From Sipunculus nudus (taxonomy: Eukaryota; Annelida; Sipuncula; Golfingiida; Sipunculidae): a DNA stretch of 64,000 bases. The notes below the pieces were generated by a model. It saw only the letters and a list, made by a program, of their open reading frames with translations, had not been told where the DNA came from and did no database searches. Made by a program: the position numbers and the translations under genes. Below are positions 1-64,000 of this stretch, in pieces. Numbering within the stretch: the stretch's first letter is position 1; every line of letters starts with the position of its first letter. The stretch is from NCBI GenBank assembly GCA_026874595.1, contig CM049313.1, positions 53,840,659-53,904,658 of the forward strand. The letters run 5' to 3'.

Positions 1-1825
1 ACATATATCTACTAAAAGTTTTCATCCCATATCATGCTATAAGATTAAGATTATTATAATCCTGAGAATTTATGCAGATCAAGTAATATTTAAAGTTAAA
101 CCTTCTCATCCATTGTGTTAACAATTAGTGAAGAACAATTCTACTTCATCATGTAAGCTGTAAGTGTAACTTGCTGTTTATTTGTCCCGAGGTAAGAGCA
201 AGAGACTGAAAAGATATGAAATGAAAATGCCCAATTTGATAATTGATTAATGACTGGCTTTCATTTCAATGCATCAATTATTCGATGTTACAGCCTCACA
301 TGTTTCACACTCTCACTCTGTCATGGACCTCAGCAACAGATAAGCTTGCAATGTTTGTAAATATTAATGTATGCTCTGTTGCTGTAACTTTTAATAACAA
401 TGACATTTTGTTTCCCTGTTCATATTGCTTTGGTTATAGAGCCATATTTATTACACTGATAATGTCATTACTCATTTATTAATGATGCAAGGGAAAGATC
501 TTACAATATATTATTAACATATATGCAGTTATAACTGTTGTGAAATCATGAACAAACAGTAATTAACTAAAGTCATGAGTTAAGTAAGATTGGAAGCTCA
601 GATTGTCAACAGTATTTTTCTCATGCAATTAATATTTTTTGTTGTATTATTAATCACCATATATGTATAATTTCTTATTATATTTAAATGTAAAAGATGA
701 ATTCTGCATCTCAAATTTTTCTGGAAAAATAATATTATTCTTATGTTAGTTTATTTTTAAAGTTTTGATGGCTGATCAGGAGCTTATCTGTAAAATATAC
801 CAGAAAGGGATTGAACCAAAATGACATTGTGGCATCCAGGTCGACAGTAGAGACAGGTCGACAGTCGAGACAGCACATCATATACACCAGTGACTGAAAC
901 ACTTAGTGTTCCATGCCTATGGCCATTTGCCATTTGACTGAATAAAATTTGAGGGATGATGATGGGATGATGTCATTTAAATACTCTGAAAACATTAGAA
1001 CCAGCCAAACCAAAGATAGCTTCAAATGAAAGGACATTTATTGTCCCATGTCATCATGGGCAAGAGGCAAAATAAATTAGAAAACATAATCCATTTTTTA
1101 TTTAAAATTATTTCATGATGTTACACAAGGCCATTTCATCTATTTATACTGGTACTAGTTCTCTGGGAAATTGTACAGAAAAGATCACCCTGAAACAGGT
1201 GGACACAAGTTAGTGTATACATGGTGATTGAGTTTTGTTGTACAAAAAAAAAAAAGTGAAAGTAAGGCCAAAAAAGGGCATGGATCTCTGGCACCTTTTC
1301 GGAAAATAAGTGTGGGCGTGAGAGCGGGTTTTTTTTTAACCTTATTTGGTATGTTTTGATAAAAATGTCATATGATCAGGGAATAGCATGATAATAACAT
1401 TTTTTTTTTTCTAAACAGGCAAAACTAAAAGCACTCTATAACAAAGAAAATCATATCAAAATTGAATTATTTCATCTTCTGGAAAGATAAAAATCAAAAT
1501 AAACACTGGATGCAGGGGTTAAAATTAATTGCGGCGGTGCCTGAGAACCATACCTTTATGTTTTTTGGCCTGCTGCTAACAAAAGTTGTACTCAGAAGCC
1601 CCATTACTGTGGGTCGCTGCCATCTGGCCACCTTTAACTGGACTGGACAGTCAAGAGGTAAAACACTTGGATTTCTCTGCTGGCGACCCTGTGGTTGCTA
1701 TGACAGTATGCTGAAATCACCTGTCCATAGTAATTAGTTGGTGGTGTTCTTTGGGACCTCCAGGTTTCTCATATAGTCCTGAAAGTACCTATACAAATAT
1801 AACTAGTTGTACAATCCATGTAAAA
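1..1825. other. AT-rich non-coding DNA, no gene seen
   Basis: No ORF here resembles a known protein and I see no exon with coding-like composition. The only local structure is a short direct duplication around GGTCGACAGT at about 839-872 and homopolymer A and T runs (for example near 1246 and 1328). Confidence 0.6.
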
Positions 1826-4800
1826 CTAGACATTTCTTGGCACCGCAGGTGCCAGAGTATCCCCAGACATAGTAGGCCCCCCTCCTACAAGAACAGACCC
1901 CCATTTTTAGCAGCATATACTGACACTTGGCATATTTATTGTTTAATCCATCTAACGATCCACAATCTTGTTGAAGATGTTGGTCCTGTGACCTTGATCT
2001 TTTTAAAGAGGTGTCCTGTGACCTTGACCTTTGATCTCATAACCCCAAAATCAATTTGGGTCTTGCTTTTCCAATGGGACATATGCAAGTCAAGTTTGAA
2101 ATCTATACATCAATAAAGCAGGAATTATCATCCAGAAACTTATTTTTGGACAGATGGCTCCTGTGACCTTCACCTTTGACCTTGTGACCTCAAAATTGAT
2201 AGTGTTCTTCCTCTCTTGGCAGGAGAACTATATGTGTAAGATGAAATATATGAGATGAAATGTTTGACTGAAAATGCATCCACATCTTTTTAAAGATGTG
2301 TCCTGTGACCTTGACCTTTGACCTCATGACCCCAAAATCAATTTTGGTCTTACTTTTCCAATTGGACATATACAAGTCAAGTTTGAAATACATACATCAA
2401 TAAAAGCAGGAATTATCATCCAGAAACTAATTTTTGGACATATGGCTCCTGTGACCTTCATCTTTGACCTTGTGACCTCAAAACTGATAGGGTCTTCCAC
2501 TCTTGGCAGGTGAACTATATGTGCAAGAGGAAAGATCTGAGATGAATTGTTTGGCTGAAAATGCATCCACAATCTTTTTAAAGAGGTTTCCTGTGACCTT
2601 GACCTTTGCCCTCATGACCCCAAAATCAATTTGGGTCTTGCTTTTCTAATGGGTCAATAACAAAGCCAAGTTTGAAATCCATACATCAGTAAAAGATGGA
2701 ATTATCATCCAGAAACTAATTTTTGGACAGATGGCTCCTGTGACCTTCACCTTTGACCTTGTGACCTCAAAACTGATAGGGTTCTTCCTCTCTTGGCAGG
2801 TGAACTATATGTGCAAGATGAAAGACCTGAGATGAAATGTTTGGCTGAAAATGCATCCACATCTTTTTAAAGATGTGACCTTGACCTTTGACCTCATAAC
2901 CCCAAAATCAATTTGGGTCTTGCTTTTCCAATGGGACATATATAAGTCAAGTTTGAAATCAATACATCAATAAAAGCAGGAATTATCATCCAGAAACTAA
3001 TTTTTGGACATATGGCTCCTGTGACCTTCACCTTTGACCTTGTGACCTCAAAATTGATAGGGGTCTTCCACTCTTGGCAGGTGAACTATATGTGCAAGAT
3101 GAAAGATCTGAGATGAATTGTTTGGCTGAAAATGCATCCACAATCTTTTTATAGAGGTTTCCTGTGACCTTGACCTTTGACCTCATGACCCCAAATTCAA
3201 TTCCGGTCTTGCTTTTCCAATGGGTCAAGTACAAGTCAAGTTTGAAATCCAAACATCAATAAAAGAAGGAATTATCATCCAGAAACTAATTTTTGGACAG
3301 ATGGCTCCTGTGACCTTCACCTTTGACCTTGTGACCTCAAATCTGATAGGGTTCTTCCTCTCTTGGCAGGTGAACTATATGTGCAAGATGAAAGACCTGA
3401 GATGAAATGTTTGGCTGAAAATGCATCCACATCTTTTTAAAGATGTGACCTTGACCTTTGACCTCATGACCCCAAAATCAATTTGGGTCTTGCTTTTCCA
3501 ATGGGACATATATAAGTCAAGTTTGAAATCCATACATCAATAAAAGCAGGAATTATCATCCAGAAACTAATTTTTGGACATATGGCTCCTGTGACCTTCA
3601 CCTTTGACCTTGTGACCTCAAAATTGATAGGGGTCTTCCACTCTTGGCAGGTGAACTATATGTGCAAGATGAAAGATCTGAGATGAATTGTTTGGCTGAA
3701 AATGCATCCACAATCTTTTTATAGAGGTTTCCTGTGACCTTGACCTTTGACCTCATGACCCCAAATTCAATTCCGGTCTTGCTTTTCCAATGGGTCAAGT
3801 ACAAGTCAAGTTTGAAATCCAAACATCAATAAAAGAAGGAATTATCATCCAGAAACTAATTTTTGGACAGATGGCTCCTGTGACCTTCACCTTTGACCTT
3901 GTGACCTCAAATCTGATAGGGTTCTTCCTCTCTTGGCAGGTGAACTATATGTGCAAGATGAAAGACCTGAGATGAAATGTTTGGCTGAAAATGCATCCAC
4001 ATCTTTTTAAAGATGTGACCTTGACCTTTGACCTCATGACCCCAAAATCAATTTAGGTCTTGCTTTTCCAATGGGACATATATAAGTCAAGTTTGAAATC
4101 CATACATCAATAAAAGCAGGAATTATCATCCAGAAACTAATTTTTTGACATATGGCTCCTGTGACCTTCACCTTTGACCTTGTGACCTCAAAATTGATAG
4201 GGGTCTTCCACTCTTGGCAGGTGAACTATATGTGCAAGATGAAAGATCTGAGATGAATTGTTTGGCTGAAAATGCATCCACAATCTTTTTATAGAGGTTT
4301 CCTGTGATCTTGACCTTTGACCTTATGACCCCAAATTCAATTCCGGTCTTGCTTTTCCAATGGGTCAAATTCAAGTCAAGTTTTGAAATCCAAACATCAA
4401 TAAAAGAAGGAATTATCATCCAGAAACTAATTTTTGGACAGATGGCTCCTGTGACCTTCACCTTTGACCTTGTGACCTCAAAATTGATAGGGTTCTTCCT
4501 CTCTTGGCAGGTGAACTATATGTGCAAGATGAAAGATCTGAGATGAAATGTTTGGCTGAAAATGCATCCACATCTTTTTAAAGATGTGTCCTGTGACCTT
4601 GACCTTTGACCTCATGACCCCAAAATCAATTTGGGTCTTGCTTTTCCAATGGCACATATATAAGTCAAGTTTGAAATCCATACATCAATAAAAGCAGGAA
4701 TTATCATCCAGAAACTAATTTTTGGACATATGGAACCTGTGACCTTCACCTTTGACCTTGTGACCTCAAAATTGATAGGGGTCTTCCACTCTTGGCAGGT

Positions 4801-5861
4801 GAACTATATGTGCTAGATGAAAGATCTGAGATGAATTGTTTGGCTGAAAATGCATCCACAATCTTTTTATAGAGGTTTCCTGTGACCTTGACCTTTGACC
4901 TCATGACCCCAAAATCAATTTGAGTCTTGCTTTTTCAATGGGACATATATAAGTCAATTTTGAAATCATTACATCAATAAAAGCAGGAATTATCATCCAG
5001 AAACTAATTTTTGGACAGATAGCTCCTGTGGCCTTGACCTTTGACCTTGTGACCCCAAAATTTATATGGATCATCCATTATTGGCAAGTGAGCTATATAT
5101 TCAAGATGGAAGACCTGGGATGAAAGTTTGGCTTAAAATGCATCCAAAGTATCTTTAAAAATGCAAGTCCAGTGACCTTGACCTTTGACCTCATGACCCT
5201 AGAACCTATAGGGTTCTTACTTTAGTGGTGGGCCATACATAAGTCATGTTTGAAATCCATATGGCTATCAACACTGGAGATATCATAAGAGGTGTGTGAT
5301 TTTCACCATATATGGCAATATTCAAGGTCAAGGCCACTATCATAGGAAAGGTCATGACCCCAATTTAAATAAGCATCATCCCATAACCCATACCTATGTA
5401 TATGCATAATATAAAAGAAATCTGTCCATTAGTTTTTGACTTATAATGCTCACAGTGCTGTAAGGTGGCAATTTAGGGGGTATTAAACGGCACGAAAACA
5501 AGTAAAGAATAATAGGTGGCGCCACCAGTTTCTGGAACATGACAACCCTATCCATGATCTTCCATCAACTTGATTTTGGGATAAATCCATGCAAGATTTC
5601 TTGAGATATTAAAGAATTTGTGTGATTTTCCCCAAAATTGGACCTATTCAAGGTCAAGGACACTCTCCTAGTAAAGGTCATGACCTCATTTTAAATAGGC
5701 GTCGTCCTCTTACCCATATCTATACATATACCAAGTTTGGTAAAGTTCCGTGAAATATTTTTTGGGTTATCGCGCCAACAAGATTCATATGCGGCGGCGG
5801 CGGCAGCGGCGGCGGGACCGGTATGAAAACATAGTATCCCCCGACTTTGTCTGGGGATACA
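1826..5861 (-). mobile_element. HL-E: Helitron/Helentron-like non-autonomous element
   Basis: Read on the minus strand, the element starts at 5861 with T followed by a hairpin (GTATCCCC ... GGGGATAC, plus positions 5834-5860). A CCG-rich microsatellite follows (plus 5791-5820). The body is a long tandem array. The 3' end has a subterminal inverted copy of the head (GTCTGGGGATAC), then a hairpin (TGGCACC TGC GGTGCCA), then a 12-base tail ending CTAG at plus 1829-1826. T runs (A on plus) flank both ends. The CTAG end, the 3' hairpin and the absence of a target duplication match what is known of Helitrons and Helentrons. No Rep/helicase ORF is present, so it would move only in trans. A related degraded 3' end occurs at about 13480-13515. 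The family label is mine; the class assignment is inference from structure. Confidence 0.75.
1960..5250 (-). repeat. Tandem core array of HL-E with nuclear-receptor half-sites
   Basis: Units of about 145 bp alternate in two types, giving a dimer of about 280-290 bp and, in the middle, a higher-order unit of 570 bp (blocks starting near 3028, 3598 and 4168; the first two nearly identical). Type A units contain, on the minus strand, AGGTCAAAGGTCAAGGTCA: a perfect DR1 (AGGTCA A AGGTCA) overlapping an extended TCAAGGTCA half-site. Type B units carry AGGTCACAAGGTCA, a DR2 arrangement. I count about 23 half-site clusters. ORFs of 60-97 residues in the array are by-products of the repeat. Confidence 0.85.
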
Positions 5862-6707
5862 ATAAATGAAGTTTATAACATTTTGAAGGAGTTTACTTGC
5901 AGTTAGTTGTAAAAATTGCAATTTGTAAAGGCACTGAATCCTTATCTGAGAGCATTCAATAAGTGATGTTTGATTGCTACTGTAGCTTTAAATAAACATA
6001 GTGATACAACTGATCAAGTGCTTATATGCTGTTGCATGTACACATCTTTTGATAAACCAGATATATTAGATTAGGGATGTTGTGAATTATAATCTACTAC
6101 TCTTTTGCTTACAAGGTGACCCAAACAGTAATACAGGTCTAAGCCAGTGTTGACAACAGTTACATATTTGAACTATTTTGTAATCTTTTACATTCATATA
6201 AACAAACCCTGACAACTGAATCGTACTCTTATAAATACCTATCATCTGCCCTCTCCTACATTCTGGCAGGTCCACTTTACCTGTTATTTATATATAACTG
6301 CCTTCTGTGTCATTCGTACAATAACCAAGGCCTTTGTACGTATGTACACAGTTTTTCTGCATGACCAGTTGGTATGTCAGTGCTTGAAATGGAGTTTCCC
6401 TAGCAGAGATTGAAATTTTCTCACGATCGGAGTGATTTCTGTGTCAGTACATATAAGCATTCTCTTATCACATGGATACAATTGGATTGTAATGTAGTTC
6501 CAAACCTGGAAGTGTTCTCTTTTACAAGCGGGACAGATCCTTTGACTGTTGCCTGCTTTTAATATTGATTTAATTGTCATCTTAATTGAGTAAGAATGCA
6601 GTATCTACTGTAAGATTGATAATAAGTGGTGTAGCAGTTAGGCAGTTAGTCAGTTATATCAATGATTGGTGGTTTTCTTTCATAATTGATTAAATCAGTT
6701 GCATTTT
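5862..6707. other. Non-coding DNA, no gene seen
   Basis: Unique-looking AT-rich sequence between two elements. No recognisable ORF, RNA gene or repeat was found. Confidence 0.5.
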
Positions 6708-9143
6708 TAGCTCAGCTGACTTTCAGTCATGCTGGGCTATAGCGATGGGTCTTTGTCCGGCGTCTGTCTGTCCGTCGGGCCGGCCGTCCGGCCAGCCGTC
6801 CGTCCGTTAGCAGGGCACAAATTGTAACCATAGGGGCTAGGGCCATGAACCCTATGCAGTCTTAGAGGTTCTAAAAAGATCTCCTTGCAAACCTGAAATT
6901 AGGTCACTGTGACCTATATTCTCGAAGTTATGGGATGTGTTTGCACCCCCCAGAAATAATTCTTTTAGCCAAAATTTTCATCCCAAACCTTCCATCTTTC
7001 ACATACAGCTCACCTATCAACAGGGGAAGAACCATAATTATTTTGAGGTCACAAGGTCAAAGGTCAAGGTCACAGAACCAACTTCTTTGAAAAGCCTCAG
7101 GATGCATTTTAAGCCAAACCTTTCATCCCAATTCTTTGATCTTTCACACATAGCTCACCTACTAAGTGGGAGAAGAATCCTATAGATGTTGAGGTCACAA
7201 GGTCAAAGGTCAGGGTCACAGGATCCACTTCTTTGAAAAGGTTGTGGACACATTTCAAGCTAGACCTTTCATTCCAAACCTTTCAGCACTGATATCGCTT
7301 CTCTGCCAACAGGGGAAAAGACCTGTTGATTTTGAGGTCAGAGGTCAAGTTCACAGCACCCTCTTCTTGTGTGGAGTCATTTTCAGCAAATTTTTCAATC
7401 TATACTTTCCATCTGTCATATATGACTTACCTACCAATAGGAGAAGAAGCCTATTGATGTTGAGTTCAAAAGGTCAAAGGTCAAGGTCAAAATATTGTTC
7501 TAAATGCTTGTGAACATATTTCAAGTGAAATTGTTCAACCCAGACCTTCAGTCTTTCACATATGCCACATCTATGCATCACTGAATTTGATTCAAACTTC
7601 ATATTTATGGGTCTTTTTGCATGAAGAAATAACTAATTGATTTTGAGGTCAGCTGGTCTGGAGGTTAAAGGTTGCAGGGCTAAGTTATTCACTCATTGAT
7701 TGCCAAGTAATTACACCCGGCCAGATGTAAGTGGTTAGTAGTTACCCATCATTTAGAAAGAATCCAGTTGATATGTGGGCAAAAGGCCAAGGTCATAGGT
7801 CAGGGATGTTCACAATAACTGATTTTGTAGACCATCTCTATTTTTGTGTTTTCTTGTATATATAACCATATGGCACTCACAACTGGTATCTCTCTATGTG
7901 CCCATAATTGTCAGTGACACTTGTGATATAAGACTCCCTTTTGTATCAGCTCATGGAGTGATAAGGATATATCATTAGGGCATAACAAAAACACTGTTGC
8001 CGGAATGCTTTGGCCAGGCATTAAGACTATGAGAGTTAAGTGTTAAGTTTAGCTACTGATTTATAAAATGATGGGAACATTTTGCAGTTTATATCATGGA
8101 ATCATAGCAATGAACTTAGTTTTCTAGATATCTGAATATTATTATACAAATCATCAGATATGCCAGCAAGTGTTTGTTCTGATAATATGTGGGTCTGTAC
8201 CTGGATTTAGGATGGCTTTATTTGATTACAAGACTCTTAGTGATGCTTTCTGCATTTCTTTTCTTTTAGGTTTTGCAGTTTACCTACCCTGCTGACCCCA
8301 ATGAATAGCAAGGTGATAATTAAAACAAATTGGACTTGCACTTTTTACATTTGCATGTTCATAAATCTGATATGGGAGCTCTCCAACCTGATCATGCCTT
8401 TTGAATTGTTTTTGACATTCATAACTGTTACATTCTTTGAAGCAATTGCTACAAGTTTAGTGTCTTATTGGAGGATGTGTGACTTGTCAGAAAACCATTA
8501 TGTCTGCCAGGTAGCCATTTTAGAAATCCTTTTGCCAGGACAGTTTCTGTGATTTTTTTATGATGATTGGTCCCTTTTAGAGGATGTTTGTTGTTCAATT
8601 TCCGACCTGTCAGAAATCCAATATGGCCACCAGGACGCCATCTTTAAATTCCTTTAGAACATATTATCTCAAGAACTATTAAAGTGAATGCAGTGGGATG
8701 TATATTAATGTAATCTTGCATTGGGTCAAAGATTTCTTTATAAATATGACCATCATTTTTGAAAGCTCAGTACAGTTGGCTTGTATTGAATAAAAATTAA
8801 TACGGAAGCACCCGATTCACAATAATTCTTGCATGGATTTCCTTGATCTTTTGCTATATTTTGATCTTATATGTGGCCTGTGTGGTATTCCTTTTGAGAC
8901 TGACAGGTATCGAGCAAGCTGTGGGATTAGTTCCTGATAGCTCAACAACCATACATTTCGCCTCAGACCATCATTCACTATGTTTTAACCAGACATATAT
9001 GATAAGAATTTATGGCAATGTAGAAAGTTTAAACAAAATTGGCCTATAGGTTCTGCAACAATTTTACTTGAAGTTGTGAATTGCAGCCCCTGATGTCGCA
9101 GGTCATGCATGGCAGCTGAGCGTCATGACCCATGGGTCACTTG
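6708..9143 (+). mobile_element. HL-A-like element with nuclear-receptor-motif cores
   Basis: The head at 6708 reads TAGCTCAGCTGA then a partner strand (hairpin), followed by a GTCC/GGCC-rich microsatellite at about 6755-6810 and the HL-A lead sequence (AGGGCACAAATTGTAACC). The body carries diverged repeats at about 7040-7500 in which AGGTCACAAGGTCAAAGG then TCAAGGTCA gives four half-sites in a row. The 3' end has GCAGCTGAGCG (inverse of the head), then the palindrome TGACCCATGGGTCA, then CTTG at 9143 followed by T. The 3' half of the body (7900-9050) is degraded and could include unrelated sequence. Confidence 0.65.
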
Positions 9144-10529
9144 TTTGTATAATTAATCACAAACAATTATGTTTGCATATATCCAGAGGAGTCATATTAC
9201 CCTGATAAAATCTAATGAGCCCCTGGACTTCCTGCCGTGACCACTTCTGCTTGCTTCACCAATGTCTGTTACATTCATGGTTGGCACTCAAACTTGTCTA
9301 GCCATTTGTTTGGCTAAAATAATCTAGCAGTCATACTCATAACCTATTGTTAAGACATTAAAGTGCTCAACCCATAGGAGTTGATTTTCTGTCAGGATTT
9401 TAATCTTTTGTCAAGTCATGAAAATATATCACAGTGTCTTAGGGTATATTATGCTTTACTTGTAAGAACTTTTATCTTCCACTTATATTAAAGGTTTGTA
9501 AACTCTACCATCAGGTACATGTCGGAACTATTTATTCATTTATTAATGGGGGTGGGAGCTGGAGGGGGTTTGCTTTCCTTTGTTTTCTTTGATATGCCAT
9601 TTGTATCCTTTGTTTTTTATTGTTATGTCATTCACCTAGTATCTGTTGAACATGATCAATTAATGCAACAACACAATTTATAAAAAAAAAATTTAAACCA
9701 GTAAAAAGTGATTATCTTTGCTTAACTCTACAAAATATGCAGTTAGGATTAAATTCATATTATTTGTGCTATTACTTTAATTTTTATTGATAGAATTATA
9801 TTTAAAACCTTTAGAACACTGCAACGAAACATTGACAATGCTGATTGTAGAAATCAAGGATGCTGTAAAAAAGTTGGCTCTGTTTTTGAATATTTGGCAG
9901 GATAAAGATATTCAAATTTAAAAATTGTATCAATAAAATTGAGAAAATTTAAATATATGGCTATTCCTGAGATCAGACTTAATTTTGACTAAAACAATGC
10001 ATTTTAAGGATGAACAGATGCGAGGGTAATAAAACTGAATGATTGATGAGTCTTGACAATAAGTAGGGAATAAATACAAAGATCTGTGGCAGACATAGAC
10101 TTCAACAGTGTCTCTCTGAGTCTGACTAATATTGTTATTTATATTTAGAAAAAAAAGTTCATATTCTGAAGAAAAATAAATCTGCATATCATCATTGATA
10201 AATGTCACCCAGTTATGACACGATCTACAGAACACACAAGTATGAACTCAAAGTCAAGTGCATCATGGTAATTAATCACATGGTCTATAGACCACAAAAG
10301 CAACAACATAAAGCTAACATTTCACAACCACATGGCCAGAATCTGTGCCAGCAGCTTTGAGGGTAATGACACTGAAATATTAACAAATGGTATTTAATTT
10401 TCGACAAATATCCTTCTACTTTTTTATCCTATCACCTCCACGTTTAATGATACTAGGAATGCCTTGATGTGTATCTTTGATAAAATGTCATTTACTACAC
10501 ATAGATAGATATGTCCTGCCAAGCAATTT
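9144..10529. other. AT-rich non-coding DNA, no gene seen
   Basis: No supported coding, RNA or repeat feature. A 101-codon minus-strand ORF at 9930-10235 has no recognisable motif and AT-driven composition, so I do not call it. Confidence 0.5.
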
Positions 10530-11889
10530 TAGTTTGACAAGCAGGTGCCCTATTGGGTGTCCTTCTGTCAGTGACACAGGGATGATTGGTACCTACGAGG
10601 GTTCCAGACCTATTGAATTACAGACCTGTCTAAATTCCAATATGGCTGCCTCAGTCCGATCGCTGATTTTCTTTCGCGCACGATAACTCAAGAACAACAT
10701 ACTGCAGCTTTCCCAAATTCACAGGGATGATTGGTACCTATGAGGGCTCTAGACCTATTGAATTACAGACTTGTTGGAATTCCAATATGGCCGCCACAGC
10801 CTAATTGCTGATTTTCTTTCGCTCACGATAACTCAAAAACAACATACTGCAGCTTTCCCAAATTCACAGGGATGATTGGTACCTACGAGGGTTCCAGACC
10901 TATTGAATTACAGACCTGTCTGAATTCCAATATGGCTGTCTCAGTCCGATCGCTGATTTTCTTTCACGCACAATAACTCAACAACAACATACTGCAGCTT
11001 TCCCAAATTCACAGGGATGATTGGTACCTATGAGGGCTCTAGACCTATGGAATTACAGACTTGTTGGAATTCCAATATGGCCACCACAGCCTAATTGCTG
11101 ATTTTCTTTCGCTCACGATAACTCAAAAACAACATACTACAGCTTTCCCAAATTCACAGGGATGATTGGTACCTACGAGGGTTCCAGACCTATTGAATTA
11201 CAGACCTGTCTGAATTCCAATATGGCTGTCTCAGTCCGATCGCTGATTTTCTTTCACGCACAATAACTCAAAAACAACATACTGCAGCTTTCCCAAATTC
11301 ACAGGGATGATTGGTACCTATGAGGGCTCTAGACCTATGGAATTACAGACTTGTTGGAATTCCAATATGGCCGCCACAGCCTAATTGCTGATTTTCTTTC
11401 ACTCGCTATAACTCAACAACAACCTACTGCAGCTTTCCCAAATTCACAGGGATGATTGGTACCTATAAGGGATCCAGACCTGTTGAATTACAGACCTGTT
11501 GGAATTCCAATATGGCAGCCACAGCCAGATGACTGATTTTCTTTCGCACACAATAACTTAACAACAACCTACTGCAGCTTTCCCAATTTCACAGGGATCA
11601 TTGGTGCCGATGAGGGCTCCAGACCTATTGAATTACAGACTGGCACAAAAATCAAATATGGATAACAGATTACATATGGTAAAATTATATTTATTTCACA
11701 TTATTTCAAACATATCTTCTTTAATATTATTTGATCCAGTAGGATTTTTTCTTTCATGCATATGGATAAAAACCTGTTTCTGTTAGTCATATTTTTTAAA
11801 TTAAACTTAATTTTTCGCCCATATGTAAACTAGTCCAGCCCTTGCAGAAACGCGGGGCCCTCTGAGGACCATTGTCCGACCAGATCTAA
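10530..11889 (+). mobile_element. HL-F copy 1: element built of about 145-bp tandem cores
   Basis: The head (TTGACAAGC ... near 10532) is followed by TCCTTCTGTCAGTGACAC and then about eight tandem units of about 145 bp starting near 10576, 10721, 10865, 11011, 11155, 11300, 11445 and 11590. Each contains CACAGGGATGATTGGTACCT, a TTGAATTACAGACCTGT motif, CAATATGGC and ATACTGCAGCTTTCCCAAAT. Odd and even units differ (CGAGGGTTCC versus TGAGGGCTCT), so a 290-bp dimer was amplified. The 3' end has a GGCCCTCTGAGGACC hairpin and a tail ending CTAA at 11886-11889 before TTTT. A second copy lies at 50833-52408 in the same orientation. The exact 5' boundary is uncertain. Confidence 0.7.
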
Positions 11890-12609
11890 TTTTGTAATAT
11901 ATCTCCCCAGAAGGTCACATCAACAGACTAGCAGCCACACTTTGAAACTCCATGCCATATCCACAATTCCATTTATAAAGATTCCATATTGATCAACATA
12001 CCTGAGGTTTACTGTATTGGGCACATACATCAATACATGGGTCTTGTTATCATTACACATATCTGCTTGTGAACCTATCATCCAAGGTGAGGCAGATGTA
12101 AAACCAGCAATATCAGACGGATAGAACTGTCTTCCTGTTACAACCAGTTAAGACATGTACTTTATAATCAATTATCTGACCCATACAGGATGAAAATATT
12201 TTTTTATTTTTGTTTCTCAGGGGTCCACATGTGTGTAAAACATGATTTGACGTGGATCCCAGTGGTTTTGTAAAGGTCATGCTTTGATGAATATTATTAC
12301 TATTTTACAGTAATTAATAAGACTAATGTTCAATAAAGGATTGGTATGAACCAGTTTGCTTTCCAGTACACTGTTTATGTATTCATAATTCAAATTAATT
12401 ACACATCGAAATGACTTACTGTCTTGCCCTGCATATAATCCACCTTTTTGTGTCATTAAATCTAAACTGAAAATCTTGTGAAAACCTTGAACTTTCCTTT
12501 CAGAAAGACCTTGAACTTGAACATTGCAATATATGGTGTAAATCACCCAAAATCATAAATATCTTTGCGCTTTCTGATACACGATCATTGCCACTTGACA
12601 GTGCTGTGA
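11890..12609. other. Non-coding DNA, no gene seen
   Basis: Unique-looking sequence; two short minus-strand ORFs overlap here without recognisable motifs and are not called. Confidence 0.45.
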
Positions 12610-13515
12610 GCAGTACTGTATCAAGAACCAGTGGACAGATTGGGCTCAAATTATGCATGTCCTTTGATCTTTGATACCTCCAACTTGTATTCAAGACTGG
12701 TAGTACAATCTGCAATCGTTTTTGTGTGGCGTCCATCCATACATGTATGTGCTTTGGCTGAAAATTGCTTAATCTCAGGAGTGGTTCAAAGTATCAATTG
12801 GTCAAAAATTTGGCATGTCAATCCATCTTGGAGAGTTTTCTTGTAAAGCTGACAGACAGTGCCACCTGTCTTACTGTTTACATAGTATAAATTAATTCCC
12901 CCTTATCAGGAATGTTTTGCCAATTTGGCCTGAAATTGTCCATGGATATTTGATACCTCCATCTCATGTTCAAAACTGGTGGCACCATCTGCATTAGTTT
13001 TCCTGTGGCGTCAATTTGTACATTTGCTCTAGATGAAAATTGCTCATATCCGATGAGTCATTCAATGTGTTGGTCTGATATTTGGCATGTAAATCCATCT
13101 TGGACAGTTATCTGGTCAATCAGACAGGTGGTGCCACCTGCCATACTGTTTTCATAGTACATTTTTGAAGGTGTAAATTGCTCATATCTGTGGAATCGTT
13201 CAGTGTGTTGGTCTGCAATTTGGCATGTACGTCCATCTTGGAGAATTTTCTCATCAACAAGACAGGTGGTGCCACCTGCCATATTATTTTAATACTATAA
13301 ATTAATCTATTTTTCTCAGCTTAAGTGATTCACCATATTGGCCCCAATATTTGGTGAAAAATATCTTTTCTCAAGTTGATACTGATAGATGGAAGAAGCC
13401 ATGGTTGCTTGCCAAGTGTCAGTATATGCTGCTGAAGATGGGGTCCTATTCTTAAAGGGGAGGTGGGAATTATTGTGTCTTGGGATACTACGGTGCCACA
13501 GGTGCCAAGAAATGT
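12610..13515 (+). repeat. Degraded core array ending in an HL-E-like 3' terminus
   Basis: Diverged units share TTGGCATGT(A/C)(A/C) then CCATCTTGGA, GACAGGTGGTGCCACCTG and AAATTGCTCATATC (near 12780-12870, 13040-13150 and 13170-13290). At about 13478-13515 stands GTCTTGGGATACTAC, then GGTGCCACAGGTGCC, then AAGAAATGTCTGG. This parallels the 3' end of HL-E (hairpin plus AAGAAATGTCTAG) with the last bases mutated. No head was found, so this is probably a 5'-truncated, old copy of an HL-E relative whose cores are closer to HL-B. Confidence 0.5.
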
Positions 13516-15627
13516 CTGGTTAAATACAGAAATGAACTCAAATTGAAACGACAGATCCATCATGTATGGTAACAACCAGTAGAAGAGTGGAGAATATATG
13601 GGCATAAATGAGGGCCCTTATGTTTATTTAGAAGCTTCATCTGTAATTTGGATAGGTATTTATTAAGACAATTATAAGACATATTTAAGGTTTGTAATGA
13701 TTCTCTTCCTGTAAATAATATGTTTTTTTTTTATTTTTTTTTTTTTTTACTTTTTTTACTTTGTCACCATTAATATCTCTGTTTATCTGATAAAAGATGT
13801 TTGCATGAATCTAATGACTTTCAATTTGCAAGGTTACTTATAGTGATATAGGCCCATATTTTGCACTTCAAGTTATTTAGGTCTTATCTGGAAATTTAAA
13901 TAATGTAAGTAGCATTCTTTGCACATGACATAATGCTCAGCATTCCTCTTTGTTGCTTCTTCTGATGCCTCACCATCAAGGTGACCAGTGTGGTCTGAAT
14001 AACAAACTTATGGTCGTGGTGTAAAACAATGTCACACAGAAAGACATCGTGAAGGGGATAAACAACAGCTGACTTGGTTTTTGAGTAATAAATTTATTCA
14101 GAGGTTGTCAGGTGACAGAGCCTGAGAGATCAAGAATGTCTGTAAAGTTCTTCTTTTCTGCATTTTGTCAGGTATACAAGTTACTAAATACTCTTCCAGA
14201 TCGTAAGCATGAAGGGCAGAGATGACATATGAAGGTCGGTGAGATCGTTCACAGATTGTACAACCTTTGTGTGACTTGCTCACACACTGTAATATTGTTT
14301 GTCCCTTTTGAAATCCTGTTGCTAAAATAGTTTTAGATATGTATTTTAACCTTAATGACATTAACATACAACTTTCACATTGTTTTATCATATGGTTATA
14401 GTGTCTCTAACAGAGTTTGACAACTTTTGTCCAAAGATTTTATTAAGTAGATGAGTATGTTGAAATGTCATCAGATGTTTTTTTTTATGTCATAAAAGCT
14501 TAAAAGGTCCAGGGATGATATTTTTTATGTCTTTTGAATAAAAATAATCCCTTGAACCTTTTATTCAATATGGATATATATGGCAGCAAGTTAGATGAAC
14601 TAGATTCCCAAAGGGTGTTTTGCAACTGGTGATCTTTCAACATCTGCCAGGGCTTGATATTAAAGGGGGCCCAATCAGCTATCTGACCTTTAAAAACTGA
14701 AGATAATCCCTTGGAGCTTTTATAAAATAAATATGGATATATGGAAAATGTGGATATCATATCACTGCACACAGGCTGCTTATTTTTGTTTACATCAATG
14801 TGTTTATAATATGTGGGTGCCTGCCAAATAAATAAAACAAATTCAACAAGGACATCTGTTGGCAAGTCAGATAATTAAACCAGAGCTTTGCAAATGGCGT
14901 TTTGCAACAAGTGACCTTTTTATTTCGGCATATATGCAAACTTCCACCTTATGTTTTTTGTTGTCCCATTTGTCAACATTGCTCTGTTTACAAACACGTT
15001 GTTGATAAACAATTTAATACATCCATCATAGAGGCGTTATAAGAACTTTTCATAACCTAAATCACCCTTAGATCATTAATCAATGGATCACACCTGTGGA
15101 TCACATCTTTGTGGTTGAGGCCACAATTTGTAATTTTTTGGGGACAAGTAAATATTCATGTAGGACAAGTAAAAGCTAGTTTTTCTTGCCCTACTGGCCA
15201 AACACTTTTAAAAGTTACTGTCAAATCCTATCTGCATATGCAACCAGCCACATTTTTTAACTTTAACACATGTACTCTATTAACTAACAACTTGAAGATA
15301 AATAAGCTCATACATCCATCACAGAGGCATTATAAAGACTTTACCTAGCAGGAATTATAGTTTATGAACACCAGGCATGTCTGAAATCATATAAATAATA
15401 CAAATAAGACTGGTGACAACCTTCTTTTTAAATAATGAGAATTTGTGTAATCTAATATTTAAAGCTTAAAAAGTGTCAATTTGATACTTATATAAAAAAA
15501 AACATACATGTATTTTAATCAGTGAAATAAACAGGCATATTAAGTAACAATCACTTTCTTTTTCCTAAAAAAAATTATTTAAAGTACAATAAATGGTATT
15601 CCTTTCAGGGTTAGACATTTACCTTTT
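13516..15627. other. Non-coding DNA, no gene seen
   Basis: AT-rich, with long T runs at 13722-13760. Two minus-strand ORFs (97 and 121 codons, at 14098-14391 and 14500-14865) have no motif I recognise and no splice or start context that supports them. Confidence 0.45.
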
Positions 15628-15720
15628 TAGCTCAGCTGACTGTAAGTCAATTGAGCTATAGGATAGTGATAGGTCAGCATCCGTCAGTCTGTCTGTCTGT
15701 TAATTCTTACCTGCTAAGTC
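15628..15720 (+). mobile_element. HL-A head (5' end only)
   Basis: TAGCTCAGCTGACTGTAAGT and its partner strand form the family hairpin and are followed by a GTCTGTCTGTCTGTTA tract. The usual cores do not follow. A matching 3' end lies at 19091-19120, so either a 3.5-kb element with an unrelated body or two separate remnants are present. Confidence 0.55.
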
Positions 15721-18700
15721 GGGCAGCTAGTTGATAAGTCACCTGCCCAAATATATCAGTCACCTGCCTGAAATTACTCATTAGGGTATTAATTCCTGAA
15801 CATTTGTTTAGATCATAACGTGTTGATTTAACATAAATGACCCATTGTCCCTGGTAATGGTATAAAATCATTTTAGATGGTGGTACAGTAAATTCATGCA
15901 GTGTTTTCATTGTGGTTTTTGGGTTTTGTGTAGCATTCACTGTCTTGGGTATTACATATTTTATATTCTGGTATATAGATAACACCCAGGTCTGCTATGA
16001 TGTTAATAAATCTTTGCTTGTGACAGTAGCCCCAGATCCTGGATGTATACATGTTACATTGTGTATATCTGATAATGTGATAGAACCAGTGGGATGTCCT
16101 GTTGACCCAGCTGTATGTGACCATCACTGACTGCTGGCTTTATCCTGTGGTTTCTGTCCAGCCATCATGACCAGCTGTGAATTGTTAAAGATCTGCTGTC
16201 GTCAGTTTAATGGTGCTTAATGGGGCACATAAATTAATTAGAAAGCTCCATTTGTTTAACTTAAAGTGGCCTGGTTTCCAGTGTTAGCCAGGAAAGGAAA
16301 GGAGTTTATAATTTCACTGGTCTATAGAAACCTGTCACTAAAATATTCCACCAAAGACCCCTGGAGGGAAGAGTCTAAGGATGCTTCAGGATCATACATG
16401 TGCTGTTTATCCTAAACCAAAATCATGGACTTGTAAACAAGCTGATAGCAGTATCTGTTTGCACAAATTGCATAAGAACTCAAGCTAATTTACATGATCA
16501 CAGCAGATGTTGTGCCCACTAGCTTTTGCAGGCTCTTTTATTTAAAAAATATAAACACAAACATAAGATCTGTACTTTCTTTATAATCCACTACTGATAT
16601 AATAATCCTATTGTGGTTTCTGTGAGATAAAACATGTTCTTTAAAGGTAATTCTGTGTCAGAATTAGGTAAATGGTTTAGAAAATATTCACTGACCATAT
16701 GGGTGAAATTGCTGTGAATGTATATAAAACAAAAAATATATATATCAATGAAAGCTTGTTGAGTTTGTCTTGACCTATTGTCTGGTTTCGTTTAGCACAG
16801 AAATTGTATTGTCAAAAAGCCAAAATATAATTTCAGATTTAGTATTTAGAACATTTTAATGTAAAATTTAAGTGGTCATAAATAGAGCTGTACAGAATCA
16901 TTTTTCACAGCCCAGTACATGTATACTGCCATACTGCCCTCCTGGTACTACCCTCAAGCATGATATGATATATAAAGTGTGTATGAAAATTCAACATTCA
17001 GAGCTAGTTATTTTCTTCCTTGTTCTTTGAAAGATGTCCTAATCCACTCACATAAATAATTTCAAATAATAACATTTATCTTCAAATGGCCAATCAGATG
17101 CAGAGACACTTGTTTTTGACAATACATTTTGAAATGAACATCTAATATGCTCTTGATTAAAAATAAAATACTAAATACCAGAAATCCCTTTCAGTTGGGT
17201 GATCCAGTATCATCCATAGGGTCCGTTGAACTGATTCATGAAACAACATGGCAATAAGCGAATCAGATTGTGAGCCTTTTTGCCATATATAATTGACAGC
17301 AAGAGATAAATAACCCTACTGCATGATGATTAATCCATATTATACATAATTTGCTTTAAAAATTGGTTCAGAACCAATGTTACAGCTTTTAGATACATAA
17401 TATTAGATAAAGTATGGTTTTATATTTATTATTTGCTATTTCTATATACTCATTTAGCTAAAACAGGCATTTTAACCGATTTGCTTACTGACAAGATAGC
17501 AGTCGTCTATTATTTCTTCTCAAATTTCTTGCACAGACTGAAGAATGGGGTGAGTTCAAATGTTTGTTTCAGTCATAATCATCCATTATTGATACTAGAT
17601 CCACTTGACAATTTTTATCAGTGTGATTTTTTTTACTATATCCCAATATATTGGTACATCATTGTACCTTTACATCCCTTCTTGTTAGTGGTAATTTGTT
17701 ATAATTTGCTCTTGTCTGCTTTTTATGTATGCTGTGTGGTGTTTACTGTTGAAATTGTCAGACACTTGTCACTGATTAGTCGGCAGTTTTCTTCTCACTG
17801 ATTAAACCATACAAAGGAATTAATAAATTCCAGAGATGGCTCCTGACATTTATCAGGTAGTTGGTTTGGTAATCCCGGACCAACAAATTTATACTCTGAT
17901 GTAGGACTCTTGTCCATACTTGAGTCTGGACTGGAAAGCACTTTTATATTTATAGGGACTTTGACTTACACTTGGACTTAAGGGTTCTGGACCTGTACAC
18001 AGACTTTGAGGTAAAGACTTAAGAAATTATGCCGAGCCCATCATGATTCCAGTAGAAGGAAAGCTCCTTCACATACTCTAATGACATTTAAGTACATGTG
18101 CATAAAAACTACTAACTGGATATTACAGAAAAAGACTATAAAAAAGCTCTACATCAGAATCTGAATGTAATTCAACATTCAAGAATGTGTAAATGAACAT
18201 TAAAATGCACATGATGATCTCAAATTTCCATTTAAAATATATTTTAATTAGGATTTTACCAGCTTTAGGGTCTAGTGTAACTAGAAGCGGGGAGATTGTG
18301 ATTTCAAATATCAGCCAAGATTGTGATTTCAAATATCAGCCGAGATTGTGAGTTCAAATATCAGCCGAGATGGTTAGACTTTTCAAGATCAACCCCCACC
18401 CAGGATGAACACTCTGCAGGCTTAATGGGAAGGCCATGCTAATGTTTCCATCACTGAGGAGTGTGCCTTTCAGGGGTTCCTCAGTGTAATGGCCCAGCAG
18501 AGGGAATGCCTTCACACCCATGGCCTGTAGGTGCAGCAGTCATACATAACACCAGGATATAATAAAGAGCAAGTATGTGCTACCGCCCTGTCACAGAGTC
18601 AAAAACAGGAATGGAATTCTGCAGATGTACATACCTAGTTAAGTTAGCATTTAATGGAGGCGGTTATATTTTTTTTTACTGTCTCAGGTTCCAGATGATT

Positions 18701-19090
18701 TAGACTCAAAGGTGGACTTTGACTTTAACCTTTTGGACTCAGATTCACATGGTGTGAACTCCACTACATCACTGGCCTCCTGAAATTAATTTACACTTTA
18801 GAACTATATAAGCACTGGATCAGCTGCCAGCCTCATAACTACCATATACTGGATGCAAGGATCCCAGTGGCATGCAATAAATTTGGCCATTGAGACAAAC
18901 ATGTCACTAACTATACTGTATCAGTAGCAGCAGGTGCAGAGGAACATAATTTGAGCTTGGATTTATTTGTAGTTAATTTGTAACACTGAAAGAAAACCTA
19001 TAAAGTCTGGAGAATAATAGAAAACTAAGAGAATTATGATCTACCAAATGAGGATAAACCATGTATAGAACATAAGTGGCCAAGGTTTCC
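15721..19090. other. Non-coding DNA between HL-A head and tail
   Basis: No gene supported. A 122-codon plus-strand ORF at 17433-17801 is hydrophobic and Phe/Tyr/Leu-rich, as AT-rich DNA tends to give; I do not recognise it. Three tandem 25-bp units lie at 18292-18369. Confidence 0.4.
18292..18369 (+). repeat. 25-bp tandem repeat, three units
   Basis: The unit is built on GATTGTGATTTCAAATATCA followed by GCC(A/G)A. Units two and three differ from the first by single bases. Confidence 0.8.
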
Positions 19091-19120
19091 AGCTAAGCAT
19101 CCTGACCTATGGGTCACTTG
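19091..19120 (+). mobile_element. HL-A 3' end remnant
   Basis: AGCTAAGCATCCTGACC, then TATGGGTCACTTG, followed by TTT. It matches the HL-A terminus (GCTGAGCGTCATGACCCATG then GGTCACTTG) with mutations in the palindrome. Confidence 0.6.
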
Positions 19121-20237
19121 TTTAAATTTTAAAGGACTTGTTTGTCAGTTGTAGGACCTTCTCCACCACTGAAAATGGGGGATAAGTTGTCATTTTGGCT
19201 GTAGTTGTCATTTTGGCCAGAATATTGGAAATTGAGTGTATATGATGCATGAGTATGGTCATGGACACTACACAGGGACAGTGAGCGTTGAGATGTTAAA
19301 TATTGATGCTGTGGCCCTGTCACACTCACTGACAGTCCCCATGGGATTCTGTGTGTGTGTTTGCAGATCAATGCAAAGTGATTGAGCCACCTTCCTGTTA
19401 TATAGCACTGGACTCAATGAGTAACCTATAATTGCAGTGGGGCCAGAATTTATTAAGCTTGTAGTGTCATGTAGAATACCCAAGGTATCCTCAATTAACA
19501 GGTAGTTTGTCCCCAAAGCCTTCCTAGGGCATTAGTCTAGATCAGTGTCTCCATGGAAAATTTGTTCTTTCCTCTGGGCCTAGTTGGCTGGAGCCCAACT
19601 GGATGTGGGTAATTCAGAAGTGTTATAATTGGCTGTGTCCACTGAGATGTGCCCCAGCAGGACATTGTTATTCTGTGAATACAGTTACCTGCTTTCACTA
19701 AAATATCAGTGGTTCAGAGAGACGTATATAGAAGACTAGTCTTACTGTCTGGAGTTTATTGAGTCTGCATGGAGCCTGGCTGTGTACTGTGCACTGTAAA
19801 CAGGTGTTTAATTATCCAGTCTATTGTAAAATATATGGTTGAGAGTATTTGAACAGACCTTTCATTAGGCACACTTCGTAATAATTCTGTTTGATTATTG
19901 GTCTAATGCTTGTGGCTTACACCAACACTGGCAAAAGTGTCACACTGCCTGCATCATCAATAATGTATGTGAAATAAGTGTTTTGACCTTTTTCAGGGGT
20001 ACAATATTTATACCGGTACCATGCAGTTTTAAATTAAATCATTCAGAATGCCATTTAGGACAATTAAAGTCAGCCGTCTGTGACCAGCAACCATTTATAC
20101 AGCTGAAAAGGATAATAAACCCTATGATGGGATTAGTTTGAAAAGAACTCTTCATTCTATCCTGGTACTAAGGACTACATTTGTACATGTTATTATACAG
20201 GTAATTAAATTTAAATGCTAGGTTTATGATCAAGAGA
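19121..20237. other. Non-coding DNA, no gene seen
   Basis: No coding, RNA or repeat structure that I can support. Confidence 0.45.
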
Positions 20238-20691
20238 GTTACTCCTGGATAAATCATTAAAGTTAAAACCAGTCCTGACTGTCATTGTGTGAAGTAACTC
20301 ACTTACTCCTGGATAAATCATTAACAATTAAACCAGCCCTGGTTGTCATTGTGTGGAGTAACTCAGTTACTCCTGGATAAATCATTAACGATTAAACCAG
20401 TCCTGACTGTCAGTGTGTGAAGTGACTCAGTTACTCCTGGATAATTCATTAACGTTTAAACCAGTCCTGACTGTCAGTGTGTGAAGTGACTCAGTTACTC
20501 CTTGATAAATCATTAACGATTAAACCAGTCCTGAATTGTCATTGTGTGAAGTCACTCAGTTATTTCTGGATAAACAATTTAAGATTAAACAAGTCCTGAC
20601 TGTCATTTTGTGAATTAACTCGGTTACTCATGGATAAACCATTAAAGATCAAACCAGTCCTGACTGTCATTGTGTGAAGGATTACACATTT
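20238..20691 (+). repeat. 64-bp minisatellite, about seven units
   Basis: Units begin GTTACTCCTGGATAAATCAT near 20239, 20303, 20367, 20431, 20495, 20559 and 20622. They continue with AAACCAGTCCTGACTGTCA and TGTGTGAAGTGACTCA. The last two units are the most diverged, as expected at an array edge. Confidence 0.9.
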
Positions 20692-20984
20692 AAATATTAG
20701 CTTAATTCATTGTAAAGATAAGGAGAAATTGCCTAGTTGGCAACAGACAGTTTTCCAGGCATTTACAAAATGAAGTGATGTCTACTAGTCCATTTGAGCA
20801 CCGACTCTGAGCACATGTACATGTATGTATATGTACCAGGAGGAATGAGCATCTTGGAAGATCCAGAATCTTCCTAGGAAGAATCAGAAATAAAATTTTT
20901 CCCAGGGAAAAAAATTAAATTCTCATTCTCCCTGCGAAAAACAGAAATAAATTCACGATTTCTTTAGATTTTCATTTTCATAAA

Positions 20985-21502
20985 TGTAGGTGGCGCCACC
21001 TGCCACAAAATCCAGAAAGCTATCCAAGATGTATAAACCTGCCAAGTTTTAGGCAGAAAAGTCAAGCCACTGCCATGATATGAGTGATTTTATCCCACGG
21101 CAGACAAACAGACGGACGCTGTGCAAAATTGGTTGCAGGTGGCACAACTAGTTTTCATGAAATTATCTATACACTCTGACCTTTCCTCTCTGCCCAGAGT
21201 TCAGATATTAGCCTGATTTTTGCTATGTGGGCAAATTAAGACTAGTTACAGATCAAGTTTGTGTTTTGTCCTGGTTGACCTATTTTTGACTGCACCTGAA
21301 CATAGGAAAATTTCATGTAAAATTAGAAATTTTCCAGACAAATGCACATTTTTTGCCATGGTTGCAGCTATTGGCCTGATTTTTGGTGTGTGGTAGCAAA
21401 ATGACAGTGGCAGATTGAATTTGCATTTTATCCTGCTTTACCTACTTTTGACAGTATGACAGCTCCTGAACATACAAAATGTTACAAACTTTAACAAATT
21501 TT
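20985..21502. mobile_element. Chimeric fragments: HL-B-like (minus) and left part of outermost HL-C
   Basis: 20985-21150 reads on the minus strand like an HL-B core (AGGTGGCGCCACCT, TGAGTGATTTTA). From about 21200 the plus strand matches HL-C cores (GGCCTGATTTTTGGTGTGTG, GTTGACCTA then TTTTTGAC). It ends at ACAAACTTTAACAAATTTT, directly abutting the head of the 21503 HL-A. The matching right part, with the HL-C 3' end, lies at 29822-29870. No HL-C head was found upstream, so this outermost copy has lost its 5' end. Confidence 0.65.
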
Positions 21503-24394
21503 TAGCTCAGCTGACTCTAAGTCATCTGAGCTATAGCGATCACTCTTTGTCCGTCGTCCATCCGGCCATCCGTCCGTCTGTCCGTTAACAAGGCACAAAT
21601 TGTAACCGCTGGACCTGGAATCTTCTTACTTTACATCCAGAGAGGTCCATGAAAAATCTCCTAGGAAACCTGGAATCAGGTCTCTGTTACCCATATCCTT
21701 CGAGCTATGGGGCCCCAAAGTACCCACCAGAATAGTGAAAAAATTTCATACAAAAACTTCAATATCTTATTAACTCATCACTGATGGTCATGATTTTTGG
21801 CATACATATTGATCATTAGATGTTTCATCAGTTTCTGCAGATTGGTGACGCCACCTGTATTTTTCAAATTTTTACAATCTTTTTCTCTATTTTTGAGACC
21901 TTTAAGGATGTAGTTATCTGTCAACAGGGTTCAAATTGTAACGACTGGACCTAGAATCTTCATTCTTAACACAGGGAGACCCATGAAAAGTCTCCATAAA
22001 AGCCAGAAATTAGGTCTCTGTTACCCATATCCTTCAACTGAAGTTCGAGCTATGGGGCCCAAAAGTACCCCCCAGAATAGTAAAAAATTTCATAAAAAAA
22101 CTTCAGTATCTCATTAACGACATCACTGATGGTCATGATTTTTGGCATACATTTTGATCATGAGAAGTTTCATCAGTTTTTTCAGACTGGTGGCGCCAAC
22201 TGTATTTTTCAATTTTTTACGAATTGTTTTCTCTATTTTTGAGACCTTTAAGGATGTAGTTATCTGTCAACAGGGTTCAAATTGTAACGACTGGACCTAG
22301 AATCTTCATTCTTGACATAAAGGGAGACCCATGAAGGGTCTCCATGGAAACCTAAAATTAGGTCTCTGTAACCCATATCCTTTGAGCTGTGGCACTCCAA
22401 CAGCTCAGAATAATGGAAAATTTGATACAAAAGCTAATGTATCTGAATTAACAACTAATGCAGAGATCACAATAATTGTTTGTATGGATATTGATCATGG
22501 AGTGTTTCATCAGTTTCTGCAGCCTGGGTGCACCACCTCTATTTTTAGCTCAGCTGACTCTAAGTCATCTGAGCTATAGTCGTGGTCCATTGTCCGTCGT
22601 CCGTCCGTCTGTCCGTCCGTCCGTCCGTCCGTCCGTAGATGTGGCACGTTTTGAAACCGTAAGACCTAGGAATCCAAAATTCAGCATAATGTTAGATATC
22701 CCCAAGATCTCCTACCAAACCGAAAACTGGGTCTTTGTGACTTCGTTCCTTTGAGAAATTAAGGAAAAACCTCAATTTTTTATTAAAATCCTATTTTCAC
22801 ACTTCAGGACTGCCTAATATCAAAACCACTCATCTGTTTTTCCTCATATTTACCATAAATAATCCTCTATATAGTTCCTATGTACATGCCAGAAATTGGG
22901 TCTGTATTATATAATTTAAAAAAGTTATGGGCCCAAACATAATGCATTTTGTAAATAATCAGAAAAAAAATTTGATCACTTAACACAAAACTTGTTAAAG
23001 CTAAGCACTTTTTTTCCAGAAATATAACTTTTATTAATCAAAATTAAATTGTATACCCAAAATTTGATCAAAATCTTTAAAATTTTTTAAAATATTAGCA
23101 AAAATAAAAAATTGGTACCTTAAACTGTGCCCAACTTTGACCATGGCACGTTTTTTTCCTGTAACTGCTGTGGATTTAATTTTCAAAGCATGTTTTTGTT
23201 AGCATTTCAACTGTAAACATTTAAAATTTGAAACCAGTTGATCAAAAACTGTAGATTTAATTCAAGTTTTCAAGCACCATGTCACATATTGTTTACATCA
23301 ACCTAGTGTTATGCAGTTTGCTAGAGCTCAGCTCCCCAGCTTCAGCTCTAAGTTCCTTAAATTAGGCATACAGTAAGATGTCTCCAAAATCCCCTACCAT
23401 GCCAAGAATTTGGTCACCAGAACTTAATTCCTTCGAGATATTAATGAAAAACTTCATTTTTTCATTAAAAACCCTTTGTTACACATCAGGACTGCCTAAA
23501 CCTATCAAAACCACTGATCTGACTTTGATCATATATAATATACATATTTTTCTATACATTCGCTATGCACATGCCAGAAATGATGTCAGTATTGCTTAAT
23601 TGTTTTAAGTTATGTGCACAAACAAAATTGACTTTGTAAAAAATCAGGAAAAATATTTACTCAGGTTACATGAAAATTATTGAAGCTAGAGAATTTTTTT
23701 CAAGTATATAACTTTGTTTAATTAAGATTCAATTGTATACCCAAAATTAGATCTGTATTTTGTAAATTTTATAAGGTATTAGCATAAACATAAAATCAAT
23801 ACCTGAAATTTTACCCAACTTTGACCATGGCAAATTTTTTTCCTGTGAGTACTGTTGATTTAATTTTCTCAGAATGTAAACATAAGTATTTAATGTGTTT
23901 AAATCTGAAATTTGAAACTAAAAGGTTGAAAATTAGGCTAGTTATTAAATTTTATCTTGAGGCTCTATTGTAGTCACTTGCTTTGTTCCAGATGCAGGTA
24001 GGCCACTCCAGGTCACTGGAAGTCAGCTATGCCAGGGTTCCTGATTTGTTTCAGTCACTGGGGGAGATCCCCTGCTGTGACAGGTGTACAATTGTTCTCA
24101 TATCACACCCCCTCCCCCCCCCCCCCCCATGAATATATAAATATACATTTGTATGCATGATGTGGTGTTACATGACAAGATTGAGATTTATGATGATGCA
24201 ATTTAGAATTATGAATCAACGTTTATATTCAGAAATATATGTTATATTGGAAATGTATACAAATAAAACTTAAAATAAAAAAATGAGGATCTAATACAAA
24301 CATGTGTTCATTATTTTCGAGCCTCAGCAGAATTGGAGATCAGGCTTTGCTTGCCCTGAATGTTTATGCAAAAGTGTTGTTAATCCCATCTCTT

Positions 24395-24423
<29 letters not shown>
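24395..24423 (+). repeat. Poly-C tract of about 29 bases
   Basis: Uninterrupted C run inside HL-A'; shorter runs lie at about 24115-24128, 24957-24971 and 26111-26125. The tract length in the assembly is probably unreliable. Confidence 0.9.
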
Positions 24424-24425
<2 letters not shown>

Positions 24426-25526
24426 CTGTCATTGATCCTTAGCACCTCACCGTCACCTGTGCACTGGGACATTAGTTATTATTGCAAATGTGTACAATTT
24501 TTTCATTTTGAAAGATAATTCGATTAGAAAACGTTTAAGATCTAATATTGAAACATATTCTTGCCCCAGGAGAATGGAACATAAAGTGATCAGCTCTTGT
24601 CTGTCCATCATCTCTCAATTATCATTAAATATATATACTAATTATGAAATGTTTCCTTTAAGCACTGTTGAAATAACTTTCAAATGCTGTATGTGTATGG
24701 ATTTAAGCCATTAAAGTCTGAAATTTGAAAGCAATTTCTGTATTCAGATGTGTAATATTGCAGATGAAAAACTTTAAAATATTAAAATATATTATCAGCT
24801 TTGTTTGTCTAACAGTCTGTCTGTCCTTTTTTAAATATTATGTAATTGTGAATGAACTATTTAATCCTGTAAGTATTGTTGAATTAAGTGGAAATCCTAT
24901 ATGTATATACACTATGTTAATACAGAGATGTTGTAACTCCCATCATTCCAGCCCTCCCCCCCCCCCCCCCCAAACCACCACCACCAGGTTCTTGCATCTG
25001 GGGACTGGAGACATCAGTTATATTTCAACTGTATACATTTTATAAAATAAAAATACATATATTTAATAATATATATTATGTAAAATAAATCAAATTGAGC
25101 AAATGTGTAAACTACTGAACTGTCAACAAATTATCAAAAAGCCAGCCAATGATCATGGTAATAATATGCATCTTATGTTCACAAACTGCTCACATGCTTC
25201 AATTTTGACATTAGAGAATGCATGGTTTGGTCACAAAATATTATTTGCAACAATTTCTCACTCATCAATACAAACCAATCATGTCAACCAGCCATGGCAT
25301 ATATTACCTTTTCCTCTCAGACTTGATCTCCATTATTATTTGAGATTTTTACTTTCAAGGTCAACTTCAGCTGAGCACAGTGACCCATATTTATAGCACC
25401 ATGTCTTGAATGTTTACATCAAGTCATTGGTTAACAGTGTTCCAGGCTGTTACATAACACCTTCACTCCTTGCCTACTGCTTCTGTGAGTGTCTGGGTCA
25501 GGCTGGGTCAGGCAGTAATTACCAGA

Positions 25527-25625
25527 GAGCCTTTCTCCTCTCTCTCTTTCCCTTTCTCTCTTTCTAGCTCTCTTTTTCTCTCTCTCTTTCTCTCTCTCTC
25601 ACCCCTATGCCTCCCTTCCTCCCTC
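25527..25625 (+). repeat. CT-rich low-complexity tract
   Basis: Polypyrimidine sequence of TCTC and TTTC repeats within HL-A'. The leucine/serine-rich ORF across it is an artefact of composition. Confidence 0.85.
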
Positions 25626-27434
25626 CACCCCATTCTGTTGACAGGTACTATAAACCTAATTTATTAGATATATATGTTGATGCAATTAAGAAATGTGAAT
25701 CAACTGAAATATTCACATATATATGTTATACTCTAAATGTATAGTTACATTTTCAAACCTGGAAAAAAATGATGTTATAAAAAAAGGAATTTATGTAAAA
25801 ATTGTTCATAATTTCCTGGCTCAAAAGAATGGGAATTAAAATTATTTGCTTTGTTTCTCTAGCTTTCTTGCCTGTTTTAAATATTTAATAATTATGAATA
25901 AACTTTTTTTTCCTGTAAGCTCTGATTAATTAAATTTCATATCCTGTACGTATATGCAAGGGTATTGTAACTCCCACCATCCCCTTCCCCCACCCCACTA
26001 AGTCCTTGCTCCTTCGCACTGTCAACAATAGTGCTATTGCTATAGCATAAAATTTAATAATTTGAAGAAAATATATACAGAGAGACAGAGGCGTTGTAAC
26101 TCCCATCGTAACCCCCCCCCCCCCCTCCATCAAGTCCTTCCGCCTGTGGAGTGGGGATTTTATAGCAACTGTATACATATCATAAAATAGAAAAAAAAAG
26201 TTTAATTAAAGTATAAATTAAAAAAATTGGATCTCATTAGACAAATGTGTAAAATGTTGAACTGTCAACAGCCTGTCAAAAAGGTATCCAATGAAAACGA
26301 AAGGTCAGATCTTAAAATATTATTTGCAACAATTTCTTCAATCATATCAAACAACCATAGCCTAGATTACCTCTTTCTCTCAGACTTTATTTACATTTCA
26401 TAATATTTTAGATTTTAACCGTCCAGGTGTTTAAGTACTGTTGAATGCTCCGTCCCTCAAACTCTATCTCCTTTTCTCTCTACATCCAACCCTCCTTGCT
26501 GCCCACACTGTTTCATTCTCCGAACCCCATCCCAATGTCAGCCTCAGTAAACGAGAAGTTGAATCAGATATATTCATATTTTTATATATTGTATAACTGT
26601 TTGTTTCCTATGTACGTGCCAGAAATTATGTCAATATTGTGTAATATGTAGACGTGGTGGGCATCAATATAATGTACCTAAAAGACCTAAGAGATATCAT
26701 GTCATACAGTCACAATTCATAAATCCACTCTTCAGCATAGTTAATAATAACATTATATATGTCAAATTGAAATCTTGCGGACATCCATACACTATAGATC
26801 CTTCAACAAATAGCCTTATCATCATTCTACCACTGCTTAGTGTTCTGTCATTGCATTCATATTTGCTCAAATATATTGCTATTTTCAACAGCTCCCAAAT
26901 AAATAAAAAATAAACCACTATATTTACTCCATATTAATCCATCAGTCAGGTAATTTCATACATGATTTACTCACATATGACATTATATTCCTTTTTAATA
27001 GCCTAATAGGTCCATGATATTCATAAGGTTTGTCGACTAAATATAGTATCACAATGGTGATACATTAATAGTTCAATCATGATCAGCTGAGCGCCGTGAC
27101 CCATAGGTCCCTTGTTTTTATTTTTCAAGAATTTTTCTCTATTTTTGAGACCTTTAAAAATGTGGACAGCTGTTAACAGGGCGAAAATCATAAAGACTGG
27201 ACCTAGAATCTTCATTCTTTACACACAGGGAGACCCATTAAAAATCCCATGGAAACCTGAAATTAGGTCAATTAAGCTGTATGGCTCCAAAATACCCCCA
27301 GAATAATGAAAAATTTGATACAAAAACTCCAGTATCTCAATAACTACAACACTGATGCTCATGATTTTTGGCATATATATTGATCATGACGTGTTCCATC
27401 AGTTTCAGCAGACTGGGTGCACCACTTCTATTTT

Positions 27435-29297
27435 TATGCCCCCGCCACAAAGTGGCCGGGGCATATAGTTTTACCCATGTCCGTCCTTCCGTCCTTCCGA
27501 AATCAAACAGTTGTACGGACTTTTTTTCGCAATGCCTGCAGATATTGGCCTGATTTTTGGTGTGTTGGCAGATATAGACCAGTTACAGATCGAGTTCGTG
27601 TTTCGTCCCTGTTGACCTACTTTTGACCGTTTTACGGCTCCTAAACTTAGAAAATTTCATGAAAAATTGAAATATTCATGACAGATACACATGTACGGAC
27701 TTTTTTTCGCAATGCCTGCAGATATCGGCCTGATTTTTGGTGTGTGAGCAGATATAGACCAGTTACAGATCGAGTTCGCGTTTCGTCCTGGTTGACCTAC
27801 TTTTGACCGTTTTACGGCTCCTAAACTTAGAAAATTTCATGAAAAATAGAAATTTTCATGACAAATACACATGTACGGACTTTTTTTCGCAATGCCTGCA
27901 GATATTGGCCTAATTTTTGGTGTGTGGGCAGATAATGACCAGTTACAGATAGAGTTCGCGTTTCGTCCCGGTTGACCTACTTTTGACCGTTTTACGGCTC
28001 CTAAACTTAGAAAAATTCATGAAAAATAGAAATTTTCATGACAAATACACATGTACGGACTTTTTTTCGCAATGGCTGCAGATATTGGCCTGATTTTTGG
28101 TGTGTAGGCAGATAATGACCAGTTACAGATCGAGTTCGTGTTTCGTCCCGGTTGACCTACTTTTGACTGTTTTACGGCTCCTAAACTTAGAAAAATTCAT
28201 GAAAAATAGAAATTTTCATGACAAATACACATGTACAGCCATTTTTAGCCCTCAGCTCATAGGCTGATGGGCTATTGTCGTCACCCAAGCTGTCCATCTG
28301 TCCATCTGTCTGTCCGTCCGTTCGTCCGTTCCGCGTCTGTTAACTTTTACCTTGTGAGCAGGATATCTCTAAAAGGATTCATCGTTGGAATTTTATTTCA
28401 GCAGTGAAGATGTATATCGATAAAAACTCGGTCAAGTTCGAAGATTGGTGACCTTGACCCATTTTTCTACATTTTAGAGCTGATTATAGAAAAACACTCA
28501 GAAGTATATATCTCAGGAACCATTGTGTGGATTTTCACAAAACTTACTATGATCATTGGGACTGATGGTCTGTATGTGCTGCACAATTTTGGTGGCGCCA
28601 CCTGCAATTTCTGATTTTTTAATGAAATTTTATCGGATTTTTTCAATTTTGGCCTTTTGTGCAGGATATCTCCAAAGGTATTCAACACAGGAACTTCATT
28701 TCTTCAGTCCTATTGCATTATATTAACAAAATCTTGGTCAAGTTCAAAGATGGGTGATCTTGACCTATTTTTCAAGGTCACAGAGCTTTTTTATAGAAAA
28801 AAACTTAGGAGCTTATTTCTCAGGAAGCATTTGGTGGATTGTTATGAAACATGGTATATACCTCTCCAATTTAAATTTATAAATGATTATCAACTTTTGC
28901 TAATATTCTAGTTTCGCAATGCAATGCTTACAGATACTGGCCTAATGTTTGGTCTGTAGGCGCATAATGACCACTTACAGATCCAGTTCGCGTTTCGTCC
29001 CAGTTAACCTATTTTTCACCATATGACAGATCCTGAACATAGAAAATTTCATGAAAGACAGAAATTTTCATGAAAAATGCACATATATGGACTTTTTTTC
29101 ACAATGCTTGCAGATACTGGCCTGATTTTTGGTGTGTTGCTTGATAATGACCCTTTACAGATCGAGTTTGCATTTTGCCCTTGTTGACCTACTTTTGACC
29201 ATACAACACTTCCTGAACTTAAAAAAATTTACAAAATTTAACAAATGTTTCTAATTTGCCCCAGGCGGGGGCATTCGTGTCGTTCCGACACATCTAG
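27435..29297 (+). mobile_element. HL-C: CTAG-ending Helitron-like element nested in HL-A
   Basis: The head T-ATGCCCCCGCCAC AAA GTGGCCGGGGCATA is a strong hairpin, followed by GTCCGTCCTTCCGTCC. Four and a fraction cores of 180 bp (near 27512, 27693, 27872, 28052) each contain GTACGGACTTTTTTTCGCAA, GGCCTGATTTTTGGTGTG and ACCTACTTTTGACCGTTTTA. The fifth core is split by HL-D. The 3' end has GGCGGGGGCAT (inverse of the head), hairpin GTGTCG TTC CGACAC, and tail ATCTAG at 29297. T runs flank both ends. The unoccupied HL-A core at about 45854-45872 shows the target as a single T run between CCACCTCTA and CAAATTTTTACG. Confidence 0.85.
28246..28911 (+). mobile_element. HL-D: CTAG-ending element nested in an HL-C core
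   Basis: Head TAGCCCTCAGC TCATAG GCTGATGGGCTA is a hairpin, then GTCCATCTGTCCATCTGTCT-type microsatellite. The body has two diverged cores (GTGAGCAGGATATCTC / GTGCAGGATATCTCCAAA; TTGGTGGCGCCACCTGC). The 3' end is degenerate but finishes ATTCTAG at 28911. A better 3' end of the same family (GCTGAGGGCTTTTGTCAGC ... TTATTCTAG) is at 60340-60376. Left T run (four, not counting the element's own T) plus right T run (three) equals the seven Ts of intact neighbouring cores, so the insertion added no target duplication. Confidence 0.8.
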
Positions 29298-29821
29298 TTT
29301 TTCAAATTTTTACGAATTATCTTCTCTATTTTGGAGACCTTTAAAGATGTGGTTATCTGTCAACAGGGTACAAATTTTAACAACTGGATCTAGAATCTTC
29401 ATTCTTGTCATGCAATGAGGCCCATGAAAAGTGTCTGTGGAAACTTGAAATTAGGTCTCTGTTACCAATATCCTTCAAGCTATAGGACTCCAAAGTATCC
29501 CTCAGAATAATGGAAAATTTGAAACAAAAGCTGAAGTATCTGAACAATTAATCCAGAGACCACCATGCTTCTTTTCATAGATATTGACCATTAAGTGTTT
29601 TTATTAGTTTCTGCAGACTAATGGAGCCACCTGTATTTTTTTTAAAGTTTACGCATTTTTTCTCTATTTTTGAGATATATTAAAACAGACACATTCTCAG
29701 CCTGTTGGTTAATCTATTTGATGCTTCAGTTCAATGCTTATATACTACCATTCAGATAATAAAATTTCCTTTTGCAAATCTCTTCCCAGTCAGCTGAGCG
29801 TCATGACCCATGGGTCACTTG

Positions 29822-29870
29822 TTTTAATTTGCTCCAGGCATGGGCATTCTGGTAGTTCCGACACATCTAG
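29822..29870 (+). mobile_element. Right part and 3' end of the outermost HL-C
   Basis: TTTTAATTTGCTCCAGGCAT then GGGCATTCTGGTAGTTCCGA and CACATCTAG, followed by TTTT. It aligns with the intact HL-C 3' end at 29250-29297. It continues the HL-C fragment that stops at 21502, so the whole 21503-29821 HL-A was inserted in a T run of this copy. Confidence 0.75.
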
Positions 29871-31910
29871 TTTTATTAAGAATCATAATGCACTTACATT
29901 TTTTGTAATAATTGAAATAAGAATAAAAGTTTTATGCTCTTCCTTCAGTTAATGAGCAATCTATTTTTCTCAGATTTGAATTTCAAAATTCCAGTTTCTA
30001 ATAGGAATAAAGAGAATATTCAATCCTCCTGTGGGGGGGGGGGGGGGGGCTGGAATTCTCTTCTGTTTTGTTGAGAATAAGAAATCTCATTTTCCTTTGA
30101 AAAACATGAATCATTTCATACCATCTGTTGATTCACATTTTTCCAAGGTTTTCTAGCCTTCCAGATTCTCATCGGCCCCCCCCCCTGTGGATACATATAC
30201 CTGTCTATACAGGTAGTGCATGTGGCCCATACAGACCAGACTAGCTCAGGTAATTGGATTCTAATCTGCATCATCTCTATATGAGCCCTGGAATATCAGA
30301 TGTTCTGTGGATGCTGAGGGCAGACTGTTAGCATAATAAATTGCCTCATGGAGCCTATCATTGCTGTTTGCTGTCCAGACTGTGTCTGGTACTGGCAGAA
30401 TTATATTGCTGTCTGTCATAAGGTTGTGGATGGCACTTGCTGGTCATCAGGGCAGCACTATCACGCAACTGTCTGTTCTTATTTCTACAACCAGCTTTAG
30501 AATTCCTCTTATTGCAACACGGGCATCATGGTTCTGCTGATACTAAACATGAAAACAGCTTCAGATGGCAAATGTTAATATCAGTTAATTGAAAAAGGAT
30601 GGATCACTCAGGGGTGCCATTTCACTTTTTATTATTTTTTTTTTAGCCAAGAGCAGAACACATTGATGCTGATATACTTATATAATTACTTCATTGTTAA
30701 TTAATTGCATAACAGCAAAACAAAAACTAAAAATAAAACACAGTTCTTCAGTTAGTGAGATATGCATCAGCATGCTAACTGATCAAAAACCTCTCTGTTA
30801 AATAACTTTCACTTTGTAAAAATCTTGTCCGGGTATGGTTATTTGTGACAGCTTCGTTTTCTAGCTGAATGTCTTTTTCTGTTTTGTTTTAAATTAGTGA
30901 AGTTCTAAATTTTTCATTGATAAAATGCAATTGTTTTAACTGAAAGAAAACCAAATACTAGATTTCAGTCCATTTTTACCTTGACCAGTTTGTTGGGGAT
31001 TGTTTCCATTTGTGAAAGCACTCAGTGCTTTGCTGCATGCAAAAAGGTTGACCATTGATAGCTGTTGGTTAATAAAGTGGCAGTTATAAATAAACCATTT
31101 CTAAAAGTTTGCCAGATGTTATGGATTGTTTTATGACACCAGTAATCATTTTATATATAGCTTTATAATCTTCAAGTAGTCAGAAGATCTTTGTGCCCAG
31201 ATAAGAATATAGTACATGAAAAACCATTATCTCTTGGAATCTTGCCATGGCATTTTTTGGTGACATAACGTTGTGTTGATGTTTTAGTGTTACCAGTACC
31301 AAATTTTATGAGGAACCAGTACCTGGTGGCAATCATGAAATTCACATCGTCACCAAGTATCATTTAATGTCAGCTTATTCCGGATCAAGCGCCGGCCTTA
31401 ACTGTGGTGCCTGGGGGATTTGCCCAACCATTAAAGCATGAATTCTCAGACTGCCATGAAGCACTGAAGGACAGAACTTGAGTGGAGCTGAGGAAAACCT
31501 GTGTAAATAATGAATAGGAACACATTAGTTGCATGTCACCAGTCCTCCAGGTAAACCCAGTGAATCTGCTGTCGGGTAGCTGGCTGGCTGGGCTGCTAGC
31601 ACCAGGAGGGCTGGCTGGTTATGAAGTACTACAGCCCAGAAGCAAGGCTGCATTGAAACCAGCTTTTATGTTACTGTTGTCTAAATTTAGCTCTGCCTTT
31701 AACCCACCTCCCTTATTGATCATTATGTATGCTTGTCAGTCTTTCCTCCAACCATAGTTTGACCTAGGTTAGTGGAAATGATGAATTCTCCTGTGTACAC
31801 TTTATTCTAATGAGGATGGATGTGGTGGGTGCACACGTGCACCTTTGCATGTATATTTCCTCTTTTGCAGGCACAAATTGTACAAAAGGGTGCGCACTTT
31901 AGCTTTTAAT
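29871..31910. other. Non-coding DNA, no gene seen
   Basis: Includes a 17-base poly-G tract at 30033-30049 and a C run near 30178. No supported coding sequence; an HL-B copy starts at its right edge. Confidence 0.45.
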
Positions 31911-34816
31911 TGTATCCGCCAAAATGAAGTTTTGCGGATACTATGTTTTTGACGGGGTTCCGCCGCCGCCGCATTCGTTTCCAGAGAACTCCTCTGAGAC
32001 TACTGGACGGATTTTCCGAAACTTACACAAATTATCGGGTCACATGTGAACTGGTGCCTAACCAAGTGGCCTTGACCTCTGACCTTTCCTCTCTGCCCAG
32101 CATCTGTTTGTGCATCTGTTTCCACACATAAACCCACATATCTCAGGAACCGTTTGACCGATCAGGAAATTTTTTTTACACAAATGTAGCCCTTGGATAG
32201 CTTTACAACATACACAAAAAAGGTGGCGCCACCTGCAACCATGTTTGCACAGTGTCCATCTGTTCATCTGCCTTGGGTTAAAATCACTCATATCTCTGCA
32301 GTTGTTTGGCTAATTACCTAAAATTCGGCATGCATATACATCCTAGATAGCATTTTACACAAATGTAGCCCTTGGATAGCTTTATAACATACACAAAAAT
32401 GGTGGCGCCACCTGCAGCCATTTTTGCACAGCGTCCTTCTGTTTGTATGCCTTGGGTTAAAATCACTCATATCTCTGCAGTGGTTTGACCAAATTACCTG
32501 AAATTCGGCATGAGTATACATCCCGCATAGCTTTCTTGATTTTATGACAGGTGGCGCCACCTATTTTCACGTTCACACTGCAGACATTAATGCTTATATG
32601 TCTGGAACCGTTTGACCAATCAGGAAAAAAAATTTACACAAATATAGCCCTTGGATAGCTTTATAATGTACACAAAAATGATGGTGCCACCTGCAGCAAT
32701 TTTTGCACAGGGTTCATCTGTTTGTTTGCCTTGGGTTAAAAGGACTCATCTCTGCAGTGGTTAGACTTTTCCACCTGAAATTTTGCATGTGTATACATCT
32801 TGGATAGTTTCTCGTTCAAATAACAGGTGGCGCCACCTACAATAATGTTTACGTTGCACAGATCCATTCTAATATGTAACACATGTACCGTAAAATCTGT
32901 GAAATTTCGTACAGAAAAAAAAAATTTAATTTGTGGAAGTCCGAAATTTAACAGTCGATTTCAGCAGTTTTAAAATTATGGTCGTGACAACTTAAGATGC
33001 CTCGTCGGCAGTGAGATAATAGGAGCCTCAAGTATTCACTCGCCGATTTTGCATTCATCCGTGTGAACCATGAAGTTTCATGAATAAAAACATTATTTTC
33101 TATACTTGTGTTGTTTATTTTATATTAAAATCAGTTTGGAAAGGAATCTGAAAAGTATATATGAAGGATTTAATCCTGTCATGAAGCTCGACACCCGTAC
33201 ATGCTTTCGTGACATCCGGGGCTTTGCCCGGAGAGATCGTTTTTCAGGTGGCTTACGCATGGAAATCCCCACTAACGGTGCACAAAAAGCAAGAGGTCTT
33301 TAGATCACTTAAAGAGTTAATCGATCCTGATTATCCAATATCAAATATCCAACCTCTGTTAAACTTCATGAACGTCTGCCAGCGCTTTGATGTACGTACC
33401 GTTTGACCTCGTGTGACCTTGTTTGTTGGGCGATACGGAGCCCGGGTACTCGAAACTGAGTCATTCTTGTGTGACATTTAAGATATTTATTGTAAATGTT
33501 TTAATGGAAATTAGCATTAATTTCAAACTGATTAACATTGGCATTACATACACATCGGAGCGCTGAGTTTGCTTGAAACAGACCAATTTGGCTTACACAT
33601 GGAAATCCCCCTTTACGGTGCACGTAAAGCTAGTTGTCTTCAGATCATTTACGGAGTAAATCCTGATTATCCAATATCCTATTTCCAACCTCCGTCAAAC
33701 TTCTTGGACGTCTGCCAGTTGTTCACGGCGCGTCGCTCGCATCCCGGACAATAAAGCAACTCACATTCGAGATATTTTAAGTTTTTTTTATTGTCGCTGG
33801 AAACAAAAATCTTAGTTTTCAGTCAAATTACATTCTATATGATGTAGATATAATTCATATAACTGCATTAAATGCGCCGGTATTCAGGACCCTGGATACC
33901 GCCGCATAAAAAGCTTCAGAGTAAACTGGCGAACTTCAAACCCTTGGCGGAAAAAAAAATTGTGTAAAATAAAATAGTACGTTTATGACAAGGAAACTTT
34001 AAGTAATCTAAGGGAGATATAGTACTTTATTCGAATGACCAAGAAATTCAGCTAAATATTATGTTTTAGTATGTAAACAAGACTCACTTTTAAAACTTTG
34101 CAACGCTGCACTTGAAACTTTCTCAGAATCTGAAACAATGAACTGTGTGACCTTTGCTCGCTGAGCCAACACGGCCCATTACTACTGGTTACACAGGCGG
34201 CTGCCGGCCAGAGCAGACATCGTTCCCCGTGTATCACCGTTTATTAGGATAATACATATTCTTCTAATCAACATTTAAAGTGGACAAACACTGTCTAAGT
34301 GGTATGTTATATGCGTATTTGATAAGAATATCTTTATTTCTTAACGAATACGACATTTTAAGACGAAATATAAGAATTTAATTGTCATGTGGAATGTCTC
34401 CAGTTTCCTCAAGTCATCTTCTAGGGCTCTCGCACAGCGTAGCATAGTAAGAGAGGACGGGTGCTAGGGCTATAATTCATATTAATTATCAATAGCATGG
34501 CATTCGCATCGATCGGACCGGTAGGCTTGTTCAAAACCTGATAATAGGGTGAGGTTACGTCAGTGTTACATTCACGGCAGTCTTGCTAATGCCTAATATG
34601 GCGTAACAGACCATCGGCAGTTCGAAATTTAACATGTCATTTTAATAATTATGATTACTGAAGAAAGACCGTGTAGGAAATTCATCGAGGTACGAAATTT
34701 CACAGATTTTACGGTAACTCTATTTCCCCTTGCCACTCAAACCATGCCTCACTTCATCCGTCCTACTCTGATTTTGGCGGATACACGTAGTCGCTTGTTG
34801 ACTACCCGTATTCTAG
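31911..34816 (+). mobile_element. HL-B copy 1, interrupted by a TA-flanked element
   Basis: Head T-GTATCCGCCAAAAT GAAG TTTTGCGGATAC is a hairpin followed by TATGTTTTTGACGG and a CCGCCGCCG tract. Cores of about 270-280 bp carry AAATCACTCATATCTCTGCA, GGTGGCGCCACCT, TAGCCCTTGGATAGCTTTA and TTTTTGCACAG. Near the 3' end stand TTTTGGCGGATAC (inverse of the head), hairpin GTAGTC GCTTGTT GACTAC and an 11-base tail CCGTATTCTAG ending at 34816. The left flank ends in TT and the right flank begins with TT. Positions 32888-34714 are a later insertion. The short ORFs within are repeat translations. Confidence 0.85.
32888..34714. mobile_element. 1.8-kb terminal-inverted-repeat element with TA target duplication
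   Basis: The first 25 bases (32888-32912, starting CCGTAAAATCTGTG) and last 25 (34690-34714) are perfect inverted repeats. TA precedes the left end (32886-32887) and follows the right (34715-34716). The unoccupied HL-B copy at about 36590-36615 reads AACACATGTAACTCTATTTC, showing one TA where the filled site has two. A TA duplication is typical of Tc1/mariner and a few other cut-and-paste groups. The interior is richer in CpG than the surroundings and holds two diverged copies of a segment of about 160 bp (near 33245-33400 and 33588-33735, sharing ATGGAAATCCCC and CTGATTATCCAATATC). No transposase ORF is visible, so it is non-autonomous; the superfamily is not certain. Confidence 0.88.
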
Positions 34817-35369
34817 TTATCGAATCCTGTGTCGGTAGTCTTGAGGACCAACCCTTCACCACACTGTAATTTCACATATTTTTTATAGGCTCTTTAGTTC
34901 TGGTGTAAAAAAAAGGGTAACAGAATGACTATTTATAAACATAACTTGGGTTGAAATGTATGACTTACTGGTTTCCAGAGGAATTTATTTTTGTTGATGG
35001 AAATTCAAAATGCCTGACCCTATTCCTGACTAGGAATGTAAAATGTTCGGTAGTATTCCTTATCTGTGGCGGGAAATCAGCGGCGCTGGTCATTTTCCCA
35101 CTTACATCAAATACTTCCAGTACGTGGTATAAAGCAAAATTCACTTTTTCTCTTTTTGATTCTGAAAGAAAATCATTTCGATTATCCAAAATTTTCAATT
35201 GAAAGATATGATAAAAAATAAACTGCTTCTGGTTATCGTCTGACCCTATCTCTCTTCTGTTGACCAGCATATATTTTGATCTCCATACCTCGAAATCCAT
35301 TAACACTTGTTTTATCAAAGATGCAGTAAGAAAAGTGCTAGAAATGTTTATAACTTGGATATAAATAAT
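34817..35369. other. Spacer between two HL-B copies
   Basis: Unique-looking sequence of about 550 bp. A 138-codon minus-strand ORF covers 34965-35381; I see no known motif in it, but it is long for a spacer of this size and its coding status is open. Confidence 0.4.
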
Positions 35370-36703
35370 TGTATCTGCCAAAACGAAATTTTGCGGACCC
35401 TATGTTTTTTTACCGGGTTCCGCCGCCGCCGGGTTCGTTTCCGGAGAACTCCTCTGAGACTACTAGACGGATTTTTCCGAAACTTACACAAATTATCGGG
35501 TCACATGTGAACTGGTGCCTAACCAAGTGACCTTGACCTCTGACCTGTCCTCTCTGCCCAGCGTCCGTTTGTGCATCTGTTTCCACACATAATCTCACAT
35601 ATCTCGGGAACCGTTATAAAATCACTCATATCTCTGCAGTGATTGACCAAATTACCTGAAATTCGGCAAACGTATACACCCCACATAGCTTTCTTGATTT
35701 TATGACAGGTGGCGCCACCTACATTCATGTTCACGCTGCAGACATTAATGCTTATATCTCCAGACGCGTTTGACCAATCAGGAAAAAAAATGTACACAAA
35801 TGTAGCCCTTGGATAGCTTAATAACATACACAAAAATGGTGGCGCCACCTGCAGCCATTTTTGCACAGGGTCCATCTGTTTGTCGGCCTTGGGTTAAAAT
35901 CACTCATATCTCTGCAGTGGTTTGATTAATTCACCTTAAATTCGGCATGCCTATACATCCTAGATAGCTTTCTTGATATATGACAGGTGGCGCCACCTAC
36001 CTTCACGTTCATGCTGCAGACATCCAAACTCATATATCAAGAACCGTTCGACTAATCAGGAAAATTTTTTTACACAAATGTAGCCCTTGGATAGCTTTAT
36101 AACATACACAAAAATGGTGCCGCCACCTGCAGCCATTTTCGCACAGCTTCCATCTGTTTGTCTGCCTTGGGTTAAAATCACTCATATCTCTGCAGTGGTT
36201 TGACCGAATTCCCTGAAATTTGGCATGTGTATACATTCTGCATAGCTTTCTTGATTTTATGACAGGTGGGGTCACCTAAATTCACGTTCACGCTGCAGAC
36301 ATTAATGCTTATATCTCCCGACGCGTTTGACCAATCAGGAAAATAATTAACACAAATGTAGCCCTTGGATATCTTTATAACATACACAAAAATGGTGCCG
36401 CCACCTGCAGCCATTTTTGCACAGCATCCATCTGTTTGTCTGCTGTTGGATAAAATCACTCATATATCTGCAGTGGTTTGACTTTTCCAAATGAAATTTT
36501 GCATGTGTATACATCTTGGATAGTTTCTCGTTCAAATAACAGGTGGCGCCACCTACAATCATGTTTATGTGGCAGAGATCCATTCTAATATGTAACACAT
36601 GTAACTCTATTTCCCCTTGCCACTCAAACCATGCCTCACTTCACCCGTCCTTTTCTGATTTTGGCGGATACACGTAGTGGCTTGTCAACTACCCATATTC
36701 TAG
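35370..36703 (+). mobile_element. HL-B copy 2 (uninterrupted)
   Basis: Head GTATCTGCCAAAACG and partner TTTTGCGGACCC (hairpin with mutations), CCGCCGCCG tract, then four cores with AGGTGGCGCCACCT-type palindromes. Subterminal TTTTGGCGGATAC is followed by hairpin GTAGT ... ACTAC and tail CCATATTCTAG ending at 36703. TT stands on both sides. This copy supplies the unoccupied site for the TA-flanked element in copy 1. Confidence 0.85.
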
Positions 36704-39700
36704 TTGATTAATGCCTTCCAGGTGCAGATCCAGGATTTTTTGCAGGGAGGGGTCAAGGGTGTAATGCATAAAAATTGTCTAAAAAGGTCATTGGTTGAGA
36801 GCAGGAGGTGGGGGTCCCGACATCACAAACCCCCCCCCCCCCCCCCCCCCCCCATCATACATAAGATGTGTCTAAAAATAAAAAATTGTTGGTTAAGATT
36901 GGGTAGGGGGGGATTTGCACCTGTCTTCTAGCTCAGAAATACCTGCAAGAACTCATGTCACTCAAATTCTCCCAACTGTCGTGTTTCATGTGATATCCCA
37001 GTTCCCAATTTACCTGGTACGCCAGCCATATGGCTGTCTTTTTTGTGGTTGCCTTGACAAGGGGCCCTGGACTTTGGAACTTTCTCTTGGCACATTCATT
37101 TTTTGACCCTTTATTCTTACATTGTACAGCTAGGATTGTGATGGGCTTTTGCATTTTTTTATGCATAATGGCAAGCAAATTTCTCAGTGCCACTGTGATC
37201 AACTGAAACCGTGTCTAAAAAAATTATTTGTTATAACAGATTTTATCGAAGAAGAGTAAGTATTTAAATGTAACTATAAAAGGGGAAATCAAAGGAAAAA
37301 TTTTTTTTTGAAACTGCCTATTTGATAGTTCTACCAATTCCAAGAGATCTGTCTTCAAATCAGATAAAATAATTTAAATAATGCTAAATGTTTAAATACA
37401 GTTATTTTACTGTAATATTTAAACATATTAATTTTAATTTGGTTTTCATTGTAAGGTTATGTTTTGACACAAGGTTAAGACTCTTAAACCATTAATACAA
37501 GTACAAATTTAAGCTGGTAGCACAATTACCTCATTGATAAAATTCTTGATCACAGGTTACACCGAGTTCCATATGGTTGGGAAAGCATTTATTTTGATGG
37601 GTAATCTGAACACCAGTGACACTGGCAGTGTAAAATGCGGAAAATGCCTGCATTTAAAAAACTGAAAACCCTGAGGGAATGCATTTTCTTTGGAGGAAAT
37701 ATAGTTTCTAAACTTGAATTCCCTCAAGGGAATTAACTTTTTTCAACATTTTGACCCCTTTCATCATAATAATAAATTAGAACTGGTATTTTTATTCTTT
37801 AAGAAACACAACCTCCTCAACAAACAAATTTTCTCACTAGTATTACAAGGTGCATGTTGAAATCTTTAGGTGCAAGTAGGTTTTGTTTCAAGGGTGCACC
37901 TGGAGCATGTAATTTTTTTAGCCTAATTCATGCCCTGATAAGTAAGTTAATACTAGGTTTCCACAGGCAGTAGATTAATTAATATTAGTATAATTACAAG
38001 GTATTGGAGGCTGGTGAGTTTAGTGGCTTATCATGTATTTCTTTCACAAATGATCAGGAGTCAGCCAAGGGTGATTTTTGTGTGCTGATAACTGATGTAA
38101 GAATAGGTTGAACCTTTACAGAAATTGACTCATTGTTAATGTTATCATATGATTTAGTTGACATGTCATTAACTTGCAAAGTTGAGTCCAGTGAGGAGTT
38201 GTAGGTCTGTGGAAATCTGTGAACTTCAAATATTCTTAGATTATGATAGGCTTGATGATGTAAACATATGGAAACCAGGAATCTAGGTTTATGAGTAGCT
38301 TTACAAGATTATAAAATATAAATGTTCTGTCACAGAATATTTTGAGGAGTTAAAGCATCAGTAGAATGCCAGAAATTTCAGTTTATTTCAATGGTGTGGT
38401 TCTCTTGTACTTTGTCTGGTCAGTTATGTACTACAACTGCATGTCATATTTAAGGAATATCTCTGCATATTTTGTACCTCTTTGCATCATTCATTAGCTG
38501 GTTTTGTTATTCTGAAATTTGGTGACTTTGATGTGATGTGGCATCTACATATGATTATGAAAGCATATACCATCTTAACATGTATACAGGTGTATATAAT
38601 ATCAGTAGAAAAATATTCAGTTACACATACCATTCTGTCTGATTAGTGATGTCAGCACATATATATTTAAAAACAGTTTATGTAAGCATGCAGGAACCTG
38701 ACACCTGTATGCTCATACAGTTAATAGCTTCCTTGTCCAGGTGAGTACTCAAGGTTATATCAGTTTCTCACCTGGTCCAGTAAACTGTGACTTCTGACCT
38801 GCTTACCTTTGACCTGGTTCAGTATAAATATATATATAGTAAGGCCTGCACAAGGTATTTTATATAGCAACAACATATATGTATATAAAACTAAAAGCCT
38901 TGATAAAACTTGCATGACATGTTGATATTTCTGTAATAAGATCAGTCCATTGCCTGGAGGTGTTGTACCTGCAGTTTTCAGTTTAAATAATGTTTCTTTC
39001 AACAACAGACCATGCAGTTAGTAGCATGCAGTCACATGTGGTCATCCTCCATACCATCACACCATATATTGGCTTATCAAAGTAGGCTCAGTTTAGACCC
39101 TGCAAAAAATAAGATCATGCATGCTGCTAGAAGTTTCAGCTAGTGCAGTTATGATTAGGTTTTGTGAACTGGACACTACCTTTAAAGCCAAAAGTGTGTT
39201 ACTTGGACATCCTTTTATGTAAGTCAGATCCTCTGACTACATTTGTGAGTTGTATTCAGTATCTCATGTCCCAGAAATTGCAGTAATTTCAGTTCTTATT
39301 AGAATTTTTGCAGGAATGCCAATCATTCATGATTGCCATTGCCTGGATATCATTTATATTGAAAGCTGACATGCATGTGTATGAAATAGCTGTTTTTATA
39401 TGTCTGATGGCTTGTATTTCAAGTGGTATGTCCTTCTGTCCAACAGTTAACCCTTGGTGTTGCAATGATAACTTGCCAGGAATTTAACGCTAGATTTTCA
39501 TGATATAAATTGATTATTAATCTGAAAAGTTTCTCACCAAACTTAAACTCTCACCAAAATCTTATTTAATGAGGTCCGGTCTCCAGACAACTTTGTGGGA
39601 ATCACTCTTATAGCTTAACATTCTGATGTATTTGAGTGAAACCAACTGAATGTTTACCAATGAAGTTCTTTTGCTGCTTGACAAAATCTGTATATACTAA

Positions 39701-39971
39701 GAGGTCACAAGACTTAGGACTGGTGTATTATGCACACCAATGGGGCTCTTGATTAGGTTTTTGTGTTTCAGCTCAAGCAAACCTGTGAAATTCAGTTTGG
39801 TGTGAATTACTAAAGATTACTTTGATCAAAGGTAAAATAATGCTAGCATGTGTACATTTGAAAGGTGTAAGAAAAAAGATATATACATCATTAATATTAA
39901 ACTTATTAGACTTTATATGAGATAATTTTACAAGTTTCTTTCAGCCCTAATGTAGATGTGTCTTTTTCCAG
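36704..39971. other. Non-coding DNA upstream of the first recognised NKCC exon
   Basis: Contains a poly-C tract of about 24 bases at 36830-36853 and otherwise unique-looking AT-rich sequence. If the NKCC start codon is further upstream, this is intron. No start codon in frame with the 39972 exon and no promoter could be supported. Confidence 0.5.
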
Positions 39972-40097
39972 CAAGAGGAGCCAGGAGCCAGTGAGCAGCC
40001 TGAACAAAACGGCCACGTCCCCCCCACCACCGTAGTTGAGATCGAAGAAACGATAAGGAGGCCCGCACCAAAGTTTGGATGGATCAAAGGGGTGTTG
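39972..40097 (+). CDS. SLC12A (NKCC-type) cotransporter, exon encoding end of cytosolic N-terminus
   Basis: 42 codons, phase 0 at both ends, with acceptor TCTTTTTCCAG and donor GTAAGC. The product starts QEEPGASEQPEQNGH and ends APKFGWIKGVL. The KFGW(I/V)KGVL motif directly before TM1 is a hallmark of NKCC/NCC-type Na(K)Cl cotransporters. The acidic, Pro/Thr-rich stretch before it fits the poorly conserved N-terminal tail, on the cytosolic side. The regulatory N-terminal phospho-threonine region and the SPAK/OSR1 docking motif (RFx[V/I]) known in the family are not in this exon and must lie in upstream exon(s), which I did not find. Intron 1 is 13.2 kb. Confidence 0.93.
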
Positions 40098-40361
40098 GTA
40101 AGCAGTTATTGGGTCTCATAGATAATTACTAAATTGGTCTTTTGAAGGCAGTCTGTCACTTTGTGTTGTCATAAATCCTTATATGGTAGTCTAATCTTAG
40201 GTCACACAAAATCTCAAGTTACACACTTTGTAGCTGTGCATAATATATCATGTTGTGATGCTATATTGTGTTACACTGCTTTTTATTGCTTTTTAGCACT
40301 TTTTTAAATCTCCTGAAGGACTTATAAAAATAATTAATCACAAAGTCTTGAATGACATTAA

Positions 40362-41035
40362 ATTGGCACTTAACCAGTTGCAAGTCTTACCTGTCATACA
40401 CATGTTGGCACTGTGCCAGCTACAGGTCTTGCCTGTTGCAAATGTTGGCACTGTTCCAGCTGCAAGTCTTGCCTGTCACACATGTTGGCACTGTGCCAGC
40501 ACCAAGTCTTGCCTGTCACACATGTTGGCACTTTGCCAGCTAAAAGTCTTGCCTGTCACACATGTTGGCACTGTGCCAGTTACAAGTCTTGCCTAACACA
40601 CATGTTGGCACTGTGCCAGTTACAAGTCTTGCCTTACACATGTTGGCACTGTGCCAGCTACAAATCTTGCCTAACACACATGTTGGCACTGTGCCAACTA
40701 CAAGACTTGCCTGTTACACATGTTGGCACTGTGCCAGCTACAAATCTTGCCTTACACACATGTTGGCACTGTGCTGCTACAGATCTGGCCTGTCACACGT
40801 TGGCACTGTACTAGCTACAAGTCTTGCCTGTTACACATGTTGGCACTGTGCCAGCTACAACTCTTGCCTGTTACACATGTTGCCACTGTGCCAGCTACAA
40901 GTCCTGCCTGTTACACATGTTGGCACTGTGCCAGCTAAAACTGTATCAGCTACAAGTCTTGCCTTTCTCACATGTTGCCACTGTGCCAGATACAAGTCGT
41001 GCCTGTTACATATGTAGGCACTTTGCACAATGCCT
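40362..41035 (+). repeat. 40-bp minisatellite, about 17 units
   Basis: The consensus unit is built from ACATGTTGGCACTGTGCCAG then CTACAAGTCTTGCCTGTCAC, repeating about every 40 bp from roughly 40362 to 41035, with one longer unit near 40930-40965 and decayed units to about 41100. Each unit contains TTGGCACTGTGCCAG, matching the NFI consensus TTGGC(N5)GCCAA in all but the last base. The overlapping Leu/Cys/His-rich ORFs of 60-150 codons in several frames are a consequence of the period (40 is not a multiple of 3) and are not genes. Confidence 0.92.
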
Positions 41036-44000
41036 GATGTAATCATGCCTGTCATGATGTTTGGCACCATGACATTTGCAAGAGTTGCCTGGCATGATTG
41101 CCATTCTCCCAATCGCAACTGTTGCCGCATTTCTGTTGGCAGCAACTTTCCTGTATACTCATATAATTTGGTTTCAATTATTTTCAGCAGTGTAGTACAT
41201 TCTGTCAAAAGTGATAAAATCAAGCCTTTGTATCAGTTTGTTTATGAATATTAATTAAGAATTGCTAAAATATCAAACTTCATATAGGGTTGACCAGACC
41301 AAAGTACATTTCCTAATGACATTGAAATAACCAAAACAACTTTTGCCAAATACTTTGGTCAGTTTAAGTATGAAATGAGCCAAACCAAAGATGAATTAAT
41401 GAAATAGAAGCCAAATCACCTGAGAACAACATCATGACAAAGTATAGAGTTAATTGTATACCAAAACTGAAAGTGAACTACTACCTGATGTTCTTGGTAG
41501 CATAATCTCTGTGATGCTGGAGTTGATTAATGTTGAGCTTTATAGGCATCAAAATTGTGAATGAACACAAGTAGAACAAGCTATATATACTATGTAGGAC
41601 CAAAAGAACATGTCATGACAGGTTGTCATTTCAGGTTCCACATAAACAGGTAACCACTTGTCTTGGGCAAGTAAAAATGAAAAAAAATGGTGGTAGGGCA
41701 ACCTCAAGTAAGCTCTTACTTGCCTGACTGGGCATGTGGGTCAAACATAAATCCTCTATAATCTTCAATTGGCCATTTTCTTTCTTTGAGAAATGAAATG
41801 ATATTGTTAATGCACTTTTATCTAAATTAAGTTTATTGATACAGATGTTAAGGAGAGACACAATAACGTTTGAATTTGTTGATTGTCTAACATGCAATAA
41901 ATGATGGAACACAGTCTTGTGGAACTGTTTGTGGCCGGGATCACTGGTTTTTGTAGGGCAATTAAAATTCTATGTAGGGTTAAAAAAGCTTGATGTTTCT
42001 TGTCCGACTTGGCAAGTATTTCCAATATGAATGTCAAGCCCTGCATTTAAATTTATAGTTTTTGATAAATAGGATACATGACTTGAAGTTTCTATGGATC
42101 ATATATTTTCTGTGACACAAAACCACCTTGGCTTTTCATCCAGCTAAATCTGGCTTAATAGCACAGGAGGAGCAGTCTATTGGAATGAGAAAAGATAAGC
42201 TTTTGTGTCTGGATTCAATTAAATAAAATTTCTTCTTTGCAATATATTTTTTTCCAATTACTCTTGATTGTTTGATAGATTGATTGGGTCGTTAGTTTTT
42301 CATTAAACAACTTTACTCAAAATATTTGAATGGATTTTAAAATTTCAAAAATTTAATGAAATTTTTTGTAGAGTAAGGGTTATACCTGTGAAACTATCTA
42401 TTGAATTTTGGAGGATATCTGGGTCATCATCTGTTTTTGTTCAAAGGGTTCTTTACCATGCGAGGAATGTTAACCTTTGTTCATATTAAGGGATTCATGA
42501 ATTTCATAATGATGTGAATGTGCACAGGTGCCACCTGACTGATGCAGCCTCTGTTCAGGCTGGCAGAGCTGACATATAATGCAACCATTGAGTTGATAAT
42601 CCATGACATACATTTCTCTTAGGTTTGATTCATTTGTTTCCTTATTTAACGCATACCCAAAGTTTGGTTAGGATTCTGGTAATATTCAGGATCTAGTGAT
42701 CCAGAATATTGGCAGAGATGTGAATGTAGTCTCCGACTGCTTTCTAGTTAATCATGTGTATCCTAGCCTGTATTTTTCTTTGTTATTAGACAGTTATAGC
42801 TGCAACACCCACTTTATGATAATCATGAGATATTTTCATATATGACTTAACTATTAGTTACATAAGTCTATTTATACAAAGAAGAACTCCTGATCTTTAC
42901 CCTGGCTCTTTAATTTCTTTCTTTAGAGTAGAGAAACTAGTTTGCAGTTTGTCAGTAAGTACAGCTTCATGAGTGACATTAATGCTTGAAACATGATTTT
43001 ATGAACATTAAATTAACCATTTCCTGTTGCTGATATTCCGAGTGTGGCAACTATGGATGCACTCAACAAATATTAACATATAATTTATGTATATAATGTG
43101 ATTTTATACTGAATATATGTTGATTATCCGATCGTTATGTAAATTATTTTGATTTGATTCATACCCTGCTTCACCTCATGCCTTCATTATTTTAGTTTGT
43201 TATTATTATTAATTTTTTGTTTGTGGTGTATTCATGTGTAAGCTGGGCTGATACCTGTCTGTTGCAGATAAAACAGTCTCATTAAAATATGTGTAGGTTG
43301 ACATAATTAAATTCACATGCACGTTCTAGAAAAAAAGTTAATAGTTATAATACATTCTTCATTTTTTAAGTAAACAAATCATGAAATTTTATTCCTTTGA
43401 AGGTAAATGAACCATGGTTGTACATGAAAAACATTTCTTTTCTTTAAAAAGTTCAAAGAGATCCCTCTTTGTACTCTTGAAATAATTTGAAATTCAAATG
43501 ATAATATTTTTGATTCCAATTGATAGTTTTAACAAGTTTATTCTACACATGTTACTTCAGAATGTGGCCATAAGAATGAAGTATTGTTGGAACTGGCCAT
43601 AAGGAAAACAAAACTATAATTGACCAATTTATATAAAAAATGCAGCTGTAATTTAATATCGTTAAATTTAACAATCCTTTTGCACATGTAGACCAAAGTG
43701 ACACATTAAGTATGTTGCATTTCACAGAGACATTTGTTTGTAAATATTTGTAAATTCTTTAAATACCAAATTTGGGATTCCAGTTAAAGTAAGCTAGACC
43801 ACAACATCAGAAAGGATGTGTACTAAAAAATATTCATGTTCTTCTTTTAGGCTATTTCTCTCATTTCCTTTTGAACCTTTGCTAAAACATTAAATTTAAA
43901 AAGGGCACCAGTTTATGGAGGGGATTAAGGGACCACCATTAATTCCCTGTATTGACAATTTGTGACTCATTTCTAGGTCATCCTGATTAAGGTCTTAGAT

Positions 44001-44153
44001 GGAACAAGCTTTGAAGTGAGAAACGCAAACAAATTTCCACAATCCTGTTTCAATCTCCAATAACAGAAGACTTTCACAAAATTGTGACTATAACAATAAA
44101 AAAATGATTAAATAGTAACCTCAGCTAGGCTGCGCTCAAAAGGCACAGCTTTT

Positions 44154-47100
44154 TAGCTCAGCTGACTGAAAGTCATCTGAGCTATAGCGATCACTCTTTG
44201 TCCGTCGTCCGTCTGTCCGTCTGTCCGTCCGTTAACCAGGCACAAATCGTAACCGCTGGACCTAGAACCTTGTAACTTGGGATTCTGAGAGGCCCATAAA
44301 AAATCTCCTTGGAAACCAGAAATTAGGTCTCTGTTACCCATATCCTTCGAGCTATGTGGCCCCAAAGTACCCCCCAGAAAAGTCAAAAATTTCATACAAA
44401 AACTTCAATATCTCATTAACTACTTGACTGATGGTCATGATTTTTGGCATACATATTGATCATGAGATGTTACATCACTTCCTGCAGACTGGTGGCGCCA
44501 CCTGTATTTTTCGATTTTTTACGAATTTTTTTCTCTATTTTTGAGACCTTTAAAATAGTGAACATCTGTTAACAAGGCACAAATCATAAAGACTGGACTT
44601 AGAATCTTAATTCTTGACACACTGAGAGGTCCATAAAAAATCTCCTTGGAAACCAGAAATTAGGTCTCTGTTACCCATATCCTTCGAGCTATGGAGCCCC
44701 AAAGTACCCCCCAGAATAGTAAAAAATTTCATACAAAAACTTCAATATTTCAATAACTACATCACTGATGGTCTTCATTTTTGGCATACATATTGATCAT
44801 GAGATGTTCGATCAGTTCCTGCAGACTGGTGGCGCCACCTGTACTGTTTGATTTTTTACGATTTTTTCCTCTATTTTTGAGACCTTTGAGGATGCTGTCA
44901 TCTGTTAGCGTGGCACAAATCGTAACGACTGGACCTAGAATCTTCATTTTCGACACACTGAGAGACCTATGAAAAGTCTCCATGGAAACCAGAAATTAGG
45001 TCTCTGTTACCCATATCCTTCGAGCTATGGGGCCCAAAATAACCCCCCAGAATAGTCAAAAATTTCATACAAAAACTTCAATATCTCATTAACTACATCA
45101 CTGCTGGTCATGATTTTCGACATACATATTGATCATGAGATGTTTCATCAGTTTGTGCAGACTGGTGGCGCCACCTGTATTTTTCAATGTTCACGAATTG
45201 TTTTCTCCATTTTTGAGACCTTTAAGGATGTAGTTATCTGTCAACAGGGTACAAATCGTAACGACTGGACCTAGAATCTTTGTTCTTGACACACAGGGAG
45301 ACCCATGATAAGTCTCCATGGAAACCTGAAATTTGGTCTCTGTTACCTATATCCTTTGAGCTATGGCACTCCAAAGTACAGCTCAGAATAATGGAAAATT
45401 TGATACAAAAGCTAAAGTATATGAACAACTAATGCAGAGATAACCATAATTGTTTGCATGGATATTGATTATGGAGTGTTTCATAAGTTTCTGCAGACTG
45501 GTGGCACCACCTGTATTTGTTCGGTTTTTTTTACGAAATTTTTCTGTATTTTTGAGACCTTTAAAGATATGAACATCTGTTAACAGGGCACAAATCATAA
45601 AAACTGGACCAAGAATCTTCATTCTTGACACACAGGGAGACCCATGAAAAGTCTCCATGGAAACTTGAAATTAGGTCTCTGTTACCCATATTCTTTAAGC
45701 TGTATGGGTCCAAAATACCCCCCCCCCCCCCCAGAATAATGGAAAATTTGATACAAAAACTGCAGTATTTCAATAACTACAACACTGATGGTCATGATTT
45801 TCGGCATACATATTGATCATGAGCTGTTCCATCAGTTTCTGCAGACTGGATGTGCCACCTCTATTTTTTTTCAAATTTTTACGAATTTTTTTCTTTTTTT
45901 TTGAGACCTTTAAAGATGTGGTTATCTGTCAACAGGGTACAAATCGCAACAACTGGACCTAGAATCTTCATTCTTGTCATGCAAGGAGGCCCATGAAAGG
46001 TGCCTGTGGAAACTTGAAATTAGGTCTCTGTTACCCATATCCTTCAAGCTATAGGACTCCGAAGTATCCCTCAGAATAATGGACAATTTGATACAAAAAC
46101 TGAAGTATCTGAACAACTAATGCAGAGATCACCATGATTTTTTGCATGGATATTGACCATTAAGTGTTTTTATTACTTTCTGCAGACTGGTGGAGCCACC
46201 TGTATTTTTGTATCCGCCAAAACGAAGTTTTGCGGATACTATGTTTTTGACCGAGTTCCTCCACCGCGGCGGCGTTCGTTTCCAGAGGGCTCCTCGGAGA
46301 CTAATGGACCGATTTTTCCCAAACTTACACCTATTATCGGGTCACATGTGAACTGGTGCCTAACCAATTTGCGTTGACCTCCGACCTTTCTTCTCTATCC
46401 AGTGTCCATTTGTGGGTCTGTTTCCACTCATAAACCCTCATATCTCGGGAACCGTTTGACCGATCAGGAAATAAAATTGATACAAACGTAGCCCTTGGAT
46501 TGCTTTATAACATACACAAAAAATGGTGGCGCCACCTGTAACCATGTTTGCACAGTGTCCATCTGTTCATCTGCCTTGGGTTAAAATCACTCATATCTCT
46601 GCAGTGAATTGACTAATTCACCTGAAATTCGTCATGCGTATACATCTAGGATAGCTTTCTTGATTTTATGACAGGTGGCGCCACCTACGTTCACGTTCAC
46701 GCTGATGACATCCAAGCTTATATCTTGGGAACCGTTTGACCGATCAGGAAATAAAATTTATACAAATGTAGCCCTTTGATAGCTCTGTAACATACACAAA
46801 AAATGGTGGCGCCACCTGTAACAATGTTTGCACAGCGTCTGTCTGTTAGTCTGCCTTGGCCTAAAATCACTCATTTCTCTGTAGTGGTTCGACATAACTG
46901 CCTAAAATTTTGCAGGTTTATACATCGTGGACAGCTTTCTTGATTTTATGACAGGTGGCGCCACCTACATTCTAGTTAACGCTGCACACATCCAAGCTCA
47001 TATCTCAGGAACCATTTGACCGATTGGGCCAAAATTGTGCATGTGTTTAGATCTCACATAGGTCTTTATCATACACAAAACTGGAGGGGTTACCTGCAAA

Positions 47101-47562
47101 GATTTTTGCACAGTGTTTGTCTGTTTGTCTGCCATGGGCAAAAAACGCTCATATACATGTAGTGGTTTGACTTTTCTGCCTAAAATTTTGCAGGTGTATA
47201 CAACTTGGACAGCTTTCTGGATTTGTGGTAGGTGGCACAACCTACATACACATTTAGGCTGCAGACATCCATGCTAATATGCAACATACCTCACTCTATT
47301 TCCCCTTGCCACTCAATCCATGCCTCACTATCCAATTTTGGCAGATACATGTAGTCACTTGTCGGTTACCCGTATTCTAGTTTTAAAAGTTTACACATTT
47401 TTCTCTATTTTTGAGATATATAAATACAGACTAAATCTTGGCCTGTTGGTTAATCTGTTTGATGCTTCAGTTGAATGGGTATATACTACCATTCTAATGA
47501 TAAAATTTCCTTTTGCGAATCTCTTCCCAGTCAGCTGAGCGTCATGACCCATGGGTCACTTG
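44154..47562 (+). mobile_element. HL-A copy in NKCC intron, with nested HL-B
   Basis: Head TAGCTCAGCTGACT GAA AGTCATCTGAGCTA (hairpin), then GTCCGTCTGTCCGTCTGTCC. Five cores of about 340 bp follow, with TTTTTGAGACCTTTAA near 44537, 44874, 45213, 45551 and 45897. They share GGTGGCGCCACCTG, GACTGGACCTAGAATCTTCA and TTAGGTCTCTGTTACCCATA. A poly-C tract (about 14) interrupts a core near 45719. The element resumes after nested HL-B at 47381 and ends CAGCTGAGCGTCATGACCCA then TGGGTCACTTG at 47562. Compared with the copy at 21503 it has one fewer nested insertion, so it is the best local reference for the family. Confidence 0.87.
46209..47380 (+). mobile_element. HL-B copy 3, nested in HL-A
   Basis: Head GTATCCGCCAAAACG plus GTTTTGCGGATAC (hairpin), CCACCGCGGCGGCG tract, cores with GGTGGCGCCACCTG, and a subterminal TTTTGGCAGATAC. 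The hairpin is GTAGTC ... GGTTAC (kept by two G-T wobbles) with tail CCGTATTCTAG at 47380. Five Ts lie left and four right. The homologous HL-A copy at 29620-29660 has a single run of eight Ts, which equals four plus four if one T belongs to the element. Confidence 0.9.
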
Positions 47563-50500
47563 TTAATCATCAGCTTTGCAAGAATAATTATCGCTGAGCT
47601 GCTTCCAACATTTGAAGATGATCAAATAGTATTTTATACTTGCTGTTTGCTGTGATTTCAGTAATGATATTTCTGATCCAGTTTATGTTTCATATTTTTT
47701 CAGGGATTTGTCACTGCATGATAAATTTGAAACTTTCATCCTGCTAAAATGAAAATAAGTGAATGGAAAAAAAATCTAACATCCATTGGCATTGTTGAAT
47801 TAGTTCATATTGTTTATGAATAAGGGATATTTAGTCTGTTTCATATACCATGTTAAAGAAAAATTAGAAAATATTGTTGTTTTGGTTATTTTTTATAATT
47901 AAAATATTGTTTTCAAGTGATAATTTGTTTAAATTATAGTGTTAGAACTTTGTCACTCTGAACTTATTCTGAGATACCTAAATGAATAACATACCTAGTG
48001 TCTGGATGTCTAATATTTAATGTATTAATATGTTTATGCTTTATCAGCACTGGTAATAGAGCATTGTTATGGAATATATTGTCCCATAATTAGTTGTTAA
48101 AAAAATCAAGGCTAAGCTTACTACCTTGGTAAGCACAAGATTGAAATATATGATGTTAGATAAGCTCTTGTGCCATTCCCACTCTCATACAAAGATGATT
48201 ATACTGCATGCAGCAAACAACAAAATGTTTAACACTCATATATATTTAATTTGTCCAGACAGACAGCATTTTTACAGTGACATTCCAAAATAGGGACCAC
48301 AAGGGCTAAATACTTGTTTAAAGTCAGCTTCAGAATCGTTAGAGTTTGTAAGGAAAGCACGTGTACAGTTTAAGAACAATATAATCTTCTGTTCTTGTGA
48401 GCAAAAAATGACCTCCAGATCAATTTCCCCTCAGCAGCTTGAGCAAACATGTTTTAATGAGAGTCTGGGAAAAGACTAATGGTCTCATGTATACTCAAGT
48501 CTCGCTGCTACGTTACATTCTGCTCATGTTGAGGTCTTCCCGCAGTGCCCTGGAGCCATTTTATTTTATTAAGAGCACACCCTGTGGGGCAAGATTTGAA
48601 GTACTTCCAAGCATTATCTTTGTTTGAGATTCTGTCATTAAAGGTGACATTAGTGGCTCCACCAGTATATCCTAATTAATACTATGATTATCCCAGGCTC
48701 TGTGGACTTGGCAACCTGACGCTGAGAATTAATAGATTAGTTCATAAAAAGGTCACGCACGTGTCTTACCAACCGTCTAGAGCAGTGATCAATGACGCAT
48801 CTGTAAGCAGCAACAGGAAACGTTAACTTTGATTGCTCGTTTCAGGGGGGGTTTAATATTCATTACTGTTAGATAAAAAAACACCCTCCCTGGACTTGAG
48901 ATGCCTGGCTTGTGTATTAATAACTAGCCTCATCTGTCTTCCCTCCTGGGCAGCTGTTTTTATGAGACTGAGGCTGGCAGTGATTTTAGGGGTGGACAGT
49001 TGAGCCAGTTTACCAACATGGAAATGGCGCCATGCTTAGAACTTGTTCACAGGTCAGAAAACTTGCTGGACCTGATACATTTTTACTTGGGAGTTTTCCA
49101 TTCTGCAGAGTAAATTTGGCAATTTACATACCTCCCCCAGATGGTGAAAGGTGTTATTTTATACATTTTGTTATTCAGTTAACTGTCAGCAATATTACAC
49201 AAAATATTCTGAACAGATCTTGATAAAATTTTATCCGACAGTATCCAACAATCCCTTAAAAATATCTGTGATCATCTGAATCATCATACTAAATTGTTCT
49301 AATGAAATATGATATGTGGCTTTTCTTTATAATAGAGCTGTTGATTGGTATTTTTGGGTGGCTTTGTTCTAGAGATGACTTGGGATGGGGTTGGTGTGCT
49401 GTGTTGAAGTGTGTCCACAGCACAGTTTCATGAGAATCCTGGCAGAGGTCTGTAATCATCTCTGAATACTTCTTGTTTCCGATGTTTCAAATAAAAATGT
49501 GATACAAATGAAGGAAAGGGCTTATGAACTGAAATGAAACTAGAAAACATACCCTGAAAACTATTTGAAAAATGCAAGTAATTAACAACTGGGGAAAAAA
49601 GTCCTACTTTTTAGAACATCTTTCCCACGGTTAAAAGAGAAAAGCCTTTTAGCATGTGCAAACCGTTCCATTAGTAGGCTGTTGATACCATAAATAAACT
49701 GAAAGATGTAACATTCAGAGAGCGGTTAACACCACACAAGGTAACCCATGCCATGTCACCTGGCAACAAGACTTAGGTTATAAGAATCCAGGAAGTTGCA
49801 GAATTTAAATTCTGTTACTCTTCACAATTCATTTCATCTTAAGTGAAGCTCTTCTTTATTAAGACCATTTTAGCATTGATGGAGAATGTTCAACAAATTT
49901 CGAGGAGTACCTCCTGGTGGCAGTGGATATAAATTACATAACAAATTTGGTTTATTTTTAGTAATATAATCAAATAATGGAAACTTTATCATGAGTATTT
50001 CTACAGTATGTCCTTGATCCAACAGAACTTATCAAATTCTCAAAATTTTGTAATGAAAATATTTAATTCAGAAATCTGTTCTTTTTTGACATACCTCCAT
50101 TACTTTTCTTTGAATACACAAAATGCTTGGAACAGCAAAAAAAAAAACTTTTTTACCCTCTACCCAGCCTTAAAAAAACCCTTGAACCAGCCTAAAAATG
50201 CCCTTACCCATTCTTAAAACCCTTTACCAAGCCTAGGAAAACTCCTTACCCAACCTTAAGTAACTCTTTATCAAGCCTCAAATCAACTCAACTCAGTCTT
50301 GGTAATGACCGAGTTTGAGGCCTCTAAGTATGTGAATGAACATGCTTTCTCCTCAAGAAGCAATTATCATGTCTCAAGTCCCAGATGAAAAAAAACCAGA
50401 TCTTTCTCATTGGACTGTGGTTCACAGGAACAGTATTGATTAAACAGATGTGTACATCACTCTATCCAAGGAAATTAGTTTAGGGAAAAAGCAAATTGCA

Positions 50501-50832
50501 AAAAAAAATTCACATTGACATGCTTAATTTTGATTTGTTCATCCTTCTGACCAAGCTTTCAATTGAAACCTGATCCTTAATATTTGATCTTATTTCATAA
50601 TGTCCTCCATTGTGGTACTATGGCATATTTTATGGAGAAAATTGAGCTTTAGTATAGTTTTATTAGGAAGTGCATTGGCCACATTTAATGTTCTCTTCTA
50701 AAATAAATAACATTCACTGAAAACTTTCAATATTGTCCACAACTTTAATATCATCCATAAAAAAATTTCATTTACTTTACACTTTACTTACCTAGTACCT
50801 ACAAAACTAATATTAAATGGTATGTAGATGAT
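47563..50832 (+). other. Intronic sequence, nothing recognised
   Basis: AT-rich intron without repeats that I could match elsewhere in the window. Short ORFs at 48439 and 49032 have no recognisable motif. Confidence 0.5.
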
Positions 50833-52408
50833 TAGGTCCCTGCTTGACAAGCGGTACCCTATAGTGATCACTGTGTCAGTCTGTCCTTCCGTCAGTGACA
50901 CTTTCTTTCATGCATGATAACTCAACAACAACACACTGCAGCTTTCCCAAATTCACAGGGGTGATTGATACCTATGAGGGCTCCAGACCTATCAAATTTC
51001 AGACATGTCGGAATTCCAATATGGCTGCCACAGCCTAATTGCTGATTTTCTTTCGCACGCAATAACTCAACAACAACATACTGCAGCTTTCCCAAATTCG
51101 CATGGATGATAGATACCTATGAGGGCTCCATACCTGTAGAATTAAAGACCTGTTGGAATCCAATATGGCCGCTACAGCCCAATTGCTGATTTTCTTTCGC
51201 ATGCAATAACTCAACAACAACATACTGCAGCTTTCCCAAATTCACAGGGATCATTGGTGCCTATGAGGGCTCCTGGCCTGTTGAATTACAGACCTGTTGG
51301 AATTCAAATATGGCCACCAAAGCCCGATTGCTGATTTTCTTTCACATGCAATAACTCAACAACAACATACTGCAGCTTTCCCAAGTTCACAGGGATGATT
51401 GGTACCTATGAGGGCTCCAGACCTATCGAATTACAGACATGTAGGAATTACAATATGGCTGCCACAGCCAAATCGCTGATTTTCTTTTGTGCAAAATAAC
51501 TCAACAACAACATACTGCAGCTTTCCCAAATTCACAGGGATGATTGGTACCTATAAGGGCTCCTGGCCTGTTGAATTACACACCTGTCAGAAATCCAATA
51601 TGGCTGCCACAGCCCAATAACTGATTTTCTTTCACACGCAATAACTCCACAACAACATACTGCAGCTTTCCCAAGTTCACAGGGAGGATTCGTACCTATT
51701 AGGGCTACAGACCTATCGAATAACAGACATGTCGAAATTCCAATATGGCTGCCACAGCCCAATTGCTGAGTTTCTTTCGCGTGTGATTACTCAACAACAA
51801 CATACTGCAGCTTTCCCAAATTCACAGGGATGGTTGGTACCTATGAGGGCTCGACTCTTATTGAATTACAGACCTGTCGGAATTCATTATGGCTGCCGCA
51901 GCACGATCGCTGATTTTTTTTGTTGCACGATAACTCAAAAACAACATACTGCAGCTTTCCCAAATTCATGGGGATGGTTGGTACCTATGATGGCTCCAGA
52001 TCTATTGAATTACAGACCTATTGGAATTCCAATATGGCCACCACAGCCAGATCGCTGATTTTCTTTCCAATGCGATAACTCAACATCAACCTACTGCAGC
52101 TTTCCCAATTTCACAGGGATCATTGGTGCCTATGAGGGCTCCAGACCTATTGAATCACAGACTTGCTCAAAATCAAATATGGCTAACAGACTACATTCGG
52201 TGATTTTCTGTTGCACACATTATTTCAGACATATCTTCTTTAATAGCATTTGATCCAGTAGGTTTTTCTTCCTCATGCATATGGATAAAAACCTGTTTCT
52301 GTTTGTCATATTTTTCAAATTTGATTAAATTTTTCACCCATATGTAAACTAGTCCAGCACTAGCAGAAATGCTGGGCCCTCCGAGGACCATTGTCTGACC
52401 ACATTTAG
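50833..52408 (+). mobile_element. HL-F copy 2: element of about 145-bp cores in NKCC intron
   Basis: Head TAGGTCCCTGCTTG A CAAGCGGTACCCTA forms an imperfect hairpin, followed by GTCTGTCCTTCCGTCAGTGA. About nine units of about 145 bp follow (starts near 50956, 51101, 51246, 51390, 51535, 51680, 51825, 51970 and 52115) with the same motifs as the copy at 10530-11889. The shared 3' segment has ACTAGTCCAGC, a GGGCCCTCCGAGGACC hairpin, and a tail ending TTAG at 52408 before TT. Confidence 0.78.
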
Positions 52409-53261
52409 TTTATTTTAAAATAAATGGCACATATATTTATACTGCATGGTATTCATGAGACAAATTTAATCCTATAGAAAGTACTGGTAAATGTTTCGCT
52501 GCTTTCACAAAGAGCAGGAACAGCAAGTGTAGTTCCACTACCAAGTAAATACCTGGCCCATCCTGTGATACAACACTATAAAAACTGTCACAGGACTACT
52601 CACACAGCTGTTTGAGTGACTTCATTAAGGAATTTCCCTAGTAGGAAGGGGAGGTGTACAGAGTTCGATAAGTTTATTTAAATATTTATATTTAGGTGGA
52701 CCTACTAGGGTCCCCTGGAGTGCAAAACATTGATAAAAAAACTTTTTTTTAAATTTTTTTCATATTCATCTTCTGTATATTTTGTTACATTTGATCTTCA
52801 ATATATTTGGGCACAATATTAGTCCCAGGTGTAGGATTTGCACCTGATATTTATTTATATTTATTTTTGACCTCACTCCTAAGGTTATACACTCAATAGC
52901 CAATTCCCCGTTATCACTCAGTTGCATTCCATGGGGGAGGCTTTCAGTGATGGCTGGGCCATTGCATTCATCTACTTATATTTTAGTTTATCAGAATTAG
53001 CTATGTTATTAGTAATTGCGAAGTTATATTATTTGATAAGTGATCAAGATAAATTCTTTTAGTAGAAAAATGTGTCAGCTCTAGAGTGTAATAGTTTCTT
53101 CATAATTCCATATTGACATGTTTCACTGAAAAAAAATGAACTGCTTATACTTCTGATCATGATCATTTTAACATATATTCTCCCATCTGTGTCTACCAGA
53201 CCTACTGCAATGCAGTTATTGTCACTCTACCTTGGAAACTAACATCATGAACTGTTTGTAG

Positions 53262-53433
53262 GTAAGATGTCTCCTGAACATATGGGGTGTAATGCTGTTT
53301 TTGCGCCTGTCATGGGTGGTGGGGCAGGCTGGGATAGGTTTTGCCGTGTTAATCATTCTCTTGGCTGGCGTGGTGACCACCCTCACTTCATTGTCCATGG
53401 CGGCCATTTGCACAAACGGAGAGGTCAAAGGAG
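53262..53433 (+). CDS. SLC12A (NKCC-type) cotransporter, TM1-TM2 exon
   Basis: 172 nt, phase 0 in and phase 1 out, between TTTGTAG and GTTGGT. It begins [18 protein letters not shown] (TM1; the Asn-Ile of LNIWG supplies backbone ligands for K+ and ions in solved NKCC/KCC structures). It continues [20 protein letters not shown] (TM1-TM2), [20 protein letters not shown]. The GQAGIG and TNG(x)V(K/R)GGG signatures are NKCC-like. The next exon restores the frame exactly. Base composition is clearly more GC-rich than the flanking intron. Confidence 0.96.
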
Positions 53434-53864
53434 GTTGGTCAACTTTCACATTTTTGTCAGTTTCCATGTAGCAACAATATTAAAATAAACTGTTAATTTC
53501 ACTGGCAGTTATAATGTTCACAATTCAGTAGACATCTAAGTTTTAAATTATTACCTAATTAATGAAATATTTCCTGTGTATCTAAATGTTATGGTTCACA
53601 TGAAGAACATAATTAATTAATCCTTTCCTACAACAATAGCTGTATTACTGTATTACAGAATTTTACCTACTTTACCTATGAATTTATTCACAGAATTCTT
53701 TAAAAAAAATGATATGAATCCACAATTCGTTTACATCCTGTTTTGCATTAAAATGAAACTTGTTTTTTCATATATAGAATAAAAAATGATTAAATCATTC
53801 ATCATTAATTTGTATGAGATTCACTTTCTGAATTATATGCCTGTGCTTTTATTATTGCTTGCAG

Positions 53865-54004
53865 GTGGTGCTTATTACATGATTTCACGTAGTTTGGGAC
53901 CAGAGTTTGGTGGTGCTATTGGCCTTATTTTTTCCGTTGCCAATGCAGTTGCAGTTGCCATGTATGTTGTGGGCTTCTCAGAGACAATAAGAGATATTCT
54001 AAAG
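53865..54004 (+). CDS. SLC12A (NKCC-type) cotransporter, TM3 exon
   Basis: 140 nt, phase 1 in and phase 0 out (acceptor TGCTTGCAG, donor GTAACA). It encodes [16 protein letters not shown], the strongly conserved family signature, then [20 protein letters not shown] and [10 protein letters not shown]. The Tyr of AVAMYVVGF (codon 53963-53965) corresponds to the TM3 tyrosine that coordinates K+ in NKCC1 and KCCs. NCC, which does not carry K+, has His there. This supports a Na-K-2Cl rather than a Na-Cl transporter; function itself is inference. Confidence 0.96.
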
Positions 54005-55260
54005 GTAACAGTTACTGTTACTCACCTTCTTATTCATATATTGATAACATATCAGACTCAGTGGTATGGAATGAGACAGCAGGTGTTTGAATCACATATG
54101 TTTGTCAGGCAGCTGCATAAAGTCTAGTGTTGTTAAAAGTGTACTTCCCAGACCCATAGAAACATGTCCAGAAAAACAAACACTAACTTTTTATATGCCT
54201 GTCTATAATGGGACGTATTATGGTATACCTACTGTACGTCTGTTAACCTTTAGTGTTGATGCTATAACTTACTTGGGCTTTGATGGATATTCACAAAACT
54301 CACCATAGCTACTTAACAATAGATTATCTCACCTGAGTGCATATTTAATAAGGTCAGAGGTCCCTAGGCTACTTTGTGGTGTTGATGTGATTTCTTTAGA
54401 GGAATATGATGTATTTTGAAAAAACTGAAAAGAAATGTTAAACAATAAAATATCTCATCTAAGTTCAATTTCCAGCTAAAACCACACATATTAAGGAGGT
54501 CCAAGGTCACCAAACTTTGGAGGCATTATGGTGACTTACCAAAAACACTATGTTTTTTCATGAAACTCATTATACATATTAACCAGTAGAGTTCTCTCCT
54601 CAATTAAATTCAAGCAAAATTCATGCATATTTAATGAGGTCACTGATCACCACACTATGGTGGCGCCACCCAGACTTAACAAAAATCTTATGGATTTTCA
54701 TATAACTCATGATGAGCATTTATCAGTACAGTTTCTAACCTGAATTATATTCTGAGCAAATTCACGCATATTAAATGAGGTCAGAGGTCACAGAATATGC
54801 AGTGGACGTATTATGCTCCATTTGCGGTGCTCTTGTTCTTGATATGAATTGTGTAATGCAAAATGTACGCAGACTGATTTGTGCATTACCATACCATATT
54901 GTGAATAGGTTCATCTTTTAATTTGCCTGGTGATACTCAGCCCAAATATTCAAAAATTTCCACTTGGCAGTGGAAGCAGAATGCCACCTTCTGCTGAAGG
55001 TCATTTCTGTTCAAAACAACCTTTTTCCTGTTAGGCACTACAGGACGGCTCGGACTAATTGTCTTAACCGTCAAACCTTGAAATAAAAATTTGTTAAATT
55101 TCAAGCAAGCACCTGTTTACATTTCTTTTCCTATCTTTAGAATTTTTAGCACAAATGGTCTTTTCTGTTCAGAATTTGAATGCAAGCCATGATACATAAA
55201 TAGAAAATTTGCATGTATTGTGTGGTGCATTGTTTTATCATCATAAACCTTCCTTGACAG
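54005..55260 (+). other. NKCC intron holding an HL-G element
   Basis: Starts GTAACA and ends CCTTGACAG. The HL-G element at 54192-54835 makes up about half of it; no other feature seen. Confidence 0.8.
54192..54835 (+). mobile_element. HL-G: short CTTG-ending element
   Basis: Starts in a T run with TATATGCCTGTCTATAATGG, where ATAATGGGACGTATTAT is a hairpin. Three diverged cores (TTAATAAGGTCAGAGGTC / TTAAGGAGGTCCAAGGTCAC / TTTAATGAGGTCACTGATCA) follow, one with TGGTGGCGCCACC. The 3' end repeats GGACGTATTATG and ends GCGGTGCTCTTG at 54835 before TT, like the CTTG end of HL-A. Confidence 0.65.
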
Positions 55261-55371
55261 GACCATGATTGTCTGATGGTTGATGAGATCAATGACGTGA
55301 GGATAATCGGAGTCATCACTGTGATCCTGCTGTTTGGTGTAACAATGGTCGGCATGGAGTGGGAGGCGAGG
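55261..55371 (+). CDS. SLC12A (NKCC-type) cotransporter, TM4 exon
   Basis: 37 codons, phase 0 at both ends (acceptor CCTTGACAG, donor GTAAGG). The product begins DHDCLMVDEINDVRIIG and continues VITVILLFGVTMVGMEWEAR. The EINDIRIIG-like start of TM4 and the GMEWEA(R/K) end are family signatures. It corresponds to the extracellular turn after TM3, TM4 and the following cytosolic side. Confidence 0.96.
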
Positions 55372-56242
55372 GTAAGGCTGTCAACCTGTCATTTATCTTG
55401 CTCACAAATGAAGGGAAGATGGTTTTGTTTAATAAATAATTTTCATGAAAACTTTACATATTACTGTTGTCCATCCCTTCCCCTCATGGGTATAGAAGTT
55501 TAAAGGGTTCAATTTTCAACAAGGTAACTAAATACCTACATTACATTTTATTTGAGAAACAGTTATTTAAAAAATGAGAATACTGTTACAGCCTACATTA
55601 TACAACATATAAATCCAATTTATGACAGTCAAGGTAATTGGTCGCATGCAAAAACAGTACAGTTGACAACTCCTGATTGGATTTTGCCTTGTAAACACAC
55701 TAAAATATATAACCAGGTAAAACAAAGGTGGCTGCTCATGCACATCTGATCTATCAGATCATTGTAAAGAGTCAAAATAATTGTGAAATATAAAATGGAG
55801 ATTTATTGTAAAATTCTTAATTGCCATAGTTGGCAGTCACTTCCATAAATAACTTTTGAGAAAATTATTGAAAATGATAAAATTTTCAGAAAATTATTTT
55901 GAAAAAATAAACAGGTGGATACAGGTTGGTGGAACATAATATATATTTTGTGTAATCTATATTTATTTATCTGTCATGATTCTTTGTGCCACAGAGATTT
56001 AATTCAAAGAAAATAACAGTTACTGGTATATATACTGTGCATGTATTGTTCATCCAGCCGGAGATTTAGGAACATTCCTCTCATTCAACCATATCTTGTT
56101 ACAGGAGCCTGTTGTAATGACGCATCTCACTTCACATTTCAGTAAAAAGAAAAATGTATATTTCCTTATATCAATTTTTACCTAACAACAATTAGATACA
56201 AAGACCTGTTTTCACTTGAGAACCATTCTTCTGATGAGTCTC

Positions 56243-56300
<58 letters not shown>

Positions 56301-56333
56301 TATAGATATATATAGATATATAGATATAGATAT

Positions 56334-56364
<31 letters not shown>

Positions 56365-56748
56365 CTGATACAAACCTGGGGTCAATTCAAATTTTCAATT
56401 CCAATTCATTTCCATTTGACAATGAATCGGAAATGACTTCATCAATTCAGATCAATTTGATGCAGCCTATAAGCTGCAGTTCCAATTTAATTCAAATCTT
56501 TTCATTTTATTTTTTTTTTCAATTCAGTTCCAATTCATCCAATTTTCCCTTCAATTCCAATTCAATTCAGAATTGACCCAAGGTCTGGTAGGTATAAATA
56601 CAGAAATAATAAACCATTTATACATGATCTCTGTTCCTATGACCAACACCTGTTATTCTGTGCATGATTTATGTATTACCTGGTGTCTGTCTAGACTTGT
56701 ACATTGATTGTGTTATAATTTCTAATACCTTTTTTTTTTTTCATCCAG
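55372..56748 (+). other. NKCC intron with dinucleotide/tetranucleotide microsatellite
   Basis: Starts GTAAGG and ends with a long polypyrimidine tract and CATCCAG. Contains the microsatellite at 56245-56364 and, just after it, a stretch rich in CAATTC/CCAATTCA-type words (56380-56580) that looks like a degenerate short-period repeat. No gene. Confidence 0.8.
56245..56364 (+). repeat. (TA)n / (GATA)n compound microsatellite
   Basis: About 25 TA units, then mixed GATATA, then about seven GATA units ending near 56364. Confidence 0.95.
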
Positions 56749-56860
56749 GCCCAGATAGGTCTCCTCTTCATCCTCCTTATCGCAATGGTAAATTTTGTGA
56801 TCGGGTCTTTCATCCCACCAAATGCTGACAAGAGCTCCAAAGGTTTCCTAGGCTATAGTG
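56749..56860 (+). CDS. SLC12A (NKCC-type) cotransporter, TM5 exon
   Basis: 112 nt, phase 0 in and phase 1 out (donor GTAAGT). It encodes AQIGLLFILLIAMVNFVIGS (TM5) followed by FIPPNADKSSKGFLGYSG. The (I/V)G(S/T)FIP and KGF(L/F)GY pattern matches NKCC/NCC proteins at the same place. The following intron is 5.8 kb and carries an HL-A' element with a Harbinger-like insertion. Confidence 0.95.
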
Positions 56861-57478
56861 GTAAGTTTATAATGCTGAGGCACCAGTCAAACCCTGCAGC
56901 TGACTGCAGTAGGTAACCCCACTTTCTTATATCAGAGGAGTGTACAGTTTAGATATATTTTCAATATTTTAACAGTCACTGGCATCGATGAAAGTATCTC
57001 CATCTTCTCGTCTTTGGGCAGCCAGTGTCAACAATCTGCTGCACATTGGGAGACTCCAGGTGTACTGTACCATCTTTGACCAAAGATGATCTGCTACCAT
57101 AGAGTATCCACACCCCCATTATAGGGCCATCATTATGGTGGAAAAACCACACCATTTCTGGCCAGATCCTGAATGCTACATATTATATTTACAGTTGTCA
57201 TTGGGATATTTACTGGTTCTGTGGTGGTGAACTTTTGGGAAAGACAGTTTGAAGTCTCTTAGATCTAGCACAGAAGTAGATCATTACAGCAGATTACTTT
57301 GTTGAGAGATGGTAACCGTACAATTATGAAGCCATTTAAAGTATATGAGATAAATATAATAAAAGAATAATAAACAGATCTAAGGAAACTTTCTGCCAGA
57401 TGCCCTGAACTCTACAGTGAACCCATTCAGTGTGAAGGAAAGTCACCTTCCCTCCCATATAAAGCTTTATTGAGTTTT
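56861..57478 (+). other. Start of 5.8-kb NKCC intron
   Basis: The intron runs 56861-62681 (GTAAGT ... GTTTTTAG). This first part has no recognised feature; the rest is mostly the HL-A' element. Confidence 0.6.
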
Positions 57479-59146
57479 TAGCTCAGCTGACTATAAGTCA
57501 TCTAAGTTATAGTCATGGTCTGTCGTCTTTGTCCAGCCATCCATCATTTAACAAGGCACATTTTGAAACTGTTGGACCTACGAATCCAAAATTTTGCATA
57601 CAGTTAGATGTCCCCAAAATCCCCTTCCATACCGAAAAATTAGGTCACTAGGACTTCATTCCTTCGAGATATTAAGGAAAAAACCTCAATTTTCCATTAA
57701 AAACCCACTGTTACACTTCAAGGCTTCCTAATATAAAAACGACAGATCTGTCTTTGATCAGATTTCATATACATATTCCTCTATATATTTCCTATATACA
57801 TGCAAGAGATTATGTCTCTATTTTGTATTTTTTAAGTAATTGGCTGGAACATTATGCACTTTATGCAGGAAATATATTTACTCACTAAACATGACAATTT
57901 CTGAAGCTAGAAACTTATTTTCTGGGGTAAAACTTTATATATTCAAGATTCTATTTGTATAATGAAAATAAGATCTGAATGTTGACTTTTTTTTAAGTTA
58001 TTAGTTTATATAAAATCAATACCTTAAATGTTGCCCAGATTTTACAATAGCATGTTTTTTTCCTGTAACTGCTCTGGATTTAATTTTCACAGCATGTTTT
58101 CCTCATCATTTCATCTGTTAACATAAAAAATTTGAAACCAGTTGATGAAAAACTGTAGCCTTTATACAAGTTTTCAAGCACCATGTCACATATTGTATAC
58201 ATCAAGCTAGTGTTATGCAGTTTGCTAGAGCTCAGCTCCCCAGCTTCCCAGGCCAGCTCTCAATTACTAAAATTTGGCACACAGTTAAATGTCCCCGAAA
58301 TCCCCTATCATGCCAAGAATTTGGTCACTTGGACTTCATTTCTTCGAGATTTTAAGAAAAAACTTCAGTTTTCCATTAAAACCCCATTGTTAAACTTCAA
58401 GACCGCCTAATATCAAAACCACATATCATATATAATATACAAGTTCTTCTTTACATTCTCTGTGCACATGGCTAGAAATGATGTCAGTATTGCTTAATTG
58501 TTTTAAGTTATGGGCCTAAACATAATGCTCTTTGTAAAAAATCAAGAAATATATTTACTCCCTTAACATGAGAATTGATGAAGGAAGAGATTTCTTTTCA
58601 GGAATATAACATTATTTAATCAAGATTCAATTGTATATCAAAAATTAGTTCTGAATTTTTAAAATTTTATAAGTTATTACTATAAATATAAAATCAGTAC
58701 CTTTAAGTTTGCCAACTTTGACCATGGCATGTTTGTTTCCTGTAAGCACTGTTGATATATATTTCATGTCATGCACACATTAGGATTTCAGCTTGTTAGT
58801 TTTTGAAGCTGAAAGAAATAGGCCATTCATAAAAGTTTTATAAGACCTTGTCAGACCCAGGCTCTCCCTACCCCCTCTTTAGTCACCTGTATGTTGACCT
58901 TGTTGACCTTTCAGGAAATTATGCACGCTTGAGATGAGGCATACACAAGGGGGGGGGGGGTCGGAGGGGGCAGCCAGGCAGCTTATGGCTAGCCACAGTT
59001 GATCCAGGTGTCAAACCCAACTCACCAGTAGTTGTTTTGACCAACAACATAACAGTAAATTAATCAGTTTTATTGGTTTTTAAAAACAAATTTATGAAAA
59101 ATTAATAGAAAAAGAATGTGTTAGTTTGCTGAGTAACAAGAGATTA

Positions 59147-61488
59147 GGCCATCCTTAAAAATTTCTGTGTTGGGGCTAACATTGGTCCAAAAAAAGTCAT
59201 CAGGTAGGGAGGAAAAAAATATTTTTTTTAAAGGAGGATCTGGAGTTTACTACACCTTTTTTACCGGATATTAGCATATGCGAGGTTTATTTCAAATAAC
59301 ATACCCGTACTCAATTCATTCCTTGCCTCGATACCATTGAAACATGCACAACAAGGTATCTCTGAACAGATTTTGTGTTTTATTACAGGCTTAAAATCCT
59401 GTACTTGGGTTTAAAATGTTTTAGTACATGCTATGAACATGTACATGTCAAACATTCACGTATTTGAAAAGTTATCAAGTACTTTTCCAATAATGGTCAT
59501 GCATGTTATCATGGAAGCATTATAACTGATGTATATCCCATTGCACAGGTTTGCATTAGGCCGGTAAGCCTTGTTCTGGATCTCGCATGAATTTGCAGAC
59601 AATTTTATTTTGTGTTGTATGCGAGTGCCCGAATTGTAGGAATGAGTGCAGTTTGAGATTTCCTTTGCAAGTGAAGAGGTATAAGTAAGAAGGACGGTAA
59701 TAAATGAACTCTTTAGTAATGGTCAATGCCTAATAAGGTAGTAGAATATATAAAATTTTTATAAAATATATGTAAAACTGTAATTTTTGAAAGATGAAAC
59801 CATATATTGGATGTCGGTACCCTGATTAGGAATTTTATTTTTTCGGTGTTGATGTATATACAAACAAAATCTTGGTCAAGTTCGAAGATGGGTGACCTTG
59901 ACTCATTTCTCGACGTTTTAGAGCGAATCATAGAAAATAACCGGCGTGTGTTAACATTTACCATGTGAGGAGGATATCTCCAAAAGTATTCAACACAGAA
60001 ATTTCATTTCTTTGGTGCTGATACATATCAACAAAATCTCGGTCAAGTTCCAAGATGGATGACCCAAGGTCACAGAGCTTATAATAGAAAAAAACTTAGG
60101 AGCTTATTTCTAAGGAACCACTGGATAGATTGTTTTGGAATATGGAATGGTCATTGGCCTTGATGATCTCATAAGTGCTGCATGACTCAAAAAGACTGGG
60201 GCCAGACTTACAAAGTTCATACCTCTCTAGTTCCAATTCACAACTTGAACAAAAGACATATGTACAGATATATATCCATGTGAGAACAAATATTACATGA
60301 ATACTTGTTACTGTTACCACCCATAAATACTGCTCTTTTTGCTGAGGGCTTTTGTCAGCTTTTGCTGTTATTCTAGTATTTTTCTGTAATTAATGACTGA
60401 GCGAGCAATGTTGATCTCCATCTCGTCTACGTCTAAACAAGAAATGCCGTACGGTCAGGAAATATCTGTTTATTATAAAAGCTATTAATAAAATGAAATA
60501 AATTTACAAAGGCAGTTAAAATGAAACACAACCAAAAAAAATGACAGTTGCTTATATGTTATGCCTGTTCTGATCAGCTGTGGCCGGTAGAAATGATGCG
60601 TCAGACACCTCGCAAAACCCTGTCATGATCGCCACAGAACTGACGAAATCACGCAATTCTTGTAATACCAAACATCTGATATGTGGAGATCGTGCGTTAC
60701 ACATCGTCAGTTGCAGATTCCATTAAATAGGCCCGCTTCATTTGCTTGGTATAGGCCTACTCACGGTGCCACTGTGAGTGTTGATGAAAAATTATAATCA
60801 GCATAAGCGACACGATGTCGGTGAACATTTTCCCGCCAAAATAGTGATGAATGAAGTCATATGGGGTGAACTTTTACTACGGACCTCTTATTGGCTCTCT
60901 GGCTATGACGCCTGACCGCTCAGCCAATCACAAGAACGTTTGTGTGTGCCAGGCACGTGTTTATGCAAATCAACGTGTCACATGGTTTAAATGCCAACAT
61001 TGGTCAGTTGACAGTATGAATGTCGATAGAACTTTCATTTAATCAGTTAATGCGACAGCGGTAAGCTTCCGCTTTATTTGAATTCAAATAAGAACCATTT
61101 CTAATTGCTCAATTTTTTTTTCAGCCTGTTTTGCCAGAACAACAAAATTTGATGGCAGTTTCCCGGCAGTTTTTCTACTCTCGCGCATGAGTGTAGCAAT
61201 CGTTCCACGTGTGTATATATATAGGCTCAACCTGACTAATTGTTAGGGCTCAAATTAAATGATTGGCGACGTTGGGTAATACCTTTCATTATAGAAATTA
61301 AGTGCATCTAAAAATGTAATAGAAGGACTATTTTTCTAGCACATAAAGCAGATTTTTACGGGCCCAGGTGCTTGCGGCAGATCATATAAAAATATTAATT
61401 TGCAGATATGTAAAAAAAAAATTCCAGCCGCAGCCAAAAATCACGACTGGCCGGGTTAGCCCCAACACAGAACCTTTTAAGGATGGCC
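59147..61488. mobile_element. PIF/Harbinger-like element with TTA target duplication, non-autonomous
   Basis: 34-base terminal inverted repeats (59147-59180 and 61455-61488, starting GGCCATCCTTAAAA and ending GTGTTGGGGCTAAC) differ at two positions. TTA stands just outside each end (59144-59146 and 61489-61491). A 3-bp TTA/TWA duplication with repeats of this length is the pattern of PIF/Harbinger. The interior holds an HL-D remnant (59826-60376) and a CpG-rich segment (about 60400-61440), but no transposase or Myb-like ORF. It must depend on a partner element. Confidence 0.83.
59826..60376 (+). mobile_element. HL-D remnant inside the Harbinger-like element
   Basis: Homologous to 28395-28800 (CAAAATCTTGGTCAAGTTCGA, GGTGACCTTGAC, AAAAACTTAGGAGCTTATTT). 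It has the best preserved HL-D 3' end: GCTGAGGGCT (inverse of the head AGCCCTCAGC), then TTTGTCAGCTTTTGCTG and TTATTCTAG at 60376. The 5' end is missing. Confidence 0.75.
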
Positions 61489-62681
61489 TTACCTTGAAGT
61501 TACTGATGATGTAAGAATCTTATATGGAAGGATAGAATGTCATGTATTCCAAATAACACCATGCAGTCACATGGTATTTTCCAGTTCAATTTTAATGATA
61601 AAAAATATTATATTATTCATTACTAATCATTAGGGATCATATGAAGGAAATTAATGATAGACAAAGATGCAGTTGATAATATTAATCTAGATTCTTACTG
61701 TGTCTAGTGTGTAAGAATGATGTGAAAGAAGTCCAAAGAGAATATATTACATTTATTTTTTTTAAATATAAATAAATGCCATAAAACCAGGTACTTATAA
61801 TCATTATTTAAATTTTTCGAATTTTTTTATTCTGGATTCTCAACATCATTGTTTGGCTGAGACTGAATAAATATCAGACATGGTGCAAATACTTTGCAAA
61901 TGTATTTGAATACAAATATAAATATGATGTACTCCATTATAAAATTTCTTGCAAAAGAATAGGAATTCAGTCAGAGTATTTGAATACAAATGCAAATACT
62001 TTCAAAATGTATTCATGAATGCATTCATGAATATATTCTATAATATTTTTTTAATAATCATTTCAGTTATATTTTATAAAAAGAAATCATGTTTCTGTTG
62101 TTATTTTTAATTCAAATTATATTTGGCACAATAAATGTATTAAATTTAAATAAATAGTTGAACTTGTATTATATGTGCTGCCAGTGCTACTCTTTGGTAG
62201 GGATACTCTGTAATTGTTAAATAACAGTTAACTCATTTGTAAAAAGCATAATTAACATGACTGATAATGGACAGTTTTTCAAATACTTAGTAGATAAATA
62301 ATACAATGTAGATAAAGTTATAAGTCAAAATCTGTGTGACAATAGCCCTCCATTTGTAAATAATATAATTGAAATCAATCCTCTCCCCTGTCTCTAAAGA
62401 TACTATCAAAATCTTACATAAGCTAAATACCAACAACTCATGATACAGCTTATATTTATTACCACACAAAACCAGCATGTGCCTCAGTTCAAATTCATAT
62501 TTTTTGATCATATATGTAACAGCTGAGCGCCGTGACCAATGGAACCCTTGTTTGTTGTTTGCTTTCTCAAATGATTTATGTGTGACATTTGTTAATACAT
62601 TAATAAGTATCCAATTCAAAGTAATATGACACATGAAATATGATCACTGATGAACTTTATGGTCTTATGTCTTGTTTTTAG

Positions 62682-62809
62682 GTAAAATCTTCACAGACAA
62701 CTTTGGACCAGATTTCCGGAGAGGGGAGGGATTTTTTTCCGTGTTTTCCATATTCTTTCCTGCTGCCACAGGCATTTTGGCTGGAGCTAACATATCAGGA
62801 GACTTGAAG
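62682..62809 (+). CDS. SLC12A (NKCC-type) cotransporter, TM6 exon
   Basis: 128 nt, phase 1 in and phase 0 out (acceptor GTTTTTAG, donor GTCAGT). It encodes [20 protein letters not shown], then [20 protein letters not shown] and [21 protein letters not shown] is the broken TM6 helix that lines the ion path; its Pro and Thr take part in K+ and chloride coordination in solved homologues, and both are intact. NFGPDFR is NKCC-like. The reading frame is continuous with exons on both sides, despite a 5.8-kb transposon-filled intron before it. Confidence 0.96.
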
Positions 62810-63713
62810 GTCAGTTCTTACTGTGAGGGTTTATACAGCAAGGCTGCCACTGACTCCTATATTACCTGTAGCATTAATGGTTGTAAACAATTCTGCTGAT
62901 AAAAGTTGTTTGTTATAAGATGTTTCTGTATACAGAATAGCTCTCCTTAACTTTTTTTTAGATATACTTCAGATGATTGACTTTGGCCACATTATTTCTT
63001 AAAGATATGAGCAGTATTATCATTAATAGTTACTAAAAAACCTTATGTTGTAAAAATTAGATCCTGGTAGTGGCAACCTTTTCTTAGTTTTCAAACACCC
63101 CATATGTCAAATTGGGATTAAAAATGATCCTTAAATGATCAATGAGTTGACCTCTGATATGTAGAAATGTCTTTTTCTGCTGAATTTCTAATGTATATTT
63201 TAAAGGGCTTTGCTAAATAATGATTGAGCTTGATTGAGTCTTTATTGTAATGTTGAAAAAATTATACTGTGATAAACCATGCAAAAGATAAAGTGGAACC
63301 CCACAATTACAACCACCTTGGGGACCTACCAATGTGGTCATACTTTGGGGATGGTCGTGTTTGTGAAACTCTGAGTGACCTGGATCATATAAACAGGACC
63401 ATGAAAAGTGGTCTTAATTGTGGGGGTTGTTTGCAGTTGCAGGGTGGTCGCAAGGTTGGGTTCCACTGTACAATGAAATTTAATGTTATGGATGCCTTGG
63501 GTGGTGTGTGAAGCATTTCAAGCATCATTACTTCTAGAATATAACATCTTCTTGTGTAGTTCACCAAGTTCCAAAGAAATGTCAAATATCTCAGGTTTTA
63601 TAAGAATATGAAGGTAATGACCCCTCTTAGGACACACTCTTAATCATTCCTGACCATGCAAGACCAAAAATAAAACCATTAATTAAAATCCAGATTCCTC
63701 TCTCCATGTACAG
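62810..63713 (+). other. NKCC intron, nothing recognised
   Basis: Starts GTCAGT and ends CATGTACAG. Includes short ORFs on both strands at 63269-63585 with no recognisable motif. Confidence 0.75.
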
Positions 63714-64000
63714 GATGCTCAAAAAGCGATCCCTAAAGGCACGTTGTTGGCTATCCTCATCAGTACCATCACCTACATCTTGATGGCATGTCTGGCAGGG
63801 TCCTGTGTCGTCCGTGATGCTGCCGGACCGATCTCAGAGCTGGTGGCTGCTACAGCTAACTCCTCAGTCCTGCAAGACCTGACCACCCTGCTGTACTCCA
63901 CCGTGGCTCCGACAGTGCTGCCAGAGGCTGCCACAGAGGCTGCTAATGGTACTGGTGCTGCCACCTGTGTCATAGGATCTTGTAAATATGGCCTGCAGAA
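63714..64000 (+). CDS. SLC12A (NKCC-type) cotransporter, TM7 and extracellular loop exon (partial)
   Basis: At least 287 nt, phase 0 in (acceptor CATGTACAG), running off the window. It encodes DAQKAIPKGTLLAILISTIT, then YILMACLAGSCVVRDAAG, the conserved cytosolic linker, TM7 and the start of the large extracellular loop. After that come about 50 residues rich in Ala, Thr, Leu and Val, ending TCVIGSCKYGLQN. Two N-glycosylation sequons (NSS, NGT) lie in the loop, where NKCCs are glycosylated. The closing C(x)4C(x)YGL pattern matches the family loop before TM8. Together the visible exons encode about 358 residues, roughly one third of a usual 1000-1200-residue cotransporter. Confidence 0.95.

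Follow-up and report, generated by a model that had tools for sequence, protein, structure and literature searches.

A nest of transposons is commonly taken for a record of time, in which each inner element arrived after the one that holds it. For rolling-circle elements that reading can fail, since guest and host may travel together. A locus of Sipunculus nudus (positions 21196-29870 of the window, a 64,000-nucleotide stretch at C8:53840659-53904658 of a 1.43 Gb genome) raises the question of which reading applies, as hairpin-headed elements lie there four deep. We consider it very probable that this is a nest of non-autonomous Helentrons (HINEs), formed by separate insertions into T-runs and by the composites HL-C[HL-D] and HL-A[HL-B], with the order of events given below and with read-through, which we infer, as the source of the composites. 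The locus also offers a concrete, testable case for the origin of elements with two satellite-like cores.

Parts of the nest

The outermost element is a truncated HL-C copy without a 5′ head and, like every part described here, it lies on the + strand. Its 5′-truncated left piece (21196-21502) aligns to 28931-29249, and its right piece (29826-29870), which has a degraded 3′ subterminal repeat and palindrome and a CTAG end, keeps register and is 86.8% identical to 29249-29301. Between the two stands HL-A, in three pieces. The first (21503-22545) holds a hairpin head that folds (z -3.8), a GTCC-like microsatellite and units 1-3, of which unit 3 is broken. It is followed by a complete HL-A' of 4.57 kb (22546-27114) with an HL-A-type head, a GTCC microsatellite (array at 22592-22636) and a tail ending in CCCTTG. 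The second piece of HL-A (27115-27434) is most of unit 4, whose best match is unit 5 of a second HL-A copy beginning at 44154 (91.0%). Next come the left piece of the inner HL-C (27435-28245), with a folding hairpin head (z -4.7) and four 180-bp units at ~95%; its probable passenger HL-D (28246-28911), with head intact and CTAG kept; and the right piece of the same HL-C (28912-29297), with two diverged units, a 3′ subterminal repeat, a palindrome and CTAG. The third piece of HL-A (29298-29821) supplies the rest of unit 4, unit 5 and a tail made up of the subterminal repeat AGTCAGCTGAGC, the palindrome TGACCCATGGGTCA and CTTG, and matches 45867-46209 at 92.1% and 47381-47564 at 90.3%.

Comparison of the window with itself placed all junctions where the earlier note had put them, to within the ambiguity of the T-runs, inside which the exact cut and any all-T duplication are indistinguishable. 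The breaks do fall in T-runs, of 3-5 T, and the host sequences do resume in register beyond them. The three pieces of HL-A are collinear with the 44154 copy (87.5% over 1,866 columns, that copy's own insert being left out of the alignment). This yardstick consists of a part before HL-B (44154-46208) and a tail (47382-47564), both +; HL-B (~46209-47381, +) sits in its last unit, so 44154-47562 is not the intact HL-A for which it had been taken. The nest HL-A has one repeat unit fewer: its five units best match units 1, 3, 4, 5 and 6 of the six in the 44154 copy, in the same order, and that order is kept across both breaks, which lie inside units 3 and 4. The two pieces of the outer HL-C are continuous when set against the inner HL-C and against the copies L013 and L011, within a few bases of the T-run. 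The inner HL-C resumes in register past HL-D, and the HL-C of L013, which lacks HL-D, is an empty site for it, with 640 of 748 columns identical. Because HL-A is collinear, the outer HL-C runs on and L013 provides an empty site, the host pieces were formerly contiguous and the nest is real.

Anatomy of the elements

HINEs rely in trans on a rolling-circle replicase for their movement and insert at T-runs. The elements of the nest have the anatomy of this class. They carry subterminal inverted repeats of 11-12 bp at both ends: twelve bases from near the start of HL-A recur inverted near its 3′ end (GCTCAGCTGACT / AGTCAGCTGAGC), as do eleven in HL-C (ATGCCCCCGCC / GGCGGGGGCAT). By eye, the repeat has one mismatch in HL-B and is gone from the HL-D of the nest. 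Folded as single-stranded DNA, all five hairpin heads beat shuffled controls (z -3.8 to -6.5). A head scan of the window, which missed four heads known from alignment (6708, 28246, 46209 and 57479), gave 10 rows, standing for five distinct heads, on the + strand and none on the - strand, and no head appeared in six one-strand Markov-1 controls. Heads of the HL-A type occur six times in the window, as do the tails, and the + strand carries every one of them (6708-9146, 15628-19123, 44154-47564, 57479-62553 and two in the nest); both strands are used elsewhere in the genome.

The cores are tandem and satellite-like, with units of 336 bp in HL-A, 180 bp in HL-C and 280 bp in HL-B; the same tandem-array scan found no such core in HL-A'. 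Toward the 3′ end a palindrome, perfect in HL-A (TGACCCATGGGTCA) and reading GTGTCGTTCCGACAC in HL-C, stands before CTTG or CTAG and then a T-run. Of five folded tails, only that of HL-C beats its shuffles (z -4.7), those of HL-A (0.07), HL-A' (-0.34), HL-B (-0.78) and HL-D (0.45) being no better than theirs. Over the 38 nt that were compared, HL-A and HL-A' have identical heads, and a single replicase could therefore serve the two.

Inspection by eye showed a run of four T or more at the head of 16 of 20 other HL-A copies (the exceptions are L012, L018, L023 and L028) and of 17 of 20 HL-A' copies (all except L062, L064 and L067). At the HL-B site there are 9 T when filled, against 7-8 T in unfilled relatives, and an all-T duplication would be indistinguishable.

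Canonical Helitrons begin with 5′ TC, end with 3′ CTRR and insert between A and T. That class was considered and rejected: the heads start with AGC or ATGC after a T, not with TC, HL-A ends in CTTG and the target is a T-run. HL-C and HL-D end in CTAG.

No Helentron protein was found in a Pfam scan of 10 of the 98 stop-to-stop frames of the window (at least 75 aa); two of the ten frames matched amino-acid permease, two gave weak matches below the curated cut-off and six gave none. Rfam (at the gathering threshold) and tRNA scans of the window returned nothing.

Composites, late arrivals and the order of events

HL-B in the 44154 copy uses a T-run homologous to that used by HL-A' and the inner HL-C in the nest. 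The whole of this HL-A[HL-B] aligns with L009 (C8:33.4 Mb) as one 3,421-bp block at 95.3% that opens in the T-run ahead of the HL-A head and closes where HL-A ends, and the flanks are different. With two more carriers, L016 (on its other strand) and c5, HL-A[HL-B] was seen at four places in all. Three HL-B carriers were included in a tree of 20 HL-A ends and group there as a single clade (support 100/96), with the proviso that the row used for L009 is not its HL-B-flanking tail; labelling carriers by gap size also caught c8, whose gap is HL-A' rather than HL-B and which is sister to the three true carriers, these making the inner clade. HL-A[HL-B] thus moved as a block with the HL-A ends, and loaded HL-A elements are indeed mobile. 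Because of this, the rule that the inner element is the later arrival at its locus fails as a general one in this genome.

Behind the HL-A[HL-B] block, L009 has an extra HL-A unit and a second HL-A tail (3420-4121), which could reflect either the use of two ends or the joining of two copies. The window has more copies or fragments of HL-B at 31911-32875, 34717-34817 and 35370-36704, two of them with intact-looking 3′ ends.

Among the best 40 of 8,828 loose candidates that were scored, the HL-A/HL-A' query was matched across its whole length in the window and at three other places. HL-A' in these three hosts is 96-98% identical to that of the window over its length; the long HL-A alignments stand at 80-83% and single units at 71-91%, identities that mix different repeat units. 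The breaks lie in T-runs different from the one used in the window, and the insertions into these HL-A hosts are independent. HL-A' is 0.9% from its consensus (24 sequences; the others 0-1.1%) and the nest HL-A 6.0% from its own (21 sequences; the others 1.7-8.5%), and since the consensus copies are the best matches to the nest the two ages are rough, though the gap is wide. HL-A' is a late single arrival, the youngest of the elements dated.

The T-rich block of the 336-bp unit (~positions 276-311) is no more than a suggested hot spot for insertion: the three outside HL-A' cases were retrieved with a query containing the HL-A/HL-A' junction. A further HL-A' in HL-A (c5, ~12961) breaks outside the block, and an HL-A core directly upstream within 500 bp was found at none of 20 other HL-A' copies (the best 20 of 36 remaining places). 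Four of the 20 (L054, L060, L062 and L067) lie directly in another element of these families. In L062 and L067 HL-A' sits inside another HL-A' at the same position (~+238), which could mean either a hot site or an HL-A'[HL-A'] composite.

These results bear on the alternative that survives best, though it is still unlikely, in which an HL-A with HL-C[HL-D], and perhaps HL-A', was built elsewhere and entered the outer HL-C as one block. The mobility of loaded HL-A elements, as HL-A[HL-B] shows it, favours it, but the three other HL-A/HL-A' places among the 40 scored have breakpoints of their own and HL-A' is far younger than its host. HL-C[HL-D] alone is a possible passenger, and HL-A may have come already carrying it.

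The search for HL-C[HL-D] itself used 650 bp spanning the left junction, with 195 bp from the host and 455 bp from the guest. All 40 scored places have the junction: the window itself and 39 others, which are 95-97% identical. Of the matches, 38 start from base 1 and two from base 2, and all run to base 650. The places scored were the best 40 of 4,331 loose candidates, so this count is not the share of HL-C copies with HL-D: the best-fitting rows were scored, and HL-D-free copies would rank lower. L060, found by a separate route, is 93% identical over 719 bp, has the same unusual bases just ahead of the junction, and has an HL-A' inserted in its HL-D. On the evidence of the recurrent left junction, HL-C[HL-D] is best regarded as a multi-copy composite element. 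Because the junction is common to all 39 other scored places and L060, HL-D would have entered HL-C before the inner HL-C reached this locus, and would not be a fresh fourth level here. A comparison by eye with the related tail at 60340-60376 shows that the HL-D of the window no longer has its 3′ subterminal repeat and palindrome, and its tail folds no better than shuffles.

Shared junctions might also arise if one family had inserted independently each time at one hot T-run and no composite had ever moved; HL-A' did land in neighbouring T-runs of HL-A units by separate events. As an account of the locus this is very improbable, since the HL-A[HL-B] alignment is a single block that takes in both host and guest, its carriers are a clade in the tree, and host and guest match jointly across the HL-C/HL-D junction. 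We reject an independent hot-site origin of the shared junctions for HL-C[HL-D] and HL-A[HL-B], and accept it for HL-A' in HL-A.

The reading of the earlier note, in which each level was inserted at this locus and HL-D last, has still less chance of being right. Containment, uninterrupted relatives for each host site and an HL-A' clearly later than HL-A all favour stepwise growth, but it is refuted for HL-D by the left junction at every other scored place and at L060. An assembly error at the junctions is the least credible explanation of all: the region is rich in repeats, but the junctions coincide with element ends, and the left HL-C/HL-D and HL-A[HL-B] junctions recur elsewhere in the assembly.

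Under the preferred reading, of separate T-run insertions plus composites, part of the proposed chronology stands. The succession from outer HL-C to HL-A to HL-A' holds, containment and divergence agreeing; HL-D as the last step does not. Identity between the outer HL-C and three further HL-C copies, one of which covers only ~216 columns, is 77-79%, against 86-88% among those three. Across its left junction the HL-C[HL-D] of the window differs by 3-5% from the 39 others, and because of this divergence its arrival would fall between those of HL-A and HL-A'. The most likely order, as far as the sequences indicate, is that HL-D entered HL-C elsewhere and that this locus then received the outer HL-C, HL-A, HL-C[HL-D] and HL-A'. 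HL-C had been proposed as active both before and after HL-A, which is right for the HL-C clan, with the qualification that the two copies have diverged considerably and that what probably arrived here after HL-A is the HL-C[HL-D] composite.

A possible route to multi-core elements

When a HINE lands in a T-run of the core of another, the host's own 5′ head and 3′ end would still bound a copyable unit, and a rolling-circle copy begun at that head and finished at that end would take in any guest between them. With the terminator of the guest lost or weak (that of HL-D is lost, that of HL-B mismatched), strand peeling may reach the outer end. Such read-through would let a composite with two repeat cores spread, and its repetition could give multi-core composites. 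Against read-through, the tail of the carrier HL-A (z 0.07) is no better folded than that of its guest HL-B (z -0.78), and on the fold data the idea is weak.

We propose tentatively, as a possibility that may well prove wrong, that the satellite-like cores of HINEs serve as landing pads and that loss of guest terminators yields mobile composites, a ratchet toward longer, multi-core elements. If the ratchet is true, HL-C[HL-D] (the 40 scored places and L060) and HL-A[HL-B] (four places) could, just as tentatively, be two of its stages. It would then explain the double-array HINEs of the oyster.

By described anatomy, not by sequence, the elements resemble Cg_HINE of Crassostrea gigas (PMC7492417, as far as the sections consulted describe it), which has a 5′ subterminal repeat with a complementary inverted repeat, a GTCC-type microsatellite, a satellite-like core, a 3′ subterminal repeat with a palindrome and a T-rich target, some copies lying inside other transposable elements. 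Two Cg_HINE elements carry double arrays, for which recombination, a captured junction fragment or multiple "filler" insertions are offered there, undecided (PMC7492417); insertion as a route to double arrays is thus already named in that paper. Unlike what those sections describe, HL-C[HL-D] is a two-core element with a full HINE head at its inner junction and an uninterrupted site elsewhere. Pearl, DTC84 and MgE of bivalves, named in the same paper, are HINE-like with short central arrays, a likeness by description only. In style the repeats of the window look molluscan.

The Helentrons and HINEs of mite and Drosophila share the subterminal repeats and the 3′ palindrome; they insert into T-runs without target change and have paralogous empty sites, according to the parts of PMC4067079 consulted. 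That paper discusses composite transposition in connection with gene capture and with elements that lie side by side, and here it is seen for nested HINEs. Maize (PMC3288121) and Fusarium (PMC5148889) Helitrons likewise show nested rolling-circle elements giving composites that move on, and multi-terminus helitrons of maize reach high copy (PMC3288121). As excerpts of these papers present them, those cases are from a plant and a fungus and have extra ends on one side, unlike the animal HINE here, which lies in the core of another with both outer ends kept. Helitron and Helentron pieces within other elements, and different arrays in one element, also feature in work on satellite DNAs from transposons (PMC12628747); in the portion seen, degraded and shuffled remnants are the source of satellites, whereas here a composite is amplified in many copies. 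A high-copy composite HINE did not turn up in the portions of the literature that we searched.

Downstream of the nest, the + strand has exons of a cation-chloride cotransporter of the SLC12 type. Two of these, at ~53882 and ~63687, were found by Pfam and PDB sequence matches, the best PDB matches being SLC12A2; two more on the + strand, at ~40077 and ~53265, are candidate SLC12-type exons found with sequence patterns. Other tandem arrays of the window lie at 1997-5261 (289 bp units), 10575-11640 and 50917-52184 (145 bp each), 20237-20679 (64 bp) and 40363-40937 (40 bp). At L021 (~1910-6015) an HL-A contains an insert whose ends are inverted (GGGCAATTCCA / TGGAATTGCCC) and which may be a TIR DNA transposon.
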